The notes under the pieces were generated by a model. That model was not told where the DNA came from and did no database searches. It worked only from the letters and a program-made list of their open reading frames with translations. A stretch of 64,000 bases of DNA. Source: Rubripirellula sp. GTDB lineage: Bacteria > Planctomycetota > Planctomycetia > Pirellulales > Pirellulaceae. Shown here in pieces: positions 1 through 64,000 of this stretch; the first letter of the stretch is position 1, and each line of letters opens with the position of its first letter. The DNA lies in the NCBI GenBank assembly GCA_029245125.1, contig JAQWPZ010000321.1, positions 1 through 64,000 of the forward strand, read 5' to 3'. Both the position numbers and the translations under genes were made by a program.

Positions 1-1240
1 CCCTGGTCACGAGCGAGTCACGATGAGATCGAGTTGGATCATGCAACACCGGAAGAAAACTGACCGAATCGGGCGCTTGTTCCGGGCCCAGATCAATACC
101 CGCGATCTCTCCCCACGTCGCCATCAAATCATTCAATCCAATCAGTGCACTACTTACGCTGCCAGGCTGAACAACACCTGGCCACACAGTCGCGAATGGA
201 ATCCGGAGACCACCCTCAAAGGCCGAGAATTTGTATCCTCGCCATGGACCATTTGAATAGTGACCATCTTTTTCCATTTCCTGCATTTGATTTGCCGTCG
301 CCACAAGATTGCGTCCTGAGTAATGCCCAGGGCCATGATCAGAACCAACCATCAGAACGGTATTCTGGTCGACGCCTGAATCGCGAAGCCGTTGACGAAT
401 GCGTCCAATGCAGGCATCGGCATTCATCACAAAATCGCCGTAGATTCCAATCCGACTCTGCCCCTTGAACTCCGCCTCAGGTGATGTCGGCGTGTGTGGC
501 GCTGTCAATGCGACAAACAAAAAGAATGGCTTGGATCGGCCCGCCTGTCGCTCAATAAAACCACCCGCCTCTCGGCAGAACGTCGGCAACACTTCATGAT
601 CGACAAAATCATCAGCCGCAGGACCAATGCGATTGAAAGCACTCCAACCTTTCTGCGCGGTTACATTTCCCTGCCATTGCTTACCTCGAACAAAAGCATA
701 GGGAAACATGTCGAGTGACCCGGGCAGAAAGAAACATCGATCGAATCCGTAATCGCTCGGACCAACCTGAATCGGTCGGGTGAAGTCAGTATTCTCGGGC
801 CCTTGAACCTCGCCGTCATGCGTCGTCATCCTTGTACCGAGGTGCCACTTGCCAACATACCCTGTGGTATAGCCACCCGATCGAAACATATCGCCAAGCG
901 TGTGTTGTGATTGCGGGAAACGCAATCCGGTAAATCCCCAAGGACCACCTCGTTCCGCTTTTCCAAATCGAAACGCATACCGCCCGGTCATGATCGAAGT
1001 CCGACTAGGCACACAAACCGAGTCGGTCACATGAGCATCGGTGAACTTCATCCCATCTGCACATAACTGATCAAAATGCGGCGTATCCACGTTGCACTTG
1101 TCACCACCGAACGCCTCGATATCACCATAGCCGAGGTCATCCGCCAGAATGAAAACGATATTGGGCCGCTCGTTGGCAAACAAATCCTGCATGCCGATGC
1201 AACACACCAACACCATCATGCGGCAGAGCAGTGAAGTCAT
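1..1240 (-). CDS. Sulfatase, 3' end cut by window edge
   Basis: Type I sulfatase, expected to hydrolyse sulfate esters, probably on polysaccharides, after export. Reading the minus strand from the ATG at 1240 gives 413 residues with no stop before the left edge, so the C-terminus is missing. After a short hydrophobic N-terminus come PNIVFILADDLGYGD with the metal-binding Asp pair at residues 34-35, and the active-site motif C-V-P-S-R at 76-80, whose Cys would become formylglycine. GKWHLG and a later GSDHGPGH segment are further alkaline-phosphatase-fold landmarks. It is transcribed divergently from the DUF1080 gene on the right. The family is secure; the substrate cannot be read from the sequence. 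Confidence 0.93.
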   Translation of the reverse strand, partial: MTSLLCRMMVLVCCIGMQDLFANERPNIVFILADDLGYGDIEAFGGDKCNVDTPHFDQLCADGMKFTDAHVTDSVCVPSRTSIMTGRYAFRFGKAERGGPWGFTGLRFPQSQHTLGDMFRSGGYTTGYVGKWHLGTRMTTHDGEVQGPENTDFTRPIQVGPSDYGFDRCFFLPGSLDMFPYAFVRGKQWQGNVTAQKGWSAFNRIGPAADDFVDHEVLPTFCREAGGFIERQAGRSKPFFLFVALTAPHTPTSPEAEFKGQSRIGIYGDFVMNADACIGRIRQRLRDSGVDQNTVLMVGSDHGPGHYSGRNLVATANQMQEMEKDGHYSNGPWRGYKFSAFEGGLRIPFATVWPGVVQPGSVSSALIGLNDLMATWGEIAGIDLGPEQAPDSVSFLPVLHDPTRSHRDSLVTR

Positions 1241-1767
1241 TAGGATTCCTTCTATCCGTATTCATTGAAGTGGTAGGCATCGCGAGCGAATATCCTACTC
1301 GATCAACGGCACCTTCACTTCATCGCAGCTATTGAACTCTTCACGACTGCAAGGACAGCAAGATGGATTGGTCGTCCCCACTATTCGTTCATGCCGATTT
1401 CTTTGCCCTCTGGCTTTTCTGCTGCTTTTCATTTTTCATTGATCGCATTAGGGGTGATGAAATCAAAATCAACCCTCGATTCACGGCCCAAATCCTCCCG
1501 GTGCGCAAAACCCGAGAACAGTGCCCCCCATCAACCATCCCCCCATCAACCATCCCGGCACTTTGCCAGTAACAAAATCAGGCCCACCGAAGCGGCCCGA
1601 ATCCTGGGAGCGTACAATCAGAGGCTGGATGTTTAGCCAACAAGAATGTTGACTATTCAAATCAATTACCACCGAAACCGATTGGCAACATCAATCGCTC
1701 GCCGAGCGACAAACAAATCAACGTCACTCGAAAACTTCCCCCTTCAATTTTGCCAGGAACAAACCAG
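1241..1767. other. Divergent intergenic region with a 15-bp duplication
   Basis: This region separates the divergent sulfatase and DUF1080 genes and must hold both promoters. I see no convincing coding sequence. A perfect 15-bp unit (six C then ATCAACCAT) occurs twice in tandem at 1524-1538 and 1539-1553. No clear promoter boxes or operator could be picked out by eye. Confidence 0.5.
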
Positions 1768-2400
1768 ATGAAAACGCGTTCGCTAATGGCCCTGATCGTC
1801 GCCTGCTGCTGCTCGACCACCTTCGCTGCTGACAACGTACTCACTGATGCTGAAACGAAAGACGGCTGGGTCCAATTGTTCAACGGAAACGATTTGAGTG
1901 GCTGGAAACATGACAAGTGGAATCCTGAAAGCATTTCCGTGGAGTACGGCGTGATTAAGTGCAATGGCGAACCAACCATGATCTACTACGTGGGCAAGGG
2001 GAATCAGATGAAAGATTTCCATCTCATTGCGGACGTGATGACCAAACCGGGTGCGAACGGTGGCATTTTTTTCCACACGAAATATCAGGATAAAGGCTGG
2101 CCAATCGGACACGAAGCACAAATCAACATGACGCAGGGTGACCCTGTCAAAACGGGAAGTGTCTACATCGTCAAAAAGCATTTGGAAGCACCCGCAAAAG
2201 ACAACGAGTGGTTCAAGTATGAGGTAATCGTCCGAGGCAACACCGTCGAGACGAAAGTCAACGACAAAACGATTGTCACCTACGAAGAGGCTGCCGATGT
2301 AAAAGGCAGCAGAAAACTTTCGGTGGGCACGATCGGCATTCAAGCCCATGACCCAGGAAGTGTTGTGCTCCTCAAAAACATCAAAGTCAAACCGCTATAG
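1768..2400 (+). CDS. DUF1080 / 3-keto-disaccharide hydrolase-like secreted protein
   Basis: Secreted concanavalin-like protein of the DUF1080 family (3-keto-disaccharide hydrolase domain), very common in planctomycetes and thought to act on or bind glycans. The ATG at 1768 is preferred to an upstream in-frame TTG (1750) because it starts directly with a signal peptide (MKTRSLMALIVACCC, with cleavage likely after TTFAA). The family signature W-V-Q-L-F-N-G-N-D-L-S-G-W follows the signal peptide, and the typical G-G-I-F-F-H and G-x-I-G-I-Q-x-H segments are present. The length of 210 residues is normal for a single-domain member. It stands alone, with a weak hairpin about 40 bp after the stop codon. 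Catalysis is inferred from the family only. Confidence 0.88.
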   Translation: MKTRSLMALIVACCCSTTFAADNVLTDAETKDGWVQLFNGNDLSGWKHDKWNPESISVEYGVIKCNGEPTMIYYVGKGNQMKDFHLIADVMTKPGANGGIFFHTKYQDKGWPIGHEAQINMTQGDPVKTGSVYIVKKHLEAPAKDNEWFKYEVIVRGNTVETKVNDKTIVTYEEAADVKGSRKLSVGTIGIQAHDPGSVVLLKNIKVKPL

Positions 2401-2784
2401 CAGCGCGCGGCTTTGAACTTTGCGAAAAAGACCATGTATTTACGGTCAGTTTTATCGACCGTAATTTGGACAAGTCACCCTCCGGTCAACCGACCGAATG
2501 GATTGAAAGTTTTTGTCAGTTAGGCCTGGGGCGGAAGACGGTCCAGGCCTGCCACGCCCCAAACCCAAAAACCGGCCGGCAAATCGATCCCGCTGCGACA
2601 CAGCATGACACGCTGCTCCCTGCATCCCAGGGGCGACCTCGATCGACCCCAAGGCCGACCTCTTCCAGGCGAATCGTCACGAGACTCCAAGCAAGCGCTC
2701 GCTTCATCCAAACGCTTGCTTTTCAGGTGTGGCCCAATTCCACCCGCCCACGCCAGTCGTTCCATGTGAACCAAGGATCACAGC
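2401..2784. other. Intergenic region, no gene seen
   Basis: Between the DUF1080 gene and the next sulfatase. Apart from the hairpin at 2440-2464 I see no conserved coding sequence. The open frames here on both strands have no recognisable domain and read as noise. Confidence 0.5.
2440..2464 (+). terminator. Possible weak terminator hairpin
   Basis: A perfect 8-bp inverted repeat, TTACGGTC / GACCGTAA, with a 9-nt loop lies 39 bp after the DUF1080 stop codon and is followed by only a short T run (TT). The position fits a terminator, but the stem is short and the U-tract poor, so this is tentative. Confidence 0.35.
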
Positions 2785-4335
2785 ATGTTCAAGCCGCTCT
2801 ATTTGGTTTCATTGATTTTCATCCCGACCATCGCCACAGCCAAAGCCGCCGACAGCCCTGATCGACCGAACATCGTTTTCTTATTTGCCGATGATCAGCG
2901 TGCTGACACGATTGCCGCGCATGGCAATCCGCACATCCAAACACCCAACCTCGATCGACTCGCTACGAACGGCTTCAGCTTTCGTCAAAACTATTGTGCT
3001 GGTTCATTCAGTGGTGCAGTCTGCGTCGCCAGCCGCGCGATGCTGATGACGGGAAAACACTGGATGCACTTGCCGGACAACAAACCAGCATCTAACTGGG
3101 GTAATTCCACCATTTTGCCGGCCTTGTTACGTGATCGTGGTGGCTATCGACCGTTCCTGATCGGCAAATGGCACAACGGCCGTGGGACCCTCGACAAATC
3201 GTTTGCAAATGGCCGTTCGATTTACATGGGGGGAATGGCAAATCACGCTGACTTTCAGGTCCAAGACTTAGTCGACGGAAAACTGCAATCCAAACGAAAC
3301 GCGGGCGGCTTCTCCAGCACTGTTTTCGCTGACGAAGCTGTTCGCTTTATCCAAAGAGCCGAGAGCGATCAGCCTTTTTTCCTGTACGTTGCGTTCATGG
3401 CACCACATGACCCTCGAAATCCACCCGAGGCTTACCGCCAAAGGTACTACCAGAATCGCCCCCCGCTACCAAAAAACTTCCTAGCTCAGCACCCCTTCCA
3501 AAACGCGCCTCAGGCCACCTCCGGAAGAGACGAGAGCCTGGCACCTTGGCCGCGAACGAAAGCAGTCGTCAGTGATCAGCTTTGCGAATACTACGGCTTG
3601 GTCACACATTTAGATGAACAGGTCGGAAGAGTCTTGAAGGCACTCGATCAAAGCGACCACGCTGACAACACGATTGTGATCTATACCGCCGATCACGGAC
3701 TGGCGATGGGCAGTCACGGCCTGCTGGGAAAACAGAATATCTACGAGCAAAGCATGCGGTGCCCATTGATTTTGAGTGGACCCGGGATCCACCATGGAGG
3801 CTCGAGCAACGCACTAACTTACGTTCACGATCTGTATGCAACCATTTGCGAATTCGCCGAAATCGAAGCACCACAGGGAATCGATTCACGGAGCCTAGCA
3901 CCGGTCATCAACGGAAAAACTGAAAACACTCGAGATTCATTGTTTCTACCGTTCCAGGACAATCAACGTTCCGTTCGCAATGCGCAATGGAAACTCCACA
4001 TCTATCCTAAGATCAACCATCGACTGCTGTTTAACCTGGCAACTGATCCACATGAATTGACCAACCTCGCAGAAGCCCCTTCACACCGAACCCATCTTGA
4101 ACAAATGCAGAACCTCATGAGATCTTGGCGTGACCGGCTCGATGATCCGTACCCGCTGACCGTAGCCGACCCGGACCCCAAAGAACCGCGGTACGATAAT
4201 GAGAAACGAGTCCTTGATGTTTGGCAGCCAATGTGGATTCGCGAAAAATACTTTGATGGCAGAAGCAACGCGAACCATGGCAGGTCACGCGTGAAGCCAA
4301 AACAGACGTCCCCAAACAGTGGAACCAATCGGTAG
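2785..4335 (+). CDS. Sulfatase (CxASR type)
   Basis: Type I sulfatase of 516 residues, a normal full length. It has an N-terminal signal peptide (about residues 1-21, ending in TAKAA), PNIVFLFADDQRAD with metal-binding Asp36-Asp37, and the formylglycine motif C-V-A-S-R at 80-84. Ala in the third position is an accepted variant of C-x-P/A-S-R. GKWHNGRG, the APHDPR segment and TADHGLAMGSHG add metal- and sulfate-site landmarks. The HG-L-G-K-Q-N-I-Y-E-Q segment resembles choline- and iduronate-sulfatase-like members, but I would not name a substrate. It is on the same strand as the squalene-cyclase-like gene 174 bp downstream. The enzyme would act in the periplasm or outside the cell. Confidence 0.93.
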   Translation: MFKPLYLVSLIFIPTIATAKAADSPDRPNIVFLFADDQRADTIAAHGNPHIQTPNLDRLATNGFSFRQNYCAGSFSGAVCVASRAMLMTGKHWMHLPDNKPASNWGNSTILPALLRDRGGYRPFLIGKWHNGRGTLDKSFANGRSIYMGGMANHADFQVQDLVDGKLQSKRNAGGFSSTVFADEAVRFIQRAESDQPFFLYVAFMAPHDPRNPPEAYRQRYYQNRPPLPKNFLAQHPFQNAPQATSGRDESLAPWPRTKAVVSDQLCEYYGLVTHLDEQVGRVLKALDQSDHADNTIVIYTADHGLAMGSHGLLGKQNIYEQSMRCPLILSGPGIHHGGSSNALTYVHDLYATICEFAEIEAPQGIDSRSLAPVINGKTENTRDSLFLPFQDNQRSVRNAQWKLHIYPKINHRLLFNLATDPHELTNLAEAPSHRTHLEQMQNLMRSWRDRLDDPYPLTVADPDPKEPRYDNEKRVLDVWQPMWIREKYFDGRSNANHGRSRVKPKQTSPNSGTNR

Positions 4336-4509
4336 AGCACACGGACAATCACCTAATGCCGAACCCTCAAATGGCGATACAAACGCCCCAGTGAGACACC
4401 ACCGCTCCATTAAGCTGCCGTTTAGAAAAACATACTGACGCTTGCAGAACAGCGACTGACGGCTGTGAGCGCACAAACAGAAACCCTCTCCACACGAAAC
4501 GAAATTTCC

Positions 4510-5613
4510 ATGCAACGACGCATATCCAAAGCGATCTATGGATGCACGGCGATGCTACTAACAATGGCGTTTGCAGCTGCTGCGGATCCAGAGCATGTTA
4601 CCCTTGCAAATGTTCCCGACGAGGACCCTATATCGGCGGATGAACCCGCTCGGGAATCCTTCTCGGCGAAACAAGCGGCATATTACCTCGACACCGCTTC
4701 CCTGAACTGGCAGAAGAAACGCAAGTGCGCAACCTGCCATACCAACATGGCGTATTTAATGGTGCGGCCTGCGCTTGACTCCGCATTGAAAGATTCTGGT
4801 GAGGTACGAAATTTCTTTGAGAGCTATTACCTGGATCGCTGGAAAGCAGGAAAAGCAGTGCCTGCAACCGGGGCATACCAACCGGTAATCATCAGCGCCG
4901 CACTCGCGTTCAATGATGCCCAAACCACGGGTAAGCTATCGCTGGTGACGCGCAACACCCTCAACACCATGTGGTCAACACAACGTGATGATGGTGGCTG
5001 GGACTGGGCAAAGTGCGGCTGGGCACCAATGGAGATCGATGACCACTATGGCGTAACGCTGGCAGCCCTTGCGGTAGGTGTCGCACCAGAAAATTATGCC
5101 AACACTGATGCAGCGCAGGCAGGGATCCAAAAGATCCGCGATTACCTGAAAAACAATCCACCACGCTCGCTCCACCACCGCATCATGATCACCTGGGCTG
5201 CAGTTCGGACTGATAATCTAATGAGCTCCCAAACGCAAACCCACGTACTGGAGCAAGTCCTGAACAAGCAACTACCGGATGGAGGATGGTCCACCCCAGA
5301 CCTCCTCAGTGACTGGAAAGAATTTGTCCGCAAAGACAGCAAGCCACATGACATCAATCACTCGGACGCTTACGCAACAGGGTTGGCAATCGTTCTCGCG
5401 CGCGAGCAAGGCGTCCCCGCAACCGACAACCGAATACAAAGAGGAATTTCCTGGTTAAAAGTCAATCAACGAGAGAGCGGCAAATGGTTCACACGTTCCC
5501 CATCCAAAGACAGCCGTCACTACTTCACAAACTTCGGGAGTGCATTCGCCATCCTCGCTTTGCAGGCCTACGGTGAACTTCCCGGGTGGCCGTTCGCGAA
5601 AACATCACCGTGA
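4510..5613 (+). CDS. Squalene-cyclase-fold (prenyltransferase-repeat) protein with c-type heme motif
   Basis: Secreted protein of 367 residues with alpha/alpha-barrel repeats of the squalene cyclase/prenyltransferase type, preceded by a heme-attachment motif. The ATG at 4510 is chosen over a GTG at 4465 because it starts a signal peptide (MQRRISKAIYGCTAML, ending at about AFAAAA). A C-A-T-C-H motif about 74 residues in suggests covalent heme. QW-like repeats follow: QRDDGGWDWAKCGW, LPDGGWS and RESGKWF. The segment M-E-I-D-D-H resembles the catalytic DxDD motif of triterpene cyclases with Glu first, but the predicted export argues against a real hopanoid cyclase. Planctomycete proteins of this fold are usually of unknown role. 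The domain call is good; the function is unknown. Confidence 0.72.
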   Translation: MQRRISKAIYGCTAMLLTMAFAAAADPEHVTLANVPDEDPISADEPARESFSAKQAAYYLDTASLNWQKKRKCATCHTNMAYLMVRPALDSALKDSGEVRNFFESYYLDRWKAGKAVPATGAYQPVIISAALAFNDAQTTGKLSLVTRNTLNTMWSTQRDDGGWDWAKCGWAPMEIDDHYGVTLAALAVGVAPENYANTDAAQAGIQKIRDYLKNNPPRSLHHRIMITWAAVRTDNLMSSQTQTHVLEQVLNKQLPDGGWSTPDLLSDWKEFVRKDSKPHDINHSDAYATGLAIVLAREQGVPATDNRIQRGISWLKVNQRESGKWFTRSPSKDSRHYFTNFGSAFAILALQAYGELPGWPFAKTSP

Positions 5614-5855
5614 TTTGGATGCCACGTCAATTGAAACGTCCAGCGAATTCGCCAATCAGGCACTGACCCTCAATTGATCAGCGGCAACGTGCCAGCACCA
5701 GGCAGAGCGAACCACGCGGCGAGCGTTTTGAACTTTCAATTTTCGACCCGAAACCGAAGTCCCTTTCCATGAAGGGACAGCACCCAGCATCTGACGACGA
5801 TGATGCCCAAACGACGGCGAGCGTCCCGCGACATCCCGATTTGAAAGAACTCTAG

Positions 5856-6914
5856 ATGAACGAACCGACTGACGCAGGGCGATTCTATGCCTTACTGCGA
5901 TTTGAAGAAGCATCACTCGCGCTGCGGGCCGCGCTGAAAATGAATTTGGTTGACCGAATTGGTGATCAACAGCTGTCACGGGACGCGATCGGCGAAATGT
6001 TCGGCTTCACAGCTCAGGCGACACGAACATTTCTGGCCCTGCTTGAGGTGATGGAAATCCTGCAATCGAGCAAGGGTCAATATCGCATCGCCGAGCGGGC
6101 AGCTATCTGTTTGGCGGACGGCATCACGACCAGCCGCAAACCCTACCTTGCGATGGGAGCAGATCCTCAGGTGGATGACTTAATCCGAGTGCTGCAAGGC
6201 AAGAACGGCGAAGATGCTGTTCCGCTCTACAGCGGGGAGAACGCCGGAGCAACCGTAATGGATGAACCAGATGTCGCCCGCGAAATCGCGGTTGGCTTGT
6301 CTTCGCGCGCGAGGAATTTCGCGACTCCACTGGCGACCGCGATCTCCACCCAAGGATCGAAAGCGAAGACCCTAGCCGACATCGGTGCAGGGTCACCCTA
6401 TGTCGCCCAAGCGTGCCTTACCGCGATGCCCAGGCTCGAAAAAGCGATCTTGCTCGATCGACCCAATGGGATGCGGTTTGCACACGAGATCATTCAAGCC
6501 GAAAAAATGGATCCGCAACGACTGGTGTTTCAGGAAGCCGATTTTTTCAGTGAAGTTCCGGTCGCCGATATTTATGTGTTGTCCAACACGGCACATGACT
6601 GGCAACCGCAAGAATACGCCTTGATCATGAATCACATCCGCCGAGCGATTCCGCCCGATGGACTTGTCTGCATCCACGAACCGCTACTGTTGACGAATTG
6701 GGATACAGACACAGCCTGGCTGCGCGCATTGTGGATGGCATGTTATGCGCTGACACTGCTACGCCTGACACTTGGGCAGGGCACTTGCTATTCCATCGCG
6801 GAGCACCACGAAATCACTGGCAAGAGCGGCTTTCACCCAATCGGAAACCCAATCCCAACCTGTGACGGTTGCACAGCTCTGCTCTACCGCCCAACGACTG
6901 TGGAAACAAACTGA
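5856..6914 (+). CDS. SAM-dependent O-methyltransferase (methyltransf_2-like)
   Basis: Cytoplasmic methyltransferase of 352 residues that resembles the O-methyltransferase 2 family. These are dimers with an N-terminal winged-helix domain and a C-terminal Rossmann domain that transfer a methyl group from SAM to hydroxyls of small aromatic or polyketide-like compounds. Residues 10-90 form the winged-helix part (FEEASLALRAAL, FTAQATRTFLALLEVM). L-A-D-I-G-A-G-S at about 172 is the SAM-binding glycine motif. N-T-A-H-D-W-Q-P-Q-E at about 248 contains the His-Asp pair that in this family holds the catalytic base. The gene stops 40 bp before the esterase gene, so the two may be cotranscribed. The natural substrate is unknown; no polyketide or pigment genes lie nearby. 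Confidence 0.82.
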   Translation: MNEPTDAGRFYALLRFEEASLALRAALKMNLVDRIGDQQLSRDAIGEMFGFTAQATRTFLALLEVMEILQSSKGQYRIAERAAICLADGITTSRKPYLAMGADPQVDDLIRVLQGKNGEDAVPLYSGENAGATVMDEPDVAREIAVGLSSRARNFATPLATAISTQGSKAKTLADIGAGSPYVAQACLTAMPRLEKAILLDRPNGMRFAHEIIQAEKMDPQRLVFQEADFFSEVPVADIYVLSNTAHDWQPQEYALIMNHIRRAIPPDGLVCIHEPLLLTNWDTDTAWLRALWMACYALTLLRLTLGQGTCYSIAEHHEITGKSGFHPIGNPIPTCDGCTALLYRPTTVETN

Positions 6915-6954
6915 GAACCTGAATCCTATCATTCACCGCCACGACCCTATTCGC

Positions 6955-8493
6955 ATGATCCATCGAAACACCACAGCAACACACCCCGTTTGGCTGCCAC
7001 TCGTTTTGTCAATTCTACTCTGCGGATCTCTTTGCGCAGACGAGCTAAAAGTCAGCGGCATCTTCACGGATCACGCCGTGATCCAGCGTGACAGGCCTGT
7101 ACCGATCTGGGGAACCGCGAAGGCTGATGCGGAAGTGACGGTTCAATTCAGGGGACAATCCAAAACAACGATTGCGGCGGCAGATGGATCATGGCAGGTC
7201 GTGCTCACACCTCTAGCGGCGAACACTTCTGGGAGTTCCATGATCGTGCAGTCCGCAGAGCAGCAAGTCGAACTACACGATCTGCTAGTCGGTGAAGTCT
7301 GGTATGCCAGTGGGCAATCGAACATGCAAATGAAACTCGCTGCGTGCGCGAGGAAGATCGCTGCGATTTCGGAAATAGTGGCAGCCGCAGCGCCGGCGAA
7401 CATTCGTATGATTCGGATCGATGCCAACGACTCACCCCAGCCACTCCGCCACAGGCAAAACGCATCCACTTGGCAACTCGACACCCCCACGAATCGAGCC
7501 CAACAATCGGCGGTCGCCTACTTCTTTGCTCGCCAATTGAATTCCGAACTAGACGTTCCGATCGGTATCATCGAGGCATCTTGGGGCGGAAAACCTGTGG
7601 AGGGATTTATTCCTCGCGATCAATTCCAACGCCACGATGCTTTGCGACCGATCTTGACTCTCGCTGACCAGAACAAACTCGAGCAACTGAGTGAATTGGA
7701 AGGAGGTGTGATCGTGCGCAATACGGCCGGCATGCCGGCGCGCATTTTCAACGCCAGAGTCGCACCGATCGCTCCATTCGCGATCCGCGGATTCATTTGG
7801 TACCAAGGTGAATCCAACGCCGGACGTGGAGAAGATCCCCGAAACTATCGAATCAAGATGCAAGCGTTAATCGAGGGTTGGCGAGCGGCCTGGAAACAAC
7901 CGAAACTTCCGTTCTATTTTGTGCAACTACCAGCATTCAACGACACCGCCACCGGCTGGGTTCGCTTGCGTGAAGAACAACGCCGCAGTCTCGAAATTCC
8001 GCACACCGGAATGGCCGTAACGATTGACCTTCGCGACAGCGATATCCATCCATCCAACAAACTGGATGTTGGGAAACGTCTCGCTCGCTGGGCGTTAGCA
8101 CAAACTTATGACAAAGACACTGCAGTCAGCGGTCCTTTGTTTAAGGCAGCGACTATCGAAAAAAACTTCATCAAAGTGGAATTCGATCACGCAATGAACG
8201 GATTGTTGGTTGCTCGCAAGCAGGGGATTGACCCTCCAGTGCCGACACCCGACGTCACGTTAGCCCATTTTGAATTGGCAGATGAAACTGGCCAGTGGCA
8301 GTCAGCCCAGGCAACCATCGACGGATCGACAGTTCGAGTCAGCAGCACTCGAATCAAGCATCCGCGAGCCGTTCGATACGCCTGCAGCGGGGATCCGGAG
8401 AACGCCAACTTGTACAACCAAGCAGGGCTACCGGCATCACCGTTCTGCAGCGATTTACAATTGTTACCTTGGGTATCTACCTCGCCGAATTAA
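6955..8493 (+). CDS. Sialate O-acetylesterase-like secreted esterase
   Basis: Secreted SGNH-type carbohydrate esterase of 512 residues, expected to remove acetyl groups from sialic acid or other sugars. The ATG at 6955 is chosen because a longer in-frame start at 6772 lies inside the methyltransferase gene and would place the signal sequence (THPVWLPLVLSILLCGSLCA) deep in the protein. It begins V-S-G-I-F-T-D-H-A-V-I-Q-R, the typical N-terminal beta domain of this family, followed by G-E-V-W-Y-A-S-G-Q-S-N-M-Q with the nucleophilic Ser, and later G-F-I-W-Y-Q-G-E-S-N-A and D-L-R-D-S-D-I-H-P with the catalytic Asp/His. Its partners in sulfated-glycan breakdown are probably the neighbouring sulfatases. 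The family call is strong; the exact acyl-sugar substrate is not known. Confidence 0.9.
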   Translation: MIHRNTTATHPVWLPLVLSILLCGSLCADELKVSGIFTDHAVIQRDRPVPIWGTAKADAEVTVQFRGQSKTTIAAADGSWQVVLTPLAANTSGSSMIVQSAEQQVELHDLLVGEVWYASGQSNMQMKLAACARKIAAISEIVAAAAPANIRMIRIDANDSPQPLRHRQNASTWQLDTPTNRAQQSAVAYFFARQLNSELDVPIGIIEASWGGKPVEGFIPRDQFQRHDALRPILTLADQNKLEQLSELEGGVIVRNTAGMPARIFNARVAPIAPFAIRGFIWYQGESNAGRGEDPRNYRIKMQALIEGWRAAWKQPKLPFYFVQLPAFNDTATGWVRLREEQRRSLEIPHTGMAVTIDLRDSDIHPSNKLDVGKRLARWALAQTYDKDTAVSGPLFKAATIEKNFIKVEFDHAMNGLLVARKQGIDPPVPTPDVTLAHFELADETGQWQSAQATIDGSTVRVSSTRIKHPRAVRYACSGDPENANLYNQAGLPASPFCSDLQLLPWVSTSPN

Positions 8494-9118
8494 ATCCACC
8501 CGCAACACACCGCGACCTGGACGGACCTCGATCGCCAGCTTTCAATCGGCCGCAAGCTGATCCCACGAATCGCAAATGCATACAACCGGCCAAAGCAGAG
8601 GCTACCGACGTCATTACCAGTGGCGTGAGCCTCTCGCTCATTGCCACCGGCATGCAACTCAGGGAACTCCCAAACCAGGCGACTTTAAGCCACGCTACTT
8701 GAGTGCTGGCTAATTGAGTGCTGGCTACTTGAGTGCTGGCTACGTGAGTGCTGGCCACTTGACAACCAGCCAACTCACAATGCGGGTGAATACCGCATGC
8801 GAAACGTGCGATCAACATCGATCAACAGAAACGAGCTGAATCCTGCGACCACCTTCGCGATGAAGTGGTCAATTGCGTGTAGGATACTAACATCGAAACA
8901 AGTCCCTGCAGATGGAAGATTGCTTTTGACAAGCACGAACCCACGCTTCTTGCCTGACTCACCAACCTGCTTTCTAAACTGATTGCCCTCTCGAGATGGC
9001 AACGCCTGGCTTGCCACTGCTGCCGACCGAAAAAACCAACCATTGAATTACTGGGCTTGGTCCACCGCTGAGATTACTTAAGCGGACCATCCCCAAACCC
9101 ACCTGAGAGATAGCGTCC
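8494..9118. other. Long intergenic region with a tandem repeat
   Basis: 625 bp between the esterase and the large heme protein. It contains the 15-bp tandem array at 8696-8770. The short open frames here have no recognisable domain and no plausible ribosome binding site. The right part should carry the promoter of the 9119 gene. Confidence 0.5.
8696..8770 (+). repeat. 15-bp tandem repeat, four copies plus a decayed fifth
   Basis: The unit TACTTGAGTGCTGGC occurs at 8696-8710 and 8726-8740, with single-base variants at 8711-8725 (TAATTG) and 8741-8755 (TACGTG). A fifth, diverged copy (CACTTGACAACCAGC) is at 8756-8770. It is non-coding as far as I can tell. The near-identity of the first four copies suggests recent slippage or duplication. 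Confidence 0.9.
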
Positions 9119-12100
9119 ATGAACCGAATCTCCGTCGTCACCGTGCTGTACCTGCTGTTGGCTGTCGCTCCACACATCGCGAATGGCCAAACCACGACAA
9201 ACCTGGAAACGGAACTCAAGGGCATGAAAATGGCGGAGCTTGTCGAGACGGTGAACCGGCGAGGTGATCCTCGCCGAGGAGCGTTCGTTTTCTACAAGTC
9301 GGCTGCCGCCTGCGTCAAATGCCATCTCGATAATCCGGACAAGACATCACCGCTCGGCCCAGCACTCACCGCAATCGATAAAAAAACAACGGATCAATAC
9401 ATCATAGAATCAATCCTTTACCCCTCAAAGAAAATCAAAGAAGGCTATGCATCGGTCCGCATACTGACCCTCGACGGCAAGGTATTCACAGGACTACTGG
9501 TAAAAGACGACGGACAAAAAGTAGTCCTACGAGACACAGCCGACCTGCAGCAGGAAGTCGTAATCGACAAAAAGGATATTGACGTGTCCAACCACAGCAC
9601 TGTGTCAGTGATGCCCGAGGGACTCGTCGCCTCACTACGAGAGCCAAGGGAATTTTACGACCTCGTTCGCTACGTTGCTGAAGTGGCACGGGGAGGACCG
9701 CCGCGAGCAAAACAACTCAGACCGTCGCCGGAACTGCTATTAGTCAAAGACGACACAACAAATCTTGATCACGCAGGAATCCTCCGCAAGTTGAATGCAG
9801 ACGACCTTCAAAGTGGAAAGCGAATCTACAACAGTCACTGCATCAACTGTCACGGTGCCGATGGGAACAAGCCAACCCTTGGCACCGCACGCGCCTTTGG
9901 AAAAGACAAACTCAAATACGGTGCCGACCCACTTAGCATGCTGGTGACACTGACCCGCGGCAATGGATTGATGGGGGCGATGCAACACTTGTCACCTAGA
10001 GAACGGTACCAAGTGATTCATTTCATCCGCGAATCTTTTATGAAAGGAAACAACCCTGACTACGTCACGATCAACCGCGAGTATTTAAGCAGCTTGCCCA
10101 AAGGAACCGAAACGGGTGAGTTCTTGGCAGGCGATGATCGCGACTTCGGCCCAGTTCTTGGGTCCCAACTTGGAAGTGACATCAATCACTCGATGACGTT
10201 TCGGCTGCCGAACGACGTCACGGTCAATTATGACATGCACCGATTCCGCCTTGGTGGAGTCTGGAGTGGAGGTTTTCTGGACCTGGCGCAAACACAGCAC
10301 TATCGACAACGCGGGGAAGGCATGCCCCGACCCCTTGGCACTCCAATTGCCGGGATGGATGCCTTTGCTTGGGAGCTTGGCGGATCGTTCGAAATCCCTC
10401 CGACAAACAAACCGCCACGTGGTCCGGTGCAAAGTCAGTTGGCACATTACCTCGGACACTATCTGCACGGCGACCAAGCCGTCTTGAGTTACGAGATCGG
10501 CGGACGTGGCGTGCTGGAGACAATCACCAGCGAACAACTCGGTCAGTTACCAATTATTCAACAGACGTTTCGAATTGCTGCGGGAGAGCAACCTTTACGT
10601 CTCTGCGTTGGCAAACAAACGCGTCCTGGCATGACCCTGGTTGAAAATACAATCGGTACCACTTCCGGCGTCCACGAACAGGGCACCCCCAAGCAAAACT
10701 CAGTCGCCTTTGTTCCTAACTTGCCAGCCAAACCCCACCAGGCTGCCGCAAATTCGAATCAAGCCATTCATGTCGTCACGGGCCCACAGGCGGAAGAACT
10801 TGACCTCGGGACTCCCAAACGAACCATCGCCGTGCGGTTTAAAACTCGCCAAGGTGGAACCCTGATTGCCTCCACCCCAGCGACTGGAAAATGGGAGGCC
10901 GATGGCAAGACACTCTTCATTCGCGGTAAACAGGTTGTATTCGACATCGGTTGGGTCGGTGCAATCAACGGCAAACGAGCAGTGACCGATGGCCAATGGC
11001 ATACCGCCGCCCTTGTTGTCACCAATGACAGCACGCAACTTTTTGTCGACGGAAAAATTGAGGCAACAAAAGCTGGGTTTCGTCGTGATCCAGTCAACGG
11101 TCACGTGCTGAAGGTTGGCGCAACCGCGACCAACTTCGGCGGTGACTTCGATGGCGAGATTGCCTGGGCAGCAGTCTATGGCAAAGCGATGACCGCGGAC
11201 CAACTGAATCAGCTCGCAGGTGCAAATCCGCCAAGTCCGCAGCAAGCGATGTGGACTTGGAAACCTGGCGACGACCCAGCGCAAGCACCCTCATCGACGA
11301 CCGAAATCCCACCGACGTTTACGGTTGCTGGACTGGTAGGCGACACCACTGGCCTGAAGTGGAGCTTAGAAAATGAACGATTGATCCTGACCATCCCGGC
11401 TCGTGATCGCCCACGGATTTTCGCCCTGAATCGCTCCTCGATGAACCAGCAACAGCTACAAGGGTTCACCGACTACATCGCCGAATCATCGCAACGCACT
11501 GTCACCGACCCTCTCTCAATGACCCAGGGTGGCGCAACACGTTGGCCACAACGATTGAAGTCCACCGGTGCGCTGGGAGAACCGTTGAATGGATATGCAT
11601 TGGACACTATCCCGCTTCCTGCGGAAAACCCTTGGAATGCATGGCTGCGAACCAGCGCACTCGATTTTTTCGAAGACGGTCGCTGCGTGGTGACCACGCA
11701 CGGTGGTGACGTTTATCTCGTCAGCGGTATCGACGAAACACTGCACAACGTCACCTGGAAAAGGTATGCCGCTGGTCTATTTGAACCGTTTGGTGTCCGC
11801 GTCGTCGACGGCCAAATTTATGTAACGTGCCGTGATGGAATTAAACGGCTGCATGATTATGACGGCAACGACGAAGCTGATTTTGTCGAGGCGTTTTGGA
11901 TTGACGATGACGTGTCATCCATGTTCCACGCCTACAACTTTGATCTACAAACAGATTCACAAGGCAATTTCTACTTCGCCAAAGCGGGTCAGTACACGAA
12001 CCACCACCGCCCCGGCACGATCATGAAAATCCCACCCGAGGGTGGCTCGGCAGAGGCTGTAGCTTGGGGAATTCGCACGCCCAATGGAATGGGGAAATTG

Positions 12101-12949
12101 CAGGATGACCGCTTCACTGTCAGCGATAACCAAGGCCCATGGATGCCCGCAGGAAAAATCTCGCTGGTTAAACCAAATGGATTCTTTGGCAACATGCCGA
12201 TTAACCAGGAGCAAGACCAGTGGTTGCGGGGCAAGTATGGCGGAGAGTTGCCGGAATCGTACGACGAACCGTTCATCTGGATGCCGCAAGAGCTGGACAA
12301 TTCGTGTGGTGGACAAGTCTGGGCAGACGACGAGCGTTGGGGCCCGCTCGCCGGACGCTTAATCCACTCGTCGTTCGGCAAAGGATGGCTGTATTACCTG
12401 TCATTACAAGAGATCGATGGCACGATGCAATCATCAATCGTCAGCCTCCCACATCAATGGCAGGCCGGTGTGATGCGACTGCGAGTGAATCCAACAGACG
12501 GACAAATGTACGGCACTGGACTTTCCGGATGGCAAGGGCCAAAAGGAGGCAAAGACGGGTGCCTGCAACGCCTTCGCTATACCGGCAACCAAGCACGAAT
12601 GATTGACCAAGTTCGCATCGTCCCCAACGGCATCAAACTCACCTTCAACTTTGAACTCTCCAATGAAGCCGCTGAACCTGAATCGTGGGATGCCGAGATG
12701 TGGGATTATCTGTGGTCACGCAAATATGGATCGGACCAATTTTCAGTTTTGAATCCCGGCAAGAAAGGCCGCGACAAATTACGAATCGCATCGATCGAGC
12801 TTTCAGAAAACAAACGAACACTGATTCTCCACACCCCCGATTTGAAATCCTGTGATCAAGTCCATCTCGAAATGGGCTTTACCGACGCCAACGGCAAGCC
12901 GTTCAGCGAAGAGGCCTATTTGACCGTCCACTCCGTGCCAGAAGGTTGA
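9119..12949 (+). CDS. Large secreted diheme protein with LamG-like and propeller domains
   Basis: Exported protein of 1276 residues, of the planctomycete type that joins c-type cytochrome modules to carbohydrate-binding and propeller domains. A signal peptide covers about residues 1-23. Residues 49-190 match the 'Pirellula/Verrucomicrobium-type' heme-binding domain, with C65-V-K-C68-H69, then LGPALTAI and LTLDGKVFTGLL. A second cytochrome c motif, C241-I-N-C-H245, lies at 230-310. A LamG-like jelly roll follows at about 568-700 (TDGQWHTAALVV, LFVDGKIEATKAG). Residues 830-1180 look like an NHL/sorbosone-dehydrogenase-like beta-propeller (GIRTPNGMGKL, SDNQGPWMPAGKISLV). The likely role is electron transfer coupled to sugar or polymer processing at the cell surface; that is inferred. 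It heads a same-strand group of five genes. Confidence 0.82.
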   Translation: MNRISVVTVLYLLLAVAPHIANGQTTTNLETELKGMKMAELVETVNRRGDPRRGAFVFYKSAAACVKCHLDNPDKTSPLGPALTAIDKKTTDQYIIESILYPSKKIKEGYASVRILTLDGKVFTGLLVKDDGQKVVLRDTADLQQEVVIDKKDIDVSNHSTVSVMPEGLVASLREPREFYDLVRYVAEVARGGPPRAKQLRPSPELLLVKDDTTNLDHAGILRKLNADDLQSGKRIYNSHCINCHGADGNKPTLGTARAFGKDKLKYGADPLSMLVTLTRGNGLMGAMQHLSPRERYQVIHFIRESFMKGNNPDYVTINREYLSSLPKGTETGEFLAGDDRDFGPVLGSQLGSDINHSMTFRLPNDVTVNYDMHRFRLGGVWSGGFLDLAQTQHYRQRGEGMPRPLGTPIAGMDAFAWELGGSFEIPPTNKPPRGPVQSQLAHYLGHYLHGDQAVLSYEIGGRGVLETITSEQLGQLPIIQQTFRIAAGEQPLRLCVGKQTRPGMTLVENTIGTTSGVHEQGTPKQNSVAFVPNLPAKPHQAAANSNQAIHVVTGPQAEELDLGTPKRTIAVRFKTRQGGTLIASTPATGKWEADGKTLFIRGKQVVFDIGWVGAINGKRAVTDGQWHTAALVVTNDSTQLFVDGKIEATKAGFRRDPVNGHVLKVGATATNFGGDFDGEIAWAAVYGKAMTADQLNQLAGANPPSPQQAMWTWKPGDDPAQAPSSTTEIPPTFTVAGLVGDTTGLKWSLENERLILTIPARDRPRIFALNRSSMNQQQLQGFTDYIAESSQRTVTDPLSMTQGGATRWPQRLKSTGALGEPLNGYALDTIPLPAENPWNAWLRTSALDFFEDGRCVVTTHGGDVYLVSGIDETLHNVTWKRYAAGLFEPFGVRVVDGQIYVTCRDGIKRLHDYDGNDEADFVEAFWIDDDVSSMFHAYNFDLQTDSQGNFYFAKAGQYTNHHRPGTIMKIPPEGGSAEAVAWGIRTPNGMGKLQDDRFTVSDNQGPWMPAGKISLVKPNGFFGNMPINQEQDQWLRGKYGGELPESYDEPFIWMPQELDNSCGGQVWADDERWGPLAGRLIHSSFGKGWLYYLSLQEIDGTMQSSIVSLPHQWQAGVMRLRVNPTDGQMYGTGLSGWQGPKGGKDGCLQRLRYTGNQARMIDQVRIVPNGIKLTFNFELSNEAAEPESWDAEMWDYLWSRKYGSDQFSVLNPGKKGRDKLRIASIELSENKRTLILHTPDLKSCDQVHLEMGFTDANGKPFSEEAYLTVHSVPEG

Positions 12950-13121
12950 CCTCTGAAGTCGCATCCGTGACGGGTCCCAGGTCACCGCCTGCATCCGACT
13001 TGGACAGTGAAACGGCAATCAAAACAATCACGAAGACAAAACCAAACGATCTTGCTGCGGTGCCGACCGACGCAACAATGACACTGATCAATGAATCACT
13101 TCAATCGCGCAGGTTCATAAA

Positions 13122-14672
13122 ATGAAAAATCTCTGGATCGCAATTGCTTTGGCCTGTGTTACTTGTAATCCACACTTCGCCGACGCTGACCAACCAAACG
13201 TCGTGATCATCATGGCAGATGACATGGGCTATTCAGACATTGGCTGCTTTGGTGGCGAAATTCGCACCCCCCATTTAGACAGCCTTGCCAGGGGCGGCCT
13301 TCGCTTTACGAACTTCTACAGCGAAAATATGTGCTGGGTTTCCCGTGCCTCGCTGCTGACCGGTGTTTTCCACAAAACGTCAATGGTAAATGGGAGACTC
13401 CATCGACGCTGCGAGACGATCCCCGAAGCCCTCCGCCGCAATGGCTACCAAACACGCATGTCCGGCAAATGGCACCTCGCGGGAAAGAGGTATGACGTGT
13501 TTCCTGTGGATCGTGGTTACGACGAGTTCTACGGAATCCTGGGCGGAGCCGCCAGTTTCTTTGCACCTGCTCACCTGACTCGCAACCGCGAAAACGTTGA
13601 ACGGGAGGCGGTCGACGATCCTGACTACTACATCACCGACGCAATCAGCGATGAAGCCACCCGCATGATTCGCGAGGCCAAGCCAGAACAGCCACTTTTC
13701 CTTTCGGTCGCCTACACGGCTGCTCATTGGCCGCTGCATGCCCGCGATTCCGACATCGCCGAATATGATGGCCAATATGCCCTGGGCTGGGACAAACTTC
13801 GCGAACAGCGATTGGCAAACATGAAACGAATGGGCATCGTGCCACCGGACCTACCACTTTCCCCTCGGCATCCAAACGTTACAGCGTGGCCAGAAACAGA
13901 AAACCCAGCGTGGCAACAACGACGGATGGAAGTTTACGCCGCGCAAATCACGGTGATGGACAAAGGAATCGGACGCATCATCGACGAGTTGAAAAAAACC
14001 AACCGATTTGAAAACACATTGATCTTTTTCACCATCGACAATGGCGGCTGCCACGTTGAATACACGCCCGAACGAAAAGGGGATTACTTACCCGAGCGAA
14101 CTCGGGCTGGACGTCAGATGCGACCTGGCAACCTTCCCACAATCATGCCGGGCCCTGAGGATACCTACCAGAGCTATGGCTACGGCTGGGCCAATGCTTC
14201 CAATACTCCCTACCGCTACTTCAAGCAATTCGATCATGAAGGTGGAATCCGTACCTCCATGATCGCCCACTGGCCACAAGGCATCGACCGCGCTGGCGGG
14301 CTCGTCAAAGGTGTCTCACATTTGGTTGATATCATGCCAACCGTACTCGAAGTAACAAAGACTCCCGTGGCGGCCGCACCTCCAATCCGAATGGACGGTG
14401 AGTCGTTCTCGAATGCATTCGGCATGGAAGATCATGTCGGTCGAGAAATGACATTTTTCGATCACGCCCGAGGCCGCGCGTTGCGGCAGGGCGATTGGAA
14501 AATCGTCGCCACCAAGGTTGGCAAGAAGTTCACCTGGGAGCTTTACAACTTGCAACAAGATCCCTTGGAAATGAAAAACTTGGCCGACAAAATGCCGCAA
14601 AAGGTCAACCAGCTCTCCGCCGCGTGGAAATCAGAATCTGCTCGCCACGCTCGCCAAGCAGCACTCGACTGA
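13122..14672 (+). CDS. Sulfatase with non-canonical CWVSR motif
   Basis: Arylsulfatase-family protein of 516 residues with a signal peptide (1-22), PNVVIIMADDMGYSDIG with metal-binding Asp33-Asp34, and GKWHLAGKRYDVFPVDRGYDEFYG, the arylsulfatase A-like signature. The active-site motif reads C71-W-V-S-R75: Val stands where Pro or Ala is expected in C-x-P/A-S-R. The Cys and Arg are kept, so it may still be converted to formylglycine and be active, but this is not certain. The TIDNGG segment supplies the second metal-binding Asp/Asn. The gene lies between the large heme protein and the DUF1592 cytochrome on the same strand. Confidence 0.88.
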   Translation: MKNLWIAIALACVTCNPHFADADQPNVVIIMADDMGYSDIGCFGGEIRTPHLDSLARGGLRFTNFYSENMCWVSRASLLTGVFHKTSMVNGRLHRRCETIPEALRRNGYQTRMSGKWHLAGKRYDVFPVDRGYDEFYGILGGAASFFAPAHLTRNRENVEREAVDDPDYYITDAISDEATRMIREAKPEQPLFLSVAYTAAHWPLHARDSDIAEYDGQYALGWDKLREQRLANMKRMGIVPPDLPLSPRHPNVTAWPETENPAWQQRRMEVYAAQITVMDKGIGRIIDELKKTNRFENTLIFFTIDNGGCHVEYTPERKGDYLPERTRAGRQMRPGNLPTIMPGPEDTYQSYGYGWANASNTPYRYFKQFDHEGGIRTSMIAHWPQGIDRAGGLVKGVSHLVDIMPTVLEVTKTPVAAAPPIRMDGESFSNAFGMEDHVGREMTFFDHARGRALRQGDWKIVATKVGKKFTWELYNLQQDPLEMKNLADKMPQKVNQLSAAWKSESARHARQAALD

Positions 14673-15168
14673 GCCGTTCGAATATAGGCCGAACATGCCC
14701 GTGAACACATCATGCTCTCCCGCTCAGCTCAAGACAAACTGCCAACCGCGAATTCGGTGAGGAGAGCGTTGGTCAAGTGACAAGCAGCCCAGAGGGCGGG
14801 GAAGGGTTGCCACAATACGAACTAGCAATTCAAAGTCTCCGCTGCAATCGGCGCGGATATCAACACGCTTTCCAGCCCTCTACAACAGCAACTTCCAGAA
14901 TGTCACTGCAAAAATCTCCGCTCACCAAATAAACTAGAGCCAAACGGTGCGGTGTCGCCAAACTCAGTTAATCCCCAATCCCGCGATCACCGTTCACACC
15001 GACCATGAGGACTGCCCACCAATTGAAATGGACTTCGATTTCAAATCACAACCAGTGAACCGCAAGGCGTCGACCACGGTTCTCCTGACTTCCCCGGCGG
15101 CTAACGAATCGCCGTTCACCGATGGTGAAAAAAAAATTAGCAATCAAATAGGAAAGACATTCCCGACG
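14673..15168. other. Intergenic region before the DUF1592 gene
   Basis: The reading frame of the next gene stays open back to 14947, but the extra residues show no signal peptide or domain. I therefore treat this as upstream DNA. No repeat, RNA gene or clear promoter was seen. Confidence 0.45.
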
Positions 15169-17727
15169 ATGCTGCTACCATCGAATAGCCAAGAACTCCG
15201 AGCGTTCGCCCGATCCCTACTCATAGCCTGCTGCTTCATCGCGGTGCTTGCTTCATCCGTTTTTAATGCTGTGACCCACGCGGCCGAATCCGCCATCCAA
15301 GTCGCAATCCCGAAGGCAACGATCCAGCCATTCCTGCAACTCTATTGCGTGCGATGTCACCGTGGCCAAAACGAGAATGGACAGGTCAGATTTGACACTG
15401 CGACTTGGATGATCTCAACCGGTGATGAAGCGCAGCGGTGGCAGGACGTCTTGGACACGCTCAACTCCGGGGATATGCCACCAGAGGACGAAAAACAGCC
15501 AACGAACGACGAATTGAGCAAGGTGCTTGATGCCATGACGGGCGCGTTGATCACGGCACGGCGACGCCTAACCGATCACGGTGGTGAGATCGTCATGCGG
15601 CGACTCAATCGCCGGGAGTATGCAAACACTATTCGGGAATTGTTTGGGTTCACCGTTCCAGAAGATATGATCCCCGAAGATGGAGAAGCGGCAACATTTG
15701 ATACTGTTGGAGATGAGCAGTTTTTCAACTCGTCGGATTTTGAAAAGTATCTCGCACTGGGCCGAGAGATTGCAGATCAAGCGGTTTCCTGGGCAGCCAA
15801 GCCACGCATCCAATCATCTGTCATGCGTATCGAACCGGAGCAACGGGTCACAAACGCCCTTCGCGTCAAGCTTGCTGACCTGGATAACAAGATGCGAATG
15901 AAAAAAGAAGGGAAGACCTGGCAAGAGATGGGATTCAAGGATGAAGGTGAAATGAAAATCGTCTTTCAACAATTCAAGAATCGAGCTGGCAAGCCACGGA
16001 CGTATTTAGCGTACCCATTGGTGGAAAGTGGTGTCTATTTTGTCGATGTCAACAATTCGACCAAACGGTTTGTCGCGAATCGCGGATCCGCCGATCCACG
16101 TGGCTTCTATCAATTACGCTCACGTGCAGGCATTGTCGGCGAACCTCCATCAATCCGAACCTTCTTTCGCGTGACGGATAAGATTGGCACCGTCGGCATC
16201 ATGAAGGTCCAAGGGACTGCCGACCGACCGCAAATAATTGAGATGAACTATCAGCCGAAGATGGGACAACGGAACGTGAATCTCGGTGTCGAAGAGAACC
16301 GCGCTGACATTCGAGTGCTGGATGGATACCTCAAACGAATCGATCGTGATGGACAATGGGCTGCGATTTGGATGGATTGGCTGGAGATCGAGGGACCGTT
16401 CTATAAAGATGAGCGGGCCTTTGTGGAAACACTTCTCCATCCGGAACCACCACCCCCGCGTGGTCGAGCGAAAAGCGTTTGGTCTGACGAGAATGTTCGC
16501 GATTTAATCGACCGCCTCGCGTTTGAAGCATTTCGTCGACAAATACCTGCGTCTGACTACATCGATCGTTTGGTCGCTCTGTATCAAGTCAATCGCACGA
16601 GTGGACAATCGTTTGACAAAGCGATCAGCGAAGTCATTGGAGTTATTCTGGCTTCACCACAATTCTTGTTCATCCAGGAACCCGGAAATACTCAAGACAG
16701 TACAAAGCGACAACTCACCAACGTTGAGTTGGCGATTCGGTTGTCCTATTTTCTTTGGAGTGGGCCGCCAGATACTGAATTATACGATTGCGCCAAAACG
16801 GGCGCCTTGTCGCGTCCGCAGGTCCTACATTCCCAAGTCGAACGAATGCTAAGTGATCCACGCAGCGGCGCATTCTTCGACGGCTTCGTCTCACAGTGGG
16901 CAGATCTGGAACGATTCGATGCCGTGACGGTTGACGAGCAGGCCAACTTTAGATTCAACAAGGGTGTGCGGCATTCCGCCAAACGTGAGGTCGTCGAATT
17001 CTTCACAACACTGGTCAACGAAAACCTTTCGGTTGCAAATCTGATCCAATCCGACTTTGTTGTCATCAATGAACTACTAGGCGATCACTACGAGATACCG
17101 GGTGCTGAATCTGATCAATTCCAAAAAGTAACATTACCGGCCGATTCATCGCGTGGTGGACTGCTTGGCCAAACTGCGATCTTGACCCTGGGTTCCAATG
17201 GCGAACGCTCTTCCCCCGTGATTCGGGGCGCTTGGGTCATGGAAAAACTGCTACACGACAAACCTGCTCCACCACCACCGAACGTCCCTGAATTGGGATC
17301 GACCACAAATCGGCCGGCAAGCAATCGGCAATTGGTGGAGCTCCATCAGAAACAGGCCGTATGCGCATCCTGTCACAAAAAGATGGATGTGATCGGATTC
17401 GGCCTAGAAAACTTCGACACGACTGGCCGTTGGCGAGAAACCGAACAAGTCGACCGCAAAGAAGTGACCATACAATCGGGCGGAAAACTACCGGGCGGCG
17501 CAGTGTTTACAGACGTTCGTGAATTAAAAACCGCTCTACTGCAAGAACAGCCTCAGCTTGCAGAAGAATTAGTCGAATCATTGCTCGCCTATGGGCTGGG
17601 CAGAACCGTCGAGTTTTCTGATGCTGACCAAGTGGAGCAGATCCTTCAGCGGCTGAAACGCGAAGATTTTCCGATGCGGTCGATGATTCATGAAATCACC
17701 AACAGCCAGCTGTTCCACACAAAATAA
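15169..17727 (+). CDS. DUF1592/DUF1588-family planctomycete cytochrome
   Basis: Secreted protein of 852 residues of the planctomycete cytochrome group (DUF1587-DUF1592-DUF1588-DUF1585 architecture). The ATG at 15169 is preferred because a hydrophobic signal (ARSLLIACCFIAVLASSVF) follows within 15 residues; the frame is open further upstream without such a signal. C-V-R-C-H at about residue 60 is a heme site. L-N-R-R-E-Y-A-N-T-I-R-E-L-F marks DUF1587 at about 145, V-E-L-A-I-R-L-S-Y-F-L-W-S marks DUF1592 at about 520, and C-A-S-C-H at about 732 is a second heme site in DUF1588. LAYGLGRTVEFSD marks DUF1585 at the end. It is followed after 17 bp by the DUF1552 gene, its usual partner. The biochemical role of the pair is not established; extracellular polymer processing is the common guess. 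Confidence 0.9.
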   Translation: MLLPSNSQELRAFARSLLIACCFIAVLASSVFNAVTHAAESAIQVAIPKATIQPFLQLYCVRCHRGQNENGQVRFDTATWMISTGDEAQRWQDVLDTLNSGDMPPEDEKQPTNDELSKVLDAMTGALITARRRLTDHGGEIVMRRLNRREYANTIRELFGFTVPEDMIPEDGEAATFDTVGDEQFFNSSDFEKYLALGREIADQAVSWAAKPRIQSSVMRIEPEQRVTNALRVKLADLDNKMRMKKEGKTWQEMGFKDEGEMKIVFQQFKNRAGKPRTYLAYPLVESGVYFVDVNNSTKRFVANRGSADPRGFYQLRSRAGIVGEPPSIRTFFRVTDKIGTVGIMKVQGTADRPQIIEMNYQPKMGQRNVNLGVEENRADIRVLDGYLKRIDRDGQWAAIWMDWLEIEGPFYKDERAFVETLLHPEPPPPRGRAKSVWSDENVRDLIDRLAFEAFRRQIPASDYIDRLVALYQVNRTSGQSFDKAISEVIGVILASPQFLFIQEPGNTQDSTKRQLTNVELAIRLSYFLWSGPPDTELYDCAKTGALSRPQVLHSQVERMLSDPRSGAFFDGFVSQWADLERFDAVTVDEQANFRFNKGVRHSAKREVVEFFTTLVNENLSVANLIQSDFVVINELLGDHYEIPGAESDQFQKVTLPADSSRGGLLGQTAILTLGSNGERSSPVIRGAWVMEKLLHDKPAPPPPNVPELGSTTNRPASNRQLVELHQKQAVCASCHKKMDVIGFGLENFDTTGRWRETEQVDRKEVTIQSGGKLPGGAVFTDVRELKTALLQEQPQLAEELVESLLAYGLGRTVEFSDADQVEQILQRLKREDFPMRSMIHEITNSQLFHTK

Positions 17728-17744
17728 CTGAAGACACAAGATTG

Positions 17745-19052
17745 ATGATGTCCAATTTCACAACCAACTCCCAGACGCGACGCTCGTTCCTAAGAGCCGG
17801 CGCCTCCATCTTGGCACTGCCATTTTTGGAAACCATGGCGGACGCCGCAGCGACCACGACGGAACCTCCCAAGCGAATGGTCTTTCTGGGGACCGGTTTT
17901 GGTTTTACGAAAGATACGTTCTATCCGGACAAAGATGGACGATTTTCCGAAATCGGTTTGACCAACGGACTCGAATCACTCACTCGTCATCAAGACGACA
18001 TCACGATGGTGAGCCACCTCACCAACCTGGGAGCGAGCAATCCGCATGGAGGTAGCGTTTCGTACCTGACAGGTGCCAACGTGGCTGGTACACCAGGCAA
18101 ACGCTTTTTCAATTCAATCTCTTGTGATCAAGTAGCAGCTCAGCACCTTGGCAAAAACACGCGGTTCCAATCGCTCTCTCTTTCAGCAAACGAATCAGAT
18201 GGCGGGCAAAACTCGGGACATGGACCGGGACTGTCACTATCTTGGGACGAATCAGGCAACCCTATCCCTGGCATCAAACGCCCGCTCGACTTGTTCCGCA
18301 CTCTCTTTGCCAATCCCGGTGACACGCGGGCAGAACTGGATGCACGCCTTCGCAAACAGCAGAGCATCCTCGACATCGTCAAAGTGGGTGGAGGCGGAAT
18401 GAATAAGCACCTCAGCAAAAGAGATCAGCAAAAACTGGACGAATATTTCAATGGGATCCGCCAGATTGAACAGGGACTAGAACGGCAGGCACGATGGGCC
18501 GATATCCCCAAGCCAGATGCACCTTTCGACGAACCGGGGTCAGGCCTGACCGGCGAAGACGAAATCAAGATGATGTACGACATGATCATCATCGCAATGC
18601 AGACTGATTCGACGCGCGTCATCAGTTATCGCCAACCTGTTTGCTCGGTGCTTGAAGGAATGGGAATCGGCCTGAAGGCACACTCATTGAGTCATTACGG
18701 ATTTTCGGAGCCCCGCAAATCGGCTTCGCAACGACGTGACCAGAAAACGACCGAACTGCTCGCTCACTTCATTGATCGCCTGAAAACAGCGAAGGACATC
18801 GACGGCAGCCGCCTGTACGACAACTGCATCGTCAGCTTCGGAACGAATCTCCGCAGTGGCCACGAGCTTCGAGACGTGCCCGCCATCGTAACTGGCGGTG
18901 GTGCCAAAAACCTGAAACATGGCCACCACATCATCCTGCCGAAGGAAGACACACCGTTAGCCAATTACTGGCTGACACTCATGCAGCAAGCCGGCGTGCC
19001 AATCGAACGATTCAGCCACAGCACGGGAACAACAAGCGAGATTTTGACATGA
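17745..19052 (+). CDS. DUF1552 protein with Tat-type signal
   Basis: Protein of 435 residues of the DUF1552 family, exported in folded form judging by its N-terminal twin-arginine motif R-R-S-F-L-R-A-G followed by a hydrophobic stretch (SILALPFLE). Two adjacent ATGs (17745 and 17748) are possible; an in-frame TTG just upstream is less likely. Typical DUF1552 segments are P-K-R-M-V-F-L-G, G-G-S-V-S-Y-L-T-G, S-L-S-W and H-S-L-S-H-Y-G. It lies 17 bp behind the DUF1592 cytochrome, and its last bases overlap the following sulfatase as ATGA, which points to one transcript with translational coupling. No enzymatic activity is established for the family. Confidence 0.9.
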   Translation: MMSNFTTNSQTRRSFLRAGASILALPFLETMADAAATTTEPPKRMVFLGTGFGFTKDTFYPDKDGRFSEIGLTNGLESLTRHQDDITMVSHLTNLGASNPHGGSVSYLTGANVAGTPGKRFFNSISCDQVAAQHLGKNTRFQSLSLSANESDGGQNSGHGPGLSLSWDESGNPIPGIKRPLDLFRTLFANPGDTRAELDARLRKQQSILDIVKVGGGGMNKHLSKRDQQKLDEYFNGIRQIEQGLERQARWADIPKPDAPFDEPGSGLTGEDEIKMMYDMIIIAMQTDSTRVISYRQPVCSVLEGMGIGLKAHSLSHYGFSEPRKSASQRRDQKTTELLAHFIDRLKTAKDIDGSRLYDNCIVSFGTNLRSGHELRDVPAIVTGGGAKNLKHGHHIILPKEDTPLANYWLTLMQQAGVPIERFSHSTGTTSEILT

Positions 19053-20419
19053 ACCACTCAACCATGAAAACGATTGTGTATTCTGTTCGATCGCTGATCA
19101 TCGCAGTCACGATGCTGCTTGGTTCCGCCGCATCGGTGGCGGATGCTGCAAAGCCCAACATCATTCTGATCATGGCTGACGACTCAGCTGTCGACAACTA
19201 TGGATCGTATGGCAGCAGTTTCTTCAAAACCCCGAGACTTGATGCACTCGCGCGATCCGGAATCCGTTTCACGCACTGTTACTCAGAACCGGTTTGCACC
19301 GCCAGTCGCGTCAAGATCATGACTGGACGAGACAATGTCCGCAATTATGTAGCGTTCGGGACCCTAGATAAAACCGAAACGACCTTCGGCACGATGTTAA
19401 AAAAAGCGGGCTACGCGACCGCGGTCGCTGGAAAATGGCAATTACATGGAGCCCCGAATGGCTCTCTTGCCCCAGAATGTGGCTTTGACACTTACTGCTT
19501 GTGGAACTACCCGGGTACTGAACGCAGTCGATTTTGGAATCCGAGCATCGTGCGTGACGGCAAACTGCTGGAAACCGATGAAAAGGATTACGGGCCAGAT
19601 ATCTTTACCGACTACGTCATCGACTTTATCGACCAACACAAGAGCGAGCCGTTTTTTGTCTACTACCCAATGGTGCTTGTACACTCACCTTTCTTGACGA
19701 CCCCAGACAGCAAGCCCAGCCCAGCGAATAAGAATGCAACGCCGCTAGAAAACTTTCAGGACATGACAGCTTACGCAGACAAGTGCGTAGGTCGCATTAT
19801 CGACTCGCTCGATGAGATGGGCCTAAGAGAGAACACCATCGTTATCTACACCACCGACAATGGCACTGGCCGCAGCCTGACTTATCCCTTTCAGGGCGAA
19901 CAACGAGTGGGAGAAAAAGCCTACGCTACCGAGGCAGGCTCCCATGCACCCTTGATCATTAACGCGCCCGGCACAATTCAGCCCGGACTGGTCTGTGATG
20001 ATTTGGTGGATTTCTCTGATGTACTACCAACGCTTGCCAACATCTCTGATGCCAAGCTGCCGGATGTCGAACTTGACGGCCGCAGCTTCTGGCCGCAATG
20101 CCTCGGTCAGAATGGAAGCCCTCGCAAATTCATTTTCCAATACTACTACCCCAAATTCCAACTGGCAGCGAAGGCACACGGTGGGGGTGTGAACAACAAC
20201 GAAATCATTTGGGCCCAAAACCAAGAGTACAAACTTTACAATGACGGAACGTTGTACGCGGTCGCCGATCGCTACGAGAAACGCCCGATCCAACCCAACC
20301 GAGATCCCAACAACCCCGCCGAACGTGCCCGAAAAATGCTCCGAGATGCAATCGATTCAATGCCGGCAAGCGGGCAAAAGCTTCGCGCACGGAAACCTCA
20401 GAACAAAAACAAAAACTGA
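19049..20419 (+). CDS. Sulfatase (CxASR type), coupled to the DUF1552 gene
   Basis: Type I sulfatase of 456 residues, somewhat short but with all core elements: a signal peptide (about 7-34, ending in ASVADA), PNIILIMADDSAVDN with Asp44-Asp45, C83-T-A-S-R87 as the formylglycine site, AGKWQLHG in place of the usual GKWHLG, and TTDNGTGRS. The His of the GKWHLG motif is replaced by Gln, which may alter the active site. The start codon overlaps the DUF1552 stop codon (ATGA), so it is probably translated from the same message. That ties this sulfatase functionally to the DUF1592/DUF1552 pair. Confidence 0.92.
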   Translation: MNHSTMKTIVYSVRSLIIAVTMLLGSAASVADAAKPNIILIMADDSAVDNYGSYGSSFFKTPRLDALARSGIRFTHCYSEPVCTASRVKIMTGRDNVRNYVAFGTLDKTETTFGTMLKKAGYATAVAGKWQLHGAPNGSLAPECGFDTYCLWNYPGTERSRFWNPSIVRDGKLLETDEKDYGPDIFTDYVIDFIDQHKSEPFFVYYPMVLVHSPFLTTPDSKPSPANKNATPLENFQDMTAYADKCVGRIIDSLDEMGLRENTIVIYTTDNGTGRSLTYPFQGEQRVGEKAYATEAGSHAPLIINAPGTIQPGLVCDDLVDFSDVLPTLANISDAKLPDVELDGRSFWPQCLGQNGSPRKFIFQYYYPKFQLAAKAHGGGVNNNEIIWAQNQEYKLYNDGTLYAVADRYEKRPIQPNRDPNNPAERARKMLRDAIDSMPASGQKLRARKPQNKNKN

Positions 20420-20560
20420 TCGATCGGCAGCCGGCAATCGGCAACCCCTACAAGGAATCGGATGCCAACACGTTCATCCGGGTCAGAGCGGACTAGCGGC
20501 GTCTGCTTGCTGCGGCCGGCATCCGTTGCCCGGTGCCTTGCTCATGCTGCCGCCCAGTCA

Positions 20561-20620
20561 CTCAGCACAGGACGACTCAGCGCAGGACGACTCAGCACAG
20601 GACGACTCAGCACAAGGTTC
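20561..20620 (+). repeat. 15-bp tandem repeat between convergent genes
   Basis: The unit CTCAGCACAGGACGA occurs at 20561-20575 and 20591-20605, with one mismatch at 20576-20590 (CTCAGCGCAGGACGA), and a decayed copy at 20606-20620. It lies in the 238-bp gap between two converging genes. No coding or terminator function is evident. Confidence 0.9.
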
Positions 20621-20657
20621 AAGTCACAACGCCATTGAGACTGCCGCAACCGATCGA

Positions 20658-23354
20658 TCAGTCTTCGAAGCTAATTGAATCGACATTCATGAGTCCGCCA
20701 CGATTCTGTTCGTTCTGAAAGACCAAGAACAGATCTTGGAATCCTTCTGATGCTGCCAGCGGAATCTGGAGATCGTAGAACTCCTCCCACTGGCCATTCA
20801 CTTTGACAGTTGCCTGTCCAAGCAATGCTCCATCGGCGCGATCGCGGCGAACTTCAATGACACCGCCCGCACCAGCGCTTGCCACCTTGGCGTTGATACG
20901 CGCGACCCCATCAAGGCGAACCCGGTTGAATCGCAAGAACCCACCATGGTCAATCGCCCCCATGAAGGTACCACCCTCGGCATTGTTCGAACCGAGCGGT
21001 CGAGTACCCGCGAAGGCATCAGCTGACTCAGCTTGCAAGTGGCGGCTCCGCAACGTCAAACTCCCGACGCCAATGAGTTTGGGAATCTGTCCGCGACCGA
21101 GATCAACATAACTCGCTTCCAAGATCACCCGGTCAGCACCCTCCGGCGGCAGCAATTCATTCCGGAATCCCCGAGCATTTGGATACGATTCACCGGCCTT
21201 CGTTGAAAAGACATATTCGACCATTTCCTGAACCTCTGCAGGCGAGTGTTGCAGATGTGGAAGCATACCAATTTTCCCCCACACTCCCGTCGAACCGTTC
21301 AAAACACGCTTCACCGACTGATCTAATTGGTGCGGCTGACCACGGTATTTATCGGCAATCTGCACAAAGCTCGGTCCCACGAGGGGACGGTTCGTTGCAT
21401 GACAATTCAAACAGTCACTTTTCTTGATAAGAGCAAGACCTGGGTCGTCGCTCGACTCGCCTGTATTCAGAACTAACGGCATCGCTTCGACGCCAACCCT
21501 CGTCGAAGCGCCCGCCTCAATGAAGTGTTTGCCGTCCTGCTCTGACTCGTCTGGATCACTCGTTCCATCCTCATAATCATGGACAACGACTTTGTATTCG
21601 ATCGGGACACCGGGTTGAAAAAAATCTCCATCTTGTGGCTCGACAAACTCCACCACAGGGCGCGAGTTACCAACAATGATGGGCAATGTAATTTCACTCG
21701 ATGCGCCCTCCTCATCGCGGACTTCGAGACGGACCGTGTAAACACCAGGTTCGTCGAAGATCGCAGTCGTTTGCGCATCTGTCCCGATCAAACGAGCCTC
21801 AATTTCTTCGCGGCCGATTTCTTCGCGGCCAGCTGGCACGGCAGTCCAGCGATATTCCAATGATTCACCATCTCGGTCGCTCGATCCCGTTGCATCAAAT
21901 TCAACCGTCAATGGTTCCCGTCCGACCGCATTCCCCGCGTTGGCCACCGCCACCGGAACTCGGTTACCCCTTTGGTAATCGATGCGGACGAGTTGGGCAT
22001 CGGGATTGACGCCCCACGTTTCCCCATATTCGATGATGTAGAGTGAACCGCCCTGATCGAACTGCAAATCGACGGGGCGAGAAAACTTCATCTGCGGTAA
22101 AAATCGTTCAACCGATTCCAGATTCGAATCGGCATCCAGGTGCACCGCGTAGACCATGCTGCGCGACCATTCAAAGGCGAACAGCGTTCGATCATAAACA
22201 TCCGGAAACCGCTTGCTCGACGAAGGTGCATTGTCGAAGTAGTAAACCGGCCCCGCACAGGCGGTTCGTCCACCCGACGCTAACGCTGGAAACTTTTCGG
22301 TCCCGCTACCGGGATAATAAACCAGCGCCGGCATAGCGGGTGGCAGATCGGTCGCTCCGTTATTATTGACCGATCGATTTTTGGGCGCCGCCGCATCTTG
22401 TGCCGGTGCGATCTCACCGGTTGAGAAGTCGACCAGACCATACGCGAAGTTATCTCCGATGAAGTAGGGCCAACCAAAGTTGCCCGCAGCTCTCGCCTGG
22501 TTGATCTCATCATAACCGCGCGGTCCCCGGGGACCATCTTGGCCCGCATCCGGCCCAACATCTCCCCAATAGAGAAAACCGGTTTTCTGATCGATATTGA
22601 TGCGCCATGGATTTCGGCAACCCATCACATAAATTTCTGGGTAACCGACCGAACCATCCCGAGGAAATAAGTTTCCGTCAGGTATCGAATAGGTCCCATC
22701 CGCCTCTGGACGAATACGCAACACCTTTCCGTTGTAATTCTTGGTATTCCCAGCAGTCCGCTGGGCATCCCATGGGCCTCGGTCGTTTCTTTCATCAATG
22801 GGGGCGTAACCCTGCGAGTCATTGAATGGATTCGTGTTATCTCCCGTTCCAATAAACAGACAGCCATCGGGACCAAACTCAAGCGATCCCGCATGATGAC
22901 AACATTGTTGACGCTGTTCCTGATACTTAAAAAGAACCTTCTCACTGCTCAAATCGACCTTACCGTCGGTGAAGGTAAAACGACTGACATGCTGACCGGA
23001 AAACTCTGGTGGCGAATACTGCAGGTATAGCCAGTGGTTTTCCGAAAACTTTGGATCCAAAGCCAAACCAATCAATCCGTTCTCTTGCTCAGTTGTGACC
23101 GTCAGCTTTCCAACAACATCCACTGACGATGTGCGTGGATCAATCAACTTGATCTCACCCTCCAGCTCGATCAAAAAGATCTTTCCATCCGGAGCGATAT
23201 CGAGCTCCATCGGTCGCATCAGATTTGTCGCGACGGTCGTGCGCTCGAAACGCGCAGGATCAAACTCTTCTGACCTAGCAAGAGACGAGAAGCAAAACGC
23301 ATCGAAAAGACACAGCACGACTGCTAGAAAGACGGCAAAAAACTTGGTTCGCAT
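20658..23354 (-). CDS. Sugar-dehydrogenase-like propeller with PKD, cytochrome c and CBM domains
   Basis: Exported protein of 898 residues with four modules. A signal peptide (1-28) precedes a glucose/sorbosone dehydrogenase-type beta-propeller at about 35-460 (RPMELDIAPDGKIFLIE, QENGLIGLALDP, GCRNPWRINID), a family that oxidises sugars with PQQ. A PKD-type immunoglobulin-like domain follows at about 475-590 (LTVEFDATGSSDRDG, GVYTVRLEVRD), and a second beta domain may follow it. A cytochrome c domain with C-L-N-C-H near residue 645 comes next, and the last ~140 residues look like a CBM6-type carbohydrate-binding module. A polymer-binding sugar oxidase that passes electrons to its own heme is a sensible inference. 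It is the last gene of the minus-strand cluster. A 15-bp duplication (21802-21831) gives G-R-E-E-I twice in the PKD region. Confidence 0.85.
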   Translation of the reverse strand: MRTKFFAVFLAVVLCLFDAFCFSSLARSEEFDPARFERTTVATNLMRPMELDIAPDGKIFLIELEGEIKLIDPRTSSVDVVGKLTVTTEQENGLIGLALDPKFSENHWLYLQYSPPEFSGQHVSRFTFTDGKVDLSSEKVLFKYQEQRQQCCHHAGSLEFGPDGCLFIGTGDNTNPFNDSQGYAPIDERNDRGPWDAQRTAGNTKNYNGKVLRIRPEADGTYSIPDGNLFPRDGSVGYPEIYVMGCRNPWRINIDQKTGFLYWGDVGPDAGQDGPRGPRGYDEINQARAAGNFGWPYFIGDNFAYGLVDFSTGEIAPAQDAAAPKNRSVNNNGATDLPPAMPALVYYPGSGTEKFPALASGGRTACAGPVYYFDNAPSSSKRFPDVYDRTLFAFEWSRSMVYAVHLDADSNLESVERFLPQMKFSRPVDLQFDQGGSLYIIEYGETWGVNPDAQLVRIDYQRGNRVPVAVANAGNAVGREPLTVEFDATGSSDRDGESLEYRWTAVPAGREEIGREEIEARLIGTDAQTTAIFDEPGVYTVRLEVRDEEGASSEITLPIIVGNSRPVVEFVEPQDGDFFQPGVPIEYKVVVHDYEDGTSDPDESEQDGKHFIEAGASTRVGVEAMPLVLNTGESSDDPGLALIKKSDCLNCHATNRPLVGPSFVQIADKYRGQPHQLDQSVKRVLNGSTGVWGKIGMLPHLQHSPAEVQEMVEYVFSTKAGESYPNARGFRNELLPPEGADRVILEASYVDLGRGQIPKLIGVGSLTLRSRHLQAESADAFAGTRPLGSNNAEGGTFMGAIDHGGFLRFNRVRLDGVARINAKVASAGAGGVIEVRRDRADGALLGQATVKVNGQWEEFYDLQIPLAASEGFQDLFLVFQNEQNRGGLMNVDSISFED

Positions 23355-23510
23355 GACGACTATCGTTTACAGGGTTGAAATCGAAGAGCAATAGCATAAC
23401 CCAAACAACCAAAACGGACCTTCCGCACCGCTTTCCTGAGTGACTTTCCCGATTGGCCAGTCCATTCACCAGCGCGTAAAACACTCGCGTTAACGAACAA
23501 CGGCTAAAAG

Positions 23511-23549
23511 ATTCACCGTCCGTTCCTCCGACGAGAATCGACGGTGAAT
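23511..23549 (-). promoter_or_regulatory. 10-bp perfect inverted repeat upstream of the sugar-dehydrogenase-like gene
   Basis: ATTCACCGTC at 23511-23520 is perfectly complemented by GACGGTGAAT at 23540-23549, with a 19-nt spacer. It lies after the stop codon of the sialidase-like gene and about 155 bp before the next start codon. On the minus strand it is followed by CTTTTAG, so it could be a weak terminator or processing hairpin, or alternatively an operator. Confidence 0.45.
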
Positions 23550-23592
23550 TTCAGAGACCCGCCTTCCTCCAAACGCGAGTTTCCAGCAATCA

Positions 23593-25356
23593 TTACTCCG
23601 AAACCGATATTGATGACTCGACTGTCGTCAACGATTCGATTGGCAAGACGGACAACCCGCATTCTTCTTTGCCGATGGAATAAACCACGTACAGTTTTCC
23701 ATCGTGCTCATAGCCGTACGGGTAAGACCATTGCTTTCCTTTTGCGGCTCCCGGGAATCTTGGCGGAACCGATTCGCCGTGGCGAATTCGCCACATCTGA
23801 CTCAGTGTCTGCTCACCAGGGCGGCTGACTGAGACGACGAGAGTATCACGATTCTGGAGATTGGATAATAGATAGAGTTGGCCTGTACTGAGCTTACCCA
23901 GATAGGCCTTAGCTCTAGGCATTGGCAAATTACTTGGCCGAGCTTTCGACCAAGTGCGACCGCAATCCTCACTGATCGATACCCAAGCAACTCCTGCACC
24001 ACCACGGATAACAGCGATGACTCGATCATCTTCGGACCAGACCGTTGTCTCAGCGTAGCTTGGCTTGAGTCGACGTTCATAAGGGATCAGCACCGTATCC
24101 CACTGCAGCAGATCATCGCCATGGCTGATAGCAACCACCGGCAGCCCATCTTTATCTTGCCCTCCGGTGATGAAATTCCCATCGGGCATGCGAACTGGTT
24201 CGTCGTACGGCCAACAATTTTGCATCACGATTCCGCGCGACTTCCATCGGTCCGTTGCTTTGTCCAACACAAACGCCTCGGCTTGCAGACCATGAAATCG
24301 ACGCCCCACCGTACCGACACCAAATTTCGCACAAATGGTCCATACCTCGCCCTGATGCACAAACAACACCCCGTGACTGTGTCGATCCTGCCCTTCAAAA
24401 CCTGGCCCGATGACTTCGGATTCAGTCCAAGTGACACCTCCATCGGTCGACCGTCTCCCCTGCAGCGTTTCATGCGGTCCATTTTCGTTGACTGGACTAT
24501 TGGCCCAGTTGGCGTACATGACACCCTTGTCCTGCACGATGGCCGCTCCATGCAAGAACTTGCATCCATCCTCAGTGGGTCGATGGATGGTACGGTGCTC
24601 GATCCCTTTGGCAAAAGGAATCTGCTCGATGTCGGATGGGATTGGGGATCCAGTCCATAAGGCAAACGGTTCTGGCTGCGCAGGTATGCTATGCGTGGCT
24701 GGCACCACTTGATAAGCAGCCGCCATCTGAGCGGCGTCAAGCGGCTGGCTGAACAGCTGAACCTGATCCAACGCACCCATCAAGTTTTGCCAGATGCGAC
24801 CGTTGTCATCGACACCACCAAACGTAATCGGTGCCTTTGTTTGCACGACCGGCTTATCAAGTTTCACCCGACCCTCAAGCTTTCCGTTCACCCAAAGCTC
24901 GGCATCTGTCGGTCGCACCACAACACCAACCAGGTGCCAATGTCCAAGGCGTGGAACCGTCGATGCTTCCGCCGTCTCCCAATGCCCCTGCCACACATAA
25001 AGCCGAAATCGATTGTCCTTATCAATCATCACTCCCCACTGGCGTTCATCCAGTGAATAGCGATTTTTGGCAGCAATCATCTGCTGTTGGCCGCTCAATG
25101 AGTATGGGTTCACCCACGCGGTCAACGTGAAGCCGCGTCCTCCACCAGTCAGCTCATTGGATGCTTTAACCTTTAGCATCGAGTCGCCATTTAGAACGAG
25201 ACTGCGACCCTCCACACCGGTCGCTGAGGTGACTGAACCATGCACGCTCAATCCCTGCAAATCGTTGAGATCAAGTGACCAAGAATACTCCTTCGCAAGG
25301 ATTCCCGGACACGAAAAAACGAGTATCGTCAGCAGCACCAGCAAACGAAATTTCAT
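23593..25356 (-). CDS. LamG plus sialidase-like (BNR) secreted protein
   Basis: Exported protein of 587 residues. A signal peptide (1-21, VLLTILVFSCPGILA) is followed by a LamG/concanavalin-like domain at about 25-210 (LTAWVNPYS, GHWHLVGVVVRPTDAELWVNGKL), then by a six-bladed sialidase/neuraminidase-like domain at about 240-575. Within the latter, R-R-S-T-D-G-G-V-T-W and S-E-D-C-G-R-T-W are Asp-box (BNR) motifs, and E-T-T-V-W-S-E-D is a typical inter-blade segment. It may bind and cleave, or merely bind, acidic sugars; not all BNR proteins are enzymes and I cannot confirm the catalytic Arg triad. It lies 89 bp downstream of the DUF1501 gene in the same orientation. Confidence 0.82.
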   Translation of the reverse strand: MKFRLLVLLTILVFSCPGILAKEYSWSLDLNDLQGLSVHGSVTSATGVEGRSLVLNGDSMLKVKASNELTGGGRGFTLTAWVNPYSLSGQQQMIAAKNRYSLDERQWGVMIDKDNRFRLYVWQGHWETAEASTVPRLGHWHLVGVVVRPTDAELWVNGKLEGRVKLDKPVVQTKAPITFGGVDDNGRIWQNLMGALDQVQLFSQPLDAAQMAAAYQVVPATHSIPAQPEPFALWTGSPIPSDIEQIPFAKGIEHRTIHRPTEDGCKFLHGAAIVQDKGVMYANWANSPVNENGPHETLQGRRSTDGGVTWTESEVIGPGFEGQDRHSHGVLFVHQGEVWTICAKFGVGTVGRRFHGLQAEAFVLDKATDRWKSRGIVMQNCWPYDEPVRMPDGNFITGGQDKDGLPVVAISHGDDLLQWDTVLIPYERRLKPSYAETTVWSEDDRVIAVIRGGAGVAWVSISEDCGRTWSKARPSNLPMPRAKAYLGKLSTGQLYLLSNLQNRDTLVVSVSRPGEQTLSQMWRIRHGESVPPRFPGAAKGKQWSYPYGYEHDGKLYVVYSIGKEECGLSVLPIESLTTVESSISVSE

Positions 25357-25445
25357 ATCAACTCCTGTTTAGGGCACGACGTTGAGCACCTCAAAAATGG
25401 ACTCACGCGATCACGGCCTACAATCTGTGGTGACAGGAATTCGTT

Positions 25446-26723
25446 TTAAAACAGATCCTGAATTGGTGTTCCGTCGCGTACCAACGTAATCGGTCGGCCA
25501 ACGTTGGTTTGAAATTCCGTTTTCGGCGAGATCCCAAGATTCTCAAAAAAGGACGCCGCTAAATCGTCTGGTGAAAATCCAACCGAAGCTGGTTCGGCCG
25601 CAATCGCATCGGTTTCACCGATCACTTGCCCGCCGCGAACGTCTCCCCCGGCCATCACCGCGCACATGGCGCGGGCCCAGTGATCTCGTCCACCACTCGA
25701 GTTGATCTTTGGTGTCCGACCAAATTCTCCGGCAGCCATGATGGCTGTCGAAGACAACCGTCCGCGTTCCTGTAACCGGTCAAGTAACGCCGCGAGGCCG
25801 CGGTCAAACGGTGGCAACAGCGCTCGCAACCGGGAAAAGTTATCGGAGTGTGTGTCAAAGTCAAATTCAGCGGGCCGCAGCCTGACGGTGACAAAGTGGA
25901 CGCCCGCCTCGATCAACCGAGCTGCAAGCAACAACGATTGCCCAAATTCGTGTTTCCCAAATCGATTCGACTCAGACTCCTTCTCCTGCGACAAATCAAA
26001 AGCGAGTCGCGTTCGAGGAGCGCTGATAATGCTGTATGCCTGCTGTTGGAATCGATCCATGCCCCGGACTTGATCGTCAAGATCTTCGTAGCCACGAAAC
26101 GCTTGATCCAGATCGTCCAACAATCTCTTTTGCGATTCGTACTTCGCGACCGTCAATCCGTCTTCCAATGAAACACCACGAACAGAGTAGGGCACACCGT
26201 GCTTTGGCTTATCTGCCGTTAACGGACTGTACCGTGACCCAAGGTAGCCAGGCCCCACAAATGCCTCATCAATCGATACATAGGAGGGCAGATCCTCCTC
26301 TGAAGGATGCTGATGACTGACAACGCTTCCGTACTCCGGAAAACTAACTGTTTGAGAAGACTTATTTCCGGTCAGCAAATACTTCTTCGCCAATCCATGA
26401 TCGGCCACGTTGTGTGTAACACCTCGCAGGATGGCGTATTTGTCCGCCCGCTCTGCCAACCTTGGTAGGTGCTCACAGACTTGCATCCCAGCAACGTTGG
26501 TTGCAACAGGTCGAAATTCGCCGCGGACATCAACTGGTGCATTCGGCTTGAGGTCAAACGTGTCCTGATGTGATGGGGCGCCCTCCATGAAGATGAAGAT
26601 CGCGGAACGCTTCTCAGCGACCGACGGCTCAACTGCATGAAGCTTCAAGTATTGCGACAGCGTCAAGCCAGCCCCAAGTGAACCGACTTTCACCATCTCA
26701 CGTCGTGTTATTCGCTTTGTCAT
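25446..26723 (-). CDS. DUF1501 protein with Tat-type signal
   Basis: Protein of 425 residues of the DUF1501 family, related to the alkaline-phosphatase/sulfatase fold and found next to DUF1549/DUF1553 cytochromes in planctomycetes and verrucomicrobia. The N-terminus has a twin-arginine-like motif, T-R-R-E-M-V-K-V-G. Family landmarks are F-I-F-M-E-G-A-P-S-H-Q-D-T-F-D-L-K-P, H-L-P-R-L-A-E-R-A-D-K-Y and A-A-G-E-F-G-R-T-P-K-I-N-S-S-G-G-R-D-H-W near the end. The ATG lies only 4 bp after the stop codon of the DUF1549/1553 gene, so the two are cotranscribed. No reaction is established for the family. Confidence 0.93.
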   Translation of the reverse strand: MTKRITRREMVKVGSLGAGLTLSQYLKLHAVEPSVAEKRSAIFIFMEGAPSHQDTFDLKPNAPVDVRGEFRPVATNVAGMQVCEHLPRLAERADKYAILRGVTHNVADHGLAKKYLLTGNKSSQTVSFPEYGSVVSHQHPSEEDLPSYVSIDEAFVGPGYLGSRYSPLTADKPKHGVPYSVRGVSLEDGLTVAKYESQKRLLDDLDQAFRGYEDLDDQVRGMDRFQQQAYSIISAPRTRLAFDLSQEKESESNRFGKHEFGQSLLLAARLIEAGVHFVTVRLRPAEFDFDTHSDNFSRLRALLPPFDRGLAALLDRLQERGRLSSTAIMAAGEFGRTPKINSSGGRDHWARAMCAVMAGGDVRGGQVIGETDAIAAEPASVGFSPDDLAASFFENLGISPKTEFQTNVGRPITLVRDGTPIQDLF

Positions 26724-26727
26724 AGAT

Positions 26728-29400
26728 TTAATGATTTAACAGAAACTCTTTTGTATTCACCATCGCCCAAACCAGATCGGCGATTCCCTCAGCATTCGTT
26801 TTTGATGATTCCAGATGCTTTGCGGCGCGACTCCGTTCAGCATCGCTGGGATACCGTCCAACGCTGCGCAACCACACCTGATTGATCATCTTCTGTAGAT
26901 CCAACTCATCACCTTCTGCCTCTGCATCCTCCAACTCATAAATCCAATCACTCTCCCAAATCCGCATCCGAACCAGAGGATCGTTTTGAGTAAAAATCGA
27001 CTGCAACAACGTCGGTTCGTTCACCCGTTCGCAATCGCAATTAACTGACCGATCTGGTTTCCCGAACACCTTCATCGCGTGCGTCCCCGCCATCCGCATC
27101 GACAAATGCCCTGATGCTCGACGCCTGAGATCATTGCGAACATCCTGCATTTTCTCTTCCAAGCTTGTCACTTGCTTCAATCCGTCATACAGGACCTCCG
27201 CGGGTATCCGCCTTGGAATGGCACGACTGTAGTTACGTCGATCACTCCGATTGGTCGCATTCGGAACCCAACTCCGCTGGTAGGTCATGCTGGTGGCGAT
27301 TTGTCGATGCAGCCACTTCATATCAAAGTCATTTTCAACAAAGCCGACTGTCAACCAAGACAACAATTCAGGATTACTAGGTGGGTTCGCTGGAGTGAAT
27401 TGATCAGGTGGATCCACAATCCCGATGTTAAAGTAAGCGGCCCAGACCCGATTTACAAAGGCGCGAGCGAACCAGGGATTGTCTTTCCTGCGCATCCAAT
27501 CCATGACTGGCTGGCGAGGATCATCCCCAACATCTAATGAAACGACATGGCTGCGCAACAGGTTCAGTTCGTCGGCCTCAGCGACTACCGATTCTCTTTT
27601 TGTCAGCGTCACTGACTCAAAGAACTGCGAGAAGTCGTTGAAATCTGATTGGGTCCAGCGATCGAAGGGGTGCTTGTGACACTCAGCACACTGCAGCTGG
27701 ATACCCAAAAACGCATGAGCCACTGACATCGCTGTGTCTTTGGACTCCTTCAGACTCTGCCGCTTCCAAAACGTCGGCATACCATCTCCACCGCCAGACA
27801 AGTCTGACAGCATGATGCCGTCAACAATTTGATCATACGGCTCATTGCGTGCAACGCGTTCATAGACCCAGTCGTACCACTGTGAAGCTTTGACATATCC
27901 ATCTTCCGTAGCAACTTCAATCAGACTACGGATGGATTTCGGATTACACCCGGTGAAGTCACATAGCTTATTCGCCCACCAAGCGGCGTAGGCTGGCCGC
28001 TCGAGCAATTCATCAACTTTTCTCGCCCGCTTATCAGGAGTTGCATCAGCCAAGAACTGAATCACCTCATTGGGATCGGGCAATGTTCCTGTCATATCAA
28101 TACTGACTCGTCGCAGGAACTCCGCATCGGTGCATGACGCCGAAGGCTCAAGGCCAATCTTCTGCAGCTTGGCATTGACCATGCGGTCGATGGGATGTGA
28201 GGGAACCGTCGCTTGCCCCCCGCCTGCGTTCGTATTACGGCTCGTCAAATAGGGCTTCATGACAGGAATCGCAGCCACACCATTGTCGTAATAGACAACA
28301 ACATGAGTGTCACCTGATCCGGTGGAAACAGCCAACCCACCGGGATTCACCTCAATCACTGCATCGTCATTCGTCTGAAAACGACAAAGGCAAGTGACGT
28401 CTTCTCTCTCACCATCTGCCCACTCGGCGATCACACGAATTTGTTGATGTTGTTGTTTCGAATCAAACAAAATTTCAGCAGGCTCACACCGCAACACGGC
28501 CAACGTTTGGCTGTTGCCCGCTCCGCTCACCTCTTTCTTACTGCCCCAGTGCGCACCGAGCCGTATCCATTCCTTCAAGTCTGCTATTTGTGAATCCTTT
28601 AGCTTGCCACTTGGTGGCATCTGCCGCTCCCCCTGGGCTTCAGCAACTAACTGATAGAGCAGGCTCTCTTCGGGGTGCCCCGGCACGACCGCAGCTCCGG
28701 ATTCTCCACCCGCGAGCATCCGCTGCCTGGCCGTCAAGCTGAGATCCCCTTTGCGGTTGTCGAACCCGTGACATTCGTAACAGTGATCCTCCAAGAGCGG
28801 CTGAATCTTGGTTTCAAACAGATCACGTGCGAGCGCCACCGGATCATCCACGTTGGCTGCTTCACCGATTGCATCGGACGGTCCAGTTTCATCGCCGCGA
28901 ACACCCTTTCCACCCAACGCTACCCAACGACGCAGCAGATTGTATTCCCATGATGGAACTTCAAAACGTTTCCCACCCTCGTGGTCGACCTGTTCAGTCG
29001 CTTTCAACAAAACCAAGCTTTCTTCGGCGGTCAGTTCATCAATTCTCTCATCCCCATGCAGAGCCGCATGATCGGCGCGAAAATTGAACCCAAACAGCGA
29101 GAGCCGAAAACCACCTTGGCCCTGAAACGAGCCATGACATTTGGCGGAGTTGCAACCTAATTTTCCTAACAAGGGAACGACATGCTTCTGAAAGTCTGGC
29201 TCCGCTGTGGTGAGAGGATCGGCGAATCGCACCGCGACCGACTCACTAACATCGACTGCTAAAGCAACTGGTGGCCTGGATAGGACGACCGCAATCCAAC
29301 AGCACATCAAGGCAACAGGCTTGAAGGCCTGAAACCGGTGATTGCGACGCGCATCCAAAATGGTTCGTCGATCCAAACGAAAGGGTAATTCCCGCTGCAC
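26728..29400 (-). CDS. DUF1549/DUF1553 planctomycete cytochrome
   Basis: Exported protein of 890 residues with an N-terminal hydrophobic signal at about 28-48, two heme-type segments and the DUF1549-DUF1553 pair. The first is G-C-N-S-A-K-C-H at about 84, a CX4CH spacing usual for this family; the second is C-Y-E-C-H at about 207 in a planctomycete cytochrome C domain (MPPSGKLKDSQIADLKEWI). DUF1549 starts near 400 (IDRMVNAKLQKIGLEPS) and DUF1553 near 640 (FARAFVNRVWAAYFNIGIVDP). The start is GTG at 29400: AAGGAG lies 8 nt upstream, and the preceding gene ends 4 bp before it. That is a good Shine-Dalgarno sequence in a genome that often lacks one. It works with the DUF1501 gene immediately downstream; the substrate is unknown. 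Confidence 0.92.
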   Translation of the reverse strand: MQRELPFRLDRRTILDARRNHRFQAFKPVALMCCWIAVVLSRPPVALAVDVSESVAVRFADPLTTAEPDFQKHVVPLLGKLGCNSAKCHGSFQGQGGFRLSLFGFNFRADHAALHGDERIDELTAEESLVLLKATEQVDHEGGKRFEVPSWEYNLLRRWVALGGKGVRGDETGPSDAIGEAANVDDPVALARDLFETKIQPLLEDHCYECHGFDNRKGDLSLTARQRMLAGGESGAAVVPGHPEESLLYQLVAEAQGERQMPPSGKLKDSQIADLKEWIRLGAHWGSKKEVSGAGNSQTLAVLRCEPAEILFDSKQQHQQIRVIAEWADGEREDVTCLCRFQTNDDAVIEVNPGGLAVSTGSGDTHVVVYYDNGVAAIPVMKPYLTSRNTNAGGGQATVPSHPIDRMVNAKLQKIGLEPSASCTDAEFLRRVSIDMTGTLPDPNEVIQFLADATPDKRARKVDELLERPAYAAWWANKLCDFTGCNPKSIRSLIEVATEDGYVKASQWYDWVYERVARNEPYDQIVDGIMLSDLSGGGDGMPTFWKRQSLKESKDTAMSVAHAFLGIQLQCAECHKHPFDRWTQSDFNDFSQFFESVTLTKRESVVAEADELNLLRSHVVSLDVGDDPRQPVMDWMRRKDNPWFARAFVNRVWAAYFNIGIVDPPDQFTPANPPSNPELLSWLTVGFVENDFDMKWLHRQIATSMTYQRSWVPNATNRSDRRNYSRAIPRRIPAEVLYDGLKQVTSLEEKMQDVRNDLRRRASGHLSMRMAGTHAMKVFGKPDRSVNCDCERVNEPTLLQSIFTQNDPLVRMRIWESDWIYELEDAEAEGDELDLQKMINQVWLRSVGRYPSDAERSRAAKHLESSKTNAEGIADLVWAMVNTKEFLLNH

Positions 29401-29404
29401 TGAT

Positions 29405-30553
29405 TTACTCCTTCACTTTTTCAAGTACATCCGTGACGTTCAACGAATCAAACCTTTTATTCTGATGAACGGCACTCACCCGAATAACGTCTCCCTCATG
29501 AAGATCAGCAAATGAATCAGCATGATCATCGTAGAAGCCGGCGATACGAATTCGTTTACCGAGAATGCTCTTCGCATCCGCTGCCTGACTGTTTTCTGCT
29601 GGATTGACTTCACTCGCCTGCAAACAAACTACATAGCCATCAGCTTCGACGACTTTACCGACCAACTCACCCCTGAAACCTCGAAACTCGCTTGGAGGAA
29701 CACCGAAGTCCTCCGGCTTAAATGGCGCCGTTCGTTCGAGCACTTGAAACTTATACCCGAAGCCGAGCAAATTCTTATCTGCCGTGTAATCACCAGTCCG
29801 AACCTTCAGTGTCTCACCACGTTTGATTTGAAGCAGATTGTCAAGAAACGCGCCCGACACCCCAACCAGCTTGACACGTTTCCCAAGCAGTTGCTTATTG
29901 ATGCTTGCATTCTCGCTGATCACATAATCAACATCCAATTCAAGCTCACCAAGCTCTATGTCCTTCGATTTCAAGCGACCAATGACGACGGCATAGAAGT
30001 TGATCGAACCGGGTTGTGCGCCGGCTTTCGATCGTTTCTGTTTAGCGGGCTTTGCTTTCTTCTTGGCATCCTGCCCGCCAGCTGCTTCGCGATACGCCTG
30101 AATGGCTTCCTGTTTTGTCATCTTGCCCGCCTCGACCGCTTCTTTCAATTCCGCGCCGTAGACTGCGAGGTCCTTTGGGGTGTTATTCTTGGCCGACTTT
30201 CCATCATCTGCCATCGTCTGAAGTAGCTTTGCGGCCTGCTCCTTGGTCAGCGTTCCCTCTTTCACCATTGCATCAAGTTTCGCGTTCAGCGTCTTGAGAC
30301 CGGGCTTACTTTGCTTAGCAGCCGCTTTCCTACCAGCATTCCCTTTCTCATTTTTCATCCAGGCAATGACTTCATCTTTCGTGGTGGATCCATTTTCGAT
30401 CTTTTGCTTCAGACCCGAATCTTTGGCTAACAGTTTTTTGTAAGCCTGATCCCAATCGACACTCGTTTTAGTCTCTTGTGCGTGCCCATTTAGTGGACAT
30501 GCAATTAGCCAGACGACAGCTAAGATCGCGAAGTTTCTCATTTGCGTTTGCAT
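29405..30553 (-). CDS. Unrecognised secreted protein with three helical hairpins and a beta-rich C-terminus
   Basis: 382 residues; I do not recognise the whole protein. A signal peptide (about 5-25, ending in NGHAQ) is followed by a Lys/Ala-rich region with three copies of a short helix-turn-helix unit of the form L-x3-V-x2-G-x-x-T-x-x-E-A: about 47-67, 90-114 (MVKEGTLTKEQAAKLL) and 134-157 (AVEAGKMTKQEAIQAY). A basic linker (KKKAKPAKQKRSKAG) leads to a beta-rich part of about 200 residues with repeated G-K-R-(V/I)-(K/R)-(L/I)-x-G segments, which might be two small barrels. The same hairpin ends the upstream propeller protein and occurs in the FecR-like protein of this cluster. An alternative start is the ATG at 30541. 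It is probably coupled to the DUF1549 gene 4 bp downstream. The function is unknown. Confidence 0.72.
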   Translation of the reverse strand: MQTQMRNFAILAVVWLIACPLNGHAQETKTSVDWDQAYKKLLAKDSGLKQKIENGSTTKDEVIAWMKNEKGNAGRKAAAKQSKPGLKTLNAKLDAMVKEGTLTKEQAAKLLQTMADDGKSAKNNTPKDLAVYGAELKEAVEAGKMTKQEAIQAYREAAGGQDAKKKAKPAKQKRSKAGAQPGSINFYAVVIGRLKSKDIELGELELDVDYVISENASINKQLLGKRVKLVGVSGAFLDNLLQIKRGETLKVRTGDYTADKNLLGFGYKFQVLERTAPFKPEDFGVPPSEFRGFRGELVGKVVEADGYVVCLQASEVNPAENSQAADAKSILGKRIRIAGFYDDHADSFADLHEGDVIRVSAVHQNKRFDSLNVTDVLEKVKE

Positions 30554-30660
30554 TTTCAGGGAACCTTTTGTTTGCCAAGGAATGTTATTTGGAAGTCATC
30601 TTCCACTCTCGTTTCGCCAAGCTTCTCACAGATAAACATCTGCCGCCGGCTTGTATTTTC

Positions 30661-30702
30661 TGTTTCTGTTTTGACAGGTACCGTTTCTGTTTTGACAGGC
30701 AC
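30661..30702 (+). repeat. 21-bp direct duplication
   Basis: The 21-bp unit (T/C)GTTTCTGTTTTGACAGG(T/C)AC occurs twice head to tail, at 30661-30681 and 30682-30702, with two mismatches. It lies just beyond the stop codon of the propeller gene, in the short gap before the hairpin-repeat gene. Confidence 0.88.
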
Positions 30703-30708
30703 GGAGCG

Positions 30709-32241
30709 TTATTTTGGGTTCGCCGCTCGATAAATCTCGGCGGCCTCTTTTCGCGTCAACGTACCGGCCCGCACCAAGACACCCAGCTCTTGCTTGAGCG
30801 TTTCGAGCTTGCTGTCGATTGAGCCGCCACCCACTTTTCTCGATGCACGCTTACCGCTATCAACGGGAGCTTCGAGATAAACATCAGCGGCAACTTGCTC
30901 AGGCGTTCGTTGCTGACCTGTCTCTAGACAATACAGGTGTGTGGTTGACCGCAGCAGCAATGACGAACCGGCAACTGCAGGAGACGCCAAGAAGCGAGCG
31001 TTCAAGACATTCTCAATGACATTTTCCGGCTCGGCTTCAGTGGCTTTTAGCACCCGGACCTCACCCGTCTTACTTAGAAAATAGAGATAGCCGTTCGCAT
31101 AAAAAGGCGATGCCCAGTGATCACCACCCAATCTCTTTTTCCAAACCTCATCACCACTCTTCGCGTTCAAGCAACGAACAATTCCGCCCCTGTCCGTCAC
31201 CATGAACATCAGGTCGCCGAGAATAATCGGCGACGGAATTCGCGGCGTGCCTCTTGTGCTCGACCATTCGATGTGTGAATCAGTAACATCCCCCATCCCG
31301 TCCGTCTTGATCGCCATCAGATAGCCGGTCAAACCGCTGGTAAAGATGTAGGTCATGTCATGTGCGAACAGAGGCCGGGCGGCGACATTGAAACCACCTG
31401 GATGCCGCACACGCCAAATTTCTGATCCGTTTAACGGGTCATAAGCGATTGTCACTTCGCCACCCGGCGCAATGAGTTGTCGCTGGCCGTTCACTTCAAT
31501 CAACTTCGCCGTCGCGAAAGCCTTTCTGCTGTCCCCCGGCTTGCCAATCTTTTTCAGATCAAGATTGGAAGCAAGCGGTTGACTCGCCGAACGCTCACCA
31601 CGACTCATTTTCCATTGGGTCGCCCCGGTCAGCTTGTTCAACGCGACAAAGAACTGTTCATCCGTCCCGTCATAGGCCACATACAAGTTTTGTTCGTCCA
31701 CGATCGGCGAGGAACCCTGCCGCACCGGCTGATAAACTCGCAGGTCGCGACGCTCCCAAAGTGTTTCCCCCGTCGCTCGGTCCAAGCAAGCGATACCCTG
31801 GGAACCAAAACTGACGTATACACGCTCAGCTTCGACAACTGGCGTTGGCGTTGCGGGACTGTTTAAGTGCGGTGAATCGTGAGAATACGCAGGATCAACT
31901 GCTCGTTCGACCATATCAAACACTTTGATATTTTGCTTGATACCGCCACTTTCTAAATCAACGCAGATCGCCCGCAACTCTTTCTTTTCGTCGCTGCCGG
32001 AGGTAAGCCAGATCTCGTTTCCCCACACCACAGGGGATGACCATCCCTGTTCAGGTATGCCGATCTTCCAACGAACGTTCTTTGCTTCGTCAAATTCGAT
32101 TGGCAGCGATTTCGCATCGGAGACGCCGTCGCCGGTCGGACCACGAAATTGGTTCCAATGACTCACGACATCATCCGCCGCGACCGCCGAGACGCTACTT
32201 ACCGCTGTGAACGCGGCTAACATCAGTATTCGAAAAACCAT
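30709..32241 (-). CDS. Secreted PQQ-type beta-propeller with C-terminal helical hairpin
   Basis: Exported protein of 510 residues. A signal peptide (1-22) is followed by W-N-Q-F-R-G-P-T-G-D-G-V-S, the usual opening of planctomycete outer-membrane-assembly-like PQQ propellers. Repeated blades follow (IACLDRATGETLWERRDL, VALNKLTGATQWKMSRGE, VRCLNAKSGDEVWKKRLGG), ending near residue 440. The final 32 residues form a helix-turn-helix (LVRAGTLTRKEAAEIYRAA) of the same kind as in the next gene. Such propellers bind PQQ-like cofactors or act as protein scaffolds; which applies here is not clear. It lies 116 bp downstream of the acyltransferase gene and 155 bp upstream of the hairpin-repeat gene on the same strand. 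Confidence 0.85.
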   Translation of the reverse strand: MVFRILMLAAFTAVSSVSAVAADDVVSHWNQFRGPTGDGVSDAKSLPIEFDEAKNVRWKIGIPEQGWSSPVVWGNEIWLTSGSDEKKELRAICVDLESGGIKQNIKVFDMVERAVDPAYSHDSPHLNSPATPTPVVEAERVYVSFGSQGIACLDRATGETLWERRDLRVYQPVRQGSSPIVDEQNLYVAYDGTDEQFFVALNKLTGATQWKMSRGERSASQPLASNLDLKKIGKPGDSRKAFATAKLIEVNGQRQLIAPGGEVTIAYDPLNGSEIWRVRHPGGFNVAARPLFAHDMTYIFTSGLTGYLMAIKTDGMGDVTDSHIEWSSTRGTPRIPSPIILGDLMFMVTDRGGIVRCLNAKSGDEVWKKRLGGDHWASPFYANGYLYFLSKTGEVRVLKATEAEPENVIENVLNARFLASPAVAGSSLLLRSTTHLYCLETGQQRTPEQVAADVYLEAPVDSGKRASRKVGGGSIDSKLETLKQELGVLVRAGTLTRKEAAEIYRAANPK

Positions 32242-32357
32242 CTCTTCCTTTTTTCCTTTCCTCTACGTTCAGTTACCGAATTTGCACACCCTTAATGCGC
32301 ACTGATCCGTGTCGCGAGCTTAAGAACTCACGACCGGTATCCAAGAACGACGGTGAC

Positions 32358-34130
32358 TCATTGCGACGTTCCTTGCATGCTTTCCATGGGGACAGCTTGC
32401 ACTGCTGCCAACTCTTTCCCGGGACGTATTTTCTTGCCGTTTAGCAGCGTTCCAATGAGCGTATACCGAACAAACCATTGATACGAAAGCAACATCAGAA
32501 TGCTGGATGCCATCACGACAAACAGAAATTTTAAAATCGGAGGATAGGGTGCCGTCCGAACTGCCAACTGAAGCAGAATCACTAATGGCAGATGAATCAA
32601 ATACAACCAATAAGACGAATCTGAGATGTACCTCAACCGGGTGTTCTCACCCGCAAACAACTTTCTCGCGAGTCCCATCATTCCAAACGACATCAGCCAG
32701 ACATAGGTAACCTGAAGAATGACAGATGCTGCGCGATGATATTTCCCGGATAACAATTGATCGCCAAACCCAAATACTCCAAGCGTAAACTCGTATCCGA
32801 GCGGGAAGACCACGAACAAGGCGATCGGCAAGGTGATCCGCCAGTGCTTCCCGACTCGCCCCTCAACATCATCAGCGTCGAAGTACCAGACACCAAACGC
32901 AAAAAAGATCGCGTAGTAAAACAAAACAGGTGGCAACGGTATCAAACCCGTTGATGTATCTGGACCAAACACCGGATACAACAAACCCATCACACTCTGC
33001 GGTAACAACGTCAACAATATGATCCATCCATATCGAAAAGGTGAAACCGTTAACCAAGCCGGTGGCCCCTTCCATCCAAGCTGATCCATCACTGCGGCGT
33101 AAATCACGAATCCGGCCAATAGCCAGCATAAAAACCACAGAAACCAAAGGTGGTGAAAGATGGGTATCAACGCCAGGAACGTGATTAGCCCATAGACAGC
33201 TTTCCATACTCCTTCTGCCTGATCCTCAGTCACGACGGAGATTTCCTGGGCGTCTTGCAGGCCCAGGAACGATTTAATTTCCTGGCGGCCTCCGGCAATT
33301 CCTGCCTCGCTCGTGCGCAGTTGCATCGCATCTGCTAGGCCCCGAGCTAACGATAAATCAGCATTCAAGTTATCGACAGGTGTCGCTTGATACTGATTGC
33401 GGATTCCGAGATCTGCTCCTCGTTCAACAAGCAACTCACCGGCTTCACTTTGCCCAAAGAAAAAAGCGGCGTGAGTCGCAGTACCCTGATCACGGCAACG
33501 TGCATCGACGTTCGCATCGTGATCCAACAACACACCAGCAAATCCAGACCAGTTATGAGCCGATGCGAGAGCGAGCGGCGTCATTCCGGACCGCAAGTCA
33601 AGCTGGTCGAGATCAATTTCTGGATCTGCCGCGATAGCTTCTTCCAACAACGCTGAATCATTTGTGTAAACAGCTGTCCATAGCGGCGAACTCGAAGCAT
33701 CTGCCAAACGCAACTCGTCTTGATGGGTCGCAACATTTTCGGCCCAAATAGAAACAACCCACACGGCAGGCACGACCGTGAACATTCCCAAAAACAAAGG
33801 CAGGACAATTCTCTTCATCCTGTGCCTGATCAAACTATCCAAGCCCCGCTTCCGCCACAGCATCGCTGTAAAGAAACCACTCAGAAGAAAAAACAGGGGC
33901 ATCCTAAACCCATGAACAGCAGCAAGGAAAACGCCAAATCCCCACTGTGTGTTGATATCTGAAACTGGCCAGCCCGCTCCGATATTCGGGATGTAGGCGA
34001 TTGCAGCATGTAAACCAATCCCCAGCAACATCGCGAATGCGCGTAGTGCATCCAAGTCATGACGTCGCTCGGACAACTGCCCGGCGTTCGATAAATTTTG
34101 ATTGCTCGTACTCAATGTCAATTCATCCAA
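32358..34130 (-). CDS. Acyltransferase 3-family membrane protein with ankyrin-repeat insert
   Basis: Integral membrane acyltransferase of about 590 residues, expected to move acyl groups onto extracytoplasmic sugars or glucans. H-D-L-D-A-L-R-A-F-A-M-L-L-G-I-G-L-H at 24-41 is the typical first segment with its catalytic-type His. FRMPLFFLLSGFFTAM follows at 75-90, and about eight further hydrophobic helices lie at 108-130 and 311-570. Between about 148 and 255, in what should be a loop, sit ankyrin-like repeats (G-M-T-P-L-A-L-A-S-A, V-L-L-D-H-D-A-N-V-D-A, G-T-A-T-H-A-A-F-F-F-G, E-L-L-V-E-R-G-A-D-L-G). The start is uncertain: the first in-frame start codon is TTG at 34130, because the nearby ATG is out of frame. 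The gene lies in the ECF/FecR cluster. Confidence 0.85.
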   Translation of the reverse strand: MDELTLSTSNQNLSNAGQLSERRHDLDALRAFAMLLGIGLHAAIAYIPNIGAGWPVSDINTQWGFGVFLAAVHGFRMPLFFLLSGFFTAMLWRKRGLDSLIRHRMKRIVLPLFLGMFTVVPAVWVVSIWAENVATHQDELRLADASSSPLWTAVYTNDSALLEEAIAADPEIDLDQLDLRSGMTPLALASAHNWSGFAGVLLDHDANVDARCRDQGTATHAAFFFGQSEAGELLVERGADLGIRNQYQATPVDNLNADLSLARGLADAMQLRTSEAGIAGGRQEIKSFLGLQDAQEISVVTEDQAEGVWKAVYGLITFLALIPIFHHLWFLWFLCWLLAGFVIYAAVMDQLGWKGPPAWLTVSPFRYGWIILLTLLPQSVMGLLYPVFGPDTSTGLIPLPPVLFYYAIFFAFGVWYFDADDVEGRVGKHWRITLPIALFVVFPLGYEFTLGVFGFGDQLLSGKYHRAASVILQVTYVWLMSFGMMGLARKLFAGENTRLRYISDSSYWLYLIHLPLVILLQLAVRTAPYPPILKFLFVVMASSILMLLSYQWFVRYTLIGTLLNGKKIRPGKELAAVQAVPMESMQGTSQ

Positions 34131-34428
34131 AAAACAGAAACTCTCAGATCGGAAACGTCAGCCGAGACCCGGCGTGCAATCCTTGGCCACCCACAAGCCG
34201 CAAAAATCCATGATCGGTACTTGGCAGCCCTCGCCAAAATCTGGACCGGACGCATGGCCCAACAAGAGGCCATCAGCGTGGATGTTAGTTGGATCTTTTC
34301 GTTCATGCAGCGGACATCTTGGTAACAAACAGTATCAACCCAACCTCCATGGGATCTCCCGATCGTTGATTCCTCCCTGTATTTCCTTTTTGGTGAATGG
34401 GTGTATCTCGTTGGCAAACTCGATTCGA
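34131..34428. other. Gap between the FecR-like and acyltransferase genes
   Basis: 298 bp within the minus-strand cluster. I see no gene, terminator or repeat. A separate promoter for the acyltransferase gene could lie here. Confidence 0.4.
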
Positions 34429-35820
34429 TCAAATTCCATCTGTCATCTCGAGTTGTACGATCTCGACTTTGGCTGATGATCCCTCTGCCACACACCACCA
34501 ATCCATCAAATCATTCCCGACGGCTGCTTCAGCTGAATTGCGTTCATCATGAAAGCGGCTGATTGGCAAACTGATGACGACGTCACCATCGTCTTTCGCA
34601 TTGGACTGTTGCTCGAGGGTGACAACGGTGCTGTACTTACCCGCGAATCCACCATTCGCGTGATAAACACTGAACCCGATCCGCAGCGATGTGGATGAGG
34701 TAACGCGAACCCGAACTCGCATCTTCGTGTTCGCATTCAATCGCAACGGTTGCTGCAACGAATTCAGTGGCGAAAGCACTACAAGCGATCCGTAGGGTGA
34801 CGGCAGCGACCAAACACCACCCGCGGCATCAGCCAATGACACAGCGTCTTTGAATGCCGCTTGTGCCGCCTCTTCTGTCATTTCGCCTGAGCGCACCGAC
34901 TTCTTAAGAGCGACACCCAATCGCCAATGGGAAGAGAACCATTTCCCCTTCACGACATCCGCCCGCAGATCACTCTGCCACTGAGTGACAGGTGCTTGAT
35001 GTCCGAATGGAGCCAAGACGCTCTGGTCTTCCAGTGATGCCGTGACGGTCTGGAGAGCTGGGACATCAACCTCATTACCGTCGATCAGGCGTTTAAGGCG
35101 TACTCGCCCCTCATTGACCGTCAGCCGCGTCAACTCAGAGACAGCCTCGACGTCAAACTTCGTACCGAGAACTTGCAGCTCCGCAGATGGCGTCTTCACC
35201 AACATCGGATGCCCAACGAGTTGCGGCTGCACATTCGCTGACAGATTCCCATGCCGCAAATAGAGTTGCTTTTGTTTGCCCCCGGAGGTCGTGACAGCAG
35301 AGATCGTGACAGCGGAGAGTCCCGTCAAGGTGACACTCGATTGGTCGGGGAACTCAAATTCCGCCCACGCATCGGGAGCCAGCATCTGCATTGTTCCCCC
35401 TGGCAAACGATCACCCACTTTGATCTCACTGGAAACTCGTCCAGCGTCACCGGTCCATTCAAAAGGACCATTCAAGGCAACAACGGTCATCAATGGGTGT
35501 TCTGCATCACTCACGAAAACAGCTTGACGAACGACGATTGCAATCAAGCCGACGGCGGCCACCGTCGCCAATACCCAATGCCAACTTCGATCCCACAATC
35601 TTTGATCCACGCCGGACGCGTAGGAGACCTGAGGTGCCGAGTCATTTTTAGCACGCTCAACATCAGCCGCCACAACGGCCTGCTCGGCGAGCGTTCGAAG
35701 CATCAACCGCGCCTCCGCATCTTCTCGCAACCACGCTTCAGCACGCTCCTGCTCGTCCTCGGCCAACGTGCCATCCAGATATCTGATTAGCAGATTCGAT
35801 GTATGATCCTTTTGGCTCAT
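34429..35820 (-). CDS. FecR-like transmembrane anti-sigma/sensor protein
   Basis: 463 residues. The cytoplasmic N-terminus (LIRYLDGTLAEDEQERAEAWL) resembles anti-sigma/FecR N-terminal segments, followed by one membrane helix at about 82-100 (WVLATVAAVGLIAIVV). The FecR domain occupies about 128-265 (VGDRLPGGTMQ, LYLRHGNLSANV, VKTPSAELQVLGTKFDVEA, LTVNEGRVRL). Residues 301-328 carry the helix-turn-helix hairpin (VALKKSVRSGEMTEEAAQAAF) found in two other proteins of the cluster. The last ~120 residues form a beta-rich domain that may bind sugars. Its ATG overlaps the sigma-factor stop codon (ATGA), so both are made together. It probably holds the sigma factor at the membrane until a signal arrives. 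A 15-bp duplication (35289-35318) is visible in the gene. Confidence 0.87.
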   Translation of the reverse strand: MSQKDHTSNLLIRYLDGTLAEDEQERAEAWLREDAEARLMLRTLAEQAVVAADVERAKNDSAPQVSYASGVDQRLWDRSWHWVLATVAAVGLIAIVVRQAVFVSDAEHPLMTVVALNGPFEWTGDAGRVSSEIKVGDRLPGGTMQMLAPDAWAEFEFPDQSSVTLTGLSAVTISAVTTSGGKQKQLYLRHGNLSANVQPQLVGHPMLVKTPSAELQVLGTKFDVEAVSELTRLTVNEGRVRLKRLIDGNEVDVPALQTVTASLEDQSVLAPFGHQAPVTQWQSDLRADVVKGKWFSSHWRLGVALKKSVRSGEMTEEAAQAAFKDAVSLADAAGGVWSLPSPYGSLVVLSPLNSLQQPLRLNANTKMRVRVRVTSSTSLRIGFSVYHANGGFAGKYSTVVTLEQQSNAKDDGDVVISLPISRFHDERNSAEAAVGNDLMDWWCVAEGSSAKVEIVQLEMTDGI

Positions 35821-36347
35821 GCGTCCACCGCCTTTGTACCTGCAAGCCGTGATTCAACACAATCTTTAAGTGCTTTGTGCAAACGAGACAATCTCTGATA
35901 GATCGCATCCAGACCTGTTCCAAGCTGTTCAGAGACCTGGCCGCACGCCAAGCCATCGAAATACCTCAAGCGGAGCAACTCGTTTGATTTTGGAGGAAGC
36001 TCCCGCAGGCAATCCCGCAGCACTTCGGTCCGGTGATCCTCACGAGCATGATCCTCGATCCATTCAGACTCAAGTTGCTGAATCAGCTCAATACTTGGCG
36101 CTGAGGATTCATTTCGGTGGCGGCGGACCCAATCAATCGCCGCTCGCCGTGCGGTGATGTAAGCCCAGGAAAGAACCGCTCCATCCGAATCAAAACTGAC
36201 TTCTTTCGTCATCCCCTTGATCACAACGTTCTGGAAGATGTCTTCCGCAGCATGAGCATCGCGCACAACGACCCACGCAGCCGCGGCAATGCGGTCGCGG
36301 GATCTCATCAAAATTCGCAGGACGTCTTCGTTGGAAACAGGTGTCAT
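35817..36347 (-). CDS. ECF sigma factor (Rhodopirellula/Verrucomicrobium family)
   Basis: Alternative sigma-70 factor of 176 residues. Region 2 is readable as A-A-A-A-W-V-V-V-R-D-A-H-A-A-E-D-I-F-Q-N-V and then L-S-W-A-Y-I-T-A-R-R-A-A-I-D-W-V-R-R-H-R, with region 4 as L-R-E-L-P-P-K-S-N-E-L-L-R-L-R-Y-F-D-G and Q-V-S-E-Q-L-G-T-G-L-D-A-I-Y-Q-R-L-S-R-L. The sequence M-T-P-V-S-N-E-D-V from the ATG at 36347 is a likely start; an upstream ATG (36383) adds 12 residues. Its stop codon overlaps the FecR-like start codon. It presumably directs transcription of its own cluster in response to an outside signal passed on by the FecR-like protein. Confidence 0.92.
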   Translation of the reverse strand: MTPVSNEDVLRILMRSRDRIAAAAWVVVRDAHAAEDIFQNVVIKGMTKEVSFDSDGAVLSWAYITARRAAIDWVRRHRNESSAPSIELIQQLESEWIEDHAREDHRTEVLRDCLRELPPKSNELLRLRYFDGLACGQVSEQLGTGLDAIYQRLSRLHKALKDCVESRLAGTKAVDA

Positions 36348-37046
36348 ATAGATAGAACGGATCGAGGCTATACATCCTGACATTCTCTTTCATTTTCGTG
36401 CCGATTTTTTCGGATGCACAGAAATTCCAAGGACGCACAGAGATGCATCAGGCGATCAGAGACTTTCAGATCGCCATTTCACAACCCGAGGGATTGCGGC
36501 GAGTCCGGCCGATAGGCGTCAATCACGAGCATTCCGAGCGTCCTCCCGATTGAAGACCAGATGGAGATGCCCTTCGCTCAGACAATCACGCTGCCTGCGT
36601 CATTCAGGCCGGCCGGCTCATCAGAGAGCCCGCCAGCCGATTGGAAGCAGGGCATTGCCGATTCGCTGGCTCACCCCTTGAGGCCAAGCAGCCGAGCCTG
36701 GCTGGCTCAGCTTTCGGCGATGACCAACCGAAAACAGCGTGAATTCCGGCCGCAAACCTAATTCGGTGGTTCCCCGGAGAACTTCCCACCCACCCTGAAC
36801 CGGCAATACCTTGACGAGCCACACGCCACCTCCCCCCCCGGCAGGAAGCTATTTCTTTCGACGCAGAGCGGGTACGACACCATGCAGCCAGCCGGTTTTT
36901 TTCCTATCTAACCGATAGAGCCAGCTTCGTTCTATTAAGATACTGAGGTCTGTTAGGACACTGGGTTCTATGAAGAAACTGGGCAGCCCTCGAGGACGAC
37001 TGGGCAGGCCAACAGGAAGATTACGAGACAAGGCAAATTTGAATAA
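36348..37046. other. Divergent region between the ECF gene and the large heme protein
   Basis: About 700 bp that must hold the promoters of both divergent transcription units. It contains an imperfect inverted repeat (AGCCGAGCC / GGCTCAGCT, 36690-36712, 8 of 9 paired) and the 18-bp degenerate repeats at 36930-36983. The open frames in it do not resemble known proteins. Confidence 0.5.
36930..36983 (+). repeat. 18-bp degenerate tandem repeat, three copies
   Basis: Three imperfect 18-bp units at 36930-36947, 36948-36965 and 36966-36983 share the pattern (T/G)TCTRTTAAGAYACTGRG, with several mismatches in each. They lie 64-117 bp upstream of the next start codon, so they fall in or near its promoter or leader. 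Confidence 0.65.
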
Positions 37047-41006
<3,960 letters not shown>

Positions 41007-41020
41007 GTTTGCCTAATTTT

Positions 41021-41058
41021 AAAAATCGCCGCGCAACCCCAGCGCGGCGATTTTTTTT
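41021..41058 (+). terminator. Intrinsic (Rho-independent) terminator
   Basis: Fifteen bases after the stop codon of the 1319-residue gene is a 9-bp perfect GC-rich stem, TCGCCGCGC / GCGCGGCGA, with a 7-nt loop (AACCCCA). It is flanked by AAAAA on the left and eight T on the right. This is the clearest terminator in the window and separates the gene from the sulfatase downstream. Confidence 0.93.
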
Positions 41059-41459
41059 GGTATCAGCAACAAACGGCACTCGCAGATTCCTCGACAATTC
41101 AATCGCCACCTGTTGAACCAGTCAAAACCGACAGACTCGGTGAAGTCCCGCGAGTTGCAAGGGTGTTTCCGATCACGATGACGCTGGACCGAAGATTGCC
41201 ACCAAACAACGCTGCGAAAGTCTTAGCTGCAGAGTGCGTTGACCTTCACCTATGAGCAGTACCAAGAGAATAGGTTGCCTGCATACCGGTAAGACCTATG
41301 GCCGCAACCTCGACAGCATTCTCAGACGGCCATCTTCACCAGTCATGCTCAAAAACCACGTGCTGACGGCCTGATCAGCTAAGATGCGGCGTACCCGGAA
41401 TGAAGAACGCATCTCAATCAATCCAGCTGGCTGCCCGCAATGGCATCCACCCAAGATCA
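41059..41459. other. Intergenic region after the terminator
   Basis: About 400 bp before the next sulfatase. I see no gene, RNA or repeat. An in-frame ATG at 41400 could extend the next protein by 20 residues. Confidence 0.4.
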
Positions 41460-42893
41460 ATGAAAACACCCAGACCTTCGGCGACGCAAATCCGAAACCA
41501 GTTCGCCAGTCGGCGGTTCCGAACATTGATCGCACTCACCTTTGTGCTCGCAAATGGCTTGTTCGCGGAACTGATCCCCGCCGCCGATGGTGCAACAAGA
41601 CCAAATGTCATTTTGATGATGGCTGATGACCTCGGCTACGCCGATCTTTCCTGTTACGGCAGCGAGGCGATCAAAACGCCAGTGCTAGACAAAATGGCAA
41701 GTGAAGGTCTGCGATTAACAAACTACTATGCCGGATGCACAGTTTGCACTCCTTCCCGGATGGCGTTGCTTACCGGCGCTTATCCCGCCAGGCTCGGTTG
41801 GCGTGGAGGAGTCGGAGGATACAAAATCAAACCCCAGAACGGACTCGCACCAGCAGCCTTAACGATCGCGGAAGTTTTCCAAACGGCGGGCTACAAAACT
41901 GCACTCTGCGGTAAATGGCACCTCGGCGAGGAGAAATCATTACTGCCGATGAATCAAGGATTTGAAACAAACTTCTTCATCACGAAGAGTAACAACCAAA
42001 CGAAGAAGTTGTATCGTGGTCCGCAGTTGATTGAAGACCCTTTCGACAACCGACGTTTGACCGAGCAGTTTACAACCGAAGCGATTAAGTTCATCAAAGC
42101 GAATCGAGCCGTACCGTTTTTCCTTTACCTTCCCTTCACGGCACCTCACTTTCCCGCCCAAGCACATCCCGACTGGAAAGGACAATCGAACCGGGCCGCT
42201 TACGGCGATGTGGTCGAGGAATTGGACAGTCGCATTGGGGAGATTCTCGAAACGGTCGCCGACTGCAACCTCGACCAAAACACAATCGTGATATTCACCT
42301 CCGACAATGGCCCGGAGCCTGGTCAGAAAAAATGGGCTCGGGCGACACCTTATCGCGGCCTGAAGTGGAGTGCGTTGGAAGGCGCTAACCGGGTTCCGTG
42401 CATTGTTCGAGCGCCGGCAATGGTTCCGGCCGGTCGCACGAGTGACGAAATCACCGCGGCAATTGATCTGCTGCCAACTCTTGCAAAAGCCTGTGGCATC
42501 GACCTCGCTGCCATCACCACGGACCAACCAAAAATCGATGGCATCAACGTGTGGGATACATTCACAGCCAAGCCTGGTCATACCCACGGCAGAAACGACC
42601 TGCTGGTTTGGCACGGATGGGGTGTGCCTCAGGCGATCCGTGTCGGTGACTGGAAACTTTATCTGGATGCAATCGAAGAACTACCGGGATCCGACGAAGG
42701 TCCTGTCCTGATCAATCTGTCCGATGATCCCGCTGAAGAAAACAACCTGAGCGATATGTATCCGCAGAAAGTCGAATCCATGAAGCAGCTCGCAATCGAG
42801 CGAATTACGGATATCGAAACTAACGGAATTGCACTTGGCGGACCGACCGACAGTGACACGACGGACACCAAGCGAGGTCGGTGGCTAAACTAG
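41460..42893 (+). CDS. Sulfatase (CxPSR type)
   Basis: Arylsulfatase-family protein of 477 residues. The start chosen at 41460 puts the hydrophobic signal ([18 protein letters not shown]) 20 residues in; the ATG at 41400 would add 20 residues and a very long n-region. [16 protein letters not shown] carries the metal-binding Asp pair. The formylglycine site is the canonical C-T-P-S-R, followed by [13 protein letters not shown]. Further landmarks are [20 protein letters not shown] and F-T-S-D-N-G-P-E. This is the most standard arylsulfatase of the five. It stands alone between a terminator and the M61 peptidase gene. Confidence 0.94.
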
Positions 42894-43123
42894 CCTCGTC
42901 CTCCGCCAGCCTATGACCAGCACAGCGATTTCTAGTCATTTCGTTATTCTGCCGAACCGCAGCTTTCGATGTTTCGCCGACAGCACACGACTTTTTTTCG
43001 TTATCAGAGCCTTTTCATCCGGTCGAAGTCACACTTTTTCACTCCTTTTTTAGATCCCGACACCACACCGGCGAATTTCTTAATTTCAATAGTGAGGTTG
43101 AACACACCTCGGAGCCAAGCTTG

Positions 43124-45067
43124 ATGAAGCGTCAGATCCATTTTGCAGTCGTAATCATTGCGTTGCTGATTTCGGCTTCGCCAGAATCCGTGATCGCCGC
43201 CGAGCAACAGGCAACGCCCGATCCAATGACGATCGCGATCGACGTCCGCGAGCTTCCGCGGAAATTGATCGAAGCAGAATTGGTGATTCCCATCGCCAAA
43301 CAGAACGATGCCCACCAGGTCGCCCTTTGGTATCCCAAGTGGGTTCCCGGCTCACATGGTCCAGGCGGTCCGATCGCGAACATTGCCGGACTGCAGATCC
43401 ACGGTTCCAACGGCGACTTGCTGATGTGGAAACGTACGCCGGGTGAGGTGTACCGGATGGAAGTTCAAGTCCCTGCTGGCGAAGATGAATTACACGTCTC
43501 GATTCGCTATATCGCAGATCAACCGACAACCACTTCATTTGGTCATGACTGCTTCGGCAGCAGCAACATCGGAATGGTCAGTCCCGGGTCGCTGCTGTTC
43601 TACCAAGAAGGCATCAAGATCGACGATCAGCAAATCCAGGCAGAACTTCATTTACCCAAAGCATGGCGGGCAGCGACTGCACTGCCTGCCGTTGAAACAA
43701 AGAACGATTCAAAGACCACCACAAACATCCAGGCGTACGATACTGTCTCACTCCGAACGCTCGTCGACAGTCCGATCATGTTCGGAAAATACTACCAATC
43801 CTTTGAATTGGCCGAAGATACCGAACTTTCCCCACCCCACACGCTACATGTCTTTGCTGACGATCACGCGACCACAAACTTGAATCCGAAAGTCGTGGAC
43901 AAGTATCGTTCGATGGTCTCGCAGACGTCGCGACTGATTGGCTCGCATCCATTCGATCGCTTTGACATCTTGCTGGGTGTAACCGATGCGTTACCCAAGA
44001 ATGGCTTGGAGCACATGCGTTCGACCTTCAACGTCTTACCTCCCAAGTCGCTCCAATCCGCTGAAGCTTTGAAGGGTTGGGACCGATTACTAGTTCCGCA
44101 TGAATACCTGCACTCATGGTGCGGCAAGTACCGCCGTCCCGAGGGTATGCTGACAACCGATTTCCATAGCCCCAAAGATACAGAACTTCTGTGGGTCTAC
44201 GAAGGATTGACGCAGTATCTCGGTGAGCTTGTTGAGGCCCGTAGCGGAATGATGAGCGCGGATGAATTCCGGGCCCGTCTGCTCGTCGAACTTCGGAATG
44301 CAACGCATCAGCAGGGCAGACAGTGGCGAACCCTAGCTGACACGGCAGCAGCCTCGCACATTCTTCGCGCCGCGAGCCCTAGTTGGAGCGGGCTTCGCCG
44401 CAGCCAAGATTATTACATGGAGGGGATGCTGTTCTGGCTTGAAGCAGATGCCCAAATCCGCCGGGCAACCAACAATAAAAAAACTCTCGATGATTTTTGC
44501 CATAGCTTTTTCAAAGCCCCGCGATCGAGCACCTTACCTGTAGCATTCAGTCGCGACGAAATCGTCAAACAATTGAACTCGGTCGCAAAATTCGATTGGG
44601 ATGGTCTCATTGCACGACGAGTCGAATCGTTCCAACAACAGTTCGACCCCGCCGTCGCTGAACTACTGGGATACAAATTTCAACTCACCGCGACCAAACC
44701 AACCATCCCCTCGGCAACCTTCCGCCACAGTCGCGGAATCGATTTACTGGACTCGCTCGGTATCTCAGTCGCGACCGATGGAAAGGTGCAGCGAGTGCTG
44801 CTGGGGACTCCTGCCGACCAAGCGCGGCTAGCCCCAACGGCCGAAATCATCGGCGTCGGCAAGCACAAGTGGAGCGGCAAGCGATTGACCGACGCCGTCC
44901 AAAAGAGTTCCGACCGAACGCCTATCGAACTTCTGATCACCAGCGGTGATGAACTTCGAACGCTACAGATTCACTACTATGATGGATTGCGTTATTGGAA
45001 TCTGAATCGCGATGAAACAGTGTCAGATTTGCTGGCGGAAATCGTCAAAGCCAAATCAGATTCTTGA
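43124..45067 (+). CDS. M61-family (glycyl aminopeptidase-like) zinc peptidase with PDZ domain
   Basis: Secreted metallopeptidase of 647 residues resembling family M61. A signal peptide (1-25, ending near SVIA) precedes a beta-rich N-terminal domain (V-A-L-W-Y-P-K-W-V-P-G-S). The zinc site is H326-E-Y-L-H330-S-W, and E360 in W-V-Y-E-G-L-T-Q-Y-L is the likely third ligand; this spacing is normal for the family. A PDZ-like domain lies at about 525-620 (KVQRVLLGTPADQARL, EIIGVGKHK). The ATG at 43124 is preferred to a TTG directly before it, and GGAG lies about 9 nt upstream. Known members cleave N-terminal glycine or act as housekeeping peptidases; the substrate here is unknown. Confidence 0.9.
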   Translation: MKRQIHFAVVIIALLISASPESVIAAEQQATPDPMTIAIDVRELPRKLIEAELVIPIAKQNDAHQVALWYPKWVPGSHGPGGPIANIAGLQIHGSNGDLLMWKRTPGEVYRMEVQVPAGEDELHVSIRYIADQPTTTSFGHDCFGSSNIGMVSPGSLLFYQEGIKIDDQQIQAELHLPKAWRAATALPAVETKNDSKTTTNIQAYDTVSLRTLVDSPIMFGKYYQSFELAEDTELSPPHTLHVFADDHATTNLNPKVVDKYRSMVSQTSRLIGSHPFDRFDILLGVTDALPKNGLEHMRSTFNVLPPKSLQSAEALKGWDRLLVPHEYLHSWCGKYRRPEGMLTTDFHSPKDTELLWVYEGLTQYLGELVEARSGMMSADEFRARLLVELRNATHQQGRQWRTLADTAAASHILRAASPSWSGLRRSQDYYMEGMLFWLEADAQIRRATNNKKTLDDFCHSFFKAPRSSTLPVAFSRDEIVKQLNSVAKFDWDGLIARRVESFQQQFDPAVAELLGYKFQLTATKPTIPSATFRHSRGIDLLDSLGISVATDGKVQRVLLGTPADQARLAPTAEIIGVGKHKWSGKRLTDAVQKSSDRTPIELLITSGDELRTLQIHYYDGLRYWNLNRDETVSDLLAEIVKAKSDS

Positions 45068-45345
45068 CTCAACGTTTGGCGGTGATGGAGACCGTGCGAA
45101 TGAACGACCTTGGGCCAAGCTGATATTTTCACGTAATACTGCAGACAGATGCTTGGCGGCCAGAAAAGTCTGGTCACGTCGAAACCAACTCGCACTGGTT
45201 TTCAAGACTGGACACAGGAACGATCGGCAACGGCAAGAGACTTCAGCAGTGGCAAACGAGTTACGCCTCGTTCAAATCTGTCGAGCTAAGATTACGAACT
45301 CGCTTGTCTGCATCTGAATTGTCCAAACCTTGGGATCCAACCACT

Positions 45346-46596
45346 TCAGGAAGCTGGATTCATGGGCCGCAAGGAGGAGGGTTCATTGCTTTGATGGAGA
45401 TTGCTAGCTGCCGTCGCCAACTGCTGCGTGAAGGCAATAGCCAATGCCGCGCCATCCCACTGGCCATCTGGTTCTTTACTGTAAACTGCCCCCTGCAGTT
45501 CACTGACCGCCGATTTCAGCGAAGCATTTGTTTCAAAACCTGAACCTTGCAAGCTTCGCCATTGCAGCCAAGCCGTATTCGCGGATGCTGAATCGTGACG
45601 GCGACAGGCACGTCGCAGAGCGCGAACCGAGTTCCGCTCTGGATTCCAAAACGTTTGGCTGGCGACGGTGACCATGCTGACCAGACGTTTCCGCTGCCAA
45701 CCAACCACCAGTAATGCCGCAGCAAGCACGAACAACCACCTGTAACTTGACGCGTGCGACTGTGAACTTACGGGACTGCTGGCCGACTCTGGCGGGGCGG
45801 CAACCTCAAACGTCACAGCCGGCAACGTCTTGGTGTAAATTTCCTGTGAGGATGGATCCCACCATGCATAGGTAATCGCGGGAAGTGTTCGTGTGCCTGG
45901 CTCCCGCATCAGGTAGACCATCTTGTCGATTCGCTCACCAGTAAAATCGCCGCGATTCGTGTTGTCGCGAATTTGCTCTGGCTCGGGATAGACTCGAATT
46001 CCATCATCCGTGGATTCGGGTGGGGGCATCAGCGCCATACCGGTCATACCGACGGCTTTCTGAGAGATGGTGCGAGTAAACACAGCACCAAGCACAGCGG
46101 GCCCAGGCAACGGCTCCCAGGTTTCATTGATCTCAATCGACTTGCACGTGATCAAAAACCGAAACCGCTCGCTGCCGGGCGGTCGTTTAATCGTCACCTC
46201 CGCGGCGGGAACCATTGCCCGAACATCAAGAACGGGGCCAGTAAAACCGTCACGTCTGCCGAACCGAACCTCAAATTCTGGTATCTGCAGCCGCCCATTT
46301 GCTTGAGAAAAAAGCGCAAACTCATGCTGCTGAATCGACCAGGATTCACCCTCGATCTCTTTGGATGAGACGACCGGGTTACTGACCTTCAGGATCACAG
46401 TCTTGGGAATTCGCGGAATAGAGAAACTCGCCGCTCCGGAGAAGGAACCGCGTGACCGCAACTCGACATAGAATCGCAGACGCTGTCCTGTCCAGATTTC
46501 CGAATCGGATACATCGAGAACAGCTGGCTGCACCTCAGCCGCTGCGCGGATACACAACAGCATGCAGGCGACCATCAAAACAAGTCGGCAATTCAC
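45346..46596 (-). CDS. BatD-like membrane protein, last gene of the MoxR operon
   Basis: 416 residues. A signal peptide (LVLMVACMLLCIRAAA) leads into BatD/oxygen-tolerance-like beta domains (V-S-D-S-E-I-W-T-G-Q-R-L-R-F-Y-V-E-L, WSIQQHEFALFSQANGRLQIPEFEVRF in pieces), then a membrane helix at about 295-312 (YRWLFVLAAALLVVGW) and a helical cytoplasmic tail. The start is GTG at 46596, because it overlaps the stop codon of the TPR gene as GTGA and GGAG lies about 12 nt upstream; a longer start at 46686 would overlap that gene by about 90 bp. It probably acts in a membrane complex with the VWA and TPR proteins upstream. The molecular role of Bat complexes is not settled. Confidence 0.83.
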   Translation of the reverse strand: MNCRLVLMVACMLLCIRAAAEVQPAVLDVSDSEIWTGQRLRFYVELRSRGSFSGAASFSIPRIPKTVILKVSNPVVSSKEIEGESWSIQQHEFALFSQANGRLQIPEFEVRFGRRDGFTGPVLDVRAMVPAAEVTIKRPPGSERFRFLITCKSIEINETWEPLPGPAVLGAVFTRTISQKAVGMTGMALMPPPESTDDGIRVYPEPEQIRDNTNRGDFTGERIDKMVYLMREPGTRTLPAITYAWWDPSSQEIYTKTLPAVTFEVAAPPESASSPVSSQSHASSYRWLFVLAAALLVVGWQRKRLVSMVTVASQTFWNPERNSVRALRRACRRHDSASANTAWLQWRSLQGSGFETNASLKSAVSELQGAVYSKEPDGQWDGAALAIAFTQQLATAASNLHQSNEPSSLRPMNPAS

Positions 46597-47195
46597 TTTG
46601 CGTCCTGCTCCTTCACGTAAGCCTGCTGGTAAGCAAATTTGGACCGCAGAAAATCGGCTGGCTTCGTTTGAACACGTCGCAACCACATCGCCTGAACCGC
46701 GTTGTCTGAAGCGGCTTGTTCGGCGACAAGCTCCGTTTCCTGACCGCTCTGTGGTTTCTTATTGTCAAACACGATCTCGTCAGCACCGACTTTCTGATCC
46801 CCCAACTCTTCGCCAGTCTGTTCAGTCAGCTTGCCTCGCGCCGTTGCAAGTTGTCGATTCTCAAAAGCTTGGTTCCAGTCCGGATTGAGTTTCAACGCTT
46901 GATCATAACTGGTGACAGCATCCTCATACTTCCCAAGCATCAACAAGGCATTTCCCCGATTGAAGTATGCCTCTGCTGTCGATTGTTTTGAAAAGGCATC
47001 AGCCGCCAGCTTAAATTCACCCGCCCGGTACCACGCGGCCCCTTGCCACATCGGTTGCTCAAACGTTTCCGCCGCCAACTTAAACTCACCGCGGTTAAAA
47101 AACCGTTGACCTTGCTGATTAGGTGTCAACCAAAGACTAGCCCAAGTGATTGCGCTAGCCCAAGTGATTGCGGTGACAAATAGAAACGGCTTCAT
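46593..47195 (-). CDS. TPR protein of the MoxR/Bat operon (BatC/BatE-like)
   Basis: 200-residue exported or membrane-anchored tetratricopeptide protein. After an N-terminal hydrophobic segment come TPR units: RFFNRGEFKLAAETFEQ, WYRAGEFKLAADAFSK and A-Y-F-N-R-G-N-A-L-L-M-L-G-K-Y-E-D-A-V-T-S-Y-D-Q-A-L. The last matches the consensus very well. The C-terminal third is acidic and probably unstructured. Its start overlaps the upstream VWA gene (ATGA) and its end overlaps the BatD-like gene (GTGA). A perfect 18-bp duplication in the signal region makes A-I-T-W-A-S occur twice. It likely holds together the two VWA proteins and the BatD-like protein. Confidence 0.85.
   Translation of the reverse strand: MKPFLFVTAITWASAITWASLWLTPNQQGQRFFNRGEFKLAAETFEQPMWQGAAWYRAGEFKLAADAFSKQSTAEAYFNRGNALLMLGKYEDAVTSYDQALKLNPDWNQAFENRQLATARGKLTEQTGEELGDQKVGADEIVFDNKKPQSGQETELVAEQAASDNAVQAMWLRRVQTKPADFLRSKFAYQQAYVKEQDAK
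47137..47172 (-). repeat. Perfect 18-bp duplication inside the TPR gene's signal sequence
   Basis: CTAGCCCAAGTGATTGCG occurs at 47137-47154 and again, identically, at 47155-47172. It keeps the frame and repeats A-I-T-W-A-S in the signal/anchor helix, lengthening it by six residues. Perfect identity suggests a recent event. Confidence 0.92.
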
Positions 47196-48127
47196 TCGCT
47201 TTGCTCCGATTGATTCCGTGATTCACGACGAAACGAAAACGCGGTGATCAATGCAATTGGCAACACCAAGTAATAGCCCGCCTCTTGCCAACGATCAGTG
47301 GCGCCTGCTGTACCGGTGATTGCGTAACTCGCAGCAGCCTTCGTGATTGCGATGACATCTCCGTCATCGATTGTCGCAGAAAGCACCGTGCCGCCTAGCA
47401 AATCGCTCGCCTGCAACAGTGATGCAAACTCAGAATTTTCTTCATTGGTTACCGCCAGAAATTGAATGGGGAACCGATTCGTCTCTTGGTAAGCGTTAAC
47501 TACCCGCGGCACATCAGCAACGGAATCAGCAATCACCAAAATCGAACCCCCGTTATCAGATTTGGATAACAACGCGTTTGCTTCGGTTAATGCAAGATCA
47601 AGCCGATCCCCCGGCACCGGCATAATGACGGAACTCACCTCCGTCGCCATCGATGCAACAACCGCGGTGTCAACCGTGGGTGGGAGCACGAGGTGCGAAG
47701 ATCCCGCATAGGCAATCAAACCCATCGGCTCACCCTTCCGCACCTCAGCCAGATCAGCCAACTTCAGGTGTGCCCTTTCAATGATCGACGGAGCGGGCAC
47801 TGGCCGATCCATTGATGCATCTGCTTTCAACAGAACCATTAAAGGCGCGGCGTCGCCGGCAAATGGATTGGGCTCGGGACGCCACGTCGGTCCTGCGATG
47901 GCCACCGCTGCCAGCAGCCAGACAATCAGCAGCAACCGAACTCGATCGTTGCGTCGTGCAGGACGACCAAGGACGAGTGCATCGAGCAACTCCGGAACCA
48001 CCTGTCGCCGCCAACCACGCAGCGGATCCATCTGCTTTCGCCAAAACCACCAGACGGTGATCGTCAACGGAATCAACAGCAACCATGCGGGTCGAATGAA
48101 GTGAAAATTTGAAATTGCATTGATCAA
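47192..48127 (-). CDS. VWA-type membrane protein with degenerate metal site (BatB-like)
   Basis: 311 residues. There are membrane helices near 13-29 (WLLLIPLTITVWWFW), 64-80 and close to the C-terminus (YYLVLPIALITAFSF), with a von Willebrand A-like domain between. The metal-site motif is K-A-D103-A-S105-M-D107 in place of D-x-S-x-S, so the third ligand position holds Asp instead of Ser. The start is TTG at 48127, overlapping the stop codon of the preceding VWA gene as TTGA; no in-frame ATG is nearby. It belongs to the MoxR operon and pairs with the intact VWA protein upstream, as BatA and BatB do. Confidence 0.82.
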   Translation of the reverse strand: MINAISNFHFIRPAWLLLIPLTITVWWFWRKQMDPLRGWRRQVVPELLDALVLGRPARRNDRVRLLLIVWLLAAVAIAGPTWRPEPNPFAGDAAPLMVLLKADASMDRPVPAPSIIERAHLKLADLAEVRKGEPMGLIAYAGSSHLVLPPTVDTAVVASMATEVSSVIMPVPGDRLDLALTEANALLSKSDNGGSILVIADSVADVPRVVNAYQETNRFPIQFLAVTNEENSEFASLLQASDLLGGTVLSATIDDGDVIAITKAAASYAITGTAGATDRWQEAGYYLVLPIALITAFSFRRESRNQSEQSE

Positions 48128-49155
48128 GGCGTCACCTCCAACTTACCAGTTGCCGCATTGACACGAACTCTTTCTGGCACAGCAGTCGCAGCCCGTTCAC
48201 GGGTGCGTGAGATCGCAATCCAGGCCTTTTCAACAACCGAAACGACGAGTGCCAACAGCAGGACCCAGTGATACAAGTCGTGACGGGGCCGATGGCTGAT
48301 CGTTTTCACCTGGCGAGTTTCAAGCTCGTCCAGCTTCTCGTAGATACCCTCCAATTCCTCACGATTCGCCGCGTAAAAATAGTTCCCATCCGCAGTGGAC
48401 GCGACCTCTTTCAACAGCTCGACATCGAGCTGCTCTTCACCCACCGTCGTTGGGTCACCGACTGCCACGGTATGTATGCGGATGCCGCGTTGGCTGGCAA
48501 CGCGACTCGCCTCCACGGGAGGCACTTGGCTCTTCGTATCATTGCCATCGGTCAGGGCAATGATTGTCTTGGCTGGCGAATCACTGTTGGCAAACAAGTT
48601 CACGCCGAGCCCAATGGCATCACCAAAAGCAGTCCGTGGCCCGGCCATGCCAACGGCACACTGCTCAAGCAATTGCCGTGACAGATCAAGGTCGGTCGAG
48701 AAGGGTGCCTGCAGATAGGGCGCATCACCAAACACCACCAAACCGACGCGATCTCCCTTGCGGCGCACCAAGAAGTCACCAACGACCTCTTTGACGGCGG
48801 TCAATCGATCAACCGTGTTTCCCTCGCGATCTGTGAAATCCTCATGCTGCATCGAACCGGAAAGATCAACCAGCAACAGCAAATCACGCGTGGGCAAATC
48901 CTTCGTCACTGGCGGCTCAATCTCCTGGGGTCGCGCGAGGGCAACCAAACAGAGCAACCAGACCAATGCAGGTACGGCCCATGCGAAATGACGGCGCACG
49001 GGAATGCCGCCGCCACCTTTGCAAGATTCCACAACCCGACTACCAAAAGGAATTCGGACTGACACGTCCGGGCGGCGCATTGGCGGCATCAGCACGCGGA
49101 GAACCCACGGGCAGGGAAATAGCACAAACATCCACGGATAGGCGAATGAAATCAT
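48124..49155 (-). CDS. VWA-domain membrane protein (BatA-like)
   Basis: 343 residues with an N-terminal helix pair (5-24 and 59-74), a von Willebrand A domain at about 90-280 and a C-terminal helix at about 296-314. The metal-ion-dependent adhesion site is intact: D97-L-S99-G-S101, later M-A-G-P-R-T-A-F-G-D-A-I-G-L with the Thr, and A-L-T-D-G-N-D-T with the Asp. It resembles BatA of the Bacteroides aerotolerance operon. It lies 39 bp downstream of the DUF4381 gene and overlaps the next VWA gene. MoxR-type ATPases are thought to act on such VWA proteins, so the pair probably works as a chaperone-like or envelope-stress unit. Confidence 0.9.
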   Translation of the reverse strand: MISFAYPWMFVLFPCPWVLRVLMPPMRRPDVSVRIPFGSRVVESCKGGGGIPVRRHFAWAVPALVWLLCLVALARPQEIEPPVTKDLPTRDLLLLVDLSGSMQHEDFTDREGNTVDRLTAVKEVVGDFLVRRKGDRVGLVVFGDAPYLQAPFSTDLDLSRQLLEQCAVGMAGPRTAFGDAIGLGVNLFANSDSPAKTIIALTDGNDTKSQVPPVEASRVASQRGIRIHTVAVGDPTTVGEEQLDVELLKEVASTADGNYFYAANREELEGIYEKLDELETRQVKTISHRPRHDLYHWVLLLALVVSVVEKAWIAISRTRERAATAVPERVRVNAATGKLEVTP

Positions 49156-49194
49156 CCCGGCACAGCGTTTTCGAATGGTTGCATTGAATCCATG

Positions 49195-49662
49195 CTAGGT
49201 TTCTGACTCGGTGGAATCTGGATGCCTCTGAATCCAATCCGACGCATACTGCCGAAGAGCGGACAGGTCGTCAGCGGACGAAGGTCGCTCATACACTCCC
49301 TTGATCAACTGCTCGCGGACAGATTCTGGCATTGGCACATCAACTCGTTTCACCAACCAATCAACCCACTCACCGCCACCGAGCGTGGCGATCGTCGTGC
49401 GTGGCGAACAAGCTAGAGCAGCCCGTCGAAGCAGTTGCCCGATCGCCAGAACTGAGTCTGCCTGGGCAAGTTCACGTACCGCTGCCCTGCGATAGGCGTT
49501 GGAATGCCAGCGATTCCAAAGTCGGTACATCACCCCAGCAATCACCAGCAAAGCGAAGATCGCGATGACGTACCAAACTGGCGTTGGTGGCCACCAGGGT
49601 ATGGGATCGGGCACGACAATGTCGTGCAGGCGATCGAGACTGGTGGGATCGGTATTATTCAC
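49195..49662 (-). CDS. DUF4381 small membrane protein
   Basis: 155 residues with one strong membrane helix at about 28-46 (VWYVIAIFALLVIAGVMYRLW) after a Pro/Trp-rich stretch (PIPWWPPTPVW), which is typical of DUF4381 proteins found between DUF58 and VWA genes. The cytoplasmic part is helical (RRAAVRELAQADSVLAIGQLLRR, W-V-D-W-L-V-K). The start is GTG at 49662; no clear ribosome site is visible and the gap to the upstream stop codon is 15 bp. Family function is unknown, but its position in MoxR operons is conserved. Confidence 0.82.
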   Translation of the reverse strand: MNNTDPTSLDRLHDIVVPDPIPWWPPTPVWYVIAIFALLVIAGVMYRLWNRWHSNAYRRAAVRELAQADSVLAIGQLLRRAALACSPRTTIATLGGGEWVDWLVKRVDVPMPESVREQLIKGVYERPSSADDLSALRQYASDWIQRHPDSTESET

Positions 49663-49677
49663 GACCGAAGCTTGCTG

Positions 49678-50610
49678 TTAGACGGAAACCCGATGACCAA
49701 AAAGCTCTCGAATTTGATCGCTGACTGGATCAGAAGTGGAGATTGGCAGTACGGGAACTTTTATGGTGTGGAAAATTTTCGTCCATTCATCGAGCCGGCG
49801 CTGGAACGATTGCCGAAAAGCCTCCGCAAATTTTCGATCACGGGGGATCTCGATAATCTCACCTCGATCATTCGCGAGCATATCAGCATCACCCACAAGC
49901 GATGCTCCAAGTGGATCATAGACGGCAACCACCAGAATGTCGTTGTGAGCGGCCAAGCGAGTCGCTAATTCCCGCGTGCGTTCATTCGCCCCATCAAGAT
50001 CACTAACCAGAACCACTAAGTGGTCATGTTTCGCACATTGCAGCACACGCTCCAAAACATCATTGATAGTTATCGATCCCACCGGCGGATCTGCCGCGGC
50101 AAGTCGATGATTCAGCCGAACAACCTCTTGTAGAAGATGAAGCACTCGTGTTTGACTTCGATGCGGCCGCACTAAAACGACTTCGGATTCGTTAAACACA
50201 ACACCACCAACCCGATCACCGGCATCAAGTGTACGCCAAGCACCTAACGCTGTCGCTTCCGCAGCGGCCACTGATTTCATTGCTCGCCGACTGCCAAAAA
50301 ACATCGGCGATCGTTGATCCACCACGAACAGCACCGGCCGTTCACGCTCTTCATCGTAGGTTCGCACATAGGGCGACCTGAGCCGCGCCGTTGCTTTCCA
50401 ATCAATGGTTCGAATGTCATCACCTTGCTGGTAATGCCGCAACTCCCGAAAGGAAAGTCCACGGCCACGCAGTCGCGAAGCATGACGCCCCGCCAAGAGT
50501 GAATGAACCGGCTGCCTCGGCAGAAACGAGAAGCCTCTCGCATCTGCCTTCAGCATGACCAGATCGTCAATGTCGATTGTAATGTGGGCTGGCATGGGTA
50601 TTCGACTCAC
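49678..50610 (-). CDS. DUF58 protein of the MoxR operon
   Basis: 310-residue DUF58 protein, which has a VWA-like fold and is the usual companion of MoxR. The family block is clear at 41-77: G-R-H-A-S-R-L-R-G-R-G-L-S-F-R-E-L-R followed by Y-Q-Q-G-D-D-I-R-T-I-D-W-K-A-T-A-R. The VWA-like part begins F-V-V-D-Q-R-S-P-M. The GTG at 50610 overlaps the MoxR stop codon (GTGA); an in-frame ATG five codons later is an alternative. It is cytoplasmic, with no membrane helix, and probably a partner or substrate of the MoxR ATPase. Confidence 0.92.
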   Translation of the reverse strand: MSRIPMPAHITIDIDDLVMLKADARGFSFLPRQPVHSLLAGRHASRLRGRGLSFRELRHYQQGDDIRTIDWKATARLRSPYVRTYDEERERPVLFVVDQRSPMFFGSRRAMKSVAAAEATALGAWRTLDAGDRVGGVVFNESEVVLVRPHRSQTRVLHLLQEVVRLNHRLAAADPPVGSITINDVLERVLQCAKHDHLVVLVSDLDGANERTRELATRLAAHNDILVVAVYDPLGASLVGDADMLANDRGEIIEIPRDRKFAEAFRQSFQRRLDEWTKIFHTIKVPVLPISTSDPVSDQIRELFGHRVSV

Positions 50611-51566
50611 ACAGAAACAACAACCTTGAGCACCTCATCAATCACACCTGTCCGCGTCACTCCGGCTGCCTCTGCTTCATAAGTGAGGTGAACACGGTGC
50701 GCCAGACAAGCAGGTGCAACTGCACGGATGTTCTCAGGTGACACAAACTCATTCCCTGCTAACCACGCATGAGCGCGAGCAGCCGCATCCAATGCAATCG
50801 TGCCACGAGGACTAGCCCCAAGCCGAATCCACTGTTCGAGATTACCACCGTAGCGACTCGGTTCTCTCGTCGCCATGATTAGATCAACCATGTATTGCTC
50901 AGCTGCTTCAGCGACATGAATTGCGTTGACTTCTTTACGTGCGGCGAAAATTGCTTCCTGAGGCGTCGCCTGCGGCTCTTCCACTTGTCCGGTTTTCTCA
51001 CCGCGCACCAAACGCAGAATCGCCAGCTCATTCTCGTCGGCAGGGTAGGGCACTTGAACGTACAGTAGAAACCGATCCATCTGGGCTTCGGGCAAGGGAT
51101 AAGTGCCTTCTTGCTCAATCGGATTCTGAGTTGCCAGGACGAGAAACAGCTCTGGCAAAGGGTGAGTTGTTCCCGCGACGGTGACTTGCCGCTCTTCCAT
51201 TGCCTCGAGTAATGCTGCCTGGACTTTTGCCGGCGCTCGATTGATTTCGTCAGCAAGCACAAGGTTCCCAAAGATCGGCCCGGACTGAAAATCAAAAGTC
51301 GATGTCTGATCCCGATAGATTTCCGAGCCAGTCACATCTGAAGGCAACAGATCTGGCGTGAATTGAATTCGACTGAAGTCACTTTCAACCAACTTCGAAA
51401 GCGTCTTGATGGAACGAGTTTTCGCAGTGCCTGGCAAGCCCTCCATTAACACATGACCATCCGCGAGCAGAGCGATCAACAACCGCTCCACAACCGCCTG
51501 CTGTCCCAGGACTGCAGCGTTCAGAGCCTCGCCGATCTTTAGAATCGATTCGTGATGTGAAGTCAT
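50607..51566 (-). CDS. MoxR-family AAA+ ATPase
   Basis: 319-residue AAA+ ATPase, first gene of a seven-gene overlapping operon. Walker A is G43-L-P-G-T-A-K-T50 and Walker B is L-V-L-A-D-E-I-N at about 102-109. L-A-T-Q-N-P-I-E-Q-E-G-T-Y-P-L-P-E-A-Q-M-D-R-F is the MoxR sensor-1/arginine-finger region, and the lid helices follow (LGASPRGTIALDAAARAHA). The ATG at 51566 is chosen over an in-frame TTG 12 codons upstream. MoxR proteins act as chaperones that mature or regulate VWA-domain complexes; here the targets should be the DUF58 and VWA proteins encoded just downstream. Confidence 0.95.
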   Translation of the reverse strand: MTSHHESILKIGEALNAAVLGQQAVVERLLIALLADGHVLMEGLPGTAKTRSIKTLSKLVESDFSRIQFTPDLLPSDVTGSEIYRDQTSTFDFQSGPIFGNLVLADEINRAPAKVQAALLEAMEERQVTVAGTTHPLPELFLVLATQNPIEQEGTYPLPEAQMDRFLLYVQVPYPADENELAILRLVRGEKTGQVEEPQATPQEAIFAARKEVNAIHVAEAAEQYMVDLIMATREPSRYGGNLEQWIRLGASPRGTIALDAAARAHAWLAGNEFVSPENIRAVAPACLAHRVHLTYEAEAAGVTRTGVIDEVLKVVVSV

Positions 51567-52013
51567 GGCTGTTATGTCCGCGAAGAAGTTTGCATTCCGC
51601 AACTCATCATTGATGATGCATCGTCAAGACGAGGTAGACAACCAGTCACTTTCCAACCGAGCCCATGCCGATTTCCGGAGAAGCTCAGCCCCGATCTACC
51701 AAGATTCCCGCCACCAGGGATTAAACACACGAATTCCTTCGCTCTAGGCCCAACAGTCTTTGTGGCTGAAAAAACTCCAAATCTTGCAAAACCCAGCACC
51801 CAGACCACCCAAATCATCGAGCCGTGATTTCGACTGAAGAGCTGCATTCGCTCCATTTTGCAAGGTATGTTGAACGAGAGACGCGGCGTGTGCGTTAATA
51901 AAACACCCGCTTTACCACCATATTGGAACCTCGCGACCGCGAGAGGACTCTAAGATGGAGCGTTTCACCCACGTCGATTGCCGCTCCCTGGAATGCTGCC
52001 GCCGAAGTTTATC
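51567..52013. other. Divergent region between moxR and the SnoaL-like gene
   Basis: About 450 bp holding the promoters of the MoxR operon and of the plus-strand pair. No gene, repeat or hairpin stands out by eye. Confidence 0.45.
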
Positions 52014-52922
52014 ATGCTAATGCACAAATATCGTTTCTTAATCGCGTTGCCCTGCTGGTTGTCACTGGGACTGAGCACGGTTTCCGGCCAAGAAGCCGAA
52101 TCAGCAGCGGAAAACCCGACTGCAGAAATTGAGAGCGCTATCGCAATGTATGCGGATGCGTTCAATTCGCGAGAACTCGAAAAACTGGCCAACTCCTGGA
52201 CTGAAAACGGTGTCTACATCAGCCGCGTCCACAGTGAGCGAGTTGACGGACGCGAGGCCATGACCGCGCAGTTCAAAACACTCTTCGAAAGCTCCGAAGA
52301 AGTGGGAAAACTAACTCTCCTGAGTGAGTCAATTGACTTTGTTTCACCTCGGGTGGCGGTCGAAACAGGGCGTGCCACCGTGGCCTATCAAGACCAAATC
52401 ACGGAAACCAGCTACGAAACTGTTTTTGTGAAAGATGGCGACAAATGGCTGATTGATCGCGTCACAGAACAAGAAACCCCTGCTACCCCGTTGCGGTACG
52501 AAAAGCTGAAAGGACTAGATTGGTTGATCGGCCAATGGGTCGACAACGGCGAAGGCTTTACAATCGAGATTGACTGCAACTGGACTTCCAACCAAACGTA
52601 TATCAGTCGCAAGTACTCGGTCACGACTTCGGATGGCGTAACATCATCCGGGCTGCAACTCATTGGCTGGGATCAGAAGCAGGAAAAAATTCGCAGCTGG
52701 CTATTCGACTCAGATGGTGGCTTCGTCAGTGGAGTCTGGACCCAGCGAGACAACAAATGGAAGGTACAATCCGTCGCCACTTTGGCAGATGGATCGGCCG
52801 GTTCCTTTGTCGGTGTCTTCCGACCCACGGACGATGGGAACTACACATGGCAAAAAATCAACCAAGTCATTGATGGTGAATTGTTACCCAATCTCGACGA
52901 AGTCACAGTGATCCGAAAATGA
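52014..52922 (+). CDS. SnoaL/DUF4440-like secreted protein
   Basis: Exported protein of about 302 residues. A signal peptide (HKYRFLIALPCWLSLGLS, ending near VSGQ) is followed by a SnoaL/DUF4440-type cone-shaped domain at about 35-155 (AIAMYADAFNSRELEKLANSW, G-R-E-A-M-T-A-Q-F, YETVFVKDGDKWLIDRV). A second beta-rich half (LDWLIGQWVDNGEG, LQLIGWDQKQEKIRSWLFDSDGGF) resembles lipocalin-like DUF1579 folds. ATGs at 52014 and 52020 are both possible; an earlier TTG at 51978 is unlikely. The stop codon overlaps the start of the repeat-rich gene as ATGA. The role is unknown; such domains bind small molecules or serve as scaffolds. Confidence 0.8.
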   Translation: MLMHKYRFLIALPCWLSLGLSTVSGQEAESAAENPTAEIESAIAMYADAFNSRELEKLANSWTENGVYISRVHSERVDGREAMTAQFKTLFESSEEVGKLTLLSESIDFVSPRVAVETGRATVAYQDQITETSYETVFVKDGDKWLIDRVTEQETPATPLRYEKLKGLDWLIGQWVDNGEGFTIEIDCNWTSNQTYISRKYSVTTSDGVTSSGLQLIGWDQKQEKIRSWLFDSDGGFVSGVWTQRDNKWKVQSVATLADGSAGSFVGVFRPTDDGNYTWQKINQVIDGELLPNLDEVTVIRK

Positions 52923-54553
52923 AACATTACCCTTCCATTGAAATAGGTGTTGGGATGAAGCGTTCCGAACGTTTCCTGTATGTCTTGGTGTGCGCCGCTT
53001 TAATGGTGTCACTGATCTGCAGTGATATCTGCCTAGCACAGCGCGGACGCGGTGGCGGAGGAAGAAGCCGAGGCGGTGGAGGCATGAGCCGCGGTGGTTC
53101 CAGCATGGGGCGATCAATGCCCTCTCGCTCACCATCGATCAATCGCTCACCGTCGATGAGCCGTCCCTCTTCCCGGCCCTCAATGCCCACATCACGGCCC
53201 TCGATGCCCACATCACGGCCGTCGACAGGAAGACCTTCTACCAGCAGACCGTCCACTGGAAGGCCTTCCACATTGCCCTCTACTGGAAGACCCTCTACTG
53301 GAAGACCCTCTACTGGAAGACCGTCTACTGGAAGACCGTCTACTGGAAGACCCTCTACATTGCCCTCTACCGGAAGACCCTCTACCGGAAGACCAGGTTT
53401 TCCGTCGGCTGGAGGTTCCGGGCGACCATCGCTTGGGACTCAACCTTCACGTGGACAACTAAATGATTTCTTGAATCTCAATCGGCCTACGACGCTACCA
53501 TCCAGCGGAGGAGGCGCAGCGCGAGACTTCCTCCAAAACCGACCTTCAACCAAACCCGCACCAGGAAATCGACCCTCCCTACGTCCCGAAACGGGGCGAC
53601 CAGGAATTGGGGATCGACCTGCTCAGCTTCCAGAGAATGGACGACCTGGCATTGGTGATCGACCTGGCATCGGTGATCGACCTGGCATTGGTGATCGACC
53701 TGGTATTGGTGATCGACCTGGTATTGGTGATCGACCCGGTATCGGTGATCGACCTGCTCAGCTTCCTGAAAATGGACGCCCCGGCTACCGACCACCCGGC
53801 TATCGACCCCCCGGCCACCGCCCCGGATACCGTCCGCCAAACTCTCGCCCACCGGGCTGGCGTCCACCGGGCGGTCGTCCACCGGGTTGGCGTCCACCCT
53901 ATTACCGACCTCCAGTGGTACTGCCTGTTTATGGCCGAGGCTACTGGGGCCGACACCCCAACTACCGCTGGGGCTGGGCCAACTATCCAAACAATAATTG
54001 GTGGGCTTGGGCTACCGCCGGTGCAGTGACAGGTTGGCTAGTGAGCACACCTTCACAACCGGTCTACTGTGATTACGGAACGACGATTTATTACGAGGGC
54101 GACGAGGTCTACTACGAAGGTGATGTGATCGCGACGGCTGATGAGTACGCGACTCAGGCCCAGGAAATCGCTGCTTCGGTACCAGAGGAAGTCGACACAG
54201 AAAAAGTGGAATGGCTACCGCTCGGGGTCTTCGCCCTGGGCTCCACCGATGAATCCTCGATCGAGGACGCCACCATGTTCCTTCAGTTAGCTGTCAGTAA
54301 AGAGGGGATCATTGCCGGGACATTCCAAAACCTGGCAACGAAAGACTCATTCGAAGTCGAGGGGATGGTGGATGAGAAATCCCAACGGGCTGCTTGGGGC
54401 CCAGTAGGCAAGTCCGCACCGATCATGGAGACTCAGCTTTACAACCTAACGGAAAATGAAGTGGGAGCCTTGGTACACTTCAAGGATGGTGAAACACAAC
54501 AGTGGACGTTGGTGAGAATGGACGAGCCTGAACAGGACTCGTCTGAGCGCTAG
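52919..54553 (+). CDS. Low-complexity secreted surface protein (RPSTG / GIGDRP repeats)
   Basis: 544 residues. A signal peptide (about 13-40) is followed by a Gly/Arg/Ser-rich stretch and then several families of short repeats: R-P-S-T-G (many copies), G-I-G-D-R-P (six in a row plus one apart, within a larger unit ending A-Q-L-P-E-N-G-R-P), and R-P-P-G-(Y/H). The C-terminal 220 residues are ordinary in composition: an aromatic segment (GYWGRHPNYRWGWANYPNN), a short hydrophobic helix (WAWATAGAVTGWL), Y-Y-E-G-D-E-V-Y-Y-E-G-D, and a beta domain with W-L-P-L-G-V-F-A-L. This C-terminal part is shared by planctomycete proteins often labelled 'mu-protocadherin-like'. It is probably anchored to or secreted at the cell surface, and is translated together with the preceding gene (ATGA overlap). 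Confidence 0.85.
   Translation: MKHYPSIEIGVGMKRSERFLYVLVCAALMVSLICSDICLAQRGRGGGGRSRGGGGMSRGGSSMGRSMPSRSPSINRSPSMSRPSSRPSMPTSRPSMPTSRPSTGRPSTSRPSTGRPSTLPSTGRPSTGRPSTGRPSTGRPSTGRPSTLPSTGRPSTGRPGFPSAGGSGRPSLGTQPSRGQLNDFLNLNRPTTLPSSGGGAARDFLQNRPSTKPAPGNRPSLRPETGRPGIGDRPAQLPENGRPGIGDRPGIGDRPGIGDRPGIGDRPGIGDRPGIGDRPAQLPENGRPGYRPPGYRPPGHRPGYRPPNSRPPGWRPPGGRPPGWRPPYYRPPVVLPVYGRGYWGRHPNYRWGWANYPNNNWWAWATAGAVTGWLVSTPSQPVYCDYGTTIYYEGDEVYYEGDVIATADEYATQAQEIAASVPEEVDTEKVEWLPLGVFALGSTDESSIEDATMFLQLAVSKEGIIAGTFQNLATKDSFEVEGMVDEKSQRAAWGPVGKSAPIMETQLYNLTENEVGALVHFKDGETQQWTLVRMDEPEQDSSER
53217..53395 (+). repeat. 15-bp coding tandem repeats (RPSTG)
   Basis: The unit TCTACTGGAAGACC(C/G) recurs in tandem, in its purest run from about 53279 to 53353. 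Variant copies, in which the central Thr-Gly is exchanged for Leu-Pro, flank this run. The near-identity of neighbouring copies at DNA level points to recent expansion rather than old protein repeats. Confidence 0.9.
53646..53753 (+). repeat. 18-bp coding tandem repeats (GIGDRP), six copies
   Basis: Six consecutive 18-bp units of the form CCTGGYATTGGTGATCGA encode G-I-G-D-R-P. They differ at only a few third positions. A seventh copy lies about 45 bp upstream inside a longer duplicated block. The array is likely to vary in length between strains. Confidence 0.9.
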
Positions 54554-54610
54554 CGGAACATCCCTTGGCGCGGACTCCCTCGCGTCACAGCAAAGAATCT
54601 TCAATCACAG

Positions 54611-56875
54611 ATGTCACAAACGCCCACAGTCCACCAATCGACAGGGCGTTGGCTTCCCAGCTTCAACACCATGATGCTGCTGGGCGTCCTCGCAGGTCTT
54701 GCCTGGGGCATCTTTTGGGGTGAGTCAGGCGCGTGGGTCGGATGGGCTGGCGACGCCTACATTGGACTGTTGCAGATGACAGTCCTGCCCTACGTGGTCT
54801 TGTCGCTCGTGCTCAATATCGGCCGGCTCTCCAAGGGCGAAAGTGGTCGTCTGGCCTGGATCTGCACGGCTACCATGCTGTTGCTTTGGCTGATCGCCCT
54901 CTGTGTTTTGATCGCCATGTCGTTTTGTTTTCCGGAATGGGAAGGCGGATCGTTCTTCAGCGTCACCATGTTTGACCAGCCCCAGCCGATGAATTGGCTG
55001 GCATTATTCATTCCCTCCAATTTCTTCGCTTCGCTAACCAATGAACTTGTACCAGCGGTCGTTCTCTTTTCGGTTGGCTTTGGCATTTCGCTGATGCTAA
55101 TCCCCAAGCGGGAATCGTTGCTCGACAACATTGAAATCATGGTGGAAGGACTGGGGAAGCTGAATCACATGGTGGTTCGAGTTGCACCCATTGGAATGTT
55201 CGCGATCGTGGCAAAATCAGCTGGGACAATCTCGCCATTCCAGTTTCAGTTGCTGCAAGGATACCTGCTGGTCTACGGAACAGCTTCCTTGCTGATCAGC
55301 CTATGGGTGTTCCCCTTACTAATTTCTTGCTGCACCCCTTTTTCCTACCGGGATGTGATGAGGGAAAGCCGCAGCGCACTGATCACCGCTTTTGTCATTG
55401 GAAACACCTTTGTCGTGATGCCAATGATTGCTGAAGCGGTCAATCGACTCACGCGACTCGCTATGGATGACCCTGATTCGAATGCTCCTACGGCCGGGTA
55501 CACGGTACAACTTGCTTACCCATTCCCTGACGCGGGTCGTATCATCGGGCTGATCTTTATCCCGTTTGCAGCTTGGTTTTATGGACTGGCGATTCCCCTC
55601 TCCGATAGCCTACCGCTGATCGGAACCGGCTTGCTTAGCTCATTCGCAAAACCAATCGTGACCATCCCAATGCTGTTGGATATGGCCCAAATCCCAACAG
55701 ACATATTCAATCTTTACCTTTCCGTTGGCGTTGTCGCAGCAAGGTTTGGGGATCTGATGAAAGCGATGAATCTATTCGCTTTTTCCGTCCTCACGGCCAG
55801 CTACCTGACCGGCATTTTCAATCTCAACATTCGCCGCATCGTCACGACCTTTGCTACCACAACAATCATGCTGCTGATCGGCATTGTTGGCATTCGCATC
55901 TTCCTCGAGAGGTCTTTCCAAGAGCAGTTTAGTCGCGATGACTTGACCATGTCGCGCAGCTTGCTGGCCCCACCCGTTGAATCCACCGTACTACCTAAGG
56001 CTGAAAGAAATCCGAGTGAGTTAGAACTGGGCGAGGATCGAATCGACCGAATCCTACGGAGAGGCGTCATACGAATTGGCTTCAACCCAGAGGAGCTGCC
56101 TTTCTGCTACTACAACGGCGAAGAAGACTTGGTTGGCTTCGACATGGACATGGCCAATCAGTTGGCACGCGACCTGAATGTCACCATTGAATTTGTGCCA
56201 ATCGAAGAGACCATCGTAGACAGTCTTCGAAAGGATCACTTTGACGTTGCGATGTCTCAATCCGAGGGAACGATTGGCAACGCGATCGCCTTGCCAGAAA
56301 TGAAATCGTATCTCCAAGTCACACAGGCCATCGTTGTTCCCGATTACCGACGCAAACAGTTTGACTCGCTCGAAAGCCTTCGCGAACAACTTGCCGAAAC
56401 ATCCAAACTCCGTGTCGCCTATGTCGCGCGAAGCATCGCTTCGGAAAACTTGCGGGACGAAATCCGCAATCTAGAACAATCCCCTGGACTTGGAACCGGA
56501 GCAGCAGCTGTAACGCGAGCTGGAATCACCTCCAAACTGGAGTTCGTCGAGGTGGCCAGTGAAAGAGAGTTCTTTGAAACAGGAAATGAAGTCGCCGACG
56601 TCTTGGTGACAAGCGCCGAGGTTGGTTCCGCCTGGACATTGAAATACCCGAATTACTCGGTCGTTCGGCCCGCAGGTTTGAGCACGCAAATCCCACTCTA
56701 TTACTATGTCGCCGAGGAGTCGCAATTCCAGGATTTCATCAATAGCTGGTTGGTCCTAAAAAAGTCGAATGGAACCATCGATCAACTATTCGAATACTGG
56801 ATTCTGGGACGCGATTCCAACCCCAAACCACCCCGATGGTGCGTCGCCCGTAATATCCTGGAGTGGATCGACTGA
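54611..56875 (+). CDS. SLC1-type dicarboxylate/amino-acid symporter fused to a solute-binding domain
   Basis: 754 residues in two parts. Residues 1-430 are a sodium/proton:dicarboxylate (DAACS) symporter with about eight hydrophobic helices and the family's re-entrant loops (L-L-Q-M-T-V-L-P-Y-V-V-L-S-L-V, A-P-I-G-M-F-A-I-V-A, F-V-I-G-N-T-F-V-V-M-P, T-I-P-M-L-L-D-M). Residues about 470-740 are an extracytoplasmic solute-binding domain of the family 3 type (G-V-I-R-I-G-F-N-P-E-E-L-P-F-C-Y-Y-N, D-L-V-G-F-D-M-D-M-A-N-Q-L-A, F-D-V-A-M-S-Q). A last hydrophobic helix (about 405-424) joins them, so the binding domain should face the periplasm. It probably imports acidic amino acids or dicarboxylates, the binding part acting as a built-in capture or sensing domain. 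Confidence 0.9.
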   Translation: MSQTPTVHQSTGRWLPSFNTMMLLGVLAGLAWGIFWGESGAWVGWAGDAYIGLLQMTVLPYVVLSLVLNIGRLSKGESGRLAWICTATMLLLWLIALCVLIAMSFCFPEWEGGSFFSVTMFDQPQPMNWLALFIPSNFFASLTNELVPAVVLFSVGFGISLMLIPKRESLLDNIEIMVEGLGKLNHMVVRVAPIGMFAIVAKSAGTISPFQFQLLQGYLLVYGTASLLISLWVFPLLISCCTPFSYRDVMRESRSALITAFVIGNTFVVMPMIAEAVNRLTRLAMDDPDSNAPTAGYTVQLAYPFPDAGRIIGLIFIPFAAWFYGLAIPLSDSLPLIGTGLLSSFAKPIVTIPMLLDMAQIPTDIFNLYLSVGVVAARFGDLMKAMNLFAFSVLTASYLTGIFNLNIRRIVTTFATTTIMLLIGIVGIRIFLERSFQEQFSRDDLTMSRSLLAPPVESTVLPKAERNPSELELGEDRIDRILRRGVIRIGFNPEELPFCYYNGEEDLVGFDMDMANQLARDLNVTIEFVPIEETIVDSLRKDHFDVAMSQSEGTIGNAIALPEMKSYLQVTQAIVVPDYRRKQFDSLESLREQLAETSKLRVAYVARSIASENLRDEIRNLEQSPGLGTGAAAVTRAGITSKLEFVEVASEREFFETGNEVADVLVTSAEVGSAWTLKYPNYSVVRPAGLSTQIPLYYYVAEESQFQDFINSWLVLKKSNGTIDQLFEYWILGRDSNPKPPRWCVARNILEWID

Positions 56876-57457
56876 GATTCCATCCACAGAGAGACCTAGG
56901 CGTTATCGCGATTACCTCGACTAAGACCTGAGAAGTTAACGCAAGATTGCCGCACGATCACCAAAGCTGAACTGCTGTGTTCCAAGAAGCAACTCCGGCC
57001 CGATCCACAATCTTGTCGCCGATTGCACGCAGCAGTCCGATTGCACGCAGCAGTCCGATCGCCCAGTGATCCTTATCCGATTACTAGAGCAGGCCCGACG
57101 GCATCACCTCGATTTTTCCAACCTCTCCGAATCAGAAGAGGCGTAGCTGCGACATTACGAACAAAAAACATGGGCCGGGGAGCCCAAGCACAGATCCGAA
57201 AATCGAGGCAAAGTGGCCACCGAACCGCCCGATACACCGTGACAGTATGCCCACCCGCTTGAGGGTTTGATGACTCCGGCCGTTCAATCAACTAAACTGG
57301 GAGCATCGCGAGAAACGAGACAGCTATCCAATCAATCCTGCCAGCACGATTGCGGCGGAATGCAACGTCTCTGTTAAGTGACTAGCTGAGCCAAACAGGT
57401 TCATGCTGCTCCACCAATTGGTCGTGATCTACTCGAATCAAAGTGTTCTACTCGATC
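56876..57457. other. Intergenic region upstream of the Hsp70-like gene
   Basis: About 580 bp. Its only visible structure is the 18-bp duplication at 57021-57056. No gene or RNA is recognised. The promoter of the Hsp70-like/VWA/zinc-ribbon group should lie at its right end. Confidence 0.45.
57021..57056 (+). repeat. Perfect 18-bp tandem duplication
   Basis: GATTGCACGCAGCAGTCC occurs twice without a mismatch, at 57021-57038 and 57039-57056, in non-coding DNA between the symporter and Hsp70-like genes. Confidence 0.9.
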
Positions 57458-59335
57458 ATGGCAAGTTCCTGTCCAGCCGTCGGAATCGATCTCGGGACAA
57501 GTCATTCGACTGTTGCTTATCTCGACTTCAATCAAAGACCCGAAACTCTGCGCAGCGCTGAGGGCGGCTTGACCACGCCAAGCGCAGTCTTCCTTGACCG
57601 ATCGGGGCCACTTGTGGGCTCAGAAGCTCAAGAGGCCGGCCGCGACGATCCCGAGCGGATGGTGCAACTGGGCAGACGAGATATCGAAGCCAATCGCAAC
57701 CATCCACCACACCACAGCCAGCTCATTCCACCGGAAGTTTGCCAAGCGCTGGTACTACGCAAACTCAAAGCTGATGCCGAACCGATCCTCGGCAAGCTTG
57801 ACACTGCGGTCTTGACGGTTCCAGCGTCCTTCACAGAACCACGCCGCAGTGCGACCAAGTTAGCCGGTCGATTGGCTGGCCTTGAAACGGTCGAGCTTAT
57901 CAACGAACCCATGGCAGCGGCACTTTGCTACGGCTTTCACAAACATCTACGCTCCACCAACGAACGCGATCAACAAACAGAACGCGTGCTGATCTATGAC
58001 CTGGGTGGTGGCAAGTTCGACGCGTCGATAGTCGAGATTCGCGGTAACGAATACAGCACGATCGCAACAGGCGGCGACGCTCAACTCGGCGGCATCGACT
58101 GGGATAGCAGAATTGCCGACTATCTAGCCGAACAGTGGATTGCGAAATTTGGCACCGACCCGCGAACCGAACCTGTGCCCGCGGAAGCCCTATTCCGGAA
58201 AGCCACACAAGCGAAACACGCGCTGTCACAACGACACTCCGTTGAAATTCCGTTCACACTCCATGGCCAGCGAATCCAACCAGAACTAACGCGACTGCGA
58301 CTTCAGAAGATCACCAAAGACCTCGTGACGCGAACGATGACCATTGCCCAGGACATACTCGATGAGGCAATGGTTGAATGGAGTGACTTGAACCGGGTCA
58401 TTATGATTGGGGGCTCGACCCGAATGCCCATCATTGGAGAGCGTTTATCACAATGGTCAGGAATTGAATGCGACGACTCCTTGCCGCGTGATGAAGCCGT
58501 CGCACAGGGCGCCGCAATCTACGCCGCGATATGTTTCCAACCTGAAGGCAACGGCTTCTCCGAATATTCAGTCAAAGACGTCAATTCATTTGATCTCAGC
58601 GTCTTAGCCAAAAACACAAAATCGGGACACTCTCAACGGCAAGTCATCATCCCCCGAAGCACCACCTTGCCCGCCAGCCGATCTGTTCGATTTCGCACAG
58701 ACCAAGACCATCAGACGAACCTGAAAGTTGAAATCATTGAAGGCGGAAACGACCAAGGACAGAATGCGATCAGGATCGGCAAAGGAATTGTTGAAGACCT
58801 TCCCAAAGACATTCCTAAAGGAACAACCGTCGACCTCCGTTTCAACTACGCACGCGACGGCGGCTTAAATTTTTACGCAAAACTGCCAGGATTGAACCAG
58901 CCTGTCAAAACGAGACTGGTGCCTGCCAACGGCATGTCCGATGAAACCTTCAGACGATGGAAACTAAAAATCAATGCCGGAGAAATCCAACAACCTGACG
59001 GCACCAACATTGAATCTGCCACTCCAGATAAGCCTCCACACTCCATCGTAAAACCGGCCCCAATTCCGGCGAGCACGCCATCGGCGAACGCACCAAATCG
59101 CAAAGCAAGCAAGCCCAAATACCACCCAGAAACACCCGGCACAAAACCTCTGCCGGGGATTGAGCGAAAGTTGCAACGTGTTACCGCAAAACGCGAAATC
59201 GTGACCGACACGTCCAAACCAAAATCGATAAAAAAACTGGTTCGTCAATCTGACAAATCGAAGATCGCGAAGCCACCCGGCGATTGGACGAATCGCCGCG
59301 AACCATTTGGAAAAGGAGAACAAGATGGTGCCTGA
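57458..59335 (+). CDS. Hsp70-like ATPase with altered catalytic residues and disordered tail
   Basis: 625 residues, starting at ATG 57458 directly before A-V-G-I-D-L-G-T-S-H-S-T, the first phosphate motif; an in-frame GTG (57443) adds five residues. Other actin-fold landmarks are L-T-V-P-A-S-F-T-E-P-R-R at 119, L-I-N-E-P-M-A-A-A-L at 147, G-G-I-D-W-D-S-R and G-G-S-T-R-M-P. The second phosphate motif reads D-L-G-G-G-K186-F-D: Lys replaces the Thr equivalent to DnaK Thr199. Around residues 71-75 (L-G-R-R-D) Arg appears where DnaK has catalytic Lys70. A beta substrate-binding domain remains (about 400-520), but the helical lid is replaced by a Pro/Lys-rich tail. It overlaps the next gene by 11 bp. 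It is probably a dedicated binding protein rather than a general folding chaperone. Confidence 0.88.
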   Translation: MASSCPAVGIDLGTSHSTVAYLDFNQRPETLRSAEGGLTTPSAVFLDRSGPLVGSEAQEAGRDDPERMVQLGRRDIEANRNHPPHHSQLIPPEVCQALVLRKLKADAEPILGKLDTAVLTVPASFTEPRRSATKLAGRLAGLETVELINEPMAAALCYGFHKHLRSTNERDQQTERVLIYDLGGGKFDASIVEIRGNEYSTIATGGDAQLGGIDWDSRIADYLAEQWIAKFGTDPRTEPVPAEALFRKATQAKHALSQRHSVEIPFTLHGQRIQPELTRLRLQKITKDLVTRTMTIAQDILDEAMVEWSDLNRVIMIGGSTRMPIIGERLSQWSGIECDDSLPRDEAVAQGAAIYAAICFQPEGNGFSEYSVKDVNSFDLSVLAKNTKSGHSQRQVIIPRSTTLPASRSVRFRTDQDHQTNLKVEIIEGGNDQGQNAIRIGKGIVEDLPKDIPKGTTVDLRFNYARDGGLNFYAKLPGLNQPVKTRLVPANGMSDETFRRWKLKINAGEIQQPDGTNIESATPDKPPHSIVKPAPIPASTPSANAPNRKASKPKYHPETPGTKPLPGIERKLQRVTAKREIVTDTSKPKSIKKLVRQSDKSKIAKPPGDWTNRREPFGKGEQDGA

Positions 59336-60752
59336 AAAAATTACCGTTTCCAATGGACGTGAGGCTTATCGCATCGACCCCACCGACTTGAACGAGGCAA
59401 CGCAAGACGGTTTCTACCGACCGTTCGACCATGGGCAGACGCTCGTTGGCAGAGACGACCTCATTTTCGAGATACCGATCAAGGACCTACCCTCGGCCAA
59501 GCAAAACGGCTTGCAGGATTTACTATCGGCGGAACGCCAAGCATGGCATCGCACGCAGTCAAGTGGAGCATCCACCAAGCCAGTCCAAGCCCCGATCGTG
59601 AGCCCAGTCCAAGCCCCAACTCCGAACGCTGGCGATGCTCACCCACCCTCTTCCAAGATCCTGTTAGCCGAACTCAGCCAAGCCGAACTCGAAGAACAAG
59701 AACGCCTGGAACAAGCCGAACACGAACTAGAGGAGACGACGGGATGGCGATGGCTCGCCGTTTGGCTACGCCAGAAATTTGAAGAGCGGCGTGTCGTCTT
59801 CACGCGGCATGCCCGCGGCACCGCGATCAGTGCAGTTGTACATGTCGCCCTGATTTTGATCCTGGCTAGCCTTATCTTGCAAACCAATGACGAGCCCAAG
59901 GGACTGGTTCTTACCTCTGCGCCTACCTCCGACAGTGTCATCGAGGAGGTCATCATCGAGCCCACTCCGCTCGAAATTTCCGAACCGACTGAAAGCACAG
60001 AAGCAGAAGCTCCAGCCGAAGCAGAGGTGGTAAAAGAAGAGACGGCTGCCTTGCCAGACTTCACCGGCGCGATCAAGGGCGACGCAATTAAGCCACCGTC
60101 ACGACCAAACGCGTCCGGAGCAGGCCAAGCGCGTCCCATGAAGCGCGCCAGCTTTTTCGGAAAACGCGTCTCCGCAGTTGACTATGTCTTCGTCATCGAC
60201 AATTCAAACAGCATGAGTGGTGGCCGATTTGAAACTGCTTTGAATGAGCTCATGATTGCCGTCAGCCAGCTCACAGCCAGACAGCGATTCTACGTAATTT
60301 TTTACAGCGACACCGCCTACCCAATGCTCCACCCTAACCCAGCGCAAAAACTTGTCCAAGCAACGCCTAAGAACAAAGAACTTTTGAGGTATTGGTTGGA
60401 AACCGTTCAACTCTGCTTGCAAACGAACGGCAAAGAAGCAATCACTGCCGCGTTCGCCCTACAGCCTGACGTTATCTTTGTGCTTGGCGATGGTGCATTC
60501 ACCGATGGTGCGTCAAACTACTTTGCCGGAAGGCCACAAAAGAAGATTCCGCTGCACACCCTCGGCATGGAAGTAAAACCGAAAGATGCCGTTTTGTTTG
60601 AGAAATTAGCAAAGGCACACGGCGGCACGTACAAAGATGTCGGGGTCGCACCCGGCGCGAAAGAAATGTCCAAAAAAAACCCCCGCCCACGTAATTCAAT
60701 GAAGGGACCTGTCTGGGGTTTGAAACTAAAACCCAAACCCAAACTTAAATAG
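59325..60752 (+). CDS. Membrane-anchored VWA-domain protein, partner of the Hsp70-like gene
   Basis: 475 residues. The ATG at 59325 has a good ribosome site (AAGGAG, 6 nt away) and lies inside the end of the Hsp70-like gene. The N-terminal ~70 residues form a small domain I do not recognise (I-T-V-S-N-G-R-E-A-Y-R-I-D-P, V-G-R-D-D-L-I-F). An acidic coiled segment follows (AELEEQERLEQAEHELEE), then one membrane helix at about 167-186 (AISAVVHVALILILASLIL), an acidic Glu/Pro-rich spacer, and a von Willebrand A domain from about 285 with an intact metal site, D292-N-S294-N-S296, and V-L-G-D-G-A-F-T-D-G. The C-terminal tail is strongly basic. The VWA domain should be outside the cytoplasm and the N-terminal domain inside, where it could meet the Hsp70-like protein. 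Confidence 0.8.
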   Translation: MVPEKITVSNGREAYRIDPTDLNEATQDGFYRPFDHGQTLVGRDDLIFEIPIKDLPSAKQNGLQDLLSAERQAWHRTQSSGASTKPVQAPIVSPVQAPTPNAGDAHPPSSKILLAELSQAELEEQERLEQAEHELEETTGWRWLAVWLRQKFEERRVVFTRHARGTAISAVVHVALILILASLILQTNDEPKGLVLTSAPTSDSVIEEVIIEPTPLEISEPTESTEAEAPAEAEVVKEETAALPDFTGAIKGDAIKPPSRPNASGAGQARPMKRASFFGKRVSAVDYVFVIDNSNSMSGGRFETALNELMIAVSQLTARQRFYVIFYSDTAYPMLHPNPAQKLVQATPKNKELLRYWLETVQLCLQTNGKEAITAAFALQPDVIFVLGDGAFTDGASNYFAGRPQKKIPLHTLGMEVKPKDAVLFEKLAKAHGGTYKDVGVAPGAKEMSKKNPRPRNSMKGPVWGLKLKPKPKLK

Positions 60753-60784
60753 ACAACTCTGCTGCAGGCGAATTTGAAATTCAA

Positions 60785-63556
60785 ATGCTTGCTCGCCTTA
60801 TTCGCTCCGCGGCCATGCAACCAGAGGCCGCGACTTCTTTTGTTCTAAAAACGACACTGGATATCCATGGCATGACGCACATTGGCCAATGCCCTCGCTG
60901 CCATGTCTCTTACGAATTGAATGAGGATGACATCGGTCACCTCGTCACATGCGAATGCGGTGCACTCCTATTTTGTGGGCACATCACGTCGACAGCATTG
61001 ATCGATGTGGTATGCGAACTGTGTCATGAGGTCTACGAAATACCTGGCTCGGACGCTGGAGTCGCTGTCGAATGCGAATGCGGCAACTGCTTCACCGTCC
61101 CGACCATCCTGCTGCGACAACCGGTGCATTCCAACCAAGGAACAGCAACACCAAACGGCGGCCAGGCCCAAACAAACAAACCGACCACCAACCAAGCCCA
61201 AACAAAGCAACAACCACCCGCACAGACGCCACCCGCAACGAAGACAAAGACCAATGACAAGTTGCCACAACCGGCAGGTCCTCTGGCAATCGACACCTCC
61301 GAGCCAACCACCAACGCCGAAAAAAACCACTCCGAGCGCCTACCTGCCAAGAGTCGCAACAAAGATCCACTGTCGTTATTCGGTCTCGCAGCAGTCGCAA
61401 TCCTGCTGATTGTCGCCCTCGCAATGTTCGCTCGACAACACCTTTTTTCACCCACGTCAGACAAATCGAAAAATCTTACTACTGACCCCCAAACAAAGAC
61501 ACCATCATCTCCCACCACTGAAGCAACTTTGCCGGCTGCAATCACCAATGAGGATTTACAGGCCTTGAGTGGAGGCTCTACTTCCGAGATCGCGGTTCCA
61601 TTGATTGAAGTTTCACTCCCAGAAACTGCGCCGATCATTGAGGAATCAGTTCAGGCAAATAACGGATCTGGAAGCGATAGCCATGGAACCACGGAATCTG
61701 CGAACAACTTCCCAACACCGCCGGCTCCGCTGTATGCACTCCCCAAGCCACAGACACCACGACCACGGATTCCGATCTCGACAGACCCACAACCCTACAT
61801 GACGCTTCGCTCGGGCGTTGAAGATGCGTTTGACGCGTACGAGGAGACCATGGAACTCCTGACAATAGCGGAGGAAACCAAATCAGATACAGACCACGCT
61901 GCCTACAAGCAGTCGATGGGCCGCACACTCGCACTCCTTCACCACGTTCATAGCTTGGCAGCGCAGGCAAACGACACCGAACAGGTCAACAGCATGCGTT
62001 ACTTATTGGCTTACCTGTCTTATAGTGCCGGCCACCTGCCTGAAGCCATCGTCATGGGCCAAGCCGTTGCTCGCTGGGGTACCCTCGACGACCCAGCCAC
62101 CAAGGAAGCCGCAATGATTGCCTTAGCAGCTGCCCAAGAAGCAAGCGATACGCAGTGGGGTAGCAAAGATCAGGTAGGAGAATTGGCCATGATGCAATCC
62201 GTTGCTGAGGTCATTGCGGATCGCTGGCCAAAGGACGAACAGTTGGATTCGATCTGGATGAACCTTGGATACCTTTACGAGGCTTACAACCTGCCCAAAA
62301 GGGCAGTCGAAATCTACGGCCGGCTACCGGCAAAATCAAACCAATATGCTGATGCGCAAGTCGCATCCGGCATGGCCGTTTGGCGGATGGCCCGCCGTCA
62401 AGCAATCAACGAAGCGACATCGATCGAACGCACTTCACTACAGCAGGCTCAACAGATGCTGAAACGAGGACTGCGTACGGCCGAGAAATCTGAATCACCG
62501 CTTGATGAACGCGTCATCGGTGTGCGACTTGCGCTCGCTCAGATTGCATTATTAAAAAACCAGCCTCAGGACGCAAAACAGTTGCTTACCGTCAATGAAA
62601 AACCAATCATCGACCAGATTCGTTTAGACGACGCCCCAAAAAAGAAAGGGCACATAGTGGTCAGTGAATATACCACCAAACAACTTTTTGACGCGTTGTA
62701 TTACACGCACCTTCAACTCGGAGATTCTGCGGCCGCCAATCAGACACTCGAACAGCTTGTCGCGACGATCGATTCGGTTGAAATTGACTTAGAGGCAAGA
62801 TTAGTATCGACGGTAAAAAAGGCTGCTGATCGCCTGAAGGCAAAACCAGCCATCACAAGCCAAGACATTGACCAGTTTGCCGAACTCGCCCAACCGATCA
62901 TGGATGACGAGCAGCATTTCCCAACGGAAAACTTGCTCTGGCTCGGTGAAACCTGGGGACGAATTTCCGATCAAGCAAACGATACAACAACTAGCAAACG
63001 GTGTGCTGCGGAGGGAGCCACGATTTACAAACTCGCGATGTCTCGCACCGATTTCCCCCCGGCATCTATACAATCGGCGCAGCTTCGACGAATTGAACTC
63101 CTCCGCAAATCGGGGAATCTTGCTGAAGCCATTCAAACGATTGAAAAGGTATTGGGCAAAACCCCCAACATCTTCTCACTGCAAATTGCAGCCGCTCAAT
63201 CGCTGCAAGATCTTGGAGTCGCATCGGGCAAAGTGTCAGATGTACAGGCCGCGATCGACGGACCAACTGGATTTTCATCAATTTGGGGATGGGGAAAACT
63301 CGTCAGCACCCTCTACACCGCTCGCTGGTCGGCTTCGGGCACCGATACCCATGCAACCCAACTTTTCCTGGCACAGTTCAACTTGGCACAATGCCAGATG
63401 CTCGTAGCGAAGCAAACCAAGGACAGCGTTGCCCGTCGACTTCAACTCACCGAAATCGAACGATCACTGCAAAGAATTTTGGCGACAATGGACGACTCAA
63501 ATCCCTGGGAAGCAAAGTTCCAACAACTCTCTGCACTAGTGAAGAACCAGCGATGA
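60785..63556 (+). CDS. Double zinc-ribbon, membrane, TPR-rich protein
   Basis: Up to 923 residues. Near the N-terminus two zinc ribbons with identical spacing follow each other: C36-x2-C39-x16-C56-x-C58 and C77-x2-C80-x16-C97-x-C99. A long Gln/Thr/Pro-rich linker leads to a membrane helix at about 198-222 (LFGLAAVAILLIVALAMFA), a second low-complexity stretch, and from about 340 to the end a helical solenoid with TPR-like units (NLGYLYEAYNLPKRAVEIYGRL, LRKSGNLAEAIQTIEKVLGKTPN). The ATG at 60872, six codons before the first Cys, is a good alternative start. It lies 32 bp after the VWA gene on the same strand. The topology is the same as that of the VWA protein: a sensor-like cytoplasmic head and a large outer part. 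The function is unknown. Confidence 0.8.
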   Translation: MLARLIRSAAMQPEAATSFVLKTTLDIHGMTHIGQCPRCHVSYELNEDDIGHLVTCECGALLFCGHITSTALIDVVCELCHEVYEIPGSDAGVAVECECGNCFTVPTILLRQPVHSNQGTATPNGGQAQTNKPTTNQAQTKQQPPAQTPPATKTKTNDKLPQPAGPLAIDTSEPTTNAEKNHSERLPAKSRNKDPLSLFGLAAVAILLIVALAMFARQHLFSPTSDKSKNLTTDPQTKTPSSPTTEATLPAAITNEDLQALSGGSTSEIAVPLIEVSLPETAPIIEESVQANNGSGSDSHGTTESANNFPTPPAPLYALPKPQTPRPRIPISTDPQPYMTLRSGVEDAFDAYEETMELLTIAEETKSDTDHAAYKQSMGRTLALLHHVHSLAAQANDTEQVNSMRYLLAYLSYSAGHLPEAIVMGQAVARWGTLDDPATKEAAMIALAAAQEASDTQWGSKDQVGELAMMQSVAEVIADRWPKDEQLDSIWMNLGYLYEAYNLPKRAVEIYGRLPAKSNQYADAQVASGMAVWRMARRQAINEATSIERTSLQQAQQMLKRGLRTAEKSESPLDERVIGVRLALAQIALLKNQPQDAKQLLTVNEKPIIDQIRLDDAPKKKGHIVVSEYTTKQLFDALYYTHLQLGDSAAANQTLEQLVATIDSVEIDLEARLVSTVKKAADRLKAKPAITSQDIDQFAELAQPIMDDEQHFPTENLLWLGETWGRISDQANDTTTSKRCAAEGATIYKLAMSRTDFPPASIQSAQLRRIELLRKSGNLAEAIQTIEKVLGKTPNIFSLQIAAAQSLQDLGVASGKVSDVQAAIDGPTGFSSIWGWGKLVSTLYTARWSASGTDTHATQLFLAQFNLAQCQMLVAKQTKDSVARRLQLTEIERSLQRILATMDDSNPWEAKFQQLSALVKNQR

Positions 63557-63683
63557 ATCGTTTACGCCCACTCTTGGATCGACCTGCAAACACCCTACGG
63601 AGTTTGATTCCCAGCGAAGCAACCACTCCAACTGGCATTCATGACCTGCTCTTTGATCAGCAGATGGTATAAGCCGCCGCACT

Positions 63684-64000
63684 CTAACGGGTTGGCGACT
63701 TCACTTTTTCGGCACCAAATCGCTCAAACTCTTCGACAATCGCGTCAATGACCCACGGATCCTTCGCACTATCGCGATCGACCATCAAGATCGAAAAGTT
63801 ATTGGCCATCACCTCTTCGGGGTGAAAAATGACACGGCTGTTTCGGCCAATTTGGCGAAGATAATCTGGCGTATTCAATGGATGCATTACAGGCTTCCCA
63901 TCCTTCAACTTGGCAACGAACTGCTTGTCACCCGCTGACTCTACTTCCATCAACCGGACCTCCAAGTTCGAAAAGATCGTCATGCCGGCATTCTCGACAT
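63684..64000 (-). CDS. C-terminal part of an unidentified gene (runs off the right edge)
   Basis: On the minus strand an open frame runs from the window edge to a stop codon at 63684. There is an ATG at 63983, but the frame remains open beyond it (V-E-N-A-G before M), so this is more likely the tail of a longer protein. A visible motif is F-H-P-E-E-V-M-A-N-N-F followed by D-P-W-V-I-D-A-I-V-E-E-F. HPEE-x2-A-x-NF-like endings occur in some zinc peptidase-like proteins, where the Glu can be a metal ligand, but I cannot confirm that here. It converges with the zinc-ribbon/TPR gene. Confidence 0.55.
   Translation of the reverse strand, partial: VENAGMTIFSNLEVRLMEVESAGDKQFVAKLKDGKPVMHPLNTPDYLRQIGRNSRVIFHPEEVMANNFSILMVDRDSAKDPWVIDAIVEEFERFGAEKVKSPTR

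Follow-up and report, generated by a model that had tools for sequence, protein, structure and literature searches.

A planctomycete cassette of Hsp70-like, membrane VWA and zinc-ribbon/TPR genes as a candidate variant of the proposed SHLS-type vWA force transducers

Proteins that join a von Willebrand factor A (vWA) domain to an SHLS-type transmembrane (TM) helix were proposed in 2025 as motor-driven force transducers, a class that is a prediction with no phenotype reported (PMC12204202). TonB and TolA bind their motors through the SHLS signature, a motor box has been described as well, and in PVC bacteria a TPR gene, tolQ and two tolR genes are associated with SHLS-vWA; since tolQ/tolR-like genes are "often" adjacent, their presence is typical of the class but does not strictly define it (PMC12204202). 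A comparable design is found in GltG and GltJ of Myxococcus gliding, which are modular, TolA/TonB-like single-TM proteins served by a TolQR-type motor (PMC5349195). Here we describe a three-gene cassette from Rubripirellula sp. whose core, a VWA protein and a zinc-ribbon/TPR protein, is probably a variant of this already published transducer class.

The cassette lies at 57458-63556 of the window, by which we mean the whole stretch of 64,000 nucleotides analysed, and consists of three consecutive open reading frames on the + strand, with the following features:

57458..59335, + strand: Hsp70-like gene, 625 aa (Pfam HSP70, 1.3e-90; aligned with orthologues and with the genome's own DnaK)
57674..57676, + strand: R73, at the alignment position of DnaK K70; most orthologues have Lys here, and the nearest relative shares the Arg of the window
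58013..58015, + strand: K186, at the alignment position of DnaK T199; all aligned orthologues have Thr
59325..60752, + strand: VWA gene, 475 aa, with head, linker, TM helix, acidic/Pro linker and predicted external VWA domain
59814..59885, + strand: TM helix region with S169-x3-H173, a signature of the TonB/TolA SHLS type
59898..59918, + strand: conserved KGLVLTS just after the TM helix, a candidate "motor box" strand
60180..60644, + strand: VWA domain with the MIDAS motif D292-N-S-N-S296
60872..63556, + strand: zinc-ribbon-TM-TPR gene, 894 aa with the start most likely corrected to 60872 (orthologue starts and AlphaFold2 model)
60872..61114, + strand: head of two zinc-ribbon-like units in tandem, the second of which is degenerate in most orthologues
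61385..61441, + strand: TM helix of the TPR protein, without SxxxH (AlphaFold2 model)
61805..63550, + strand: TPR solenoid, with homology to the exported TPR protein that TPR-TPR-ExbB-ExbD-ExbD operons encode

An earlier, sequence-only reading of this DNA had named the same three reading frames, and its list of parts and single-pass topology hold, given the Pfam matches to HSP70 and VWA and an AlphaFold2 model of the TPR protein. It was also right about the 11-bp overlap of the Hsp70 and VWA genes; AAGGAG stands upstream of the VWA gene ATG at 59325. The 32-bp gap that it placed before the third gene is probably wrong. Because the alignment of orthologues of the zinc-ribbon/TPR protein begins at residue 30 of the longer reading frame (start 60785), and because the nearest relative has AAG where the window has that ATG, the gene most likely starts at 60872, which makes the gap 119 bp. 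Elsewhere in the window, 54611-56875 encodes a sodium:dicarboxylate symporter (SDF) fused in a single reading frame with a family-3 solute-binding domain (754 aa), and 52919-54553 a low-complexity protein in which GRPST and GIGDRP recur, for which Pfam returns extensin-like repeats only.

Homologues were searched for in 99 relatives and the gene layouts were then read. Among the 22 genomes of the genus, 11 carry Hsp70, VWA and TPR genes in one order and on one strand (G000, G001, G002, G005, G006, G009, G011, G013, G016, G017 and G020, with the cassettes of G005 and G013, each divided between two contigs, included in the count), and this constancy argues that the cassette is not a product of chance. 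The three genes adjoin in 11 of the 15 loci with a VWA-TPR pair, so that they cannot be called rare neighbours. A class II ribonucleotide reductase gene lies near the cassette in eight of the 11 loci, and the remaining loci are flanked differently. In the other four VWA-TPR loci (G004, G012, G034 and G057) the pair occurs without an adjacent Hsp70 gene, the Hsp70 relative of G057 being about 480 kb away; conversely, in other genera no homologue of the VWA or TPR protein lies near the close Hsp70 relatives of the same subfamily. Because the pair and the Hsp70 thus each occur without the other, the VWA-TPR pair is the core and the Hsp70 a frequent addition. This rules out the Hsp70 as a defining member, and a cytoplasmic Hsp70 hub is not the centre of the system. 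A search of 119 genomes of the phylum for the cassette outside Pirellulales returned VWA-domain homologues only.

The Hsp70-like protein shares with DnaK a nucleotide-binding domain and a beta substrate-binding domain, which extend to about residue 505, but it has no recognisable alpha-lid (the Pfam match ends near 499), its interdomain linker is of an NVNS type where DnaK has VLLLD, and its score falls well short of the DnaK equivalog cut-offs. Its tail is rich in Pro and Lys and bears DWTNRR near the end; a DW-x2-RR-like motif occurs there in four copies including that of the window, i.e. in three orthologues, and most orthologues have longer, low-complexity tails. The catalytic residues of DnaK are altered in the window copy (K70R-like and T199K-like) and intact in most orthologues. 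By analogy with what is known of DnaK, the protein of this strain may bind nucleotide but hydrolyse it poorly.

In the VWA protein, Pfam recognises VWA_3/VWA_2 at about 2e-7, with DxSxS intact. Its alignment with orthologues shows a conserved cytoplasmic head (residues about 6-75), a conserved or invariant EPTPLE linker and an invariant MIDAS motif, and the charge pattern predicts that the VWA domain lies outside the membrane. The helix, AISAVVHVALILILASL, contains the S-x3-H signature, which is present in 59 of the 64 VWA homologues that have a TM helix compared with two of 223 other single-TM reading frames from the same loci (Fisher p ~1e-52, a value that counts related sequences singly and not independent events), and it is kept in homologues down to about 25-30% identity. 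Further along, L180 (+11) is invariant and a Ser stands at +13 (S182), whereas the final Ser of the TonB/TolA SHLS spacing is at +15. After the helix, in the stretch that is a candidate motor-box strand, K192, G193, V195 and S198 are invariant. The AlphaFold2 model of the protein is poor (pLDDT 40), with no confident modelling of the post-TM strand, and too poor for a fold search.

No ExbB or ExbD gene lies inside any cassette locus, and motor genes are therefore rejected as part of the cassette. Outside the order, the nearest VWA homologues include six loci from four genera (L201, L205, L206, L210, L213 and L216, three of them from one genus) in which ExbB-ExbD-ExbD stands directly beside the VWA gene or one or two genes away, and all six VWA proteins have S-x3-H. 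At the loci of Pirellulales VWA paralogues (L139-L178), ExbB was found in two of 40 within the stretch searched, and most Pirellulales S-x3-H VWA genes stand apart from motor genes. Likewise, in the Pirellulales TPR-ExbBD operons read, no VWA gene of the cassette type lies directly beside the motor. The genome of the window itself has nine ExbB and ten ExbD matches. One of its ExbD-like proteins (L135, G000:C68:52973-53374) has an N-terminal zinc-ribbon head and an acidic linker before its TM region, a style of head also seen in the cassette TPR protein. At L146:5225-8810 (G086), an ExbB gene is followed by a GYF/trypsin-like protein and then by a VWA gene whose TM helix lacks S-x3-H; this last protein is a possible member of the second vWA class, the one with TolQ only (PMC12204202).

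The Pfam matches of the third protein to TPR and zinc-ribbon families are weak and mostly below cut-off. In the AlphaFold2 model, residues 312-893 form a helical solenoid, modelled with confidence, and a single TM helix (172-190) is preceded by ribbon-like strands. The second zinc ribbon, with four Cys in the window, has only three in most orthologues. A profile HMM of the solenoid, searched against the set of reading frames, matched only the cassette orthologues and one TPR family of about 1050 aa, which is present in most relatives and heads a TPR-TPR-ExbB-ExbD-ExbD operon at 14 of 20 loci examined; the genome of the window has the same operon on C252. Aligned by hhalign, the cassette solenoid and this motor-operon TPR reach a probability of 100 (E 1.2e-53, 591 columns), compared with 21% and 3% for two other motor-operon TPR families. 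The TPR genes that follow ExbD in phylum-level operons are unconvincing as kin (hhalign probability 3%). In a reverse search of the window's genome a motor TPR protein matched its orthologue and a paralogue on C251 but missed the cassette TPR protein, so that the link rests on profile comparison. Given the specificity of this homology in both the HMM search and hhalign, the cassette TPR protein resembles a fusion in which a zinc-ribbon head and a TM helix precede the C-terminal portion of the motor-operon TPR. The hits of a fold search with the model were TPR solenoids of a generic kind, among them, with a low TM-score, a flagellar-motor scaffold of Campylobacter; we do not count them as evidence. 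The C251 paralogue of the motor-operon TPR protein (L179, about 1020 aa), the second in this genome, lies close to the end of its contig, and no ExbB or ExbD was seen there.

The S-x3-H helix, the motor adjacency of distant VWA homologues and the motor-operon homology of the TPR protein together lead us to read the pair as an SHLS-type derivative. We assign a probability of about 0.55 to the reading that an envelope-spanning force transducer, probably energised by a motor, has the VWA and zinc-ribbon/TPR proteins as its core. In such a device the docking site of the S-x3-H helix would be an ExbB/TolQ-like pentamer whose gene lies at another place in the genome, and the motor would set the external VWA (MIDAS) domain in motion or pull on it; this domain would transmit the force while binding and letting go of a target in the outer envelope. 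Such motors are accompanied by an exported TPR scaffold, of which the cassette TPR protein, presumably in contact with the VWA protein, would be a form anchored in the membrane, and the Hsp70-like protein might regulate the device or help to assemble it by acting on the cytoplasmic heads. A bolder version, in which an Hsp70-type switch in the cytoplasm controls, through the membrane, a pmf-driven VWA transducer and its TPR scaffold, we regard as unlikely; if it is true, mechanical work at the outer envelope of planctomycetes would be coupled to the state of a cytoplasmic chaperone. The Hsp70 link itself is supported by gene order. In any case, the S-x3-H signature is now extended, with a control, across a large planctomycete VWA family. 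The gene set is small, the origin of its TPR partner can be traced and it may include a protein that exerts control from the cytoplasm, so that the cassette could show what motor-driven vWA transducers do and whether a distantly encoded motor suffices.

The four pairs without an adjacent Hsp70, together with the close Hsp70 relatives that stand far from any VWA or TPR homologue, are also what one would find if the Hsp70 gene were a co-transcribed neighbour with a job of its own and only the VWA and TPR proteins worked together. Against this speak the order and strand kept in 11 genomes although the flanks differ, and the 11-bp overlap with the VWA gene in the window, and we consider such independence possible but on the unlikely side. 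The lack of motor genes at cassette loci would suit, instead, a static scaffold or adhesin platform in which the VWA and TPR proteins hold an outer-envelope complex and the helix signature is an inherited relic with no motor; scaffolding is typical of TPR solenoids, and VWA domains commonly mediate adhesion. A relic, however, would not be expected to persist in 59 of 64 homologues at such low identity, nor does a motorless platform sit well with distant VWA homologues in motor operons. The external adhesion or assembly platform put forward from the sequence alone is therefore conceivable, but these motor-linked homologies make it an unlikely choice and not the best-supported one.

An ATPase, a membrane VWA protein and a TPR protein are also the general parts of a Bat system, and a true Bat-type operon, with MoxR AAA, DUF58, two VWA and TPR genes, lies on the - strand of the window at about 45346-51602, some 6 kb upstream of the cassette and unrelated to it in layout. 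One might thus picture a Bat-like system for envelope protein quality or redox, with the Hsp70 in place of the MoxR ATPase, the VWA protein as co-chaperone and the TPR protein as adaptor. Yet the VWA domain is predicted to be external and the Hsp70 cytoplasmic, on opposite sides of the membrane, some loci have the pair with no Hsp70 gene next to it, the window Hsp70 is substituted at catalytic positions, the TPR homology points to motor operons, and neither MoxR nor DUF58 occurs beside the cassette, both lying in the separate operon; we find this reading improbable. The mixture of HSP70, TPR, vWA and zinc ribbons also recalls the GTPase-centred systems of biological conflict, in which these domains are combined (PMC7159879). 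A defence role has very little to commend it and was rejected, as PADLOC gave no match for any of the three proteins, and those neighbours in the window that were scanned with Pfam have no GTPase domain (TRAFAC component).

How far, then, does the motor-linked reading of the VWA-TPR pair depart from what has been described? The initial view that no named system has this makeup is borne out for the exact combination of Hsp70, VWA and zinc-ribbon/TPR, which a literature search, mostly of papers available without subscription, did not find described; it does not stand for the membrane proteins, both of which are homologous to motor-linked components, and SHLS-vWA with TPR and tolQ/tolR had been proposed in 2025. 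With the Bat operon, the cassette has a membrane VWA protein, a TPR protein and an ATPase in common, but there the ATPase is a MoxR AAA protein and DUF58 is present. GltG and GltJ, likened here by description, share the modular single-TM, TolA/TonB-like design, and GltJ has a cytoplasmic zinc finger; outside the membrane they carry TonB C-terminal motifs and not VWA or TPR, and no Hsp70 is involved. TonB and TolA share with the cassette VWA protein the S-x3-H helix and the order of TM helix, strand (a candidate in the cassette), linker and globular domain, whereas the cassette protein has a VWA as its C-terminal domain and about 160 residues before the helix. The motor-operon TPR protein of Pirellulales is homologous to the cassette TPR protein over its C-terminal ~590 residues, but its ~1050 aa begin with an apparent signal or hydrophobic segment where the cassette protein has zinc ribbons and a TM helix. 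The closest likeness is to the SHLS-type vWA transducers, with their single TM helix bearing S-x3-H, a strand after it (matched in the cassette by a candidate), an acidic/Pro linker, a C-terminal VWA domain and an associated TPR gene, and distant homologues of the cassette VWA protein stand beside ExbB-ExbD-ExbD. From these the cassette differs in that motor genes do not adjoin it, the VWA protein has an extra cytoplasmic head at its N terminus, the TPR partner is anchored in the membrane behind a zinc-ribbon head, and an Hsp70 gene stands in front.
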